64,000 bases of DNA from positions 22,848,626-22,912,625 of the forward strand of contig JAOANR010000015.1 in assembly GCA_030278955.1 (NCBI GenBank), in the 5' to 3' direction. The stretch comes from Hygrophila difformis (taxonomy: Eukaryota > Streptophyta > Magnoliopsida > Lamiales > Acanthaceae). The position numbers and the translations under genes are program-made. The notes under the pieces were generated by a model that had not been told where the DNA came from, did not search any database, and saw nothing but the letters and a program-made list of their open reading frames with translations. Below are positions 1-64,000 of the stretch, piece after piece; position 1 is the stretch's first letter, and the number at the start of each line of letters is the position of its first letter.

Positions 1-356
1 TAGTCCGAATTAATCTTTGTGATCTAAACAAAAGTTGTAGATAATCATGTCTAGTATGTGTCTGTAAATTTTCAGAATTTTTGGAGCTCATTTGGTATGT
101 TAAAAAGTCAAATCTATGACAGGTGTCAAACCTGAATCCTGACAGCATACTATTTGTGTAGAAAACTTGATTTTTGACATGCTTCCCATCTTTTTTCCCA
201 AAAACTTAAAACACGAAAGTTGTTCGTTGGGATGTTTTTGAGTTACTGTGAAAATTTCAGATCAATCGCCTAAGAAATGGATTTTTAAACCAAAAAGGCG
301 CAAACTGTGACACCGATCGGTTTTAAACTTGTGAAACTTGCGAAATGTGTTCTTAC

Positions 357-1480
357 CTTGCGGGTTCGATTCCCCAAGGGCGATTCTATGTTTTCCTGCG
401 GGTTCGATTCCCCAGGATGTGTGTTGATTCCTACGGGTTCGATTCCCTAGGATGTATTTGAGTTCTTGTGGGTTCGATTCCCCAAGGGCGATCGTTTGTT
501 TTCCTGCGGGTTCGATTCCCCAGGATGTGTGTTGATTCATACGGGTTCGATTCCCTATGATGTATTTGAGTTCTTGCGGGTTCGATTCCCCAAGGGCGAT
601 CGTTTGTTTTCCTGCGGGTTCGATTCCCCAGGATGTGTGTTGATTCATACGGGTTCGATTCCCTATGATGTATTTGAGTTCTTGCGGGTTCGATTCCCCA
701 AGGGCGATTCTATGTTTTCCTGCGGGTTCGATTCCCCAGGATGTGTGTTGATTCATACGGGTTCGATTCCCTATGATGTATTTGAGTTCTTGCGGGTTCG
801 ATTCCCCAAGGGCGATTGTTTGTTTTCCTGCGGGTTCGATTCCCCAGGATGTGTGTTGATTCATACGGGTTCGATTCCCTATGATGTATTTGAGTTCTTG
901 TGGGTTCGATTTCCCCAAGGGCGATCGTTTGTTTTCCTGCGGGTTCGATTCCCCAGGATGTGTGTTGATTCATACGGGTTCGATTCCCTATGATGTATTT
1001 GAGTTCTTGCGGGTTCGATTCCCCAAGGGCGATTGTTTGTTTTCCTGCGGGTTCGATTCCCCAGGATGTGTGTTGATTCATACGGGTTCGATTCCCTATG
1101 ATGTATTTGAGTAATTGCGGGTTCGATTCCCCAAGGGCGATCGTTTGTTTTCCTGCGGGTTCGATTCCCCAGGATGTGTGTTGATTCCTACGGGTTTGAT
1201 TCCCTAGGATGTATTTGAGTTCTTGCGGGTTCGATTCCCGAAGGGCGATCGTTTGTTTTCCTGCGGGTTCGATTCCCCAGGATGTGTGTTGATTCCTACG
1301 GGTTCGATTCCCTAGGATGTATTTGAGTTCTTGCGGGTTCGATTCCCCAAGGGCGATTGTATGTTTTCCTGCGGGTTCAATTCCCCAGGACGTGTGTTGA
1401 TTCCTACGGGTTTGATTCCCTAGGATGTATTGAGTTCTTGCGGGTTCGATTCCCCAAGGGCGATTGTATGTTTTCCCGCG
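357..1480 (+). repeat. 36-bp/108-bp hairpin minisatellite with tRNA B-box-like core
   Basis: About 31 copies of a 36-bp unit, organised as about 10.4 copies of a 108-bp higher-order repeat of three unit types. Every unit has the core GGGTTCGATTCCC, which fits the pol III B-box consensus GGTTCGANTCC. Each core is the end of a hairpin: GGG/CCC around loop TTCGATT, then a bulged C, then a unit-specific outer stem (CTTG/CAAG, TCCTG/CAGGA, TCATA/TATGA or TCCTA/TAGGA). Because 36 is divisible by 3, long open frames appear on both strands. They are artefacts of the repeat and not genes. Confidence 0.95.
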
Positions 1481-1570
1481 GAAATATTGATTATGAGGAT
1501 TGCGGTCACAAGAGCCCTGGTGAATGGTGAACTATAAAAGAAACGAAAAATAATGAGAAATGATATTTTT

Positions 1571-1745
1571 GAAATTGGCTGAGGCCGCCGGATCACCGGC
1601 TAAATGATACTTTTGAAATTGGCTGCGGCAGCCGGATCACCGGCTAAATGATATATTGTTGAGATGATGGCGTAACGGGAACTATATTAAAAAGCTTAGA
1701 TTTTATGAAATTGGCTGCGGCCGCCGGATTGCCGGCTAAATTAAA
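1571..1745 (+). repeat. GCCGG/CCGGC short repeats in LTR
   Basis: Three imperfect copies (about 1571-1610, 1613-1657, 1700-1742) of a segment beginning AAATTGGCTG and holding GCCGG-ATCA-CCGGC or GCCGG-ATTG-CCGGC, a 5-bp-stem hairpin. A related GC-rich patch occurs in the LTR at about 26320-26350. It lies in the same variable zone of the LTR as the minisatellite. Confidence 0.7.
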
Positions 1746-2354
1746 TATTGTTGAGATGGTGGCGTATCGGGGAGAATTTTTAAAAGCTCAAATTTTTATT
1801 TACTTACTTACGGCATTATTCATGTCTTTAAATCATGCCATTTATTTATTAGTGGATGATTAACTTAAATTGGGCATTACCTACAAGAAATGTTTTACAA
1901 ATTTTTAATTAAAGGCTTTGAAACCCCTAACCCATGCTATGTGTTAACTTACTCAGCGCGTTTTTGCTGACCCAAACCATTTATCCTCTTTTTCTTTCAG
2001 AGTTGAAGAATATGCATCATCATATGCATACTGGGAATTTTTGGGGATTACATTATATTTAAAATTTTGCGTTAGACTAGAATTTGCATGAACGGGCCTG
2101 TTTAACCCGTGTTTTGGCCATGTTGGCCCTATATTTAAATTCCGCTGCACTATATATGTAAATATTATTTTCCGCTGCAACTTTGATGTATTATTTTTAA
2201 ATTATATATGAATGGGCTGTTTGAATATTTTAAATTCTGAAAAACCATAGCCTTGCATCTCTTTAGTGAGCTCGGAGAAACCGTGTCTTGCTAGGGAGGT
2301 GTGGCGGTGGCATCCCGGCCTGGGTTACCAAAACCGGGGTGTTACATTAACAAG

Positions 2355-4677
2355 TGTCTTGGATGAATGGCTAGCAAAGCAAGGTGATCAATTATCTCTT
2401 GAACCCACCAAGATTAATAGCCTCCATAATAGGCAAACATTATGTTAATAGACAACATGATGGACAAAATTAATAGCCTCCCAAATTAATAGCCTCTTTG
2501 AAATGAGTGGATACAAATACTCTAACCATTATTGCTCAAGACACACTTAATTGGATGATTGGTGAGGTTGTAATCACTCTCACAATGTGTCATGTTCAAT
2601 TGTTCAAATCATAGCCTATAAATAGAGGGAGTTTCTAGCCTTCAAACACACCAATCTCATCCATCTCATTAGCCAAATTCACTACCCATTTTATTCTTCA
2701 AAGTTCTCCCACATAGTGAGCATATCTTAAGGATTGTGGAGTCTTGTAGGCTTGGCAACCTTCATCATTCTAAGAGTTCTAACTCTTCTCAACACTTGGT
2801 CAGTAAGATATCATCCTTGAAACTTGTATCTTAGAGATCTAAATCTTTTATTTTTATACTATAAATTGATTTCCCTCTATTTGTCGAATTTCAGCGAAAC
2901 CCGTAATTTGTGGTGCGAATCTTGTGTTATAACGGCCATTATCTTTAAATCTCCTTGCTCTTATACATCAATTCAGTAAGTTAACACTCTCTACTTCAAG
3001 TTTTGGAGATCCCAATCCATGTTTTAAGAGTACAAAATTAGAATTTCCCCATTATACCAAAATCTGTCAGTTTTTCGTTTACATAAAGATTCATCTTTTT
3101 AAACTATTTTGGCTCATTATCCCTCAAAGGTTTCTTCATAAAACTTGTTCCTTATTGAGTTGAGTATCTTTCTGGAAAATTTTATAATTTTTAGAACTCG
3201 TATGAAAAAGTTATGGGATCCGCTTTATCGAAAGGTCGAAATCTCTTTTTGTTGAAATCTAAGAAATGATAGTGTTTTCTGAAATCCACATTTTTGAAGG
3301 TCTTAAGTGTCTCAAAGCCAAATGGTTTCTTCATGAAAAATATTTATCTATGTGTTATCTACCTTGTGGTAAAATTTTAGAATTTTCAATCGCGAATTAC
3401 TATTTTTAAAACCTGTTGAAACTTATAGAGTCACTATTGAATTTCTGGCAGAATACATGTTCTGAAAAGAACTCAATTTTTGAAATGTTTCCATACCTTA
3501 TTTTGAAAAGTGTAAAACATGAAACTTGTTTAACTATGTGTTGAGTATCTACAGTTTAAATTTCAAAGCAATCGCCTTTCATATGAATTTTTAAACTGAC
3601 TTGGCGTAAACTGCGACATTGGACTTGATTTTTGGTCCAAATGAGAAATTGTTGGATTTTGAGATCCATGAAATGATATTTTCATATCTATGAGATATTG
3701 ATATGGGAGTTAAATGTTGAAATGATATTTGGCATTATTGAATGCCCTTGTTATGAGGTTACTCCCGTGAAATTGTTGAAAACTCTTTTAAAGAGGATAT
3801 TATGTGGAAAATTGTGTAAAACTCTTTTAAATCCATTGTGCACTATTAACTTGAGTAAGATGCCATACTTGATAGAGGGCTAATGCACTAGGGATGTGTC
3901 TTGCGGGGCCTCCCCCTCTAAATATGCCAAGACGGCATTATTGATAAATTGTGCCAAAACGGCGTTGTTGCATGTATGAGTCTATACTCTTGGGTGTATC
4001 CGTGATGGGTTACCCGAGGCTCCGGAGTGTGTCTGTATATGAGTCCGCTGCATGCTGATCATGACTTATGATCGATATGATATGATATGATATGATATAT
4101 GGAAAATGGTGTCCTCTTGTGCATAGTTGCTACAATGGTAAGAATGAAAGTTATTTATTTTGTTAAAGGTAATGTGTGATCATTTTAAAAGAAAAAGTGA
4201 AAATTATTATTATTATTTTTTGAGTGTCAACCACTATTTTAAAACCCACTTCTTGAAGTGGAGTGGGTTGACTTACTCAGTACCATTGTACTGATAAAAA
4301 GTTGTTGTGTTATCTTTTTACAGATATTGGAGCTGACATATGAACTGCATCTCATGACATGAGCATTTGGGGATGGGATTACCTTTCATCAAAAGATTGT
4401 TGCTTTAAGGAACCACGTACTTTAAATAATAATGTCATATATATTGCCTTTAGTTTATGCTTCCGCATGAGAAAGAACAATGACTCTGGTATTAAGTACT
4501 TTAAATTTTCTTATGTCTATATTTTATAAAATTGGCAATTATTTTTAAAGTTCATACTACAAAAATTTATATTTCGCCGTAGCACTTGTCAATTAATTTA
4601 GCCAAAGGGCGAGCCTGACTGACAAGTGTGGCGGTAACATTCTGAAACCTTATGAGGATAAATTTCGGGGTGTTACA
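2355..4677 (+). mobile_element. Tekay LTR, first of two tandem 5' LTRs
   Basis: Starts TGTCTTGGATG and ends CGGGGTGTTACA; 2323 bp. It aligns along its length with the LTR at 4679-19415 once the hAT insertion in the latter is removed, including the uninterrupted hAT target at 2707-2714. It has a TATA box (2617-2624), a ~195-bp repeated module (3141, 3335, 3531), a (GATAT)n run near 4075 and the terminal hairpin at 4277-4294. The next base is a single G and then the second LTR begins. No internal region or primer site separates the two. Confidence 0.85.
2617..2624 (+). promoter_or_regulatory. LTR TATA box
   Basis: TATAAATA in the context AGCC-TATAAATA-GAGGGAG. The same motif is kept in the tandem partner at 4959-4966. 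It is the best candidate for the U3 core promoter of this element. Confidence 0.6.
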
Positions 4678-4958
4678 GTGTCTTGGATGAATGGCTAGCA
4701 AAGAAAGGTGATCAATTATCTCTTGAACCCACCAAGATTAATATCCTCCATAATAGGCAAATCATTATATTAATAGACAACATGATGGACAAAATTAATA
4801 GCCTCCCAAATTAATAGCCTCTTTGTTAGGCTATAAGGACCAAATGAGTGGATACAAATACTCTAACCATTATTTCTCAAGACACACATAATTGGATGAT
4901 TGGTGAGGTTGTAATCACTCTCACAATGTGTCATGTTCAATTGTTCAAATCTTAGCCT

Positions 4959-4966
4959 ATAAATAG
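4959..4966 (+). promoter_or_regulatory. LTR TATA box (second tandem LTR)
   Basis: TATAAATA at the position equivalent to 2617-2624. The nested hAT begins 89 bp downstream. Confidence 0.55.
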
Positions 4967-5438
4967 AGAGAGTTTCTAGCCTTCAAACAACCCAATCTCA
5001 TCCAACTCATTAGCCAAATTCACTACCCATTTTATTAATCAAAGTTCTCCCACATAGAGGTGTCAATGTGGGCCGAGCCCGTTGGGCCGGTGTAACACCC
5101 CGGATTTGGTAACCCAGGCCGAGGTGTCACCGCCGCATCTCCCTAGCAAGACACGGATTCCCGAGCTCGCTAAGGAGGTGCAAGGCTTATGGGTATACAA
5201 AGTTTTGAAAACATTCAACAATGAATCCGGAATTTATTAATACTTAAATCAAAGTACGATAGTAAAAATCATCATGCATGGATAAGGTAAATGCAGCGGA
5301 AAAGTAATCACGGCCAACACGGCCAAAACCTCGGGTTTAACAGACCCGGTAAAACAGTAGTATGATGCAGTAAATAAAGATGTTCACAATTATATTCCCC
5401 CAAATGCGCGTGTAGAAAAAAGGAAATGACAACGGTTG

Positions 5439-5458
5439 TCAGTATAAAGATATACTGA
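5439..5458 (-). other. Conserved LTR terminal hairpin
   Basis: Stem TCAGTATA/TATACTGA, loop AAGA on the plus strand, next to GAGTAAGTTAA. One member of a hairpin class found 348-393 bp from the sense 3' end of all nine LTRs where it is visible. The other copies are at 1953-1970, 4277-4294, 14137-14156, 19014-19031, 26002-26016, 32491-32507, 36771-36787, 38769-38784 and 42208-42224. Confidence 0.75.
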
Positions 5459-5730
5459 GTAAGTTAATCCCTAACTAACAAATAAAAGGGGTTACATGTG
5501 TTTAAACTAAAGATTTCGCTTACCTTACGTAAAGTTAAAATACATAATTTATTTGCAGCGGAAAACATGATTGAAGGACATAATTTTAAAAGCGTAATTA
5601 AAAGCATAATTTAAGATGCATAATTTTAAATACATAATTTAAAAACATGATAATACGATTTAAGCATAATGGAACACTCACACAAGTCTTTTACATTTTA
5701 TCCCGTAGACTAAGAAGAGGACACCATACC

Positions 5731-5951
5731 GGGAGATTACTAACGAGGCAATCTCAACATAGGACCACTAACGAGGCAGTCCAAACAATGGGAGACCACT
5801 AACGAGGCAGTCTCAAAAAGATAGTAGGACCACTAACGAGGCGATCCAAAAAGATAGTAGGACCACTAACGAGGCGATCCAAAATACAGCGCGCGAGATC
5901 ACTAACGAGGCAATCTCAGATAGTAAGGAGACCACTAGCGAGGCAGTCTCA
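5731..5951 (-). repeat. ACTAACGAGGC hairpin array in LTR
   Basis: Seven copies of a ~21-35 bp unit with constant centre ACTAACGAGGC (one copy ACTAGCGAGGC) between inverted arms. The arms are GAGATT/AATCTC, GGAC/GTCC, GAGAC/GTCTC (twice), GAGAT/ATCTC, and two weaker GGAcC/GaTCC copies. The sister LTR has the same array at 14430-14651. Confidence 0.85.
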
Positions 5952-7835
5952 AAGATAATGATAGCATGAAGATCGGCTCAGCCTAGTGAACGGGATTTTT
6001 CGAAAGTTCATATTTCAATGTTATCAAATGATCGATATCGCGTTTTCATAGTTCGAGTTTTCTCAAGTTCGAAAAATCCTATTCGAGGCAGTTTACGCCT
6101 TTCTTAATTAAAAATTCGTCTTTACACCAAAAATTCTGAAATTTTTACAGTAATTCAAAAACACACACCCGAACAACTTTCATATTTTAAGTTTGTGGAA
6201 ATAAGGTTCCGAAGTGAGTCGAAATTCGAGTTCATTGCAAAGAATAATTTCTATCTTAAAAACTGGTTCCGTCACAGTTTCGTGCAACGCCGATTAAAAA
6301 TTTATTTCAAAACCAATCAATGCGAAATTTTTACAGTAACTACAAAACACGATAAGGAACAACTTTCATGTTTTAAGGATTTGCAAATAATGAATTCTTG
6401 GTACTCAAAAATCGACCACAACTCACTGCATACTCGCGGCCTTCGAAACAGTTTTAAAGAAGTTCTGAAAATTCGACCGTTTGACATATCAAATGAACAC
6501 CAAAATCCGTGAAATTTTATATGCATAATCTAGACTCAATTATCTACAACGTTTGTTGAGGAATGAAAAGTTAAATCATTCGAAAAATGGGTGAAAAACA
6601 TGCATCAAGTTGAGTAAAGAAAACTGTCACAGTTTAAAAGTGTTCGGGTTGTCACAGAAAGTTTACGGCGTGATTTGGGATAGAAAAACTTAATGTCAAC
6701 AGCTGAAATTTGGACACAAGATAGATAAAGGTGTTAGGAACAACTTTTATGTTGAAAAGTTTTCGGTTTGAATTCCCGAATGTCGGGTTTTAGGCGTGTC
6801 TTTGAAATTGGACGAAAATAGGGTTTTTGAAAACCGATTTTCGTTACAAGCCTATATCTCGAGTTTTAAACAACAAACAACCACGAAAATTTGTGAGTAA
6901 GGTTTTAACTTACTTAGTTAGAGAATAGGGTCGCTGGATTGGGTTTCCGGACGTCCTAGGGTCACGACGAACGGCCAACTTCTCCGATCGCTTTTTGTTC
7001 GTTTTCCGACGGGAAATCGTAGTAAGGAAAAAGGGTTAGAATGTGAGTTTCTGAGATATATGGACGAATTAAAACTTTGTACAATAGCTTACCAAGAGTC
7101 TAGAGGGCAGGGCTTGGTTCCTTTCGCCTTGCCGTCGCCGGAATACTCGCCGGAAAGTGAGTTCGGAGAGGTTTTGACTTGGAGAGGAATATTGGAGGTG
7201 TTTAGGGTTAGGTTTTCTGAGAATTATGGGGAGGGGGCGCCCAAATCTGATCTTATGCCCTTCCCCATTGTTGTGATCGACTTGCCACCGATTGAGGTCG
7301 GATTTTTGGCAAGAAAATCGCCATAGAAGGAAAGTTTACACCTCCTGCACCTCTGGCGCGCTGGTGACGCGCACATAGGCCTTTGTCCGCGCGGAGCACG
7401 CGTGGACTGCCCTGGAGTCGCGACACCTCCGTTCGCGCGGTGGCCGCGTGGCGGCGCGCGGAGGGCGCGGGCCGGCCGGACCGGCCGGTGCGGCCGTCCG
7501 CGTGTTCTGTCGGGTCTTTCCTTGCTTTCCCCTATCGGTTTTCTACCCTCCACGTGTTAGCTCGATTCCTTGGGTCGTCTCCGGTTCGGAATCTTTACCT
7601 TCAACTTGTTACGAGCTCGGCTTATGCTCGTAACATTTCCGTGTCCTAATTAGTCTAGTCTAAATTGGTTCCAACTCCTCCTATCGTCCTTGTGATCTAT
7701 TTTGTGATTTATTTCGTGATTTATTTCGTGACTGAACTTAGAAATTAGTTCCAAGCTGCCTACGTACCCTGTGAAGGGATCAAGTCATGACGTAGTTCAA
7801 AACAATTTGAATTTGTTTTTCCGCGGGTGTTACAT

Positions 7836-7848
7836 CCTCCCCCCCTTA
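7836..7848 (-). other. Polypurine tract of minus-strand Tekay
   Basis: On the minus strand the bases just before the 3' LTR are AAGGGGGGGAGGA, a purine run directly abutting TGTAACACCC. This is the expected plus-strand DNA priming site. The pol stop at 7858 lies about 10 bp before it. Confidence 0.85.
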
Positions 7849-7857
7849 AGAATACAG

Positions 7858-8520
7858 TTATGTCCCCATAACTGTGGTCGGGTCGTCTTGGAAGAGGGTA
7901 GGGTAACGTTGCCTCATGTCGGCTTCCAATTCCCAGGTCGCCGTTTCTGTCTCGTGGTTGGACCACCGGACCTTGACCATCTTTACAGATTTATTCCTTG
8001 TCACCCTTTCCTTGTAGTCAAGTATTTGCACCGGGGTTTCTTCATAGGTCAAGTCATCGTCCAATTCGATTACGTCTGGTTGGAGTACATGCGACGTGTC
8101 GGGCACATACTTCTTCAGTTGGGAGACGTGAAACACGTTATGGACGCGTGCTAGTTGAGGCGGCAGTGCTAGCCGGTACGCTAGATTCCCCACTCTCTCG
8201 AGGATCTCATATGGCCCTATGTAACGTGGGCTCAGTTTCCCTCGCTTGCCAAAGCGCATTACGCCCTTCATCGGTGAGACTTTCAGCACGACCTTGTCAC
8301 CGACTTGGAATTCCAAGTCCTGCCGTCTCACGTCCGCATAACTCTTTTGCCGGTCCTGAGCGGCTCTCATCTTCCCCTGGATGACCTTAACTTGCTGAGT
8401 CATGTCCTCCACCAGTTGTGGTCCTACTGTCATTATTCGATCGTTCTCTTCCCAACTCAACGGGCTCCGGCATCTTCGTCCATACAGTGCCTCGAAGGGC
8501 GCCATGCCGATGCTCTCATG
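7858..8520 (-). pseudogene. Tekay pol C-terminus: integrase end and chromodomain
   Basis: Continues the integrase after an in-frame stop near 8521. The translation opens [16 protein letters not shown] (integrase tail). It passes through the GPYEILERVG/YRLALPP linker and ends in a chromodomain-like segment VKVRWSNH...ATWELEADM, about 30 residues before the stop at 7858. Chromodomain-bearing integrases direct chromoviruses to heterochromatin (established for the group). This part of pol is open, and the upstream break means it is no longer one polyprotein. Confidence 0.88.
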
Positions 8521-10194
8521 TTAACTGTTGTTGTAGGAGAACTCGATCAAGGGTAAATGGTGCTCCCAACTTCCCTTGAATTCCAACACACAGGCCCTCA
8601 ACATGTCCTCCAGCATTTGTATTGTTCGCTCCGTCTGCCCATCCGTCATAGGGTGGAACGCCATACTCATTTTTATCTGCGTCCCCAGAGCTTCTTGCAG
8701 CTTGGTCCAAAACTGGGAGACGAATCTGCTATCCCTATCCGAGATGATGTCATGTGGCACCCCGTGCCGGCGTACCACATTGTCTACATATGCTCTTGCT
8801 AGTTGGTCCATTGTCCAAGTGTCCTTCATCGGGATGAAGATGGCGGCCTTCGTTAACCTATCCACGATCACCCAGATCTTATTCATCCCCTTTGGCGAAC
8901 GTGGTAACCCTGAAACGAAATCCATGGAGATACTGTCCCACTTCCAGCTTGGGATCTCCAATGGTTGCATTAATCCTAAGGGCCGTACTGCCTTGATCTT
9001 CTGGCAGGTAAGACACCTTGCCACGAACTCGGCCACCTCTCTCTTCATGTTCGGCCACCAATAATTTTTCTTCAAGTCCTTGTATAGCTTATCCCCTCCG
9101 GGGTGAACCGAGTAGGGGGTGCTATGGCCTTCCTCCATCACCTTCTTCTTCAGATCCGCGGACTCCCGCGGTATACACCACCTTCCCCTGAAGCGGATGC
9201 TCCCGTCCTCGTGAATCTTGAAATCCACTGCCTTTCCTTCGGCAATGCTTCTCCTTATTTCCTTCAACTTTTCGTCACTCGTCTGGGCGAGTCGTATCTC
9301 TTCGAATACGGTAGGGCTTACTACCATCGCGTTGACGACCTCGGTTACCGTACCGGGACGCACCAGTTCCAGGCTTAATTTCACCACATCTCTGTACAAT
9401 TCGGCCGGTATCACCAGTGAGTTCGTGACGTGTTGCGTCTTCCGACTCAAGGCGTCGGCCACGACGTTGGCCTTGCCCTCGTGATACGCGACTTCCAGGT
9501 CGTAATCTTTGATCAGTTCCAACCATCTCCTCTGCCTCAAGTTCAGTTCTCTTTGCGTGAATATGTACTTGAGGCTCTTATGGTCGGTGAACATCCGACA
9601 CTTCCGCCCATAGAGATAGTGTCTCCAAATTTTCAGGGCGAACACGACCGCGGCCAGTTCTAGGTCGTGCGTCGGATAGTTCTGCTCGTGTGGTTTTAGT
9701 TGTCGTGATGCGTACGCTATGACCCTTTGATCCTGCATTAGTACGCATCCCAGTCCTTCTCTCGAGGCGTCGCTATACACCTCGAAGTCTCCATTCTCTG
9801 ATGGTAACGCCAACACTGGCGCCGTGGTAAGTCGTTTCTTCAGCTCCTGGAATGCGGCTTCGCACTCGCCAGTCCAGTCGTACTTCATCCCCTTCTTCAG
9901 CAGTTGGGTCAATGGGCGGGCGATTTTGGAGAAGTCCTGGACAAATCGCCTGTAGTAGCCCGCCAGTCCGAGAAAACTTCTTATCTCCGTTGGGCTCTTC
10001 GGTGGTACCCACTCGGTTACTGCCGAGATCTTTGCCGGATCTACCGCTACTCCGCTGGCGGATACGATATGCCCAAGGAATGTTACTTCCCTCAGCCAGA
10101 AGTCGCATTTGGACAACTTCCCATATAGCTGATTTTCTCGGAGGATCCTCAGCACTTTATGTAAGTGCTCGGAATGTTCTTCCTCGTCCCTTGA
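8521..10194 (-). pseudogene. Tekay pol: end of RT, RNase H, integrase core
   Basis: 544 open residues from 10155 to 8521, plus the stretch just upstream to the stop near 10190. In order: RT thumb ([19 protein letters not shown]), RNase H ([14 protein letters not shown] ... [14 protein letters not shown]), integrase zinc finger (HPGGDKLY...CLTCQK) and core with [18 protein letters not shown] and DGQTERTIQ, giving the D-D-E triad. It stops in the conserved FSYNNS segment by a premature TAA. A short deletion after KIKAVR removes residues kept in the plus-strand copy. Confidence 0.92.
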
Positions 10195-11001
10195 CTAGAT
10201 CAAGATGTCGTCTATGAATACCACTACGCATTGATCTAATAGCCCTCGGAACACGTTGTTCATGAGGTTCATGAACATTGCCGGGGCGTTCGTTAGTCCG
10301 AATGACAGTACTGTGAATTCGTAGTGTCCATAGCGAGTCCTGAACGCTGTCTTTGGGATGTCCTTCTCAGCGATTCGCAGTTGATGATATCCCGAACGCA
10401 GGTCGATCTTGGAGAACACAGTAGCTCCCTTCAGCTGGTCGAACAGATCCTCGATTCTGGGCAACAGGTACTTGTTCTTGATAGTGACTTGATTAAGTCC
10501 TCTATAGTCGATACACAGTCGCAAACTCCCATCCTTCTTCTTGACGAACAAGACCGGTGCTCCCCATGGAGACGTATTCGGTCTGATATATCCCTTTTCC
10601 AGCAATTCTTCGAGCTGTTCCTTTAGCTCCTTCATCTCCGGTGGTGCCATGCCGTAAGGAGCCTTTGAGACAGGTTCCGTTCCCGGGATGAGATCTATGG
10701 TGAACTCGAGATCCCTCTCAGGGGGCATGCCGGGAACGTCTTCCGGGAACACATCCGGGTACTCTCTTACCACCGGAATGTTGTCTATCTTTACTCCTTC
10801 AGCCTCGAGGTTATGAACGTAGCATGCGTATAACGCGTGGCCCTTACGCATTAGGCTACCTAACTCTAGGACGTTGACTATCTTGTTAGATTTCTTAGGG
10901 GGTTGAGAGTAGAAGATGACTCTTTTTCCCCTACTTTTCGACAGCGTGATCTTTTGCTTTTGGCACTCGATCACGGCCTTATACCGGGTTAGCCAATCCA
11001 T
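10195..11001 (-). pseudogene. Tekay reverse transcriptase, N-terminal two thirds
   Basis: 268 open residues from [14 protein letters not shown] through the RT fingers and palm: [39 protein letters not shown] and the catalytic FIDDILI box, where it ends at an in-frame TAG immediately after the YXDD-type motif. The N-terminal side is separated from the protease by a one-base frameshift near 11010-11025. RT makes cDNA from the element RNA; this copy could not give an intact enzyme without recoding. Confidence 0.92.
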
Positions 11002-11014
11002 TCCTAGTATGACG

Positions 11015-12529
11015 TCAAAGTCTCTGACGTTGAACTCTTACTAAGTTTGCGAAAAACTCTACGTTCTTTATTACTATAGGTATTCCATTGTAGCGTTTAG
11101 AGCATGCTATTACTTCTCCAGAGGGCAGTTGGATGCCTAAGCTAATCATCTCGCACTTAGGTAGATCTAGTTCAGTTACGACTCTCGAAGATACAATCGA
11201 ACAACTGGCTCCGGAATCAAATAAGACTCCAAGTGGAGTACTTAGGACATGGAAAGTACCTGCCATCACGTCACCCTGCGCGGGTATGTCAGCCTGGTTG
11301 ATCACGTTCAACCTCCCCATCGGCCTCCCTTGATTGTCTGGCTGGTTTTGATTTGGATTTGCGTTTTGCTGCTGGTTCGGAGGGCGTTGGTTCGGATTCG
11401 GAGGAGGCCGATATCCTTGATTGTTGCTGTTTCTACCTCCCTGGTTGAACGGCTCGTTAGGTCCAATGACCAAATCTTCTCTCTTTGTGATGTTCTCGAG
11501 TCGGGTTCGACATTCCTCCCTCCGATGGCCAATTCGGCCGCACCGGAAGCACTCGCCCACCTGAGGACATCTCCTCACCAGGTGCGGCCGGCCACACCTT
11601 GGGCACGGCGGCACTCATCCTCCTTGGTTAACATTTTGACCATTGTTGTTCTGAGCATTCCCGTTCGGACCTCGCCGAAAGTTGTCCCCGCCAGTAGTGT
11701 TGCACGTCCTGTTATCCCTGTTCCTCTTGTCTGGTCCTTGCGCCCCTCGGCTAGATTCCCCAGCAGCCTTCCTCTTTAGCTGTTGCACTCGTGCTACTGC
11801 TACTGCCCGATCGTAGACAGATTGCAGGTCCGGGTAGTTAACTCCAGTGATCACCTCCCGAATTGACAAGTTCAATCCCATTTCGAACTTTTGCGCCATC
11901 TCCCCGTCCGTGGGTACCATCCTGGGCACAAATCTCACCAACTCCTTAAACCGTGCATAGTATTCTTGAACAGATTTCTCTCCTTGCTTCAGGGATGAGA
12001 ACTCCTCGTACAGTGCCGCCTTAGCACTCATTGGGTAGAAGCGCTCCCGGAGAAACTCCATGAACTCGTTCCACGAGTAAGGTTCATCATCCTCTGCCAG
12101 CTTCCCCTGGGTAGCCTGCCACCAGTCGTCGGCCTCGCCACCCAGATAGTACGAGGCCACGTGGACCTTCTCCCCCTCCGGGCATCTTACCGCCTTCAGT
12201 AGTTTGTCGAAGGTTCTCAACCATTCTTCCAGCTTAGCGGGCTCTTCCTCCCCGACGTAATAAGGAGGCCGGTAGGGGTTCACCGCAGCCAAGTAGTTGA
12301 TCCTCGCTTCCGGTGGTGGCGCCGCGGCAGCTCCACCCTGGTTAACGTAAGCATTACCCAGTGCGATGAGTAATTCTTCCATATTCCTCATTCGCCCTTC
12401 CGCAGGGTTGGGCATCGGTCCTGCCGGGTTCGGCACCTCCGCGTTAGGTGCCTGCTCATTGGGTTGTCCCGGCGTGCCGTGGGTGTTGGGGGTGGCAGGG
12501 AAGGTCCTTGGTCGTCCTCGGGGTGCCAT
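11015..12529 (-). pseudogene. Tekay gag and protease
   Basis: Starts MAPRGRPRTFPATPN at 12529. The retrotransposon gag domain spans about residues 100-250 (YYLGGEADDWWQ ... ERFYPMSAKAALYEEF ... LNLSIREVITG). An in-frame TGA at 11615-11617 lies just before the zinc-knuckle region, which has CFRCGRIGHRREEC (CX2CX4HX4C). The aspartic protease follows with active site LFDSGASCS. The frame is lost near 11015. Gag packages element RNA; the internal stop would truncate it before the zinc knuckle unless read through. Confidence 0.9.
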
Positions 12530-12892
12530 CCTGTTACAACCAAGGAAGGTGCAAAGTTCAAGGAGATTCGATAAAGTGTGGGAAAGAGTGTTTTGCTGAA
12601 TTGAATGGTGCTTATCAGGAGTTGGTTAGTATTTGCATGTATTCCTTCAGTCGTTTAGGTTTTTTTTTTTTTTAAGGTTCGAGGTACTTGTCGATTTGTT
12701 ATGCAGAAATAGATGCGTTGTTTGTCTGTCGGCGCTTTGATAAGATATAAAGATGATGTATAAAATAAGTGTTTGTGACTTTATTGCCCAGTAGAAATTT
12801 TTGTTTCGGTACAAGCGACAAGTAGCAAGGATCCTGAAAATAGTTCGAGAAAATAGGGAAGAGAACAATAGGAATAATGTGTCGATAATCCC
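12530..12892 (-). other. Non-coding spacer between extra ORF and gag
   Basis: 363 bp with no supported ORF. It holds a T12-13 run (12661-12673) and AT-rich sequence. In sense direction it separates the upstream ORF from the gag start; no splice or IRES-like signal could be demonstrated. Confidence 0.5.
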
Positions 12893-13420
12893 CTAAGCCT
12901 GGGAAGGGTAGGTAGTCGAATCCTCCATGGGATCGTCCTCATCACTTGCGTCCTCGATGGTGCCCGTGCCAAGGGGCCCATGGAACACCGGGCTTGCTGG
13001 CCAAGCGGGTCCAGTGGTAGGAACAGGATCGATGGTGGCCACTGGAGTCGGTGCGGCTGTCGGGTTGGCGACAGGGTCAGCAACGGGGCTAGCTGCGGGA
13101 GGAGCTCCTGGGCCAAGGGGGGCGTGTGGAGGCAAGTCATCCTTCCAGTGAAGCAGTTGATATCCCAGGACCCCTGCTTCGGTCTCTATGTCGTCCAGTT
13201 GGGCCCGAAGCTCAGTCTCGTGGGCCTGGAGTTCGTTGATTTGGGTTTGGAGTTGGGTCAGGTCTTGGTGCCCCGCTCCCCCTAGGTTAACCAGGTGACC
13301 TAGGTTGGCCTCCATTTGTTCTACTCTTAGCCTGAAGTTGTTCACGTTTTGAGGGGTTCCGAGGTAGGCTTCGATCAACCTCATTAATAGGTTGATCACG
13401 TTTGCGTTCGAAGCAGCCAT
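12893..13420 (-). CDS. Extra ORF upstream of gag, coiled-coil protein
   Basis: An intact 175-residue ORF in sense orientation between the primer site and gag. The start MAASNANVINLLMRLIEAYL is followed by a heptad-like, Leu/Gln/Glu-rich stretch (about residues 30-85) likely to form a coiled coil. A Pro/Ala-rich linker (about 98-145) and an acidic tail (DASDEDDPMED) follow. It is uninterrupted although gag-pol next to it has several breaks. I do not recognise it as a known family. Extra ORFs upstream of gag are documented for Ogre-type elements, but I know of no standard one for Tekay. Confidence 0.6.
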   Translation of the reverse strand: MAASNANVINLLMRLIEAYLGTPQNVNNFRLRVEQMEANLGHLVNLGGAGHQDLTQLQTQINELQAHETELRAQLDDIETEAGVLGYQLLHWKDDLPPHAPLGPGAPPAASPVADPVANPTAAPTPVATIDPVPTTGPAWPASPVFHGPLGTGTIEDASDEDDPMEDSTTYPSQA

Positions 13421-13750
13421 CTAGTGTTGACACGGTAGGTTAAAGTTAGAGTGTGTTTTATGCATGGTCAAGATGTGCAGGAATTAGATCTATATGCAAC
13501 ATGCAAGTGCAAGTCCCCCCCATTAAAATTTAATTTATTCGTACGTTTAAAATAAATTGCTAAAGGTTGGGCCTCTATAGTGGGCCAAAATTTAATAATT
13601 TCTTTGGCCAAGATTTTGGGCTATGAAAAAAAAGAAAAACAAACTTTTTGGGCTAAAAATAATACTAGTAGCCAAAATAATTAAAAATAATACTTGGGTT
13701 TTAAAAATAATGGTTTTAAAATAATAGTAGTAGCTTTAAAAATTTTCCGG

Positions 13751-13762
13751 GCTCTGATACCA
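13751..13762 (-). other. Primer-binding site, initiator Met tRNA type
   Basis: The minus strand reads TGGTATCAGAGC, 3 bases (AGT) after the 5' LTR end. It is complementary to the 3' end of plant initiator tRNA-Met and typical of Tekay elements. It fixes the orientation of the element. Confidence 0.93.
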
Positions 13763-13765
13763 ACT

Positions 13766-16504
13766 TGTAACACCCCGGATTTGGTAACCCAGGCCGAGGT
13801 GTCACCGCCGCATCTCCCTAGCAAGACACGGATTCCCGAGCTCGCTAAGGAGGTGCAAGGCTTATGGGTATACAAAGTTTTGAAAACATTCAACAATGAA
13901 TCCGGAATTTATTAATACTTAAATCAAAGTACGATAGTAAAAATCATCATGCATGGATAAGGTAAATGCAGCGGAAAACTAATCATGGCCAACACGGCCA
14001 AAACCTCGGGTTTAACAGACCCGGTAAAACAGTAGTATGATGCAGTAAATAAAGATGTTCACAATTATATCCCCCCAAATGCGCGTGCATGCATCACTCG
14101 ACATACTCTGTAGAAAAAAGGAAATGACAACGGTTGTCAGTATAAAGATATACTGAGTAAGTTAATCCCTAACTAACAAATAAAAGGGGTTACATGTGTT
14201 TAAACTAAAGATTTCGCTTACCTTACGTAAAGTTAAAATACATAATTTATTTGCAGCGGAAAACATGATTGAAGGACATAATTTTAAAAGCGTAATTAAA
14301 AGCATAATTTAAGATGCATAATTTTAAATACATAATTTAAAAACATGATAATACGATTTAAGCATAATGGAACACTCACACAAGTCTTTTACATTTTATC
14401 CCGTAGACTAAGAAGAGGACACCATACCGGGAGATTACTAACGATGCAATCTCAACATAGGACCACTAACGAGGCAGTCCAAACAATGGGAGACCACTAA
14501 CGAGGCAGTCTCAAAAAGATAGTAGGACCACTAACGAGGCGATCCAAAAAGATAGTAGGACCACTAACGAGGCGATCCAAAATACAGCGCGCGAGATCAC
14601 TAACGAGGCAATCTCAGATAGTAAGGAGACCACTAACGAGGCAGTCTCAAAGATAATGATAGCATGAAGATCGGCTCAGCCTAGTGAACGGGATTTTTCG
14701 AAAAGTTCGTATTTCAATGTTATCAAATGATCGATATCGCATTTTCATAGTTCGAGTTTTCTCAAGTTCGAAAAATCCTATTCGAGGCAGTTTACGCCTT
14801 TCTTAATTAAAAATTCGTCTTTACACCAAAAATTCTGAAATTTTTACAGTAATTCAAAAACACACACACGAACAACTTTCATGTTTTAAGTTTGTGGAAA
14901 TAAGGTTCTGAAGTGAGTCGAAATTCGAGTTCATTGCAAAGAATAATTTCTGTCTTAAAAACTGGTTCCGTCATAGTTTCGTGCAACGCCGATTAAAAAT
15001 TTATTTCAAAACCGATCGATGTGAAATTTTTACAGTAACTACAAAACACGTTAAGGAACAACTTTCATGTTTTAAGGATTTGCAAATAATGAATTCTTGG
15101 TACTCAAAAATCGACCACAACTCACTGCATACTCGCGGCCTTCGAAACAGTTTTAAAGCAGTTCTGAAAATTCGACCGTTTGACATATCAAATGAACACC
15201 AAAATTCGTGAAATTTTATATGCATAATCTAGACTGAATTATCTACAACTTTTGTTGAGGAATGAAAAGTTAAATCATTCGAAAAATGGGTGAAAAACAT
15301 GCATCAAGTTGAGTAAAGAAAACTGTCACAGTTTAAAAGTGTTCGGGTTGTCACAGAACGTTTACGGCGTGATTTGGGATAGCAAAACTTAATGTCAACG
15401 GCTGAAATTTGGACACAAGATAGATAAAGGTGTTAGGAACAACTTTTATGTTGAAAAGTTTTCGGTTTGAATTCCCGAAGGTCGAGTTTTAGGCGTGTCT
15501 TTGAAATTGGACGAAAATAGGGTTTTTGAAAACCGATTTTCGTTACAAGCCTATATCTCGAGTTTTAAACAACAAACAACCACGAAAATTTGTGAGTAAG
15601 GTTTTAACTTAGTTAGAGAATAGGGTCACTGGATTGGGTTTCCGGACGTCCTAGGGTCACGACGAACGGCCAACTTCTCCGATCGCTTTTTGTTCGTTTT
15701 CCGACGGGAAATCGTAGTAAGGAAAAAGGGTTAGAATGTGAGTTTCTGAGATATATGGACGAATTTAAAACTTTGTACAATAGCTTACCAAGAGTCTAGA
15801 GGGCAGGGCTTGGTTCCTTTTGCCTTGCCGTCGCCGGAATACTCGCCGGAAAGTGAGTTCGGAGAGGTTTTGACTTGGAGAGGAATATTGGAGGTGTTTA
15901 GGGTTAGGTTTTCTGAGAATTATGGGGAGGGGTCGCCCAAATCTGATCTTATGCCCTTCCCCATTGTTGTGATCGACTTGCCACAGATTGAGGTCGGATT
16001 TTTGGCAAGAAAATCGCCATAGAAGGAAAGTTTACACCTCCTGCACCTCTGGCGCGCTGGTGACGCGCACATAGGCCTTTGTCCGCGCGGAGCACGCGTG
16101 GACTGCCCTGGAGTCGCGACACCTCCGTCCGCGCGGTGGCCGCGCGGCGGCGCGCGGAGGGCGCGGGCCGGCCGGACCGGCCGGTTCGGCGGTCCGCGTG
16201 TTCTGTCGGGTCTTTCCTTGCTTTCCCCTATCGATTCCTTGGGTCGTCTCCGGTTCGGAATCTTTACCTTCAACTTGTTACGAGCTCGGCTTATCGCTCG
16301 TAACATTTCCGTGTCCTAATTAGTCTAGTCTAAATTGGTTCCAACTCCTCCTATCGTCCTTGTGATCTATTTTGTGATTTATTTCGTGATTTATTTCGTG
16401 ACTGAACTTAGAAATTAGTTCCAAGTTGCCTACGTACCCTGTGAAGGGATCAAGTCATGACGTAGTTCAAAACAATTTGAATTTGTTTTTCCTCGGGTGT
16501 TACA
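13766..16504 (-). mobile_element. 5' LTR of the minus-strand Tekay element
   Basis: 2739 bp; the sense 3' end at 13766 is followed by the primer site. It carries the hairpin array at 14430-14651 and the terminal hairpin at 14137-14156. Differences from 5091-7834 include a 23-bp insertion or deletion near 14087 and a ~32-bp deletion near 16233, plus scattered substitutions, indicating an old insertion. Nothing in it supports host coding; the short frames in its GC-rich part (16040-16200) are fortuitous. Confidence 0.93.
14430..14651 (-). repeat. ACTAACGAGGC hairpin array (5' LTR copy)
   Basis: Same seven-unit array as in the sister LTR. Small changes (ACGATGC in the first unit; ACTAACG restored in the last) show independent drift while the arms stay paired. 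Confidence 0.85.
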
Positions 16505-16509
16505 GCCGG

Positions 16510-17433
16510 CCCGCCCCGCAAGGCAAAATATGCGGGGCGGGCTAAAGAATTTAAGGCCCGTTTAGATGCGGGCCTAAACGGGCTTAGCCCGCGGCGGGGC
16601 GGGCGGTCCGCGGGCTTTGCCCTGTTTTGTTTTTTTTACATTTAACTAGATTTTGAATATTGATTAATTTATTTGGTAAATTATTCAATGTCTAACACTA
16701 ACTCTTTAAGTCATCAAACATAAATCAAAATTTTAGTTACACATTAAATTTCAAATTGTTATACAAATAGTCGATATCTTCTAATATTTCTTCGCTTCTT
16801 TATATTATTTATATTAGTTTTTTAAGTATAAATTCCTTTTTATTTTATTTAATAATATTATGAATACTTGTAAAATTGTTATAGTTTGATTGTTAATTAT
16901 CTTACTTTTAAAATATAAAATCACTGCTAAAACAGATTAACCTCCTAAAGACTTCGACCGTCAGACACAATATTTTTATCAACCCAGTCATTAATTATAA
17001 ATTTTTTTGTCTTTTCCATTACTATATTTTTAAAATATAATACACCTATCTAATATTAGAAATTAGAATAAGTTCAGTTTTAAAGAATTATTCAACAAAC
17101 ATACTATTAAAGTAAATAATTATGCCAAAAAATACACACTTTAACTATTTATAATTTTAATTTCATTTATAAATCTTTATATCTTGTTTTTAGTTTATAC
17201 AATAAAAAAATATTCACAATTTTATGTTTTTTACATTAAAAAATAAATTTAATAATATTTTTCTTAAAAGCCCGCGGGCCGGCCCGCAAAACCCGTAGCC
17301 CGCGTGTGGGGCGGGTCGGGCCTAGGCATTTTGAGCCCGCCCCATTTAGGCCTGCCCCGTTCAAGCCCGCAATAATGTGGGGGCCCGCACGGGCCGGCCC
17401 GTTTCGCCCCGCGGGCCCGTTTCGACACCTCTA
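16510..17433. mobile_element. Right part of the hAT element
   Basis: GC-rich arm (16510-16620, runs of GCGGGGCGGGC and palindromic GGGCCTAAACGGGCTTAGCCC), AT-rich core (16620-17270), then a second GC-rich arm ending CGACACCTCTA. The arms are roughly complementary to each other. No ORF above background. Confidence 0.75.
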
Positions 17434-19418
17434 CTCCCACATAGTGAGCATATCTTAAGGATTGTGGAGTCTTGTAGGCTTGGCAACCTTCATCATTCTA
17501 AGAGTTCTAACTCTTCTCAACACTTGGTTAGTAAGATATCCTCCTTGTAAATTTGTATCTTAGAGATCTAAATCTTTTATTTTTATACTATAAATTGATT
17601 TCCCTCTATTTGTCGAATTTCAGTGAAACCCGTATTTGTGGTGCGAATCTTGTGTTATAACGGCCATTATCTTTGAATCTTCTTGCTCTTATACATCAAT
17701 TCTGTAAGTTAACACTCTCTACTTCAAGTTTTGGAGATCCCAATCCATGTTTTAAGAGTACAAAATTAGAATTTCCCCCATTATACCAAAATCTGTCAGT
17801 TTTTCGTTTACATAAAGATCCATCTTTTTAAACTATTTTGGTTCATTATCCCTCAAAGGTTCCTTCATAAAACTTGTTCCTTATTGAGTTGAGTATCTTT
17901 CTGAAGAATTTTATAATTTTTAGAACTCGTATGAAAAAGTTATGGGATCCGCTTTATCGAAAGGTCGAAATCTCTTTTTGTTGAAATCTAAGAAATGATA
18001 GTGTTTTCTGAAATCGACAATTTTGAAGGTCTTAAGTGTCTCAAAGCCAAATGGTTTTTTCATGAAAAATATTTATGTATGTTTTATCTACCCTGTGGTA
18101 AAATTTTAGAATTTTAGGTCGCGAATTACTATTTTTAAAACCTGTTGAAAATTATAGAGTCACTATTGAATTTCTGGCAGAATACATGTTCTGAAAAGAA
18201 CTCAATTTTTGAAATGTTTCCATACCTTATTTTGAAAAGTGTAAAATATGAAACTTGTTCAACTATGTGTTGAGTATCTACAGTTTAAATTTCATAGCAA
18301 TCGCCTTTCATATGATTTTTTAAACTGACTTGGCGTAAACTGCGATGTTGGACTTGATTTTTGGTCCAAATGAGAAATTGTTGGATTTTGAGATCCATGA
18401 AATGATATTTTTATATTTATGAGATATTGATATGGGAGTTAAATGTTGAAATGATATTTGGCATTATTGAATGCCCTTGTGATGAGGTTACTCCCTTGAG
18501 ATTGTTGAAAACTTTTTTAAAGAGGATATTATGTGGAAAATTGTGGAAAATTCTTTTAAATCCATTGTGCACTATTAACTTGAGTAAGATGCCATACTTG
18601 ATAGAGGGCTAATGCACTAGGGATGTGTCTTGCGGGGCCTCACCCTCTAAATATGCCAAGACGGCATTGTTGATAAATTGTGCCAAAACGGCGTTGTTGC
18701 ATGTATGAGTCTATACTCTTGGATGTATCTGTGATGGGTTACCTAAGGCTCCGGAGTGTGTCTGTATATGAGTCCGTTGCATGCTGATCATGACTTATGA
18801 TCGATATGATATGATATAATATGATATATGGAAAATGGTGTCCTCTTGTGCATAGTTGCTACAATGGTAAGAATGAAAGTTATTTATTTTGTTAAAAGTA
18901 ATGTGTGTGATCATTTTAAAAGAAAAAGTGAAAATTATTATTATTATTATTATTATTTGAGTGTCAACCACTATTTTAAAACCCACTTCTTAAAGTGGAG
19001 CAGGTTGACTTACTCAGTACCATTGTACTGATAAAAAGTTGTTTCGTTATTTTTTTACAGATATTGGAGTTGACATATGAACTGCATCTCATGACATGAG
19101 CATTTGGGGATGGGATTACCTTTCATCAAAAGATTGTTGCTTTAAGGAACCACATACTTTTAAATATTAATGTCCTATATATTGCCTTTAGTTTATGCTT
19201 CCGCGTGAGAAAGAACAATGACTCTGGTATTAAGTACTTTAAATATTCTTTTGTCTATATTTTATAAAATTGGCAATTATTTTTAAAGTTCATACTACAA
19301 AAATTTATATTTAGCCGTAGCACTTGTCAATTAAGTTAGCCAAAGGGCGAGCCTGACTGAGAAGTGTGGCGGTAACATTCTGAAACCTTATGAGGATGAA
19401 TTTCGGGGTGTTACAGAG

Positions 19419-19430
19419 TGGTATCAGAGT
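19419..19430 (+). other. Primer-binding site of the plus-strand Tekay element
   Basis: TGGTATCAGAGT, 3 bases (GAG) after the LTR end. It matches the initiator tRNA-Met site except for the last base. Confidence 0.9.
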
Positions 19431-19905
19431 GTATTTTTAAACTCTAAGTATTTGTAAACTGTTAAATATAGAACTGCATGAGGTGATTCTGTCTAAGGAG
19501 TCTGGTTTTTAAATATTGCCCGTCAGCCGGTGGCTCTACCAGTCTTTTCTGGGAATCAACTTTGTAGCTCTATATTTTAACTAGTTGGCAAATTACTTAG
19601 AAGGCGGTACCCTCTAATCTTAGCATTTCTTGGTTAAGTTAGCAACAAGGCGAGCTTGACTAAGGGATGCGACAGTTTAACTCCAGTTTATGGATTTTAA
19701 AAAAAGAAGTCCATTTTGAGAAAGAAATATGCTAAATATTTTTCAAAGGCCCATATGGGCTATGTTAAATTTTGAAACTTATAAATTATTTTTGGGGTGG
19801 GGACATATGCATTCATGAGCATGCATCATTTTCTATAAAATTTTTAAAAAAAATATTTTTATGATATAGTAAGTGAGTTGACATTATCATAAGTGCTCTT
19901 TTTAA

Positions 19906-20630
19906 GCTGGTCTGTATTGTTTCAATAACTTTGACATTATCTTTTGCTGCTCTCCCTGGTATATCAGATTAGCGCTATTCATGGTGTTTTTTCTGGTAGC
20001 CCAAAGTTTGGTCTGTCTCGTTTTTGACAGGAGAGTCGCTTAAGCTGGTCTGTATTGTTTCAATAACTTTGGACCTAGATTGTCCTCTGCCGACCTGTCA
20101 CTCACTTCTCATTGGTTTCTTACCTCATCCTCTGGCCTATATCTCTTTCCCCTTTGTCCTTATCTTTTTTCAATATGCTGGTTTTTGAGTTCTATGCAGG
20201 GGTTTGTGTTTCTTTTTAAGCAAGTTCATGGGTTTGTTTTTGGACCCAATATATTTGGCCACTTCTGAGATGTTATCTCTCCGGGAGGGATGCCTCGTTT
20301 TGGACTGCTGCTGCTTCATATTTTGGGTTTTCGAATCGGATGTGTCATTAGTTGCTGTAGGAACTGGAGTACTTGAGGACGAAAGCTGCAAGTTGGTTAT
20401 GGGTGATTGCTTTTACATGGGTGTTAGAGTCTGTTTTCTTATATTACGCCTGGAAGGAGTAATTGATTAGTATAGGTAACTTTGTTTTTTTGGTTATTGT
20501 TTCGGCCCTGGCACTGACATTTTGGTCTTGACCTGTGGAGGTCGAATTCTTGCTTGGGTAGGCAGTCTTGTGTCGTATTTCAACTTCTGGATATCTATGA
20601 AATAAGATTACTTTCCCTCAAAAAAAAAAA
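19906..20630 (+). mobile_element. LINE-like 5'-truncated insertion with poly(A)
   Basis: A ~725-bp block ends in A10 at 20621-20630 and is flanked by a ~16-bp duplication TAAGTGCTCT(T)n-AA at 19890-19905 and 20631-20647. Variable-length TSD plus poly(A) is the signature of LINE-type target-primed insertion. The 3' part (ATGAAATAAGATTACTTTCCCTC before the A run, split by GATATCT) looks like plant L1 3' UTRs. A 30-bp direct repeat (19904-19933 and 20042-20071) at its 5' end suggests template switching. No ORF2 motif remains; a processed transcript copy is the alternative. Confidence 0.6.
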
Positions 20631-20845
20631 TAAGTGCTCTTTTTAAATTCTCTATCTTGTAATATTTTCTAGATTTATGAAATAAAGCTTGTTATTTCAT
20701 TCCTTCTAGTTAATCTCTAAATGAAGTCATACTCCTAACTTAGACATTTCTGCGTTAACTCATCCTTATACTATGACCTAACGAGTTTTAGGACATAATC
20801 ATCCCTTAGACTTGAACTCACTCTTGCTTAACCATCCTTAGCAGA

Positions 20846-22395
20846 ATGGCACCCTGTGCAAGGACTAGAAAAACCCTCCGAAGTGTTAATGCCTTCAACA
20901 ACATGGAGCCACACCAAAATCCGAACATGACTAACCACGAAGTGCCAGCAACACAGGGTGTATCCAATCAACAAGCTGCACCACTTGCACACAACATATA
21001 TCACCCTGACATACCAACAATCAGGGCGTTGGACACAACATGGTACCTCCTAATCAGGGAGCACCCGACAACCAAACCCCTCAGAATCGAAACATGCCAA
21101 ACTCGCTTGACAATGATCACCTAAGGATCATTGAGCAAATGCTCATTGCCTTGGGTCAGGGACAAATTAATCAAGCCACAGCAGCTGTGCCGCCACCTCA
21201 AGCCTAGCTCAATCACCTAGCAGTGGTGAACCAATACAGACCACCTCGTTATGATGGGCAGGAGGACCCTACTAAATTGGAGGATTGGATAAAAATTTTC
21301 AACAAGCTACTCGAGGCGACTCGTTGCCCAGATGAGCAGAAGATTACTGTAGCCTCGTACTTTTTAGGAGGTGACGCAGATGACTGGTGGCAGTTACAGA
21401 AGAGAGAGCTAGATGATCATGAAAAGTATACATGGGAAAACTTTACAGAAGCTCTAAGAGAAAAGTTTTACCCGATGAGTACCAAAGCAGCAATGTATGA
21501 AGAGTTTCTATCGTTACGACAAGGAGCACAATCTGTACAAGAATACTATGTCAGATTCAAGGAGTTAGTCAGATTTGCTCCTAAGTGAGTCTCCACCGAT
21601 GCCGAGAAGGCACAGAAGTTCGAAATGGGATTAAACCTCTCCATTAGAGAAGTGGTGGCTGGAGTTCAGTATCCTACCCTCCAAGCGATCTACGATCGAG
21701 CTGTCGCAGTTTCTCGTGTACAACAGATGAAGAGAAAAGCCGGGGAGTCTAGACGCAGGTTCCAAGGACAGGACAAGAGGATTCGGGACAACCGAGGAAG
21801 CAGCAGGAACAACAACCACCTCAGCAATAATAAAGGCAATATTCGAGGTGGGCAGAATCGACCCGTCCAGGGAAATAAAGGAGGGGGCAACAATAGTACT
21901 AGAAACCATGAAGGGTACATACCACAATGCCCAAAATGCAACAAGCCCCATTTGGCTAGAGGATGCCCCAAGCCGGGTACATGTTATAGATGTGGCCGAG
22001 AAGGTCATATGAGGAAGGAGTGTAAGACCCGCATTGAAAATATTTCAAAAAGAGATGACCTTATCAATATCCCCACTCAGCCAAATAATCAGGATGTGCG
22101 AAACGGAAATAATCAAGGACAGAGGCCTCAACAAAATAGAAACCAACAAGGGAACCATGGAGCACCTATGGGGCGGCTCAATGTTATTGATCAGGCAGAT
22201 CTTTCAACTCAAGGGGATGTGATAACAGGTACATTTACGGCTTTAAGTGTGTCTGTTAAAGTTTTATTTGATTCTGGAGCAAGTTGTTCGTTTATCTCTT
22301 CTAGAATCTTGCATGAATTAGAGATGCCAAAACCTAAAATGATTAACTTAGGAATTCAGTTGCCTTCGGGAAAAATTGTATCGTGCACCAAATGA
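20846..22395 (+). pseudogene. Plus-strand Tekay gag and protease, decayed
   Basis: Starts MAPCARTRKTLRSVN at 20846. A frameshift and stop (21122), a TAG at 21205-21207 and a TGA at 21586-21588 interrupt the gag domain (YFLGGDADDWWQ ... REKFYPMSTKAAMYEEF). The nucleocapsid zinc knuckle CYRCGREGHMRKEC and the protease box LFDSGASCSF follow. The frame ends at a TGA at 22393-22395 where the minus-strand copy has Arg. Several stops are at codons one C-to-T or G-to-A change from the homologous sense codon. Confidence 0.9.
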
Positions 22396-23949
22396 TACGA
22401 TGGGATTGCTATAGTCATGAAGAACCTTGAGTTCTATGCAAACTTAGTAGAATTTGACCTTAAAGGTTTTGATATTATATTGGGAATGGATTGACTTACC
22501 CAATATAAAGCGGTAATTGAGTGTCAGAAACATAAAATTACACTGTCTAAGACTAGAGGCAAAAAGGTCAACTACTACGTCCAACTCCCCAAACGTAAGA
22601 CTAAGGTAGTAAATGCCTTAAAATTTTATAGTCTTATGCAGAAAGGATATATGCTTTATGCATGCTATATCCTTAACCTCAAGTTAAAGGAGAATAAAAT
22701 TGATGGCATTCCAATAGTGAGGGAGTATCCAGATGTATTCCTAGAAGAAATTCCTGGAATGCCTCCAGAACGTGAAGTCGAGTTTACAATCGATCTACTT
22801 CCCGGAACAGAACCTGTATCAAAAGCTCCTTATCGCATGGCAACCCTAGAAATGAATGAACTCAAGGAGCAACTCGAGGAATTATTATAAAAGGGGTATA
22901 TACGACCTAGCACGTCGCTGTGGGGAGCACCAGTCTTATTCGTCAAGAAGAAAGATGGAGGGTTACGTCTTTGTATCGATTATAGAGGTTTAAATCAGGT
23001 AACGGTTAAAAACAAATACCCGTTACCTAGGATAGATGACCTTTTCGATCAACTTAAAGGTGCAACGGTATTCTCCAAGATAGATTTGCAATCCGGTTAT
23101 CATCAACTGCGAATCGCTGAAAAGGATATTCCGAAAACTGCGTTCAGGACACGTTATGGACATTACGAATTTACAGTGATGTCATTTGGGGTAACAAATG
23201 CCCCAGCAGTATTCATGAATCTCATGAATGATGTGTTTCGAGAATTTTTAGATCAATGTGTAGTCATTTTCATCGACGACATCTTGATCTATTCAAAGAG
23301 CAATGAAGAGCATGAGCAACACTTGCATCAGGTGCTAGAGACATTAAAGAAACACCAACTCTATGCCAACTTGTCCAAGTGTGACTTTTGGTTAGAAAAA
23401 GTAGCATTTTTAGGCCACGTTGTATCAGCTGATGGAGTTTCTGTTGACCCAGCAAAAATATCAGCAATCACCGAGTGGCCTACGCCTACTAATCAAACAG
23501 AAGTGAGAAGTTTTCTTGGACTGGCTGGATATTACAGGAGGTTCGTCAAGGACTTTTCCAAAGTTGCACGACCTCTGACTCAACTTTTGAAGAAAGGCTT
23601 GAAGTATGAATGGACAGAGAAGTGTGAATCATCATTTCAAGAGTTAAAGAAATGCCTCACAACAGCACCAATTTTAACATTGCCAACAAAGAATGGAGAT
23701 TTTGAAGTGTATAGTGACGCTTCAAAAGAGGGGCTAGGGTGTGTTTTAATGCAACAACAACAAGTCATTGCATATGCATCACGACAATTGAAGCCTCATG
23801 AGGAGAATTATCCGACGCACGACCTAGAATTAGCAGCGGTAGTGTTCGCATTAAAGATTTGGCGACACTACTTGTACGGACGAACTTGTCGGATATTCAT
23901 CGACCACAAGAGCCTAAGTACATATTTACTCAGAAGGAGTTATACATGA
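22396..23949 (+). pseudogene. Plus-strand Tekay reverse transcriptase and RNase H
   Basis: Recognisable throughout: GMD*LTQYKAVIEC (TGA for Trp at 22492-22494), REYPDVFLEEIPGMPPE, a stop after EELL at 22888-22890, then [42 protein letters not shown] and FIDDILIY. The RNase H domain starts [14 protein letters not shown]. The open frame from 23086 is lost by a frameshift near 23920 within DHKSL. Confidence 0.92.
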
Positions 23950-25608
23950 GGCAACGCAGATGGTTAGAGTTGATCAAGGATTATGATTTGGACATCGCCT
24001 ACCATGAAGGGAAAGCTAACGTGGTCGCAGATGCGTTGAGCCGCAAGACTCGACGCGTGGCAAATACTCTTATCTTACCTTCGGAACTGTATATGGACTT
24101 GGTCAAGGTAGACACGGAGCTAGTCAATTATGGAACTGTGGAAAATGTCATTAATGCTATGACCATTGAATCCACGGTATTTGATGAAATACGCAGTGCT
24201 CAACCAGGCGACATAAAGCTTGAAAGGATCAAGAAGAAGGTTGCTGAAGGAAAAGCAATTGGTTGTGCAACCCATGAGGATGGAAGCATTCGCTTCAAAG
24301 GGAGATGGTGCGTACTGCATAAATGCGTAGAGCTAAAACGAAGATTAATGAAAGAAGGCCACAACACCCCATATTCAGTACATCCAGGGGGTGATAAACT
24401 TTATAAGGATTTAAAGAAGGTTTATTGGTGGCCAAGGATGAAGAATGAGGTTGTTGAGTTTGTGGCTAGATGTTTAACCTGTCAAAAGGTTAAAGCAGTA
24501 CGTCAGAAGCCCTTAGGACTCATGAAACCATTGGAAATCCCAAGTTGGAAATGGGATAGTATATCAATAGATTTTGTTTCAGGACTACCACGATCACCAA
24601 AAGGAATGAATAAAATTTGGGTAATTGTTGATAGATTGACAAAGATTGCGATCTTCATACCAATGAAGGATACATGGTCCATAGATCAATTAGCAAGAGC
24701 ATATATCAATAACGTGGTTCGACGACATGGAGTTCCACATGATATAATCTCTGATAGAGACAGCAGATTTGTCTCTCATTTCTTGACCAAGCTGCAAGAA
24801 GCTCTTGGTACCCAAATTAAAATGAGCACCGCTTTTCACCCGATGGCGGATGGACAAACGGAAAGGACAATCCAAACACTGGAGGACATGCTGAGAGCAT
24901 GCATTCTTGAATTTAAAGGAAGCTGGGAAAACCATCTACCTTTGATAGAGTTCTCTTACAATAACAGCTATCATGCTAGTATAGGCTTGACACCGTTTGA
25001 GGCACTCTATGGACGCAAGTGCCGAAGCCCATTATGTTAGGAAAAATATGAGAATTCTATTGTGGTTGGGCCGCAACTCATTGAAGACATGGCCCAACAG
25101 ATCAAGATGATCCAAGGGAAAATGAAGGCAGCACAAGATCGACAGAAAAGTTATGCCGATGTTAGGCGATAAGACCTAGAATTTCAAGTTGGAGATAGGG
25201 TTATGCTGAAAATATCACCTATGACAGGAGTGATGCGTTTTGGAAAGCGAGAAAAGTTAAGTCCTCGATATATTGGACCGTATGACATTCTGGAACGAGT
25301 CAGAACCCTGGCATATAGACTAGCCCTACCGCCACAACTATCTCGAGTGCACAATGTGTTCCATGTTTCACAGTTAAAGAAATATGTGTATGACCTAACC
25401 CATGTACTTCAACAGGAAGTAATTGAACTCAAAGAAGATCTAACTTATGAAGAATATCCAATCCAAATACTCGACATCAAAAGAGGAACGACAAGGGACA
25501 AGACCACCCGGATTGTTAAAGTACTTTGGTCCAATCATAGTACGGAAGAAGCAACATGGAAACTAGAGGATGATATGAAGCAACGCTACCCCAATCTCTT
25601 TTTAAATG
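23942..25608 (+). pseudogene. Plus-strand Tekay integrase and chromodomain
   Basis: After the frameshift the frame reads [19 protein letters not shown], then an integrase zinc finger (HPGGDKLY...CLTCQK) and D-D-E core ([27 protein letters not shown]). A TAG after CRSPLC (25038-25040) and a TAA in RR*DLEF (25169-25171) break it. The C-terminal chromodomain-like segment (VKVLWSNH...EATWKLEDDM) reaches the end of the conserved region. The last codons are replaced by the inserted LTR at 25609, so the polypurine tract and 3' LTR are not adjacent. Confidence 0.92.
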
Positions 25609-26879
25609 TGTAACACCCCGGTTTTTGGTAACCCAGGTCGGGATGTCACCGCCACATCTCCCTAGTAAGACACGGTTTCTCCGAGCTTACTAAAGAGATG
25701 CAAGGCTAGGTATTGCAGTGTTCAAAATATTTAAAGCATTCAAAATAGCCCATACAATATAAATCGAAAATAACAATAGCATAGCGCAGCGGAAATATTT
25801 AGTTTAGTACAGTATCGCAGCGGAAAATATAAAAAGGGCCGACATGGCCAAAACACGGGTTAAACAGGCCCGTTCATAATATAGTCTAAGTATGAAATAT
25901 AAAAGCAAAATAAAAATCCCCAAAATCCCATGCATGATTCGTGCTCATACAGGCTCATTCCACATATTCTGTAAGGAAAGGAATAAAAAAAATGGTTTTG
26001 ATCAGCAAAATTGCTGAGTAAGTTAACACATGCGTGATCGTAGGGTTTAAAAGCCATAAATTTAATAATTTAACAAAAGCATGATAATAACATAATATTT
26101 AATTTCATATAATCCATATCATATAGCACCATCTATCTCAGGCTCTATTTAATAACACATATCACATGGTTCAAGATAATAGCCATAATTTAAATATAAA
26201 GCATTTAAATAATTTAATTTGACAACAATATCATTTAATCTAGTTTAATTTAATTTAGAATCCCCATTACATTCCCGATTTGGTATTTCAAAGTTTCACG
26301 ATAAAAATCGCGATGACAACAAGTTTAGCCGGTAGCCCGGCGGCCGCAGCCGTATCAGCCATACCCAGTACCACTCCGGAGCCTCGGGAAACCCATACGG
26401 ATATTCACGAGAGTGTAGGCTCTAAGTTTCGCCGTTTTGGCAATATCACATTTCAAGTATAGCGCGCGGGGTCACCATCGTCCATTACGGCACGAAGTGA
26501 ATCGTTAGGGGGCACCCTGCAGAGCACTCACCCCTAATTTTAATTTATCAAGTTTGTAAGGGGATTTAGTTTTTAAAATCTGCCTTCCAATGTATTAATT
26601 TAGAAACAATATCTCAATTCGTTTCAACCCTAAAGGTTAATTCCATGTTTCAACAAGATTTCAAAATTTCGTTTCGGTAAATCACAGTTTACTCCAAAAT
26701 TCGTCTAAAATCAGATTTAATTCCAAAAATTCCAAAATTTCATATCTGACTCGGAAACATCAAGATCTACAACTTTCGTGTTTTAACTTTTTCAATCCGA
26801 GATACCTAAGTAGGTCAAAAACGCTAATTTTTGCATAACAAGAAATCTGTCCGAGTTTACAGGTCACAGTTTAAAGATT
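25609..26879 (-). mobile_element. Partial minus-sense LTR inserted in Tekay pol
   Basis: Starts TGTAACACCCCGG on the plus strand (sense 3' end) directly after pol residues RYPNLFLN. The preceding AAATG (25604-25608) would be the TSD. It contains the terminal hairpin (26002-26016, TCAGCA/TGCTGA), a GC patch with GCCGG/CCCGGC (26320-26350) and the start of the ~190-bp module (CTACAACTTTCGTG near 26770). It runs into the N gap, so its length and owner are unknown. Confidence 0.85.
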
Positions 26880-27379
26880 NNNNNNNNNNNNNNNNNNNNN
26901 NNNNNNNNNNNNNNNNNNNNNNNNNNNNNNNNNNNNNNNNNNNNNNNNNNNNNNNNNNNNNNNNNNNNNNNNNNNNNNNNNNNNNNNNNNNNNNNNNNNN
27001 NNNNNNNNNNNNNNNNNNNNNNNNNNNNNNNNNNNNNNNNNNNNNNNNNNNNNNNNNNNNNNNNNNNNNNNNNNNNNNNNNNNNNNNNNNNNNNNNNNNN
27101 NNNNNNNNNNNNNNNNNNNNNNNNNNNNNNNNNNNNNNNNNNNNNNNNNNNNNNNNNNNNNNNNNNNNNNNNNNNNNNNNNNNNNNNNNNNNNNNNNNNN
27201 NNNNNNNNNNNNNNNNNNNNNNNNNNNNNNNNNNNNNNNNNNNNNNNNNNNNNNNNNNNNNNNNNNNNNNNNNNNNNNNNNNNNNNNNNNNNNNNNNNNN
27301 NNNNNNNNNNNNNNNNNNNNNNNNNNNNNNNNNNNNNNNNNNNNNNNNNNNNNNNNNNNNNNNNNNNNNNNNNNNNNNN
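26880..27379. other. Assembly gap, exactly 500 N
   Basis: A run of N with round length, so probably a placeholder and not a measured distance. The left flank is a Tekay-type LTR and the right flank is Athila-like leader sequence, so the join between the two halves of the window is unproven. Confidence 0.99.
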
Positions 27380-27587
27380 GTACAACCGGGATAGATTGAC
27401 CTTCAGCCTGTCACACTGAGGGTCCCTGGCATATGTGCCATGATACTTCTCATGATTTCATGTCATGAGATTACCTACCATGAAACTTTCGGCAAATTCC
27501 CACTACATGAGTATTTTCTGAAAAATCACATTTTTTATTTACTCGTGTTAAGAAACTGTGCCCCCGAAAGCGCACGAAGTCAAAAAT
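27380..27587 (-). mobile_element. Athila-like leader downstream of inverted LTR
   Basis: In minus-strand sense this follows the LTR end ACTGCA (27588) with ATTTTTGAC...CGTGCGCTTTCGGGGGCAC. That loosely resembles the Athila primer region. The same sequence, with different internal length, occurs in plus orientation at 58133-58320. No coding capacity. Confidence 0.45.
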
Positions 27588-29894
27588 TGCAGTATTTATA
27601 GTAAGTACCGGATCGTTCACTGGAGGATGTGCGATGGAAGCAGGGCCCACGCCGTTTACTAAGATTTTCCACTCGGTTACTCGATTCAAGTTTGTGTTTT
27701 GACTACCAACTACTTGACATAATTTAAACTAAGCTATGAAAGCAATCAAAATAAAGCAGATAAAATTATTCTAGAAGGCGAATTAAATTTAGTCTAAGAA
27801 AGCAATAAAATTATTCTAAGAAAGCGGTTAAAATTATCTAAGAAAGCAGATTTTAAAATGAGACAGAAGAGATAGGAAGAAAAGAATAAAGATTGGACAA
27901 GATTCAGATGAAACACAATTAAACTTCCATTTTGTTACACAGATCTTAGCTTGGGATAATCCATCAGATAGCTAACTCTCATGCTTCCTATACTATGTTC
28001 CCTTTAACAGACAGGTACTTACAGTAAGGATTTACATGCCTTAAGACAACAAAATCTAAGATACCACAGATAGATAACTGCCCCTGCGCAGAGGTATGTC
28101 ATTTATCTGTGGTGGATAAGCAACACCTGACAAATCATTAGTTGAAGTGTCAAGTACTGCTATCATTCCCCCATGTCACGCCCAAAGATTCTAATCAAGC
28201 CCTGAACTATCCCTTAACTCTCAGTCCTAGTAGCAGTTACACAACTCTCAATACAACCGAGTGACCTCTAACGAAAGCATTTAAAAGAAAGCGGTAAAGA
28301 AAGCATTTAAAATCCTATCACTCGGAGGTTTTTGAAAGTCTGACCCTGGTAGTAAAAGAAAGCCCCCAGTCAGAATGACCGGATGTGGATCAAGAATTCC
28401 CTATTCTCGGTGAACCGCTCGCAGTGTTCACTTCTCGTCGGGTGGTTATGAGATACAAACTAATGAAACGAACTAATAAATTAGTTCGTTCCGGATGCAC
28501 TCACTCAGGACTCAAAAATAGGCTTTGGCAGAAGAAGATAGCAGTTGAAAGAATACTCAACCCTACCTTAGAAAATAACCAAGGCCCGAATGTTGTTCCT
28601 CTAGTATTATCTGTCACACCTTATCGGAATCCAAGTGGAATCTGACCCAGTGCAATATTTAATACAAGATTTCCAACAAACAGCAATTTTGGAAAATAAT
28701 AAATCTGAAAATCATTCCCTATCAGGTACTAGACTCTCAATTAAAACACAGATCCTTTCAGTCTAGGTGAGACCTAATCGCTGACTCTGCTTCTAATTTC
28801 CCAAAATCAACCACCAGTCGGATATGAATTAGTCATAACTGTCGAATTTATCCCTTACTCAGATCCGGATTTATAGATGAATTTTTGTTGGAAATTTATT
28901 ATGAGACATCTGATTAAAATCAAGACTCCTGTGTCCAAGGGAAGAATCCCAAAATAATATTGACCACAATATCTACATAATAATATCATGCATAATTTTA
29001 TAAAGAAGTGTAAAATTAAATAACCCAAAATATAAGGTGGGTTTAGACAGAAGTTGATACACAGAGATGAAATAGCCGGAGATGAGAAGAATTTATTTGG
29101 CTAAAAAGATGGCAAAACGATTGGGTGGACTGCAAACATCTGCTGTCCAATTTCCCTCTCATTTGGATGGAATGATTTTTAGACAGTGGAATGCCTCAAA
29201 TGACAGTTGCCGCCGTCATCTCAGACTCCACTATCTGTGAATTTGGATAAAAACCCACATGTTCTATTACCACAATAATTATTAGATGACATTGGCATAT
29301 ATCATCTAACATTACTACAGATCCAGATTCGGGTTTGAAATTAAGATAAAGAAAAGAAAACTGTATCCGGATAAGAGTTAGCTGAGCAGCTATTATAATC
29401 CCGGATGGACGAACCGCCAAGGCTTCCACCGACCACTATTCGGACCATGCAAAATAACATCTAATAATTAATATACAGACCACGAGCTAGTTATCCGTGT
29501 GGGAATACCCGCCAACATTAGTCTGTTATATCTCTTACTAGCTGTTTCACACAACACGGAAAAGACAAAATAAATAAAAGAAAATATTTTTGGGTCATCT
29601 TGCATGAGAGACATTGGTTTCTCATGCAAGGTATGGAAATGAATCCATAATTACTCTTTATGGTCTAAATAATCTCTCATTACATAATTAATTAATTACA
29701 GTCCGGATTATATACTTAGATCATTAGAGTTTAATCATTTGTAGAAAAATCTTTTAATGGGAAATTGAACAAAGTTCTTTATATCAAATTAATCCTGGGT
29801 TGAGATCATTGGATTTCAACCTCAAAATATTCATATAAAGGTTCAATTAATTAATGGAGTGAGATGGAGAATAAAAATTTGGCAAAAAGGTGCT

Positions 29895-30455
29895 ACTTTG
29901 TCGCGGAATAGAGTTTGTGTCGCGGAGCATGGTTCCGCGACAAAGGTTTCGCGACAAAGGGGTGGGAAATAAGAGAAATTAATATTTTGAAAATTAGAGT
30001 TTGTTTTGTCGCTAAGCAAAAATTTTGTCGCGGAACATGGTTCCGCGACAAAGGGGGTATAGCGACAAAGGGTTTGAAAATTGGTAAGGACATAATTCCT
30101 GGTCGCGGAACAAGGATTTTGTCGCGGAACGTGGTTCTGCGACAAAGGTTCCGCGACAGAGTCCTCCCAGAATAAAATTACAAGTATTTGGGTCCTTGGT
30201 CTCTAATCGAGGATTTTGTCGCGGAACGTGGTTCCGCGACAAAGGTTGCATCGCGACCAAGGGGTTTCAAAATAATGGCAAGGCATAATTTTCTGTCTCG
30301 GAATAAGATTTTGTCGCGGAACGTGGTTCCGGGACAAGGGTGCTCCGCGACAAAAGCCATGCAGACAAAATGCAAGAATTTGGTCCTTTGTCGCTAAACA
30401 CGGGTTTTGTCGCGGAACGTGGTTCCGCGACAAGATTGTATGGCGACAAAGGGTT
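29895..30455 (-). repeat. GTCGC double-hairpin array, six units
   Basis: Six ~95-bp units, each a two-tier inverted repeat. The inner stem is TTTGTCGCGGAAC/GTTCCGCGACAAA with a 3-base loop (for example 30215-30227 and 30231-30243). The outer arms are such as CTTTGTCGC/GCGACAAAG. In the unit near 30193-30275 the outer arms are CCTTGGTC/GACCAAGG, a paired change relative to the others. Confidence 0.9.
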
Positions 30456-31160
30456 TTAAAAATTTTTATAAAAATTTTGGCAGCATAACGCCTAATATTG
30501 CATTACATGGGTGTGCGTTGTGATCCGTGGGATCACAACGGGAAAAATTACGTTGCAACCCGTGGGGTTGCAACATGATGCAATACAATATAGGAATATG
30601 CAATTTTTATAAACATACATAAACACTTTAATATATACCCCTTTTAGATCTAATGCACAAGAAAGAGAAAATAAAAATTAACAAAAGTACCTAACACTAA
30701 AAAGGACAAGAACAGTAAAGTAGGAACAAGAAAGAGACTTAAACTAGAGCATAAAGCAAAAAATACAAACACACTATACTAACACTAAAAATAAAAATAA
30801 AATAAAATAAAACCTACATTAAATCTATCAAGGGTAAATATCAAATGTTTATGCATTTTATTAAATAAGGAAAGCAATAAATCCTAACTACAATACCAAA
30901 ATATGGTTCAAAATACACCCATTAATTAAGTGTTTGAAACCCACAAACTACAAAATATAAAACTGGAAAAACAAGAGATGAACACTAGCTACACTATTTT
31001 ATTACAAAACATAAATTAAAACTAAGCTAAAGTCTATTACTACATTGCATAAAATTAAACTATCTACCTACACTAATTTTAGAGAGCACAGTGGTGCCTC
31101 CAAGAACAGCAAAAATAAACTAAGTGTAGCTAGGTTACTGTTCAAGGGGGTGGGAGGATA

Positions 31161-31170
31161 TATTTATAGA
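31161..31170 (-). promoter_or_regulatory. TATA box of inverted Athila-like LTR
   Basis: TCTATAAATA on the minus strand, the same relative place as 54518-54525 in the plus copy. Confidence 0.5.
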
Positions 31171-31205
31171 GTAGGATTAAGCCCTAGGCCCATTCAAGGC
31201 CCACC

Positions 31206-31600
31206 TGGTCGCTAAACAATTGCTTTGTCGCGGAACAAATTGGCTAGGGGCAAAACACTTTTTAGCTCCAAGATGGCGCGCAGGAGGGGGCGGGAGCTCG
31301 AGGTCCAGGGGAAAAGACAAGAGTTCTTGTGTCTGCGGGGACTTCAAGTCCTGGGACCTTCTAACTGATTTGACATGTGAGGAAATTTGAATTGAGAGTG
31401 GGGATGGGTGTCACGTGACTCTGTCGCGAATGCTGCTTTGTCTTTGTCGCGGTCGCGGTACACTTTGTCGCAGAACATTGTTCCGCGACCAAATTACGTG
31501 TCTTGATTCTCCTCTCACAGTCGCGGAGCATTTTTTTTGGTCGCGGAGCATTTTTTGGTCGCGGAGCACTTGGTCGCGATGTACTACTCCGCGACAAAGG
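31206..31600 (-). repeat. GTCGC hairpin repeats, second block
   Basis: One partial unit at 31206-31250 and several at 31419-31600 with GTCGCGGAGC and GTTCCGCGAC arms. Three short direct copies of GGTCGCGGAGCA lie near 31520-31570. These are more degenerate than 29895-30455. Confidence 0.75.
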
Positions 31601-31609
31601 ATTTAATTT

Positions 31610-32110
31610 TTGCTTTCTCTCTCTTTCTTCTCTCTCTCTCTATTTTCTCTCGTTCAGTTCTCCAATTTTCTTCTTTGTTCTTTCATCTTCTTTGTTCCTC
31701 AATCCTTCCTTCCTCTTTCTTCTCATTTTTATTTTCTTCTCCCCCTCAATTTTCTTCTCCCATTTGTGCAAATCAGTGATGGGGCTTCCAAGATCTTGTC
31801 GGAGGATGTTGACGACAGACGGAGGCAAGCGGCGGCAGGGCAGTCGGAGGTGGTGTAGGCGACTGGCGGAGGAGTGAGAGCTTGGATGAGGCATGGGCTG
31901 CCAGAGTCTGGTGGTTGGAGAGGACTGCGGCGGCGCTCGGTTGGAGTTGGGGATGGAAACAGCGGCAGCGGCGGAGATGGGGTTGCGGTGGATGGTGATG
32001 GTGGTTGAGGATGATGGTGGTTGTGGGTGTTTGAGACGGAGGAAATGATGGCGGCAGTGGTGGTTTCGATTGTGTTCGATTTTTGGTGGTGGTGGAAATG
32101 GTGGCGTCTG
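31610..32110 (-). other. GC-rich, Pro/Ser-rich gene-like segment in LTR
   Basis: On the minus strand this reads as Pro/Ser/His-rich codons with a long AG-rich tail. It continues after the insertion at 44496-44760, where it starts with CCCTAAACCCTAG and GCCGCC runs. It resembles the 5' end of a plant gene or a low-complexity expansion. There is no start-to-domain structure I recognise, and the plus-sense LTR copy lacks it. Confidence 0.35.
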
Positions 32111-32750
32111 TGTAACACCCCGGTTTTTGGTCACCCAGGTCGGGATGTCACCGCCACACCTCCCTAGCAAGACACGGTTTCTCCGAGCTTGCTAAGGAGA
32201 TGCAAGGCTATGGTTTTTCAGAATTTAAAACATTCAAACAGCCCATTTGTATATACTTTAAAAACTTATACATCAAAGTTGCAGCGGAAAATAATATTTA
32301 CATAAGAACAATGCAGCGGAATGTAAATATAGCCAACACGGCCAGAATACGGGTTAAACAGGCCCGTTCATACAATTTCTAGTCTAATACAAAAATTCAA
32401 AATAATATATATCCCAAACTTCCCGTGTATGCATATGACGATGCATAATTCTCAACTCTGAAAGAAAAAGGAAAAGAAAATATGGTTTGGTCAGCACTAC
32501 GTGCTGAGTAAGTTAACACATACAAGATTATGAGGTTTCAAAGCCTTTGTTTAAATTTAATGAAAACATGTGCATAATTTAAATAATTCATGTAACCGCA
32601 TAATTTAGAAGACAGGGATTCATAAGATCATCAATATAGCTTGCAACGTAATTAAATAAGTTGCCATAAATTTAAAAACACAATTTAATACGGATTTTAG
32701 TTTGGAATTCTCATGAACTTCTCGTTTCATATCTTTTAGAGATCACCACC

Positions 32751-32926
32751 GCTAGGGCTCTTATGTCCGCCAGCCTTACGCCTGGGCTCTTATGTCCACA
32801 GGTATCATGGTCAATACAGATCTTTTAATTAGAGTTAATCCGTCTGCTAGCCATACGATCACTGTTTCGCTAGGGCTCTTACGTCAACCTAGACATACAC
32901 TTGGGCTCTTATGTCCCAAGCCGCAG
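32751..32926 (-). repeat. GCTCTTATGTC hairpin array in LTR A
   Basis: Four copies of the centre GCTCTTATGTC (one GCTCTTACGTC) inside inverted arms: GCTAGG/CC-GCC-AGC (weak), CCTGGG/CC-A-CAGG, CTAGG/CCTAG, CTTGGG/CCCAAG. Copies in LTR B (37031-37206) and LTR C (42468-42643) are almost identical. Confidence 0.8.
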
Positions 32927-34210
32927 AGAACATTGACAGTATCTAGCTTAGTCATAACCCACAATATATTTTAATCTTCTCGTTTCGTGTATCGTATGTC
33001 AAGTATTTCTATCCGTTTCAACCTCAAAGGCTAATTCCACCGTTTCAACAAGATTTCAAGTTTTGATTTGGTCAACCACAGTTTACTCTAAAATTCGTTA
33101 AAAATCAGATTTAATTTCAAAAATTCCGAAATTTCACTACTGACTCCAAAACGTCGAGATCTACAACTTTCATGTTTTAACTTTTTCGATCCGAGATACC
33201 GAAATAGGTCAAAAACACTAATTTTCACAGAAGTACTGTTCTGTCCGAATTTCATATAACTCAGTTTAAAGATTTCGAATTACACCATAGCAATTCAACT
33301 CCAAATTTAATGAAATTTTACAGAGATCATCTTAAGACAATTATCTACAACTTTCATGTTCGGCTAAAGATCTAATTCGGCCTAGAACCATAGTCAAAAA
33401 CGTCAACAAGTTCGCCCCTATGTTCTGTCCAGTTTCAAGATTCGATTTAAAACCAGTTCGGTTCGTAGTGGATTTCATATATCAAATCATCATGAAAAAT
33501 TCTGAAATTTCATGGAGGTGTTCTTAACATATAGATCTACAACTCCTATGTTCAACGCCAAGCCTAGATCGGTCTAGATCTAAGGTAGAAATCACCAACA
33601 AGTTCGAATAAGGAATCTATCATCGTTTCAAGATCTAAATCTAATGCAGGCTCGTTTACGATCAGTTTCGGATATCAAAACACGATGAAAAATTATGAAA
33701 TTTTTACAGGAGCTAGATCAGTGTCTTAGGAATGTTTTTCGTGTTTTAAGTTTTCTCGTTTGAACGCTTTAAGGGGTTCGAATAAATTCAACAATAACGC
33801 TGCGCCGGTGTAGACAGATTTTAGATAGGGTTCCATTACATTTATATGTTCGAATCTTTTAACCACCCAAAACCAAAGTAAGCGTTAACTTACAGATTGT
33901 TGAGCGTCCGGGATCGTCGATTCGGAGGCGTGGCTTCCCGTCCTCCGTTTATCCTCTCCGTTTGTCGGGTTCTTCGCTCTCGATTCGGATCGGGGGTTTA
34001 GAATAGAAAAAGATCGAATTTAGGATTCGTTTTCGAATCACATATGAAAAAGAATGGATCAAGGCTTACCACAGCGACGGGGGTCTCCGAATTTCGTCCA
34101 AGTTAGTTCCTCCTCTCGGTGTTGTGCCTCCGACGGCTCCGGGATTAGGGTTTCGACGTATAGAAAGATTTCGTAGGGTTTCAAATGTATTCGGAGCTCT
34201 TAGGAGGTTT

Positions 34211-34220
34211 TATTTATAGA
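34211..34220 (-). promoter_or_regulatory. TATA box of LTR A
   Basis: TCTATAAATA on the minus strand. Equivalents lie at 41047-41056 (LTR B) and 43928-43937 (LTR C), in every case about 570 bp from the sense LTR start. Confidence 0.6.
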
Positions 34221-35065
34221 TATTTAAGACCTAGGGCGTCCAAAATCTGATCCCAAGGGTCTTGGGTCGAGAGACGTTCAACCGAAAGTCGAAAAATCCG
34301 CGTTCGGGCGAGAGATTCACGCAACGGGCGAATCTGTCAAGTGGCGCGGTCGTGGCGCGGTCTTCCCTCTTCACCGCGCGGCCACCGCGCGACTCTCGCC
34401 TGGACTTCGGTCCGGGCGGGTCGTGCGATCCGTCGTGCTTTTCCGCCTCTCTTTCGGGTTTCTATCCCTCTATGCTCCCGAATTCCGATTCCCGGGGTAT
34501 ATTCGGGCTCCGATTTCCTATCCTAATTTTATTCGGACCTAAATTTATGTTTGGACTCGAGTTATTGAGTCCATCGATGTCGGGTCCCCGTGTAACCATT
34601 TATTCAATTAAATTGCCTTCGGCTTCCCGGGTTCTCGGAATTTTGTTTCCTTTTTTAATTTAAATTCCATTTCTCATCTTCTATGATTCTTTATTCAATT
34701 ATCATGTTTATTATATTTATTTATTTATTTATTTATTTTATTGTATTTATTTTATGTTGGAAAATTCTCGGGTCTTACAGTCTACCCTCCTTAAGAATCA
34801 ACTTCGTCCTCGAAGTTGTGTTTCGGCTTTTCTCGTGCTAAAGTCTTTTGTTTGTTTTATTATTTTGTGACTGAACTTAGAATTAAGACTTCTAAGCTGC
34901 CTACGTACCCTGTGAAGGGATCAAGCCATAACGTAGTTCAAAACAACTTGAATTTGTTTATTTATGATTTAGGATACATGATATCGAGTCGAACTCCAAA
35001 AAAAAAAAATTACGGGGTATCACATCCTCTCCCCCTTAGGACTTCAGTTATGTCCCCATAACTGT

Positions 35066-36184
35066 CTACTCATTATTCTCAAGAGGATTCGGGTTTTGGT
35101 CTTGTTCCTCGTCACTCTCTCCTTGCTGAAGGTTCACCAAATCTACTCTCTTTTCGATCGCCTCCTCTATCGTTCGACATCCACCCGCCTTGTGACCAAG
35201 CTTGCCGCACCTACGGCAGGTTCCAGGCTTCGGGCATTGGCGCACCAGATGTGCATGGTTGCATCGTGGACAACGTGGTATAAACGCACCACGGTTGTCG
35301 TCTCCCCCATTGTTGAGACCTTTATTTCCTTTCCTTCGGGATCCATTGTCTTTCCTAGAGTTGTTATTGTTGCCTTTCCGATCCTTCTTCTCAAGTCCTT
35401 GCGAGTCCTTGCTCGACTCACCATGTTCCTTACGCTTCAATTGCTGGATTCGAGCAATTGATACGGCGCGATCATATACCGTCTGCAGGTTCGGGAATTG
35501 TCCTACTGCAAGTATCTCTCGGATACTAAGGTTCAGACCCATCTCGAATTTCTGAGCCTTGTCAGAGTCAGTTGGTACTATCCTCGCAGCGAATCGTACT
35601 AGCTCCTTGAATTTGGTGTAGTACTCTTGCACTGTTTGCGCACCTTGCTTTAAGTTGATGAATTCCTCGTACTTCGCAGTCTTGGTGCTCAGTGGGTAGA
35701 ATCTTTCCCTCAAAGCTTCCTTAAGTTCTTCCCAGGTGTAGGCGTGTTCGTCTTCCACTGAATTCGCTTGGAGATTTTGCCACCACTCATCGGCTTCGCC
35801 TCCTAGGTAGTAGGTCACTACGTGTACCTTCTCCTCATCAGGGCACTTGATAGCATTCAAGAGCTTATCAAAGGTACGGATCCATCCTTCCAACTTGGCT
35901 GGATCCTCTTGGCCGTCATAATGGGGTGGGTGGTAAGGGTTCACTAATGCCAAGTAGTTGACTCGGGCTACTGGCGGAGGTACTGTTTGTGTCCTATGCA
36001 CCTCGGCATTTCCCAATGCTACAAGGAGTTCCTCTACAGATTTTAAACGTGCTTCCATATTATTGGGCGCTTCAGGCACTTGCTCTCCTAGGTTCTGAGG
36101 ACTTTCACTGTTGTTGGGCGTGTTGGAAATGTTAGCGTCAGTGCCGTTTGGACTCACCTTCCTTGGTTTCCTCCTAGGCGCCAT
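35066..36184 (-). CDS. Intact Tekay gag (gag-only element)
   Basis: A continuous 372-residue ORF from MAPRRKPRKVSPNG. The retrotransposon gag domain spans about residues 85-235 (YYLGGEADEWWQNLQ ... RERFYPLSTKTAKYEEF ... LNLSIREILAV), then a basic Asn/Lys/Arg-rich stretch, and a zinc knuckle CRRCGKLGHKAGGC near 330-343. It ends in an acidic tail (SDEEQDQNPNPLENNE). The stop lies 30 bp before the purine tract at 35025-35038, so there is no protease, RT or integrase. It could supply capsid protein but would need enzymes from an autonomous relative. It is the only undamaged retroelement gag in the window. Confidence 0.92.
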   Translation of the reverse strand: MAPRRKPRKVSPNGTDANISNTPNNSESPQNLGEQVPEAPNNMEARLKSVEELLVALGNAEVHRTQTVPPPVARVNYLALVNPYHPPHYDGQEDPAKLEGWIRTFDKLLNAIKCPDEEKVHVVTYYLGGEADEWWQNLQANSVEDEHAYTWEELKEALRERFYPLSTKTAKYEEFINLKQGAQTVQEYYTKFKELVRFAARIVPTDSDKAQKFEMGLNLSIREILAVGQFPNLQTVYDRAVSIARIQQLKRKEHGESSKDSQGLEKKDRKGNNNNSRKDNGSRRKGNKGLNNGGDDNRGAFIPRCPRCNHAHLVRQCPKPGTCRRCGKLGHKAGGCRTIEEAIEKRVDLVNLQQGESDEEQDQNPNPLENNE

Positions 36185-36390
36185 TTTCTGTTGTAACGTG
36201 TATAGATTAGCTTATCTTGGTTTAGATAGATCGCTCGAACGAGACGTTTCGTAAATTTCAAATTTCAAATTCTCGGATTTGTTGTTTGGAAATCCAAACA
36301 AGATTTTTGGAATAAAGAGTGTTTTAATAAAACTTGATTTTTTTTTTTGTTCCACATGAAGAAGTTTTCTAATTTGTAACATAGGCACCT
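36185..36390 (-). other. Leader between LTR B and gag
   Basis: About 200 bp with an A/T tract. In sense direction the bases after the LTR end are AGGTGCCTATGTTAC, which do not match the initiator-Met primer site used by the other Tekay elements here. No ORF. Confidence 0.5.
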
Positions 36391-38937
36391 TGTAACACCC
36401 CGGTTTTTGGTCACCCAGGTCGGGATGTCACCGCCACACCTCCCTAGCAAGACACGGTTTCTCCGAGCTTGCTAAGGAGATGCAAGGCTATGGTTTTTCA
36501 GAATTTAAAACATTCAAACAGCCCATTTGTATATACTTTAAAAACTTATACATCAAAGTTGCAGCGGAAAATAATATTTACATAAGAACAATGCAGCGGA
36601 ATGTAAATATAGCCAACACGGCCAGAATACGGGTTAAACAGGCCCGTTCATACAATTTCTAGTCTAATACAAAAATTCAAAATAATATATATCCCAAACT
36701 TCCCGTGTATGCATATGACGATGCATAATTCTCAACTCTGAAAGAAAAAGGAAAAGAAAATATGGTTTGGTCAGCACTACGTGCTGAGTAAGTTAACACA
36801 TACAAGATTATGAGGTTTCAAAGCCTTTGTTTAAATTTAATGAAAACATGTGCATAATTTAAATAATTCATGTAACCGCATAATTTAGAAGACAGGGATT
36901 CATAAGATCATCAATATAGCTTGCAACGTAATTAAATAAGTTGCCATAAATTTAAAAACACAATTTAATACGGATTTTAGTTTGGAATTCTCATGAACTT
37001 CTCGTTTCATATCTTTTAGAGATCACCACCGCTAGGGCTCTTATGTCCGCCAGCCTTACGCCTGGGCTCTTATGTCCACAGGTATCATGGTCAATACAGA
37101 TCTTTTAATTAGAGTTAATCCGTCTGCTAGCCATACGATCACTGTTTCGCTAGGGCTCTTACGTCAACCTAGACATACACTTGGGCTCTTATGTCCCAAG
37201 CCGCAGAGAACATTGACAGTATCTAGCTTAGTCATAACCCACAATATATTTTAATCTTCTCGTTTCGTGTATCGTATGTCAAGTATTTCTATCCGTTTCA
37301 ACCTCAAAGGCTAATTCCACCGTTTCAACAAGATTTCAAGTTTTGATTTGGTCAACCACAGTTTACTCTAAAATTCGTTAAAAATCAGATTTAATTTCAA
37401 AAATTCCGAAATTTCACTACTGACTCCAAAACGTCGAGATCTACAACTTTCATGTTTTAACTTTTTCGATCCGAGATACCGAAATAGGTCAAAAACACTA
37501 ATTTTCACAGAAGTACTGTTCTGTCCGAATTTCATATAACTCAGTTTAACGATTTCGAATTACACCATAGCAATTCAACTCCAAATTTAATGAAATTTTA
37601 CAGAGATCATCTTAAGACAATTATCTACAACTTTCATGTTCGGCTAAAGATCTAATTCGGCCTAGAACCATAGTCAAAAACGTCAACAAGTTCGCCCCTA
37701 TGTTCTGTCCAGTTTCAAGATTCGATTTAAAACCAGTTCGGTTCGTAGTGGATTTCATATATCAAATCATCATGAAAAATTCTGAAATTTCATGGAGGTG
37801 TTCTTAACATATAGATCTACAACTCCTATGTTCAACGCCAAGCCTAGATCGGTCTAGATCTAAGGTAGAAATCACCAACAAGTTCGAATAAGGAATCTAT
37901 CATCGTTTCAAGATCTAAATCTAACGCAGGCTCGTTTACGATCAGTTTCGGATATCAAAACACGATGAAAAATTATGAAATTTTTACAGGAGCTAGATCA
38001 GTGTCTTAGGAATGTTTTTCGTGTTTTAAGTTTTCTCGTTTGAACGCTTTAAGGGGTTCGAATAAATTCAACAAAAACGCTGCGCCGGTGTAGACAGATT
38101 TTAGATAGGGTTCCATTACATTTATATGTTCGAATCTTTTAACCACCCAAAACCAAAGTAAGCGTTAACTTACAGATTGTTGAGCGTCCGGGATCGTCGA
38201 TTCGGAGGCGTGGCTTCCCGTCCTCCGTTTATCCTCTCCGTTTGTCGGGTTCTTCGCTCTCGATTCGGATCGGGGGTTTAGAATAGAAAAAGATCGAATT
38301 TAGGATTCGTTTTCGAATCACATATGAAAAAGAATGGATCAAGGCTTACCACAGCGACGGGGGTCTCCGAATTTCGTCCAAGTTAGTTCCTCCTGTAACA
38401 CCCCGGATTTGGTCACCCAGGCCGGGACGCTACCGCCACACCCTTCCAAACAAGACCCGATTAAATCGAGCTTATTTAAAAGGATGCTAAGGCTTAAGTT
38501 GCATCATTGACTTAAAAATATTTAAAAACCATTCAAATAAGCCCGAAGTTTAATCAGAGTATAACACACATAATAATAATAAGCAGTGCGGAAGCAAAAA
38601 TAAACAGGGCCAAAACATGCGGCCAAAACCAGAGTCTAAGTCCAATGCATAAATTAAAATAAATAAAATGCAACAAGTCTTCTTTTTTTCAAAAAAAATG
38701 GAAATCCCATCCCTCCATGCGATGCTTACTCTGCGAAATCTGAAAGGAAAAATAAAACAACAATTTATCAGTACAAAGGTACTGCGTAAGTTAATATATA
38801 GCACAACGAGTTTTAAAAGTTTTTAGGAGAATATACAAAGTAATATATTTATTTAAAAGACGAGTAAATAAATTAATTAAAAATTCTTACACATATGCCA
38901 CGAACATTTTACCAATGTTAGTTATGATCGAGGACAC

Positions 38938-39062
38938 CCCATTAGCATATCCTAGGGACGAACCCACAGGACCAACCTTTGGGACTTTATATCCACAAGG
39001 ACTCAAATATATCCTAGGGACGAACCCTTGGGATCAACCTCTGGGACTCGTACCCACGAGGT
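38938..39062 (-). repeat. GGGACGAACCC hairpin repeats in solo LTR
   Basis: Four short hairpins with GG(G)/CC(C) inner stems and changing outer arms: TCCT/AGGA around GGGACGAACCC, CCTT/AAGG, TCC/GGA, and ACCTC/GAGGT. The array occupies the same zone as the arrays of the other LTR families. Confidence 0.65.
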
Positions 39063-40346
39063 AAGTGCATGCAGCGGACCCTATACAGATACACTCCGGA
39101 GCCCTAGATAACCCATACGGATACATCTAGGAGTATAGACTCGTACATCACAATAATCAATGCCGTTTTGGCTATAAAAGAGGGGCGACATAATTCACCA
39201 CATTGGCATCCCACTCGATCAAAACTTACAAAGTTTAAAAAACCACATTTAATCACTTCATAATATTTCCACATTTCCAGAATCCATATTCTTCAAAAAT
39301 GAGTAACACTCGACTCATAGTTCATCGAATAATCAAAATAGCATTTACCGATTAAAAATGCCATTATAACAGTTTCTGAAATCGCCTTTAAAAATGCAGT
39401 AAACGATTTTTAAAAATTCTGGAAAAATTACAGTAGCTAGAAAACATCAAAATAAGCATTTTTCATAGAAATAGCCATCTCAAAATTCGGACTCTAAACT
39501 AGTCATTTTAATCTATTTCAGAAAGCTATTGAAATTCAATTTCTCTTGCTTCAGTAAATTCGACCACAGTGAGTTCAAAAATTCATAACAATTTCATACA
39601 TGCTCCAAAAATCATGAAATTTTACAGGGATGTTCTAGACACATATTAGAACAAGTTTCATGAAGACATCAAGCACTAAAAACGATCATAGGCAAGAGTA
39701 AATCGAACAACAAAACTGACTACATACATACATACATTAAATCTGTCAACCTATGTGCAGAAAATACCAGATCGAATTTGGGTGACCAAAACATGTCCAA
39801 AAATTACAAAATTTTACAGAGAGCCTCTTTAGGACATTGGGAACAAGTTTCATTTTGGACGTTTCTCCTAAAAATGTACGGATCATGGTCGAATTCACAG
39901 AACAATAAAATTGGTCATAGGAAAACCCTATTTGGCAGATTTTGTCAAATGAAAAGATAAACCTATATCTCGAGTTATACTCAACCAAAACTCCTAAAAA
40001 TCGACGTGCACAATACTAACTTACTTGAGATGAGTTTAGAACCGAATATCCCCTTGGTGGAATCCTGGAAATCGTCCAACTCGACCCCAACAATCAACAC
40101 TTCTACCGAATGCACCTATTATGGAGTTGTCGGAGGAAATTCTCAATTCTAGGACAAGGGATTCGAATCTAAGACCAAGGAAATGAAGTAGAACTCTTAC
40201 CTACACGTAGGAGAAAGGTTTGGACCACTTGAACACGTCCAACTCTCTGCCAAGGATGATGAACAACTCACAAAACTCTCACTACTCTCTCTTGAACTCA
40301 AATTTCGGATGGGATGCAAATGAGTGCAATGGAGGCTGAGTAGGGG

Positions 40347-40356
40347 CTATTTATAG
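40347..40356 (-). promoter_or_regulatory. TATA box of the solo LTR
   Basis: CTATAAATAG on the minus strand, about 590 bp from the sense LTR start. Confidence 0.55.
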
Positions 40357-41607
40357 AGGGATAATTGCTCCAAAAGCTGCCATGAGGTAGTGGGAATGTG
40401 AGGGAACAATTTCTAACCCATAACCCCCGAATTAATCCCCTCAATCATCATCCAAAACCCCCACTCTCCCATGACTTCCATAGGATCCCCTTGGTGCTCA
40501 AGTTCCATCATTGAGCTGACTTTGTGGGACTTTATTACACCCAAAACCTATCCAAAATCATCCCCACACGTCCTCCAACGTCTGGAATTCAAATTGGAGT
40601 CGTTTGGATTCGCCCATCACCGAGTTCATGACATGAAACGCATGAAACGTTATGACTCCGCCATAACAGCAGAGTGGCGCGCTGGTGGCGCGCTCCGCGC
40701 GGCCACCGCGCGGCCACCTGCTGTCGATTTTTTTTTTTTTTTTATAAATATTATGATTTTAATCTCTTAAAAATCATAATATGAATTATCCGAGATTTTT
40801 GGGATAATTCGATACATCTATCCCGAGTCGCGATTATCCGAAATATTCAATTCCGCTCTCTCGGAATTAATTCGATTTCGATAAATAAATCAAATTCTTA
40901 AACTTCGGATTTTAAAACTTTGTGTCGATTTCTCGGGTATTACACCTCCTCTCGGTGTTGTGCCTCCGACGGCTCCGGGATTAGGGTTTCGACGTATAGA
41001 AAGATTTCGTAGGGTTTCAAATGTATTCGGAGCTCTTAGGAGGTCTTATTTATAGATATTTAAGACCTAGGGCGTCCAAAATCTGATCCCAAGGGTCTTG
41101 GGTCGAGAGACGTTCAACCGAAAGTCGAAAAATCCGCGTTCGGGCGAGAGATTCACGCAACGGGCGAATCTGTCAAGTGGCGCGGTCGTGGCGCGGTCTT
41201 CCCTCTTCACCGCGCGGCCACCGCGCGACTCTCGCCTGGACTTCGGTCCGGGCGGGTCGTGCGATCCGTCGTGCTTTTCCGCCTCTCTTTCGGGTTTCTA
41301 TCCCTCTATGCTCCCGAATTCCGATTCCCGGGGTATATTCGGGCTCCGATTTCCTATCCTAATTTTATTCGGACCTAAATTTATGTTTGGACTCGAGTTA
41401 TTGAGTCCATCGATGTCGGGTCCCCGTGTAACCATTTATTCAATTAAATTGCCTTCGGCTTCCCGGGTTCTCGGAATTTTGTTTCCTTTTTTAATTTAAA
41501 TTCCATTTCTCATCTTCTATGATTCTTTATTCATTTATCATGTTTATTATATTTATTTATTTATTTTATTGTATTTATTTTATGTTGGAAAATTCTCGGG
41601 TATTACA

Positions 41608-41827
41608 GTCTACCCTCCTTAAGAATCAACTTCGTCCTCGAAGTTGTGTTTCGGCTTTTCTCGTGCTAAAGTCTTTTGTTTGTTTTATTATTTTGTGACT
41701 GAACTTAGAAATAAGACTTCTAAGCTGCCTACGTACCCTGTGAAGGGATCAAGCCATAACGTAGTTCAAAACAACTTGAATTTGTTTATTTATGATTTAG
41801 GATACATGATATCGAGTCGACTCGGGT
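41608..41827 (-). other. 220-bp internal remnant between LTR B and LTR C
   Basis: Matches 34780-34998 (starts GTCTACCCTCCTTAAG; includes CTTCGTCCTCGAAG). It keeps the polypurine side of the internal region and nothing else. The join to LTR C is at 41827/41828, where the usual initial T is C. Confidence 0.75.
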
Positions 41828-44495
41828 CGTAACACCCCGGTTTTTGGTCACCCAGGTCGGGATGTCACCGCCACACCTCCCTAGCAAGACACGGTTTCTC
41901 CGAGCTTGCTAAGGAGATGCAAGGCTATGGTTTTTCAGAATTTAAAACATTCAAACAGCCCATTTGTATATACTTTAAAAACTTATACATCAAAGTTGCA
42001 GCGGAAAATAATATTTACATAAGAACAATGCAGCGGAATGTAAATATAGCCAACACGGCCAGAATACGGGTTAAACAGGCCCGTTCATACAATTTCTAGT
42101 CTAATACAAAAATTCAAAATAATATATATCCCAAACTTCCCGTGTATGCATATGACGATGCATAATTCTCAACTCCGAAAGAAAAAGGAAAAGAAAATAT
42201 GGTTTGGTCAGCACTACGTGCTGAGTAAGTTAACACATACAAGATTATGAGGTTTCAAAGCCTTTGTTTAAATTTAATGAAAACATGTGCATAATTTAAA
42301 TAATTCATGTAACCGCATAATTTAGAAGACAGGGATTCATAAGATCATCAATATAGCTTGCAACGTAATTAAATAAGTTGCCATAAATTTAAAAACACAA
42401 TTTAATACGGATTTTAGTTTGGAATTCTCATGAACTTCTCGTTTCATATCTTTTAGAGATCACCACCGCTAGGGCTCTTATGTTCGCCAGCCTTACGCCT
42501 GGGCTCTTATGTCCACAGGTATCATGGTCAATACAGATCTTTTAATTAGAGTTAATCCGTCTGCTAGCCATACGATCACTGTTTCGCTAGGGCTCTTACG
42601 TCAACCTAGACATACACTTGGGCTCTTATGTCCCAAGCCGCAGAGAACATTGACAGTATCTAGCTTAGTCATAACCCACAATATATTTTAATCTTCTCGT
42701 TTCGTGTATCGTATGTCAAGTATTTCTATCCGTTTCAACCTCAAAGGCTAATTCCACCGTTTCAACAAGATTTCAAGTTTTGATTTGGTCAACCACAGTT
42801 TACTCTAAAATTCGTTAAAAATCAGATTAAATTTCAAAAATTCCGAAATTTCACTACTGACTCCAAAACGTCGAGATCTACAACTTTCATGTTTTAACTT
42901 TTTCGATCCGAGATACCGAAATAGGTCAAAAACACTAATTTTCACAGAAGTACTGTTCTGTCCGAATTTCATATAACTCAGTTTAAAGATTTCGAATTAC
43001 ACCATAGCAATTCAACTCCAAATTTAATGAAATTTTACAGAGATCATCTTAAGACAATTATCTACAACTTTCATGTTCGGCTAAAGATCTAATTCGGCCT
43101 AGAACCATAGTCAAAAACGTCAACAAGTTCGCCCCTATGTTCTGTCCAGTTTCAAGATTCGATTTAAAACCAGTTCGGTTCGTAGTGGATTTCATATATC
43201 AAATCATCATGAAAAATTCTGAAATTTCATGGAGGTGTTCTTAACATATAGATCTACAACTCCTATGTTCAACGCCAAGCCTAGATCGGTCTAGATCTAA
43301 GGTAGAAATCACCAACAAGTTCGAATAAGGAATCTATCATCGTTTCAAGATCTAAATCTAACGCAGGCTCGTTTACGATCAGTTTCGGATAACAAAACAC
43401 GATGAAAAATTATGAAATTTTTACAGGAGCTAGATCAGTGTCTTAGGAATGTTTTTCGTGTTTTAAGTTTTCTCGTTTGAACGCTTTAAGGGGTTCGAAT
43501 AAATTCAACAAAAACGCTGCGCCGGTGTAGACAGATTTTAGATAGGGTTCCATTACATTTATATGTTCGAATCTTTTAACCACCCAAAACCAAAGTAAGC
43601 GTTAACTTACAGATTGTTGAGCGTCCGGGATCGTCGATTCGGAGGCGTGGCTTCCCGTCCTCCGTTTATCCTCTCCGTTTGTCGGGTTCTTCGCTCTCGA
43701 TTCGGATCGGGGGTTTAGAATAGAAAAAGATTGAATTTAGGATTCGTTTTCGAATCACATATGAAAAAGAATGGATCAAGGCTTACCACAGCGACGGGGG
43801 TCTCCGAATTTCGTCCAAGTTAGTTCCTCCTCTCGGTGTTGTGCCTCCGACGGCTCCGGGATTAGGGTTTCGACGTATAGAAAGATTTCGTAGGGTTTCA
43901 AATGTATTCGGAGCTCTTAGGAGGTCTTATTTATAGATATTTAAGACCTAGGGCGTCCAAAATCTGATCCCAAGGGTCTTGGGTCGAGAGACGTTCAACC
44001 GAAAGTCGAAAAATCCGCGTTCGTGCGAGAGATTCACGCAACGGGCGAATCTGTCAAGTGGCGCGGTCGTGGCGCGGTCTTCCCTCTTCACCGCGCGGCC
44101 ACCGCGCGACTCTCGCCTGGACTTCGGTCCGGGCGGGTCGTGCGATCCGTCGTGCTTTTCCGCCTCTCTTTCGGGTTTCTATCCCTCTATGCTCCCGAAT
44201 TCCGATTCCCGGGGTATATTCGGGCTCCGATTTCCTATCCTAATTTTATTCGGACCTAAATTTATGTTTGGACTCGAGTTATTGAGTCCATCGATGTCGG
44301 GTCCCCGTGTAACCATTTATTCAATTAAATTGCCTTCGGCTTCCCGGGTTCTCGGAATTTTGTTTCCTTTTTTAATTTAAATTCCATTTCTCATCTTCTA
44401 TGATTCTTTATTCATTTATCATGTTTATTATATTTATTTATTTATTTATTTATTTATTGTATTTATTTTATGTTGGAAAATTCTCGGGTATTACA
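41828..44495 (-). mobile_element. LTR C (sense 5' LTR) of gag-only element
   Basis: 2668 bp, the outer LTR bordered by the right-hand TSD GTCTG. Same internal landmarks as LTR A: terminal hairpin 42208-42224, hairpin array 42468-42643, TATA box 43928-43937. A GC-rich frame at 43979-44380 is shared by all three LTRs but has no recognisable domain. Confidence 0.88.
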
Positions 44496-45284
44496 GTCTG
44501 GCCGCGGGCAGGTGGCTGGTGAGGGGGACTGGTGGACGAAGGGATGGCCGGAGGCGAAACGAGGGCGGAGGAAGGAGGCTGTGGTGGCCGGAGGCGCTGT
44601 GACTGTGGAGATGAATGAGGGTGGATTTGGAAGCAGGAGAGTGGCAAGGTGGATATGGCCGCCGGCCGGCGGCGGCGGCGCCGGCGGCGGGGGTGGCGGC
44701 TAGGGTTTAGGGTTAGGTTTGGGGTTTGGGCCATGGGTTGGTTTTGGGCCTGGTTTAATTGGGCTAGGGGTTTTTGGACTGAATGGACTGGATTTAATTT
44801 GGATTGGATCCATAAATCACTTGGACTTAATTAATTCACCTGCAATTAATTAAAATGATTAGTGGACCAAATAATTCTTAATTATAGCAGAAAATGAAAA
44901 TAGAGATGAACTAAAGAAATAAATAAATAAATATATACATGAAATTGTAAAAATTAATATAAATATAATATTTATTCCACTAGATTATTTGGTTTGTGCT
45001 CCATTTAATGAACCCGAGTTCCATCGAATAGACAACATCGAACCAAAATTAATTAAGTGTGGGATTTTTAATATTTTTATCATGTTTTTGAATTTTTTTA
45101 ACATAAATTTAATAAAAATAATAATATTTTTGTGTTTTTCAATACCATCTTATTATTTATACAAACTTGCATAAATCTGTTAAATTCAACTGCTTTCTTA
45201 TTTAAATAAGACCAGAATGCGATCAAATGTCCGTATTAGACACGGAAATAGATTGAAAATAATGGTCAATTTTGGCCATTATCA
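44496..45284 (-). mobile_element. Inverted Athila-like LTR, proximal part
   Basis: Contains the LTR start: the complement of TGATAATGGCC ends at 45284. 45177-45284 matches 53911-54020 in inverted orientation. 44500-44760 is the GC-rich gene-like segment that continues at 32110. The next bases CTAAC (45285-45289) would be the insertion duplication, but the other end is not visible. Confidence 0.7.
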
Positions 45285-46969
45285 CTAACACCATTCGTTT
45301 AAGACTGTTCCCTTTCTCTCTGACTAGCGGAGCACGAACATGGTACAAATCACTGCCCGTAAATCAGAAGTCCACATGGGAGGACGTGATCAGAAATTTC
45401 TTAGCGAAATACTTCCCGGAGTCCAAGGTGGATGAATGCCGCTTTAAAATTGCGGAATTCAAGATGAAGCCAGACGAGTCCCTGTATGACGCAAAGGAAC
45501 GATTCTTCAACTTACTCAGGAAATGCCCCCAACATGGTTTCCATGATTGGGAGAAATTGAGAAAATTCTACAGCGGTTTGACCCCATCATGGAAATACAT
45601 GCTTGATGCCGCCGGCGGTCAACATCTGCTATACATACCAATGGATCAAGCATGGGGCGAGATTGAAGCAATGAGTGTAAACAGATCTGTTCTTACTGAT
45701 GATGTTAATCCCCCTCCCCCTCGTGGTTTGTGTGTTGAAGGTACAGTAGAAAAATCAGATATTGAAAAGCTTCAAGAGCAGGTGGCAGCATTGTCTATTA
45801 ATCAGGGAGCTGGGAGCTCTACTCAAGGACAACAAACAGATGTGATTTGTGGACTGTGTCAAGGTGCTCACGCAACTGATACATGCGAACAGATTGCAGC
45901 TGAAAGCTGTAACTTTGCAGGAGCTTACCCAAATAGACACCCAAACTTGTCATACTCAAACAACAATGCCCTCAACTCCCCACAACAGCAGCAATTCAAT
46001 CCTCAGCAGAATCAAGGATTCATTCAGAACTGGGGCCAGAATTTTTAGAACCCAAGCTTCCAACCCCAGATCCAGTAGAGACCCCCTCAAAATTTCCAAC
46101 AGCCTAGCCAGAACTTTCAAAACTTTCAGCCCCAAAACTTCCAGCCTCAATTTATTCCAAACCAAGGCCAATGGAACCAAAACCAGAATCAGAATCAAAA
46201 TCAAAAGCCCCCTTCAAGGCTGGAGAATTTGATGACTGATTTTATTACTAGCCAGAAGGAGATTAACACTCAGTTGCAGGCCTCTATCAGAAATGTGGAG
46301 ACCCAAGTTACTCAGATGGCTAATGAAATGCAGAAAAGGGATAAAGGGACGTTGCCGAGCACTGCGGAAAAGAACCCGCAATGCAAAGCAATAACCTTGA
46401 AATCTGGGAAGGTACTGGCTGGACCAAAGGGAGCGGATACTGGAAACAGCTGTGGGGAAGATGAGGCTGTTGACAAGGCTGATGAGGAAGCAATGGATGA
46501 ACAGAAGGAAGCCGAACAGCAGACTGACGCTGCAAAAGGAACGACAGAAACAAAAAACGGTAATGGTGAAGGTACAACCTCTAACCATCTACCACCAAAA
46601 CATGATAACAAAAACAAGTTCATGCCTAGGGTTCCTTACCCGGCTAGACTTAAAAATAAGCAACAAGATCTGAAGTTTGAAAAATATTTGAAAAGACTGC
46701 GGGAAGTTGAGATTACCATTCGTTTGATTGAAATGATCTCTGAAATGCCAGTCTATGCTAAGTTCTTGAAAGAAATGATTTCAGGAAAGAGACAGGTTGA
46801 GCAGGATGAATTGGTGGTACTCAACAACACTTGCAGTGCTATTATTCAAAAGAAGCTGCCAGAGAAGAAAGAGGACCCCGGATGCTATACACTGCCGATT
46901 CGGATTGGCCAGAACAACGCCGGAAAAGGACTATGTGACCTCGCTCTAGCATCAACGTTATGCCATTAA
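45285..46969 (+). pseudogene. Athila-type gag, 5'-truncated
   Basis: Gag domain with LRLFPFSLTSGARTWYKSLP near the start, then EDVIRNFLAKYFPES and LRKCPQHGFHDWEKLRKFYSG, typical of Athila-lineage gag. The frame begins inside the inverted LTR, so the natural N-terminus is lost at 45284. A TAG at 46046-46048 and further stops precede the second part (46229-46969), which has RVPYPARLK and MPVYAKFLKEMISGK. It ends at a one-base frameshift in the protease active-site region (about 46930-46945). Confidence 0.85.
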
Positions 46970-47856
46970 CCATGGTTAAACGTCTTAAGCTCGGAGTGGT
47001 GGAACCTGTCAAAATGAGGCTCCAGCTTGCAGATAGGTCAATTACAAAGCCAATCGGAATCTTGAAAGATGTGATAATCAAAGCTGGCAGTACTCCATTT
47101 CCAGTGGATTTCATCATTCTGGACATCGAGGAGGACTCCGACATGCCTCTCATCTTAGGCATGCCATTCTTGGCCACAGGCGGGGCACTGATAGATGCTA
47201 AATCCGGAAGGGTGACACTCCGTGTTGATGGAGATGAAGTCGTCTTCGACATGGAGCAACTGCAAAAATTCCCAAACGACAGTTCTTGTTTTTCATTTGA
47301 TGATGTAATAGTTAGGAAAGTGCCAGACTCTGGAAACAATGATGAAATGATGCTGTATGAATCTTCAAAGCGGGTACTGATGCCTGCTGGTGCTGAGCTA
47401 AAGGAACAGTGCAGCGCCGTCCAATTTGAGGATCCCGAGTCCGGGGACCTTGAAGCATATGACGGTGCTGATTTCACTGCACATGAGAACGATGGCACCG
47501 AAGAGGAAGAAGAGGGCCCTGTACTGATGCAGGGTCCCGAAGGTAAATCTGATCTCCCATTATCCATTTCTCGCAAACTACTCCCTTCCGTTGAATGTCC
47601 ACCAGAGCTTGAACTTAAAACATTACCCGATCATCTCAAGTATGCATTTCTCGCTGAACATAAAAAATTACCTGTGATTGTTTCGGCTAAGCTCTCCCAA
47701 GACCAAGAAAATGCTCTGGTGGTCGTTCTTAAGAAACATGTACATGCAATAGGTTGGACCATTTCTGATATAAAAGGAATAAGCCCTTCTAATTGCATGC
47801 ACAGGATTTTAATGGAAGAAGATTTAAACCCTCCCGTCAACCTCAGAGGCGTTTGA
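46960..47856 (+). pseudogene. Athila-type aspartic protease and pol N-terminus
   Basis: After the frameshift the protease body is open: VVEPVKMRLQLADRSITKPI, then flap and ILGMPFLATGGALID. The catalytic D-[LST]-G-A box itself is disrupted at the frame break. The region leads into the RT N-terminus (SNCMHRILMEED) and ends at a second one-base frameshift near 47840. Confidence 0.85.
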
Positions 47857-48466
47857 ACCCCCTCATGCAAGAAGTGGTAAGAAAGGAGGTTATCAAGCTC
47901 TTAGATGCTGGTATAATCTATCCTATATCTGACAGCAAATGGGTTAGCCCAGTGCAGGTCATGCCAAAATGAGGAGGGATGTGCATAACCAAGAATGAGC
48001 AAGGAGAAGAGGTTGCAACCAGGCCAGTGACCGGATGGAGAGTTTGTATCGACTACCGGAAACTGAACGAGGCCACCCGCAAGGACCATTTTCCATTGCC
48101 ATTTATTGATCAAATGCTTGAGAGGTTGGCAGGGAGAGAGTTTTATTGCTTTTTGGATGGTTATTCTGGGTATAATCAGATTGTTATTTCAAGCGAAGAC
48201 CACGAAAAAACAACTTTTACTTGCCCTTATGGCACTTTTGCTTATAGGCGCATGCCATTCGGTCTTTGCAATGCACCTGCTACTTTTCAACGCTGCATGA
48301 TGTCTATATTTTCCGAATTTATCGAAAAATGCATTGAGGTCTTCATGGATGACTTCTCTGTATATGGAGATACATTTGAAGATTGTTTGACCAATCTTGC
48401 AAAGATTTTAAAGAGATGTGAGGACACTAATCTCGTTTTGAATTGGGAACCATTTTATGGTCACTG
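47857..48466 (+). pseudogene. Athila-type reverse transcriptase
   Basis: Reads KEVIKLLDAGIIYPISDSKWVSPVQVMPK, a TGA (47970-47972), then WRVCIDYRKLNEATRKDHF, LDGYSGYNQI, MPFGLCNAPATFQRCM and catalytic VFMDDFSVY. A small deletion after LNWE (about 48450) shifts the frame. RT fingers, palm and YXDD box are otherwise conserved. Confidence 0.9.
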
Positions 48467-49086
48467 AGGGCATAGTGTTAGGTCACCGCATTTCTCGTGC
48501 AGGTATTGAGGTTGATCCAGCCAAAGTTTCTATCATTTCCAACCTCCCTCTTCCTAACTCAATCAAATCAGTTAGGAGCTTCTTAGGGCATGCCGGTTTT
48601 TACCGGAGATTCATTAAGGATTTCTCTAAAATTGCCAAGCCGCTCACTAATCTGCTTTGTAAAGAAAATTCTTTCCTAATAAATGAAGCGTGTGTCCAAG
48701 CCTTTGACACGCTCAAGAAGATGTTGGTTTCTGCACCGATAGTGCAACCACCCGATTGGTCAATACCTTTCGAGGTAATGTGCGATGCTAGTGATCTCGC
48801 CGTAGGTGCAGTGCTCGGGCAACATAAGGATGGGAGACATTGCGTAATTCATTACGCAAGTCATGCCCTGAATGAGGCCCAAGTCAACTACACCACAACG
48901 GAGAAAGAGATGTATGCTGTAGTCTTCGCGTTTGACAAATTCAGACAGTATCTGATAGGTACGAAGACTATAGTGTACACGGATCATTCTGCACTGAGAT
49001 ACTTGTTCAGAAAACAAGATGCCAAACCTCGATTAATCAGGTGGGTACTACTGTTGCAGGAATTTGATATCATAATAAAAAGATAG
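48457..49086 (+). pseudogene. Athila-type RT thumb and RNase H
   Basis: [13 protein letters not shown], then [19 protein letters not shown] (RT thumb) and RNase H ([18 protein letters not shown] ... [18 protein letters not shown] ... [11 protein letters not shown]). The frame ends after IIIKR, and the linker to integrase (49087-49180) is scrambled by several stops. Confidence 0.88.
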
Positions 49087-49180
49087 GCGAGGTTGAGATA
49101 ATGGTGATGCTGACCACTTATCTCGATTAGGAAATGATAAAAAGGAAAAAGCCGTCAATGAAGAGTTCCCGGACGAACAG

Positions 49181-50500
49181 TTGTTCGCATTGCATTTGCA
49201 CAATCAAGCATGTCCATGGTTTTCCGACATCGCTAACTTCTTGGCGTGCGGAATAACCCCACAGTTTTCGAACTATCATAGGAAGAATAAGTTCAACCGA
49301 GATGTATTAAACTACTTCTGGGAAGAACCTTATCTCTTCAAACACTGCGCCGATTCAATAATCAGGCGATGTGTGACCGAGCATGAAGCCTATCAAATTG
49401 TCAGAAAATGCCATGAATCAGAATATGGAGGTCACCATGGTCCCGCTCGAACGGCCCACAAGGTCCTCGAATGTGGATTTTATTGGCCTCACATCTATGA
49501 GGATTGCAGGACATTTGTGAAAGGTTGCGACAAATGCCAAAGATTAGGAAACATCTCCAAGAGGGATGAGATGCCTCAAAAGGGGATTCTCACACTTGAG
49601 ATTTTCGATGTATGGGGCATTGACTTCATGGGACCGTTCCCACCATCTGGTGGAAACTACTATATCTTGGTAGCTGTCGATTACGTGTCCAAATGGGTCG
49701 AGGCTGTCGCATTACCGACCAATGATGGTAGCCAAGTCATCAAGTTCCTCAAGAACAACATTTTTAGTAGATTTGGCATACCTAGGGTGGTGATATCTGA
49801 TGGAGGAACACACTTTATTAATAAAGCTTTCGAAACTTTAATGAGTAAAAATGGGATCCTCCATAAGATAGGCACGCCTTATCATCCCCAGACTAGTGGT
49901 CAAGTCGAAGTATCCAATCGTGAAATCAAACACATACTCGAAGCCAATGTCGGGATAACCCGTAAGGATTGGGCACGTAAGCTCAACGATGCTCTATGGG
50001 CATACCGCACAGCATATAAGACTCCTATTGGGATGTCTCCATATAGGCTTATCTTCGGAAAAGCCTGTCATTTGCCTGTAGAGTTAGAGCACAAAGCTTA
50101 CTGGGCCGTTAAGACGCTCAACTTCGATCCGAAAGTTGCTCAGAGCAAACGTAAGTTGGACCTCAATGAAATTGAGGAAATACGAGCGCTAGCTTATGAA
50201 AGCTCTCGAATTTACAAGGAGCGGACCCAGAAGTTGCACGATCGCATGATTAAGCATAAGCATCTTTATGTTGGTCAAAACGTGTTATTATTCAATTCTA
50301 GGTTGAAGCTGTTCCCCGGAAAGCTCAAATCCAGATGGGAAGGACCACATGAAGTGCTAGAAGTGTTTGAAAATGGAGCCGTCAGGATCCGAACTGACAA
50401 GGGCAACATAGTGGTGAATGGACAACGATTGAAGGAGTACATCGGACAGTTCGATCCGAAGAAAGAAAGCCAAGCAGTGGCAGACCCGTCTTACACCTAA
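49181..50500 (+). pseudogene. Athila-type integrase, open frame
   Basis: 439 uninterrupted residues. The zinc finger is [10 protein letters not shown]...CDKCQR, and the core has [17 protein letters not shown] and [13 protein letters not shown], giving D-D-E. The C-terminal part ([16 protein letters not shown]) lacks a chromodomain, as expected for Athila. It is intact although the rest of the polyprotein is broken, so it is a fragment of a dead pol. It ends 88 bp before the hairpin/purine tract at 50588-50620. Confidence 0.9.
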
Positions 50501-50587
50501 TAAGAAACAGCATTAAAAACACAAAAATTTTATTTCATATATATAGTATATTATTTCATAACAAGAAAGTACCCAAAAATCAATTAA

Positions 50588-50623
50588 ACATTTAGAGTAC
50601 TAAGACTCTAAATGTGAGGATGT
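50588..50623 (+). other. Hairpin and polypurine-like motif (a)
   Basis: Perfect 11-bp inverted repeat ACATTTAGAGT/ACTCTAAATGT (50588-50598 and 50605-50615), loop ACTAAG, followed by GAGGATGT and then TGATATTTGG. It lies at the expected 3' end of the Athila internal region. Confidence 0.6.
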
Positions 50624-50975
50624 TGATATTTGGAGAAAATCTAATGCGTTTTATTCATCTGTCTTGCAGAAAGTTCGGAACCATGAAAAAAAGAGCAGAA
50701 AAGTAACATGGAAAACCAGGTTCTTGGTTGGATTAATTCCGTGAATCTAAGAAAATATTCTCGGAATTTGAAGAAATTCAAATCCGAAATAAATTTCACA
50801 GATAAATGGAACTGATCCAACCTAATTTTATGCAAGTGGATCATTCTTTAAATTTCAGCCCAGCATTTTGAATTTATTTGGACTGAATTTATTCAGACCC
50901 AAATCAAATAAAATGGACTCAGGCCCAACATCACACTTGGGCCCAGTTCAATAAAATTTGAAAATTCAAAATTTC

Positions 50976-51373
50976 GTATCGCTAAATCCCTTCTGTGTCG
51001 CGAAACATTGCCTCGCGCCAGAAGAAGGATAGCGACACAGTTCTCTAAAACAGTGAGACCCCTGTCGCGGACCAGAACCGTGTCGCGAGGCAATGCCTCG
51101 CGACCAGGCCTGGCTAGCGACACAATCTCATCTGTCTCCAACTCTCTTTGTCGCTGTCGCTATACACCCTGTCGTGAGGCATGGCCTCGCGACCTGCCTT
51201 CTATTCCGCGACACCTTCCCCCGTTGACTTTACTTCTTTACTGAAACTGGTCGCGATACCCTTGTCGCGAGGCCCTGCCTCGCGACCGGACTCCAATTCC
51301 GCGACATGTCTAATGTCGCTAGGCCCTTGTCGCGGAACCATGCCTAGCGACACAGTCTAGGGTCCCGCGACCC
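50976..51373 (+). repeat. GTCGC double-hairpin array, five units
   Basis: Five ~70-80 bp units. Inner stems are GTCGCGAGGC/GCCTCGCGAC (51080 and 51263 areas) and weaker versions. Outer arms are such as TATCGCTA/TAGCGACA and TGTCGCGGA/CTAGCGACA. Same class as 29895-30455 but with a different inner-stem sequence. Confidence 0.8.
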
Positions 51374-51383
51374 GTTTCTTCAG

Positions 51384-51391
51384 TATTTATA
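51384..51391 (+). promoter_or_regulatory. TATA-like box downstream of hairpin array
   Basis: TATTTATA followed by a C run and a CT-rich leader; possible transcription start for segment (a) and for the ORF at 51530. Confidence 0.4.
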
Positions 51392-52551
51392 CCCCCCCAT
51401 CCTCAACTCTTTTCCCTGCACTCTCATCATTTTCATTCAACTCTTCAACTTCTTCCTTTCACTCCCTTCTCTCCCGAACGAACACCACCGTGTTCTTCGC
51501 ACTAACCCATCCGTTTTCAAGGGGACACCATGGACAGGTTGCTAAGGATCTTTCCAAACCTGGGACCTTTACCAGACCCGAACGAAACAGGACAGGGTAG
51601 AAACCCAATTTTTTTTCCCCCCTGTTCATGGCCTCTGGCGGACTCATTTGTTTCTTTTTCCTATTTTGGTGTGTGAATGGCATAATGTGGTTGTGTGAGT
51701 TTTTGTTTTCTCTGTTTTGAGATTTTGAATGCTCTCGGTTTTAAGGAGCTCTTTGAAGTCCTTTTGAAACTCTTAAAAACTGTTTTTTTATATAAAAAAA
51801 AAAAAACTGAAGGGTTTGAAACTTTTTGAAGTTTGAAAATGGAAAGGATGAACTGATGAACATTAGGGTGTTATTTTGAACACCGTGATGTTATCAGTTT
51901 GTCTAATCTTGAAGTTTTGGTTTGAAGCATTCAAGTGGAAGATCTTTTTAGTATATTTGTTTCCACATGTTAAAATCTCATGGGAATAAATGTTTGTTTA
52001 TGGAAACATAAGTACAAACACCCAATGAGAGACTTCCACTTTTTAATAAAAGTGACCTTTTGGAAAAAGACAAAAATAGTTGATAGATTTAATAATTGAC
52101 GTGTGTTCTTTTTGTTCTCAATGGAACTGTAGTGTGAGTAAATAGCAGTATTTTTGTCACCCAACTGCTATCCTTTTCAAAAATCCAAAATGGGACCACT
52201 CACATCCCACTTTCCTTAAATAAAACAAGTCAACCCTTTAAAAATTAAAAATAGTGTTTGCAAATTTTGGGAATGCTTTAACTGTCCAAAGACAGTCCAG
52301 GCAATTCGAGAATAGCAGATCCATTTCGCCACGCATCCACTGCACATCCCAATATTCGATCATTTCATTTCCATCATTCCATCTCATTCCATTTCCAACA
52401 AGTGTCCCGGACTTGTTTAATAATATTGGAAAATCGAACTTTTGGGCCCGATGGCCCATTAAAAATATATAGGGACCCAATGACCCCTATCTCTTCATAA
52501 AAATTTATTTTACCTATGCTTTATATTAAATTCAAGTCGGATATTTAACAA

Positions 52552-52588
52552 CCTCACATCTAGAGCAAAGCTCTAAATGTGAGGATGT
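52552..52588 (+). other. Hairpin and polypurine-like motif (b)
   Basis: 15-bp inverted repeat with one mismatch: CCTCACATCTAGAGC (52552-52566), loop AAA, GCTCTAAATGTGAGG (52570-52584), then ATGTTGG. It shares CTCTAAATGTGAGGATGTTG with motif (a). Confidence 0.6.
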
Positions 52589-52658
52589 TGGTTTCCAAAC
52601 TTGAATAATCTCTGAGGAAATTATAAAAATTGGATTCACTACTTCTTATCTCTTCAGG

Positions 52659-53324
52659 GGCAACGTTCTTCAAATCCCAGATCCTGAACCCGAAGGAACC
52701 CAGCTGCAAGACTTACCACTGGAGCTTCTAGGAGAAATCCTCTCTCGAACAGGAGAGGATGAAATCAGGGAAGTATTTATTGCGCAGGAAACGTGCAAAA
52801 AGCTCAGAGACGCAGGGAACCTCACCATCGTGTACAAGCGATGTGAGCTGGACACTTTCACAATGAAGCAGTGGCAGGAGAGAATTTGGTGGCAGAAGGA
52901 GAGATTCCTGCAAACATGCGTGGAGGCAGGAAATTTTAATCTTCAAATCATTCCAGCACTCCTAGCATTCGTGGAAGGGGATGAGGAGCAAGCCTGTGAG
53001 CTACTGCGGTCAGGAATTGAGGACAATCACAAGGCATCAATCTTCACACGTGGACTGATGCTGATGAGTAAGCTGGACGAAAGCCAGGTTCTTCAGGGGA
53101 TTCGGATGATAGAAAGAATGGTGACCGATAGATCAGTCTTGAACTACACATCCACCAACACTCTCTCATGGATGGCAGACAATCCGGGCACTCCCTACTT
53201 ATTTGTAGACCAACCAGCAGGGGTCTACTGCACAAGCATGCATGAACCCCTGAGAGACCATAATGGCTGGTGTCTACGCTGCGATTTGACAAGTTTCGTC
53301 CACTGGAGCAGATACATGTTCTAA
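52659..53324 (+). CDS. F-box-like protein, possibly element-captured
   Basis: 222 open codons ending SFVHWSRYMF. An N-terminal F-box-like stretch (LPLELLGEILSRTGEDEIREV) is followed by CKKLRDAGN and VYKRCELDTF. A helical-repeat-like C-terminal part (FLQTCVEAGN, ACELLRSGIEDNHKA) resembles plant F-box proteins of the At1g67623/At2g35280 type. Such proteins link SKP1 to substrates in SCF ubiquitin ligases. No in-frame ATG lies at the F-box start. A pyrimidine tract and AG at 52656-52657 look like a splice acceptor. Splicing from the donor at 51597 would leave the frame off by one, so that exon model is not supported. It occupies the position between pol and LTR where Athila elements can carry an env-like ORF. 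Confidence 0.6.
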   Translation, partial: GNVLQIPDPEPEGTQLQDLPLELLGEILSRTGEDEIREVFIAQETCKKLRDAGNLTIVYKRCELDTFTMKQWQERIWWQKERFLQTCVEAGNFNLQIIPALLAFVEGDEEQACELLRSGIEDNHKASIFTRGLMLMSKLDESQVLQGIRMIERMVTDRSVLNYTSTNTLSWMADNPGTPYLFVDQPAGVYCTSMHEPLRDHNGWCLRCDLTSFVHWSRYMF

Positions 53325-53896
53325 GAGAAGAAGGGTGAATTCTGAAATGCTTTATCTTATTTAAGCTCTAGTGTAAGCATCACATGAGGGATTTCTTCTT
53401 TTGTGTGCAGGTTCGTACTAACTGCATAAGAATCTCTTGTAATTGAATAAGACCTCATGATCTCGATTTGAAGAAATAAGCCGGTGGCGAGTTGGTCCAA
53501 TTGCAAGCATATGGGATAATTTAATCAAATTTGATTTCGAGCGTTCATGATTTAGCCCAATTGAGAGTGAGTGAATTTTCCGATTCTCTTACATGCGAGA
53601 CTCTGTTTTAATGCACATGTTCATGTCATGCCTTAATTCTGATTCTTAATCCTTGCATTTTTCGAACATGATATTCATGAAGGGTTGAAGATAATGTTTG
53701 ATTTGTAGGCCCGATGTAGTGAGCAAGTATCATTTTATTAAACACTGCAATCAAGGGAATTTAACACTTGTAGTTTTTGATTGTCTTATCCCAATCCAAA
53801 AAGAATGTGATTTATGAAGCCACGAAAATGAATTGAATATGCAGAGTCCGTGTTCTCTAGAACATTGACTCTGACTGCTCGGGGACGATCAATATT
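53325..53896 (+). other. Non-coding sequence between F-box ORF and motif (c)
   Basis: 572 bp, AT-rich, no ORF of note. It ends with TGCTCGGGGACGATCAA (53876-53892), a form of the CTCGGGGACGAG-type segment often seen shortly before the polypurine tract of plant Ty3/gypsy elements. Confidence 0.5.
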
Positions 53897-53910
53897 AAAT
53901 GTGAGGATGT
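53897..53910 (+). other. Polypurine-like motif (c)
   Basis: AAATGTGAGGATGT directly before the LTR start TGATAATGG. Third copy of the same motif within 3.3 kb; unlike (a) and (b) it has no flanking hairpin. Confidence 0.6.
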
Positions 53911-54219
53911 TGATAATGGCCAGAAATGACCATTATTTTCAATCCATTTCCGTGTCTGAAACGGGCATTTGATCGCATTTCGGTCTTATATTAAATAAGA
54001 AAGCAGTTGAATTGGACTGATTTATGCATAATTGTAAAAATATTGAGCTGGTATGAAAAATGCCAAAATATGTAATTTTATTACACATTTATGTTTGAAA
54101 AATCCAAAAACATGAGAAAAAGAAAAGAAAAAGGAATGAAAAAGATGGGGAAAAGAAAGAAAAGCCCACAAAAAGAACAATTTCGGCCCATCTGGCCCAA
54201 TTCAGTGTGTCCAGGAACA

Positions 54220-54450
54220 CCCGGTCGCGGAAGCTCCTGTGTCGCGAGGCCATGGACCGCGACACAGGAAGGTTTGGCGACACAACATGCAGCATGAAGA
54301 AGAAGCCATGTCCCTAGTTCCCGGTCGTGGAACCCCGGTCGCGATCCATTGCCTAGCGACACAGGCATGGATAGCGACACAGTGCACAATTGAAGACCAA
54401 AACCCTGTCGAGAAGCCTTGCCACATGCAGTGTTGTTCCGCGACACAATG
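54220..54450 (+). repeat. GTCGC hairpin repeats, three units
   Basis: Three units with arms such as GTCGCG...CGCGAC and GTCGCGATCC/GGATAGCGAC (partial). More degenerate than 55163-55700. They lie upstream of the TATA box, in U3. Confidence 0.7.
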
Positions 54451-54517
54451 TGATGTGTGTGATGTCTTGAGACACAATGGGCTACAGACAAGGCCCATGG
54501 GCTTAGGGTTTCACTTC

Positions 54518-54525
54518 TATAAATA
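54518..54525 (+). promoter_or_regulatory. TATA box of plus-sense Athila-like LTR
   Basis: TATAAATA about 605 bp after the LTR start; matches 31161-31170 in the inverted copy. Confidence 0.55.
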
Positions 54526-55162
54526 TGAGGTGATTCCCTTGAGACAAAGAGTTTTTGGGTTAGAATTTCATTCTCTTGAAGGCAGAATCAGGCACCCAGT
54601 TCTTAGGTAGAGTAGTTTAGTCTTTATTTTTTTTTGTATTATTTAATTATGTCCATAGTTTAGCTTAGTTTAGTGTTTTGTTTTGTGTTTTACTGTTTCA
54701 GTAGATAGTTAGCCAGTTTAATACCATGTTTTTCATTCTAAACTTTGTCTTTAGGGTTTTGTAATACCCAAATCATGGGTATTAACATACCCACTTAATA
54801 ATATGGGAGAATATTCACTAAATGTGTCCCAAATCATGAAATGGGTCTCACACCCCATGGATTTCATGCTTTCAATTTCATTTTGGGGTCATTTGACCCC
54901 CATTTCATATTATTATGCTTACTGTTCTCATTTTATGGATGATGTTCATGTATGTGTGTGATCAAACCCTAGATTAGGATTTTGCTTTATTTTAAATACT
55001 GTTCCAGTTTAGTTTATTTATGTTCAAGCATGTTCTTGCTTATTTCAAATGTTGTTTGGTTGTTTTTAGCTTAGAGTAACTTTAAATCTGAAATAGGGTG
55101 AGATCACGCTGTTTGCATGTCACTGTTCACTTCTGCTTTTACTGACTTGTGTCCTGAACCAT

Positions 55163-55700
55163 CCCTGTCGCCAACCGCCTTCTGTCGCGAAACCACGTCT
55201 AGCGACAGGAAGGTTGTTTCGCGACAAGGGTGTCTAGGGACACCTGTCTTGATATTTTGAAACCCTCGGTCGCGAGGCACTCCTGTCGCGGACCCACGGT
55301 CCGCGACACAACACCTGCTTAGCGACTGAGGACCAAACTCTTGCAATTTTTCTGCATGGCTTCTGTCGCGGAACACCTCTGTCGCGAACCCACGGTTCGC
55401 GACACACTTTTATTCCGAGACAGAAAATTATGCCTTGTCAATATTTTGAAAACCTAGTCGCTAGACACCCTGTCGCGAGGCCACGCCTCGCGACACAATT
55501 TCCATGACTAGCGACTGGGAGCCAAATACTTTGAAATTCTCAGAAGACCCTGTGTCGCTAGACTCCTGTCGCGAGGCCACGCCTCGCGACACACTTTTGC
55601 TTAGCGACACAAGGTGAAACTCTGCCAAATTTCTGAAAACCTGTTGAGGTACCCATGTCGCGGGTCTAGGCTCATGACACAATTTATGGTTTCTCGACAG
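55163..55700 (+). repeat. GTCGC double-hairpin array, six units
   Basis: Inner stems differ between units but stay paired: GTCGCGGACC/GGTCCGCGAC (about 55284-55306), GTCGCGAACC/GGTTCGCGAC (55381-55403), GTCGCGAGGC/GCCTCGCGAC twice (about 55472-55495 and 55569-55591). Loops are 3 bases (CAC). Outer arms such as GTCGCTAG/CTAGCGAC close the units. Confidence 0.9.
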
Positions 55701-58132
55701 AATCCTCTCTTCTATTTAATCCTATTAATTCTGATTTCTTAACCTCTATTATATTGCAGACACTCACATCTTAATCCCACAGATTAAGATGTAATATCCC
55801 AGAATTGCAATATAAGGCGTTATGCTGCCGAAATTTTGATTCTCCATTTCCATCACTTAATTAATTGAACCCTCTAGTCATTAATGGTTAATGATTGTAA
55901 TTAGCAATGATTAAATCACTAATTGTTATGATTAAAGGATCTTTGTTCAATTGTCATTAAAATATTTTTCTATAAACAAAACCATGATGTCTTAAACAGA
56001 TAATCCGGACTGTAATTAATTATGGTAGGAGGGATTATTTAGGTCATCAACTATGGATTAGTTCCATAACCTTGCATGAGAAACCAATGTCTCTCATACA
56101 AGGCCTTGTTTTTATTTTATTTCCATCTTGTCTTTTCTGTATTGTGTGTAACAATTAGTAAAGAGTACATCAGACTAATGTTGGCGGGTATTCCCTCACG
56201 GATTAACTTGCTCGTATTCTGGGTATTAGTTACTAAGTGTTATTTTGCATGGTCTCGATAACAGTCAGTGGAAGCCTTGGCGGTTCGTCCATCCGGGATT
56301 ATAATAGCTGCTCAGCTGACTCCTATCCTGATACAGTTTTCTTTTCCTTATCTTAATTTCCAAACCCAAATTCTAATCTAGAGTGTGAATCAGTCAACAT
56401 CTGTCAATGCTGACTAATGATCATTACAGAAAAGAAGCATGTAGGTTTTTATCTGAATTCACAGACAGTGGAGGCCCAACTGGCATTGACACTGCCGTTA
56501 TAGGATCTAAGCTGTCTAAATTCGCTCTATCCGAGTAATTGGGAAATTGGACAGTAGATGTTTGCAGTCTACCCGATTATTCTGCCATTACTTTGGTCTT
56601 CTGACCACTTCATGTTTGTGTTTCATCTTCTGTCTAGACCCGCCAGTATATTTTGGGTCAATTCATTTTACACTTCATTATATCTGTATGCATGCTACTA
56701 TTATGTAGTTAGTGTGGTCTAAATATTTTGGGATCCTTCCCTTGGACATTAGAAGTCTAGATTTAAACAGATATTGCATATTAAATTTCCAACAAAAACT
56801 CCTTTATAAAATCCGGATCTGAGTAAGGGATAAATTCCTCAGTCATGACTAGTTCATATTCTGTCAAGGGTTGATTTCGGGTAATTAGAAGCAGAGTCAG
56901 CGATTAGGTCTCATCTAGACTGAAAGGATCTGTGTTTTAATTGAGAGTCTAGTACCTGTTTAGGGAATAGTTTTCAAATTCTTTATTTTCCAAAATTGTT
57001 GTTTGTCGGGAATCCGAGATTAATTATTACACCGAGATGGGGTCCACTTGGATTCAAATACAGTGTAGTAGATAATCTTAGAGGAACAACATCCAGGCCT
57101 TGGTTATTTTCTAAGATAGGGTTGAGTTCCTTTCAACCACTATCCTCTTCTGCCAAAGCCTACCTTTGAGTCCTGAGTGAGTACATCCTGAACGAACTAA
57201 TTTATTAATTCGTTTCATTAGTTTGTATCTCATAACCACTCGGAAGGAAGTGAACACTGCGAGCAGTTCACCGAGAGCCGAGAATTCTTGATCCATACCC
57301 GGTCACCATGACTGGGGGTTGTCTTTTACTACCAGGGTCAGACCTTCAAAACCTCTGAGTGATAGGATTTTAAATGCTTTCTTTATCGCTTTCTTTTAAA
57401 CGCTTTCATTAGAGGTCACTCGGTTATATTGAGAGTTGTGTAACTGCTACTAGGACTGATAGTTAAGGGATAGTTCAGGCTTGATTAGAATCTTTTGGTG
57501 TGACATGGGAGAATGATAGTAGTTCTTGGCACTTCAATAAATGATTTGTCAGGTGTTGGTTGTCCACCACAGATGGAGTAACATACCCAGGCCTGGGCAG
57601 TTACAAATCTGTGGTATCTTAGAATCTGTGGTCTTAAGAACATGTAAACTCATGTTGTAAGTACCTGTCTATCAAAGGGAACTCAACACTGAGAGCATGA
57701 GAATTAGCTGTCTGACAGGATTATCCCAACCAAAGATCTGTGTATTAAAATGGAAGTTTAATTATGCCTTATCCAAATCTTGTCCAATTTTTATTCTTCT
57801 CTTCCTGTCCCTTCTGTCCAAACTATGAATCAGCTTCATAGCTAGCATAGTGTAAATTTTCATTGCTTTTACAGATAGTATTTACTGCATTCTTAGAATA
57901 ACTTCATTTGCTTTCTAGTATAAATTCACCCGCTTTCTAGAATAGAATTCATATGCTTTGTAGAATAGATTTAAGTGCTTTTGTAACTTAGTTTAAATTC
58001 AGTTAGTAGATGATTAATCACCTTTCAAACTAATTTGAGCAATACGAGTGGAAAATCTAGTAAAACAACGTGGGCCCTGCTTCTATCGCACATCCTCCGG
58101 TGAACGATCCGGTCTTACTATAAATTACTGCA

Positions 58133-58984
58133 ATTTTTGACACCGTGCGCTTTCGGGGGCACAGTTTCTTAACACGAGTAATAAAAACGTGACAACCTAT
58201 AAATATATCTCTAATCCCAACTCTATCTTCATAAACTGGTTTCATTAAATAAAAGTGAAAACCTGGATTATTGATTTTCAGAAAATACTCATATAGTGGG
58301 AACCTGTCGAAAAGTTTCATGGCAAGGATCTCCGTAGCATGGAATTGTCAAAAGTTTCATGCCGGGGAGTTCCACAACGCCGTTTGAGATCGAAGCCTCC
58401 CACATGAGTAATAAAAAGTGGAATATACCCTTAAACCCCTTTCCCACAAATCATCACTCTTTTCATTTAATAATTCAAACTTGGGATATTTTAGAAAAAA
58501 CTCGTGTTAGTGAAACTTGTCAAAAGTTTCAACAGCTCACCGTCGTTCACCACTGCACATCATGGTCGCTGCCCGAGTCTCACCAGCCCAGTAGCCGCTC
58601 AAACCCGTCACCGGGAACCACTTTCCGTTGACCCTAACATCGGAGGCTCTAAAATAAAGAGGTGCACACAGCCCTCGTCGGAGAACCATCTCCGCCGTCC
58701 CAAACCCCATGATAGCCTCACACCAGTCATCACAAGACTTTCACACACTCACAAGCTAAAGGAAGAACAAATCTATCCTAGTGTTGTGGTGGAGAAAACT
58801 GAAGTAAGGAGAAAACAGGTGAGAGGCGCCGCTGGTAAGAAGAAATAAAACAAGGGTTAGGGTTCAAATGAGACACGACAATGAGGGAGTATAAATATAG
58901 TGGCTGAATGGGCCTCAACATCAGCTTCATGGGCCTATGGTCTTAGTGGGCTGGACAGGAAATGGGCCACCTTCAACATGCTAG
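58133..58984 (+). other. Athila-like leader and unassigned sequence
   Basis: 58133-58320 matches 27480-27587 inverted, with a ~60-bp insertion. The phrase CTTGTCAAAAGTTTCA recurs near 58297, 58350 and 58515. 58520-58850 has small open frames with Ser/Pro-rich content but no domain I recognise. TATAAATA occurs at 58890-58897. No gene is supported. Confidence 0.4.
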
Positions 58985-59525
58985 CTTGTGCCAATCCCCT
59001 TCTTGCATGTAGGGGGAGCAGAGGCAGTTGCTCTGGAATTCCACTGACTTTCCCAACCTATAAATTTTTTTTGAATCAATGTAGATTAGAGAAAATGGGC
59101 AAACACTATGCATTTAAAAACAAAAAAACCAAGTAATAGTCCATTCTTGCAAAAATCAAAACTAATGACACAATTCAATTCAATCCAATCCAATGCATAA
59201 AAATAAACATTAATTAACTATTCCAGTTACCATTAAAAGAAAACAAAGATAGGGAATTTGTGCTATCTTGTGCCAATCCCCTTCTTTGCCCTCCGTGCAG
59301 GTTGCAGCAGTAGAGTCGGCTATTTTAGGGTTCCACTTGCTTTCCCAACCTATTGTTTTTTCTGAGTCAATGAATCTAAATTGGAAAAAGTGGGCAAAAA
59401 CTGTCTTTAAAAACCAAAAACCAAATAACAATCCATTTGCAAAATCAAAACTTAAGACACAGTTTAATTTAATCCAATCCAATAATACAAACAAACATTA
59501 ATTAACTCTTCCAGTTACCTTGAAA
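58985..59525 (+). repeat. ~280-bp tandem duplication
   Basis: 58985-59236 and 59268-59525 are diverged copies. Both run from TTGTGCCAATCCCCTTCTT through CTTTCCCAACCTAT to TTAATTAACT-TTCCAGTTACC. Non-coding; origin unknown. Confidence 0.85.
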
Positions 59526-59759
59526 AGACAAGATATCCTGCGAATTCAGCTCAAACAAAGGCTGGTATGCTTCAAACCAAAAAATGATAACAAAAAAAAG
59601 TCAAGAATTACTTGCGAAGTGAATGTGTGAATATTTTTAAAGCCCACACATATTTCGATATGGGTGCATACAGAAGTGAAATAAGGTCATTTAAGAACCG
59701 ACAAGGGCTGATTTTTTGACTAAAGAAACAACTACTACCCACCCACCAAAATCATACTC

Positions 59760-60041
59760 TTACACCATTTGTGCACCTTGTCTGAGGTTGATGAACTCCT
59801 CGTATTTTGCAGTCTTGGTGCTCAATGGGTAGAATCTTTCTCTCAACTCTTTCTTAAATTCTTCCCAGAAGTAGACATTCTCATCCTCAGTCAAACCTCC
59901 TTGAAGGTTTTGCCACCATTCGTCCGCTTCACCACCCATGTAATAGGTCGCCACCCGGACTTTCTCATCCTCCGGGCTTTTGACAACATTCAGGAGCTTG
60001 TCAAAAGTATGAATCCAATCCTCCACTTGGCGGGGTCCCAA
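59760..60041 (-). pseudogene. Tekay gag fragment
   Basis: 94 codons of a gag domain on the minus strand (DKLLNVVKSPEDEKVRVATY, GGEADEWWQNLQGG, RERFYPLSTKTAKYEEF, LRQGAQMV), closest in wording to the intact gag at 35066-36184. It is cut on both sides with no LTR or rest of gag nearby. The 5' cut coincides with the start of the repeat at 60046. Confidence 0.88.
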
Positions 60042-60045
60042 GCGG

Positions 60046-60300
60046 GATCTCGTTAGATTCGTCTCATCATGTAGTTTTAGAATATCAAATTTTTAGAATT
60101 TTTTCTTGTACATATTTTGAGTTATTGATGATTTATTGGTCATTAGAAATGTGTATTAGATTGCGTGCAGAAAGTGAATGTTGAGGAAATAGGTAGGTTA
60201 CTGTTCATAAGGGGATTTTTGTGGGACATAATTGATAGGTTACTGTTTATAAGAGTAGGTTACTATTCATAAGGGATATTCTTTTTATATACTACTAGTA
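60046..60300 (+). repeat. Dispersed repeat R1 (GATCTCGTTAG family)
   Basis: First of three copies (also 61340-61600 and 61687-61945) beginning GATCTCGTTAGATTCGTCTC and containing repeated GGTTACTGTTCATAAG. It ends near ACTAGTATTTCCCCCGCCCAATGGGCGG (split at 60292/60320), a CCGCCC/GGGCGG palindrome reminiscent of Helitron-type ends. The assignment to Helitron is tentative. Confidence 0.5.
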
Positions 60301-61254
60301 TTTCCCCCGCCCAATGGGCGGAAATTATGGACAATATGAATGAAATTATCCAATTTAACAAATAAAATTGTTCAATTTTATTATGTCGATTACATTCCCC
60401 AACCTCCTTAAACTTACATGAGTACATCTATACATTGCATAGAAATCTACCAACATATGTCATTACCAATATTTATATATTATAATTTAGTATCTTAAAA
60501 AATATATTTGAAAGGACAAAAAAATAAAAAAGCAAAGATAGAAATCTTTCTACTCATGACTCTAATCTCATACATTGACAAAGAAAGTACGTGAAATCGT
60601 ATTATTGTACTCGAGAATTAATTATTAATATTTATTCACACCCTTAATCGTTGAGATATTAGAAATTTCATAAAGATGTAGATATTTCTAAATTAATATA
60701 AGAAATACCCCTTGTAAATGAATTCATTGACAAATTAAAATAACTATAGTTTTATCAACTTATTGGCGTATTTCAATTTATCTAATACAAATAGCTATTC
60801 GTTATTGAATATAATATCAATCTATAAAATACTTATTAATAATTTATAATATATTCTTTAACTATAATTTCAATTAATAGAGTATTGGTTAAGAATAATA
60901 ACAAATATTGAAATTGTATTTAAAAAAGAAATATAATATCAACTCATAAAGTTTTTGTTACATCCTTTATTAGATAATATTCTTTATCTATAATAATTAA
61001 TGAAATTAAATTATCTAATGTGAATTTCATTCGAATTTGGTTATCCTATATTTTGAAAGTGTATTATATTTTTTATTTTATTTTTTATAATTCCTTCATT
61101 TTTATAATGAAAATGAACTGATTTTTGTTATTGTTTATTATTTAAGTATCAACCAATTAAGTTTTTGTTAAATCTTTTTATTTGGTAGTATCCTTTGTCT
61201 ATAATAATTAATGAAATTAAACTATCTAATGTGAATTTCGCTCAAATTTGATTC
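60301..61254 (+). repeat. AT-rich region with ~200-bp duplication
   Basis: Very AT-rich and non-coding. 60951-61075 and 61150-61270 are copies (AAGTTTTTGTTA...CTATAATAATTAATGAAATTAAA, split within, ...TAATGTGAATTTC). No gene or RNA seen. Confidence 0.7.
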
Positions 61255-61948
61255 TCTATCTTGAAAGTTCAAATTTTTTTTTTTTATAATCCTTCAATGC
61301 TTATACAACATCTATAAAAGAAAAAATATAATCAAGTAAGATCTCGTTAGATTCGTCTCATCATGTAGTTTTAAAATATCAAATTTTTAGAAGTTTTCTT
61401 GTACATATTTTGATTTATTGATGAGTTATTGGTCATTAGAAATGTGTATTGGATTGCGTGCAGAAAGTGAATGTTGAGGAAATAGGTAGGTTACTGTTCA
61501 TAAGGGGATTTTTGTGAGACATAATTGATAGGTTACTGTTCATAAGATTATGTTACTGTTTATAAGGGATATGGTTTTTATAAATTATATAGATTTGGTT
61601 CTCTTATATCTTGAAAGTTCACCTTTTTTTTTATAATCCTTCAATGCTTATACAGCATCTATAAAAGAAAAAATATAATCAAGTGAGATCTCGTTAGATT
61701 CGTCTCATCATGTAGTTTTAAAATATCAAATTTTTAGAAGTTTTCTTGTACATATTTTGATTTATTGATGAGTTATTGGTCATTAGAAATGTGTATTGGA
61801 TTGCGTGCAGAAAGTGAATGTTGAGGAAATAGGTAGGTTACTGTTCATAAGGGGATTTTTGTGAGACATAATTGATAGGTTACTGTTCATAAGATTATGT
61901 TACTGTTTATAAGGGATATAGTTTTTATAAATTATATAGATATAGATA
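61255..61948 (+). repeat. 347-bp tandem duplication containing R2 and R3
   Basis: Two units offset by 347 bp. Each has ATAATCCTTCAATGCTTATA, then AAAAGAAAAAATATAATCAAG, then the GATCTCGTTAG repeat and a TATAAATTATATAGAT end. They are nearly identical, so the duplication is recent relative to R1. Confidence 0.9.
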
Positions 61949-61995
61949 TAGATATAGATATAGATATAGATATAGATAGATATAGATATAGATTG
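61930..61995 (+). repeat. (GATATA)n microsatellite
   Basis: Ten or so GATATA hexamers with one GATA interruption, ending in GTTGTTGTT. It starts at the end of the second 347-bp unit. Confidence 0.95.
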
Positions 61996-62056
61996 TTGTT
62001 GTTGTTAAAAGTTTAATTTGGAAATATTAATAGCATCCATTTTAAATAACAGTAAA

Positions 62057-62224
62057 TTTTTTTTTTTTTGGTAAATATTGACACTCATGTTTAGGCAAAG
62101 ATGTGTGGGAGCTTAAACTACACAAATTACAACTGGGATAAAGGGGAGGGACTGGGCGTGAATCGAACCCCCAACCATAAGGTTGGAAGCCGGAGGGCAT
62201 GCCACTAGGGCAAGTCCTCATTCC
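62057..62224 (-). mobile_element. tRNA-derived SINE
   Basis: The minus strand reads from GAATGAGGACTTGCCCTAG through an A-box-like TAGTGGCATGCC and a B box GGTTCGATTC (complement of 62160-62169) to a poly(A) tail (T13 at 62057-62069). Length about 165 bp. Possible flanking duplication AACAGTAAATT/AACAACAAATT (62048 and 62231). The internal pol III promoter and A tail define a SINE; the named family was not determined. A short minus ORF over it is not a gene. Confidence 0.8.
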
Positions 62225-62551
62225 CAATTAACAACAAATTTTGAAAGAGGAACAAATTGAATAAGAAAATTAATGGTGCGTTTGAGAAGATAAAAAAGAG
62301 AAAAAAAAAAAAAATATACTCGATCTGCTACATTTTACTCTAAAGCAGGTATAGACACAAAATCATTTTAAAGGAAAAGATGGAATGAAAATCATTTTTG
62401 CATTTCGAAAGCACAGAATCCTGCAAAGAACTAGAAGATCAAAATTTAAAGATATCACCATTCCAAAAACCCCAATCAGAAACTTAGTTAGTTACATGAG
62501 TTCAATGCATCTGTTCATGTCCTCCCTTTTGTGCTTTTCCATCTTCATCGT
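62225..62551. other. Intergenic, 3' side of the kinase-like gene
   Basis: A-rich non-coding sequence with an A14 run (62300-62313). On the minus strand this would carry the 3' UTR; no clear poly(A) signal is assigned. Confidence 0.5.
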
Positions 62552-63661
62552 TCATTCGTCAGATTCGGGGGGCCAAGAAGGCTGATCCAGAGGAATACCA
62601 TCGATGTCTAACTCAGCCTTTAATAGCAGCCTTTCAGGGACATATGTCCATCCTGAAAAGGCAGCTCTGTGCAACCCATTCTTTGAGAAACGAGGGCGAT
62701 TGTAAATTGGTTCCAGGACCGGCACTCTTCTGGCCATTCTTCCTTCGATTGTAGACCGCAAGTGTGGCAGCACATTTTGGGTCAAATAATCTTGGTTCCA
62801 GCAATTTTCTTTGACTAAAAATTGATGATTCAACAATAGAAGCGCAGTTGGTCTTTCCCCCTGATCCTGAACAAGGCAAAGACTAATGAACTTTTTCAAC
62901 AAATCTGGGCACATGTTCCTGTGACATAGACCTTGCTTCTTGTGTACCACGCCTTTCTTATAATTTGGTGCAGTCTGATAAACCCCATCCAAGTATGTTT
63001 GATAGACCGGAGGCCCTCCGAATAGCATTTCTAAGGCAAGTACACCTACGGACCAGATATCAGACTTTTGAGATAACCCTGATCCCGATCCCAATGCCTC
63101 AGGCGGCAACCAATACGGTGTCGCTTCAATCAGATACGATGATTCAGTACTTGATTCCAATTTAACTAAAACTTCTTGCCCGTAGTTCGACGAGGATACT
63201 CCAAAATCAGACAGCTTCACAACGCCATCAGAATCCAGCAGAATGTTTCCGGGCTTCACTCCGAGATGTGCGCAATTGAAGCGGCTATGAAAATATGCAA
63301 GAGCCTTCAGAAGTCCTTTGAGAACCGAGGCGACGAATTCTTGAGGGACGCCTGTGGGGTACAGGGATGAAGTGATGGAATCTATGGAACCAGCTACAAG
63401 ATATGGCATAACCACCCAAAGCTTTTGGTCCTCGACGAAGTGGCAGTGGTGTTTCAGAATATTGGCATCTTCTTGAGACATAGAGGTCAAATCTAAAAGG
63501 CGTTGGAACTCAGCTTGATTTCTTGTGCTTGTGATTTCGATGGTCTTGATCGCCACCACCTCGTTCAGTGGAACGCATTCTGCTTTCAGGACGGACACGC
63601 CGATTGATTTTTTGGTGATGTGTGAAAGGATCTTGTAACCACTCTTTTGCAGGGGATACAT
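62552..63661 (-). CDS. BLUS1-like GCK-VI/STE20 protein kinase homologue, predicted pseudokinase
   Basis: A single-exon 369-residue ORF starting MYPLQKSGYKILSHI. The kinase domain spans about 8-295. The Gly-rich loop is degenerate (ITKKSIGVSV), the VAIK Lys is present (K39), and LWVVMPYLVAGSID forms the hinge. The catalytic loop is HLGVKPGN (132-139) where kinases have HRDxKxxN, so the catalytic Asp is Gly134. DFG (152-154), PPEAL (186-190) and DIWSVG (201-206) are kept. Family wording matches plant STE20-like kinases related to BLUS1, a blue-light signalling kinase of guard cells. The C-terminus is short and acidic (PLDQPSWPPESDE). Catalysis is unlikely; scaffold or decoy roles are possible. 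This is the only gene here that looks intact and host-derived. Confidence 0.88.
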   Translation of the reverse strand: MYPLQKSGYKILSHITKKSIGVSVLKAECVPLNEVVAIKTIEITSTRNQAEFQRLLDLTSMSQEDANILKHHCHFVEDQKLWVVMPYLVAGSIDSITSSLYPTGVPQEFVASVLKGLLKALAYFHSRFNCAHLGVKPGNILLDSDGVVKLSDFGVSSSNYGQEVLVKLESSTESSYLIEATPYWLPPEALGSGSGLSQKSDIWSVGVLALEMLFGGPPVYQTYLDGVYQTAPNYKKGVVHKKQGLCHRNMCPDLLKKFISLCLVQDQGERPTALLLLNHQFLVKENCWNQDYLTQNVLPHLRSTIEGRMARRVPVLEPIYNRPRFSKNGLHRAAFSGWTYVPERLLLKAELDIDGIPLDQPSWPPESDE

Positions 63662-64000
63662 TATTAGGCGATGGAAAGGTGCTTCTCTTGTCAGGGAATT
63701 TTGATTTATGGAGTTCTTGGATTCTTGGTAGGTTGTGGTTGGAATTTGGTGATTAGGGATTCCTTATGAGGACGACCACCGAAGCCAGTGAAGATTTCTG
63801 AGTACATATATAGAGTGGGACTGGATTTCAGGTTAACACTAATAGATATGTTAATTTTCTCCTTTAATTTCACAAGTAATTAGTAGTATATTACTATAAT
63901 TTAAACAATTTCATCTTTTAGCCCTTTAAATCTTAATTAACCTAATTAGATGATGTTGAAAGAAATTGGACGGGTTTAGGGTTCATGTCATTCACGAGCA
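63662..64000 (-). promoter_or_regulatory. 5' region and promoter of the kinase-like gene
   Basis: A TATA box, CTCTATATATG on the minus strand (63805-63815), lies about 145 bp upstream of the ATG. The gap holds a plausible leader of about 110-120 bases. Upstream sequence to the window end is AT-rich with no other gene. Confidence 0.6.

Follow-up and report, generated by a model that had tools for sequence, protein, structure and literature searches.

Conserved hairpins and a putative intron with maskable splice sites in chromovirus-type long terminal repeats of Hygrophila difformis

The window analyzed here, a stretch of 64,000 nt from the genome of Hygrophila difformis (contig JAOANR010000015.1), contains Ty3/gypsy elements with reverse transcriptase (RT), RNase H and integrase, as revealed by self-comparison and by Pfam searches of 10 of the 35 listed open reading frames (ORFs). 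Element A displays RVT_1, RNase H, H2C2 and rve in this order along the minus strand, and element E has the same order of RT, RNase H and integrase on the plus strand. A chromodomain match in element A stayed below the curated cut-off (Pfam Chromo, E 5.7e-4, 20.2 bits against 25.1), and no Chromo match was reported in the searched ORFs of element E; the chromodomain result concerns the ORFs of A and E only. Between the primer site and gag of element A (12781-13420, minus strand) lies an ATG-initiated ORF of 175 aa (12893-13420), overlapped in another frame by an ATG-initiated ORF of 119 aa. The pol of element E ends at 25600-25610, where a minus-sense B LTR starts immediately (TGTAACACCC at 25609); no 3' LTR or polypurine tract of E was seen at this junction, and a gap of 500 N follows at 26880-27379. 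A scan of viral contigs with integrase/RT returned no relative, and the hairpin pattern described below had no match among the viral contigs.

Ten LTR copies in six families form the basis of this report (Table 1). In all ten the 3' end reads GGGGTGTTAC followed by A (G in C3), which agrees with the Del/Tekay U5 att site of type A, with GGG at -8 to -10, as given in the available sections of PMC4029996. The LTRs that are complete at both ends (A, C and D) are ~2.55-2.75 kb long, inside the range of 1143-4831 bp that the same sections report for Del/Tekay. The LTRs are probably of the Tekay/Del-like chromovirus type, as judged from their sequence. Self-comparison revealed 98.6-99.9% identity among C1-C3, so that the ten copies amount to six distinct sequences and not to ten independent ones, and B, C and F could be aligned with each other over ~450-490 nt around the hairpin at 74-86%. 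BLAST at E 0.01 detected no sense-strand similarity between the LTRs of C1 and E1, and despite this they have all the splice-like signals in common. The D copy (38395-40944) resembles a solo LTR that was inserted in the C2 LTR and is bordered by a target duplication of 5 bp, CCTCC.

Table 1. Positions of LTR copies, hairpins and candidate splicing signals in the window
Feature	Copy	Position	Strand	Sequence or remark
LTR family A	A3, A5	copies at 5439, 14137		
LTR family B	B	copy at 26002		
LTR family C	C1, C2, C3	copies at 32491, 36771, 42208		
LTR family D	D	copy at 38769		
LTR family E	E1, E2	copies at 4277, 19014		
LTR family F	F	copy at 1953		
Hairpin	A3	5439..5458	-	putative branch-point A 5439, last base of 3' arm
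Hairpin	A5	14137..14156	-	AG 14108-14109; copy without D2
Hairpin	B	26002..26017	-	AG 25969-25970; upstream part enters N gap 26880-27379
Hairpin	C1	32491..32507	-	putative branch-point A 32491; AG 32458-32459
Hairpin	C2	36771..36787	-	AG 36738-36739
Hairpin	C3	42208..42224	-	copy without acceptor AG
Hairpin	D	38768..38785	-	closing pair G/A; putative branch-point A 38768; AG 38740-38741
Hairpin	E1	4277..4294	+	putative branch-point A 4294; AG 4322-4323
Hairpin	E2	19014..19031	+	AG 19059-19060
Hairpin	F	1953..1970	+	putative branch-point A 1970; AG 1999-2000
Flank	A3	5459..5468	-	ATTAACTTAC; complementary to D2 6904-6913, 9/10 pairs
Flank	C1	32508..32517	-	GTTAACTTAC
Flank	D	38786..38795	-	ATTAACTTAC
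Flank	E1	4267..4276	+	GTTGACTTAC
D2	A3	6904..6913	-	GTAAGTTAAA; copy without acceptor AG
D2	C1	33884..33893	-	GTAAGTTAAC
D2	C2	38164-38173	-	
D2	C3	43601-43610	-	
D2	D	40015..40024	-	GTAAGTTAGT
D2	E1	2976..2985	+	GTAAGTTAAC; proposed 5' splice site
D2	E2	17704..17713	+	
D1	A3	7087..7092	-	GTAAGC; 179 nt upstream of D2
D1	E1	2803..2808	+	GTAAGA
Other D1 sites	families C, D, E	17531-17536, 34064-34069, 38344-38349, 40195-40200, 43781-43786		
TATA box	C1	34211..34218	-	
TATA box	D	40348..40355	-	
TATA box	E1	2617..2624	+	TATAAATA
Proposed intron	C1	32458-33893	-	1436 nt
Proposed intron	D		-	1285 nt
Proposed intron	E1	2976-4323	+	1348 nt

An earlier note, made from the letters of this DNA, had claimed ten hairpins at a fixed distance from the LTR 3' end, with coupled changes on the two arms. 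All ten were present, and the distance from the last base of the hairpin to the LTR 3' end was 376 nt in F, 383 in E1, 384 in E2, 348 in A3, 371 in A5, 393 in B, 380 in C1-C3 and 374 in D, for which the note had 375 from a stem one pair shorter. Of 41 stem cells in the six distinct sequences, 95.1% were paired, compared with at most 46.3% in slid control structures, and two of the seven stem pairs had changed on both sides, which confirms the coupling: position 5 is C-G in three sequences and U-A in three, and position 7 is C-G in three, U-A in one, unpaired in one and a gap in one. Of 500 shuffles, 5 reached the covariation score of 0.276 and 47 reached the observed number of pairs altered in both arms, and the number of further pair types was not above that of the shuffles (467/500). 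Three of the seven pairs did not vary at all and are thus uninformative on covariation, and the closing pair of D is a G/A mismatch. Some restraint is called for in reading the change at position 5, which may be a single event since B, C and F can be aligned around the hairpin. Moreover, stems of at least 6 bp start at 4.6% of 13,740 LTR positions, so that a single hairpin taken alone has little meaning; stems of 6-8 bp at the same place in six families, with two compensations, mean more.

Folded on their own, the six representatives all form the hairpin described (z -2.35 to -5.07), with the loops UCUU, CAUU, AUUU, CUUU, GUA and CGUUUU. Inside leader folds of 1.6-1.8 kb the stem is likely in C1, C3 and D and, for the greater part of its pairs, in A3, and its probability in E1 and E2 is only 0.23-0.49. 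A covariance model of the kind proposed in the earlier note scored 44.2-51.7 bits at the ten sites, on which it was itself built, and at most 14.2 bits in the rest of the window. Nowhere in the window did an Rfam family attain its gathering score. The note's wording that all LTR families share the hairpin holds for the chromovirus-type LTRs recognized in the window; other elements were covered by the covariance-model scan only. Its main claim, that fixed place and coupled arm changes mark a functional RNA element, is supported by the positions, the covariation and the model alike.

What the earlier note missed is that the hairpin stands in a context typical of 3' splice sites and that a donor-like sequence to match is found farther upstream within each LTR that retains it. 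In sense orientation the order is constant: a GTTAACTTAC-type flank leads into the hairpin, which reads TCAG...CTGA (with GCAG in D); a single C or T comes next, then the pyrimidine tract, and C/TAG closes the series. The CTGA at the 3' end of the hairpin forms with the following C or T the sequence CTGAY, a branch-point consensus of plants. A branch point usually lies ~18-40 nt before the AG, and the distance from the A of CTGA is 30 nt in F, 29 in E1, E2 and A5, 33 in B, C1 and C2, and 28 in D, that is, 28-33 nt in 8/8 AG-bearing copies. The acceptor AG is kept in 8 of the 10 copies (missing in A3 and C3), where it is preceded by 18 nt with a pyrimidine fraction of 0.72-1.0 (C2 as C1) and lies 342-360 nt before the LTR end. 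The hairpin itself contains an AG, and between CTGA and the acceptor there is none in five of six families and one, near the branch point, in E, which favors CTGA as the branch point. A composite pattern (CTGAY, 26-35 nt, pyrimidine tract and YAG), with thresholds set after the sites were seen, matched nine times on both strands, at the eight AG-bearing hairpins in sense and at 56601, against 2.5 matches expected from a first-order Markov model and a maximum of 6 in 40 runs. The match at 56601 (plus strand), the only extra one in the window, has no hairpin-model match.

The corresponding donor-like site, D2 (GTAAGTTA[AG][ACT]), is located within the LTR ~1.3-1.5 kb upstream of the hairpin in seven of the eight copies that span this region, and is missing in A5. 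In B the N gap is reached before any D2 region. The left edge of F (window 1-261) matches positions 1395-1654 of the C LTR, downstream of the D2 of C, so that the D2 region of F would fall before the window start. Donors were thus seen in four families of one window, and a G at -1 of D2 is absent in every family with a donor. With its GT donor (D2, 7/8 spanning copies), AG acceptor (8/10 copies) and pyrimidine tract, the arrangement resembles a U2-type intron, which in A3 would measure ~1.5 kb, its end being assumed. The region of family F equivalent to the proposed intron holds a tandem array (357-1481) of ~108-bp units that are ~94-96% alike.

A second donor-like site, D1, precedes D2 by 173-179 nt in 7/7 D2-bearing copies (A, C, D and E). 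It is possibly an alternative donor, or the start of a short first intron in the families with C/TAG between the two sites (A, D and E). We rejected the short first intron: C/TAG occurs between D1 and D2 in A3, D, E1 and E2 and in none of C1-C3, and D1 is therefore kept simply as a donor-like site. A TATA box stands before D2 in C1, C3, D and E1; C2 and E2 do not include the corresponding stretch, and no TATA box was recognized upstream of D1 in A.

Further evidence comes from the distribution of ATGs. With the transcription start taken as TATA + 30 (assumed at 640 in A3), the leaders up to D2 contain one ATG in C1 and none in A3, E1 and D, a sum of 1 against 17.3 expected that was reached in 0 of 2000 shuffles, whereas the five other orderings of A, T and G occur 12-19 times each. 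The proposed introns have 29 (C1), 42 (E1), 41 (D) and 24 (A3) ATGs against 29.4, 27.8, 26.6 and 26.2 expected, although in A3 the 292 nt that follow D2 are still free of ATG. Since depletion extends up to D2 and the introns are near or above expectation, D2 is likely a boundary of the scanned leader. In U5, however, there is no depletion (7, 10, 8 and 5 ATGs in C1, E1, D and A3 against 7.1, 7.1, 6.9 and 5.4 expected), and a spliced RNA would consequently still meet several ATGs before gag, unless acceptors nearer gag are used, for which A and E contain loose candidates. A simple scanned spliced leader was dropped for this reason. Plant introns are described as more U-rich than both flanking exons (PMC3735527, available sections). 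The U fraction here rises from 0.18, 0.33 and 0.32 before D1 to 0.33, 0.37 and 0.39 in the intron (C1, E1 and D, respectively) and is 0.34, 0.35 and 0.39 in U5, as in the intron. That U5 is neither depleted of ATG nor exon-like is the main weakness of the intron reading.

Read in reverse complement, the flank directly before the hairpin corresponds to D2, with 10/10 pairs in C1, E1 and D and 9/10 in A3 (G-U counted), and in the GTTAACTTAC form it resembles the 5' end of U1 RNA. Allowing at most one mismatch, GTAAGTTAAC has 16 matches in the window against 3.9 expected, and all of them are D2 sites or flank complements. When 16-nt windows (2288-2626 per copy) were ranked by duplex energy as partners of the flank, D2 came first in C1, E1 and D, was the second locus in A3 and ranked third in E2. 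Unconstrained folding of the leaders gave a D2-flank pairing probability of ~1 in A3 and D, 0.05-0.08 in E1 and E2, and 0 in C1 and C3, so that, among four families, only A and D have the long helix backed by folding. Nor was there a clear covariation signal: own donor-flank pairs, compared with swapped ones, were equalled by pair count in 4, 2 or 1 of 24 permutations (windows of 10, 12 and 14; real arrangement included) and by energy in 2/24. The minimum-energy fold of C1 pairs the donor locally, GTAAGT with GCTTAC (33878-33893, minus strand), as an alternative masking; GTAAG...CTTAC is also present in A3, yet the fold there pairs the donor with the flank. D2 and the flank have the potential to pair, and their pairing in the RNA is a prediction. 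In the paired form, the first G of the donor stands at the helix end that adjoins the hairpin, next to the final hairpin base, for which we propose the role of branch A.

The signals, with their order, spacing and orientation, are conserved across families and are accompanied by this pairing potential. That they are real splice signals we consider quite probable from their sequence. With somewhat less confidence we propose that the R-U5 leader of these chromovirus-type LTRs probably harbors a U2-type intron, both splice sites of which can be masked by hairpin and flank. Transcription would start in the LTR ~300 nt before D2, and the intron, ~1.3-1.5 kb long, would run from D2 to the C/TAG ~350 nt before the LTR end, with a branch-point sequence, CTGAY, made of the hairpin 3' arm and the next base and with the last stem base as branch A. 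Its removal by the spliceosome would relieve the leader of ~1.3-1.5 kb and 24-44 ATGs. Conversely, pairing of the flank with the donor, together with a closed hairpin, would mask the two reactive sites at neighboring helix ends, which would most likely keep splicing inefficient and leave part of the transcripts unspliced. We hypothesize, tentatively and as a possibility that is rather less probable than the intron itself, that these LTRs contain a self-locking intron, in which the flank would act as an internal mimic of U1 on its own donor and the hairpin would mask the branch point, which would bring both reactive sites to a single helix junction. Such a lock would determine how much leader mRNA is spliced relative to the unspliced genome, and genomic RNA would be marked by the intron. 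An intron reaches a new LTR only via unspliced RNA in reverse transcription, and the intron region is retained in 8/8 LTR copies that span it. Splicing itself, its repression by hairpin and flank, and the separation of mRNA from genomic RNA are what we infer from these features.

Among the alternatives, the one closest to this proposal accepts the intron and reverses the role of the hairpin: the branch point would lie in the flank (TTAAC or CTTAC), the hairpin would help splicing by looping out the stretch to the acceptor, as downstream stems do in yeast, and the likeness of the flank to the donor complement would be that of a branch-point sequence. TTAAC and CTTAC do fit yUnAy, the loose branch-point consensus, but CTGAY is the better fit, at a distance of 28-33 nt from the AG, whereas a branch point in the flank would leave TCAG (GTAG in C) ahead of the acceptor and the match of 9-10 nt to the donor complement unexplained. 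We therefore regard a helper hairpin as unlikely.

Slightly less probable still is that the hairpin belongs to an RNA element for poly(A) addition, dimerization or packaging, the functions suggested in the earlier note, and that the splice-like signals arose by chance or have another use. The compensated stem pairs would suit such an element, and so would the AATAAA/ATTAAA hexamers found upstream of the hairpin in 8/10 copies and 5/6 families, at 45 nt in F, 49 in B, 54 in C, 68 in D and 95 in A. The placement near a poly(A) site may thus be correct, but the spacing varies, E1 and E2 have no such hexamer and only AATGAA 134-142 nt upstream, and poly(A)-like hexamers are common in AT-rich DNA. 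A poly(A) site upstream of the hairpin fits the placement of the note and the intron reading alike: with the hexamers in use, the R region would stop immediately upstream of the flank, which would place the acceptor in U5 and restrict splicing to the 5' copy in the RNA. Kissing-loop dimerization was dropped as unlikely because the loops are not palindromic. Packaging may be a further role of the unspliced leader, in that an element confined to the intron could mark unspliced RNA for packaging. The ordered 3' splice-site signals that follow the hairpin in 8/10 copies speak against this explanation as a whole.

Two further readings have a very low probability. At the DNA level, GTAAGTTAAC in two inverted positions together with the hairpin palindrome could represent protein-binding sites of the LTR promoter; the motif does occur in both orientations within the LTR and the hairpins are near-palindromic, but a sense pyrimidine tract and AG at fixed spacing, and the end of ATG depletion after D2, would go unexplained, which makes this reading highly improbable. 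That the flank serves antisense transcripts as their donor (opposite strand, CTGA|GTAAGTTAAC), with incidental sense signals, is the least credible of all: it would be a strong donor sequence, but it has no consistent acceptor, the complement of D2 ending in C/TAG in some copies only, and the sense 3' splice-site signals are again left without explanation.

Returning to the intron whose splice sites could be masked, parallels exist in several known systems. HIV-1 and MMTV have a splice donor in the R-U5 leader under structural control, their genomic RNA must stay unspliced, and retroviral acceptors are generally located outside the LTR. A donor in the leader and the need for an unspliced genome are common to these viruses and to the LTRs described here, but here both sites would lie in the LTR. 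Among plant elements, CRR, the rice centromeric Ty3/gypsy element, is a chromovirus. Its transcripts are likewise spliced, although this is described as removing rt and creating two ORFs (PMC3735527, available sections). Ogre (Ty3/gypsy, Tat), another LTR element of plants, likewise has an intron that is removed from some of its transcripts, but the intron lies between the gag-pro and pol ORFs and not in the LTR, and the accessible sections of PMC6317226 describe no donor/branch-point pairing. In BARE1 and EVADE splicing also separates a translated (Gag-only) RNA from the genomic RNA; these are, however, Ty1/copia elements and not chromoviruses, and their introns lie in the coding region (PMC3735527, PMC12786077, in part). 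As far as the available sections go, splicing in Ogre, BARE1, EVADE, Bagy2 and CRR takes place within or between coding regions or serves env (PMC12786077, PMC6317226, PMC3735527), and one review treats plant LTR elements as generally intronless, naming Ogre and EVADE as exceptions (PMC12786077, in part). Nanopore studies, in the parts available, reported spliced Copia elements in sunflower, with no Tekay among the expressed elements (PMC7730604), and in triticale single introns in most GAG RNAs, 14/15 of them Copia (PMC7765848). In the open-licence literature, to which our search was confined, we found among the papers listed no description of an intron with both splice sites inside a Tekay/Del LTR and no account of how Tekay/Del transcripts are divided between protein and genome; the stem 'splic' has no occurrence in the available text of the Del att-site paper (PMC4029996), the paper on the chromovirus LORE1 (PMC2832683) or the LTR-structure paper (PMC3601003).

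Some plants harbor very large numbers of Tekay/Del elements, with more than 15,000 copies of Tekay in sunflower according to the available part of PMC7730604, and the lock, if it exists, would be a general property of one of the most abundant lineages among plant retroelements. The LTR intron, if real, would suggest how these elements choose between protein-coding RNA and an intact genome copy, and it would explain some of the length of the leader. Spliced LTR transcripts could then be annotated as host non-coding RNA.

As for structure, RNA folding at splice sites has been studied in plants in tomato HsfA2 (PMC8824230, in part), and the nearest analogues that we found are yeast zipper stems (RPS17B, RPL7B) and downstream stems. 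For RPL7B, repression of splicing by an alternative structure is described (PMC12350175, PMC12311795, available sections). The definition of a zipper stem asks for 42-85 nt to link the stem with donor and branch point (PMC12350175, in part), whereas in the predicted LTR helix the donor hexamer would lie inside the helix, which would abut the hairpin with no linker; a zipper stem in the yeast sense was rejected on this ground. Introns of retroelements are thus known; what would be new, as read from the sequence of six families in one window, is an intron inside the LTR whose splice sites can pair.
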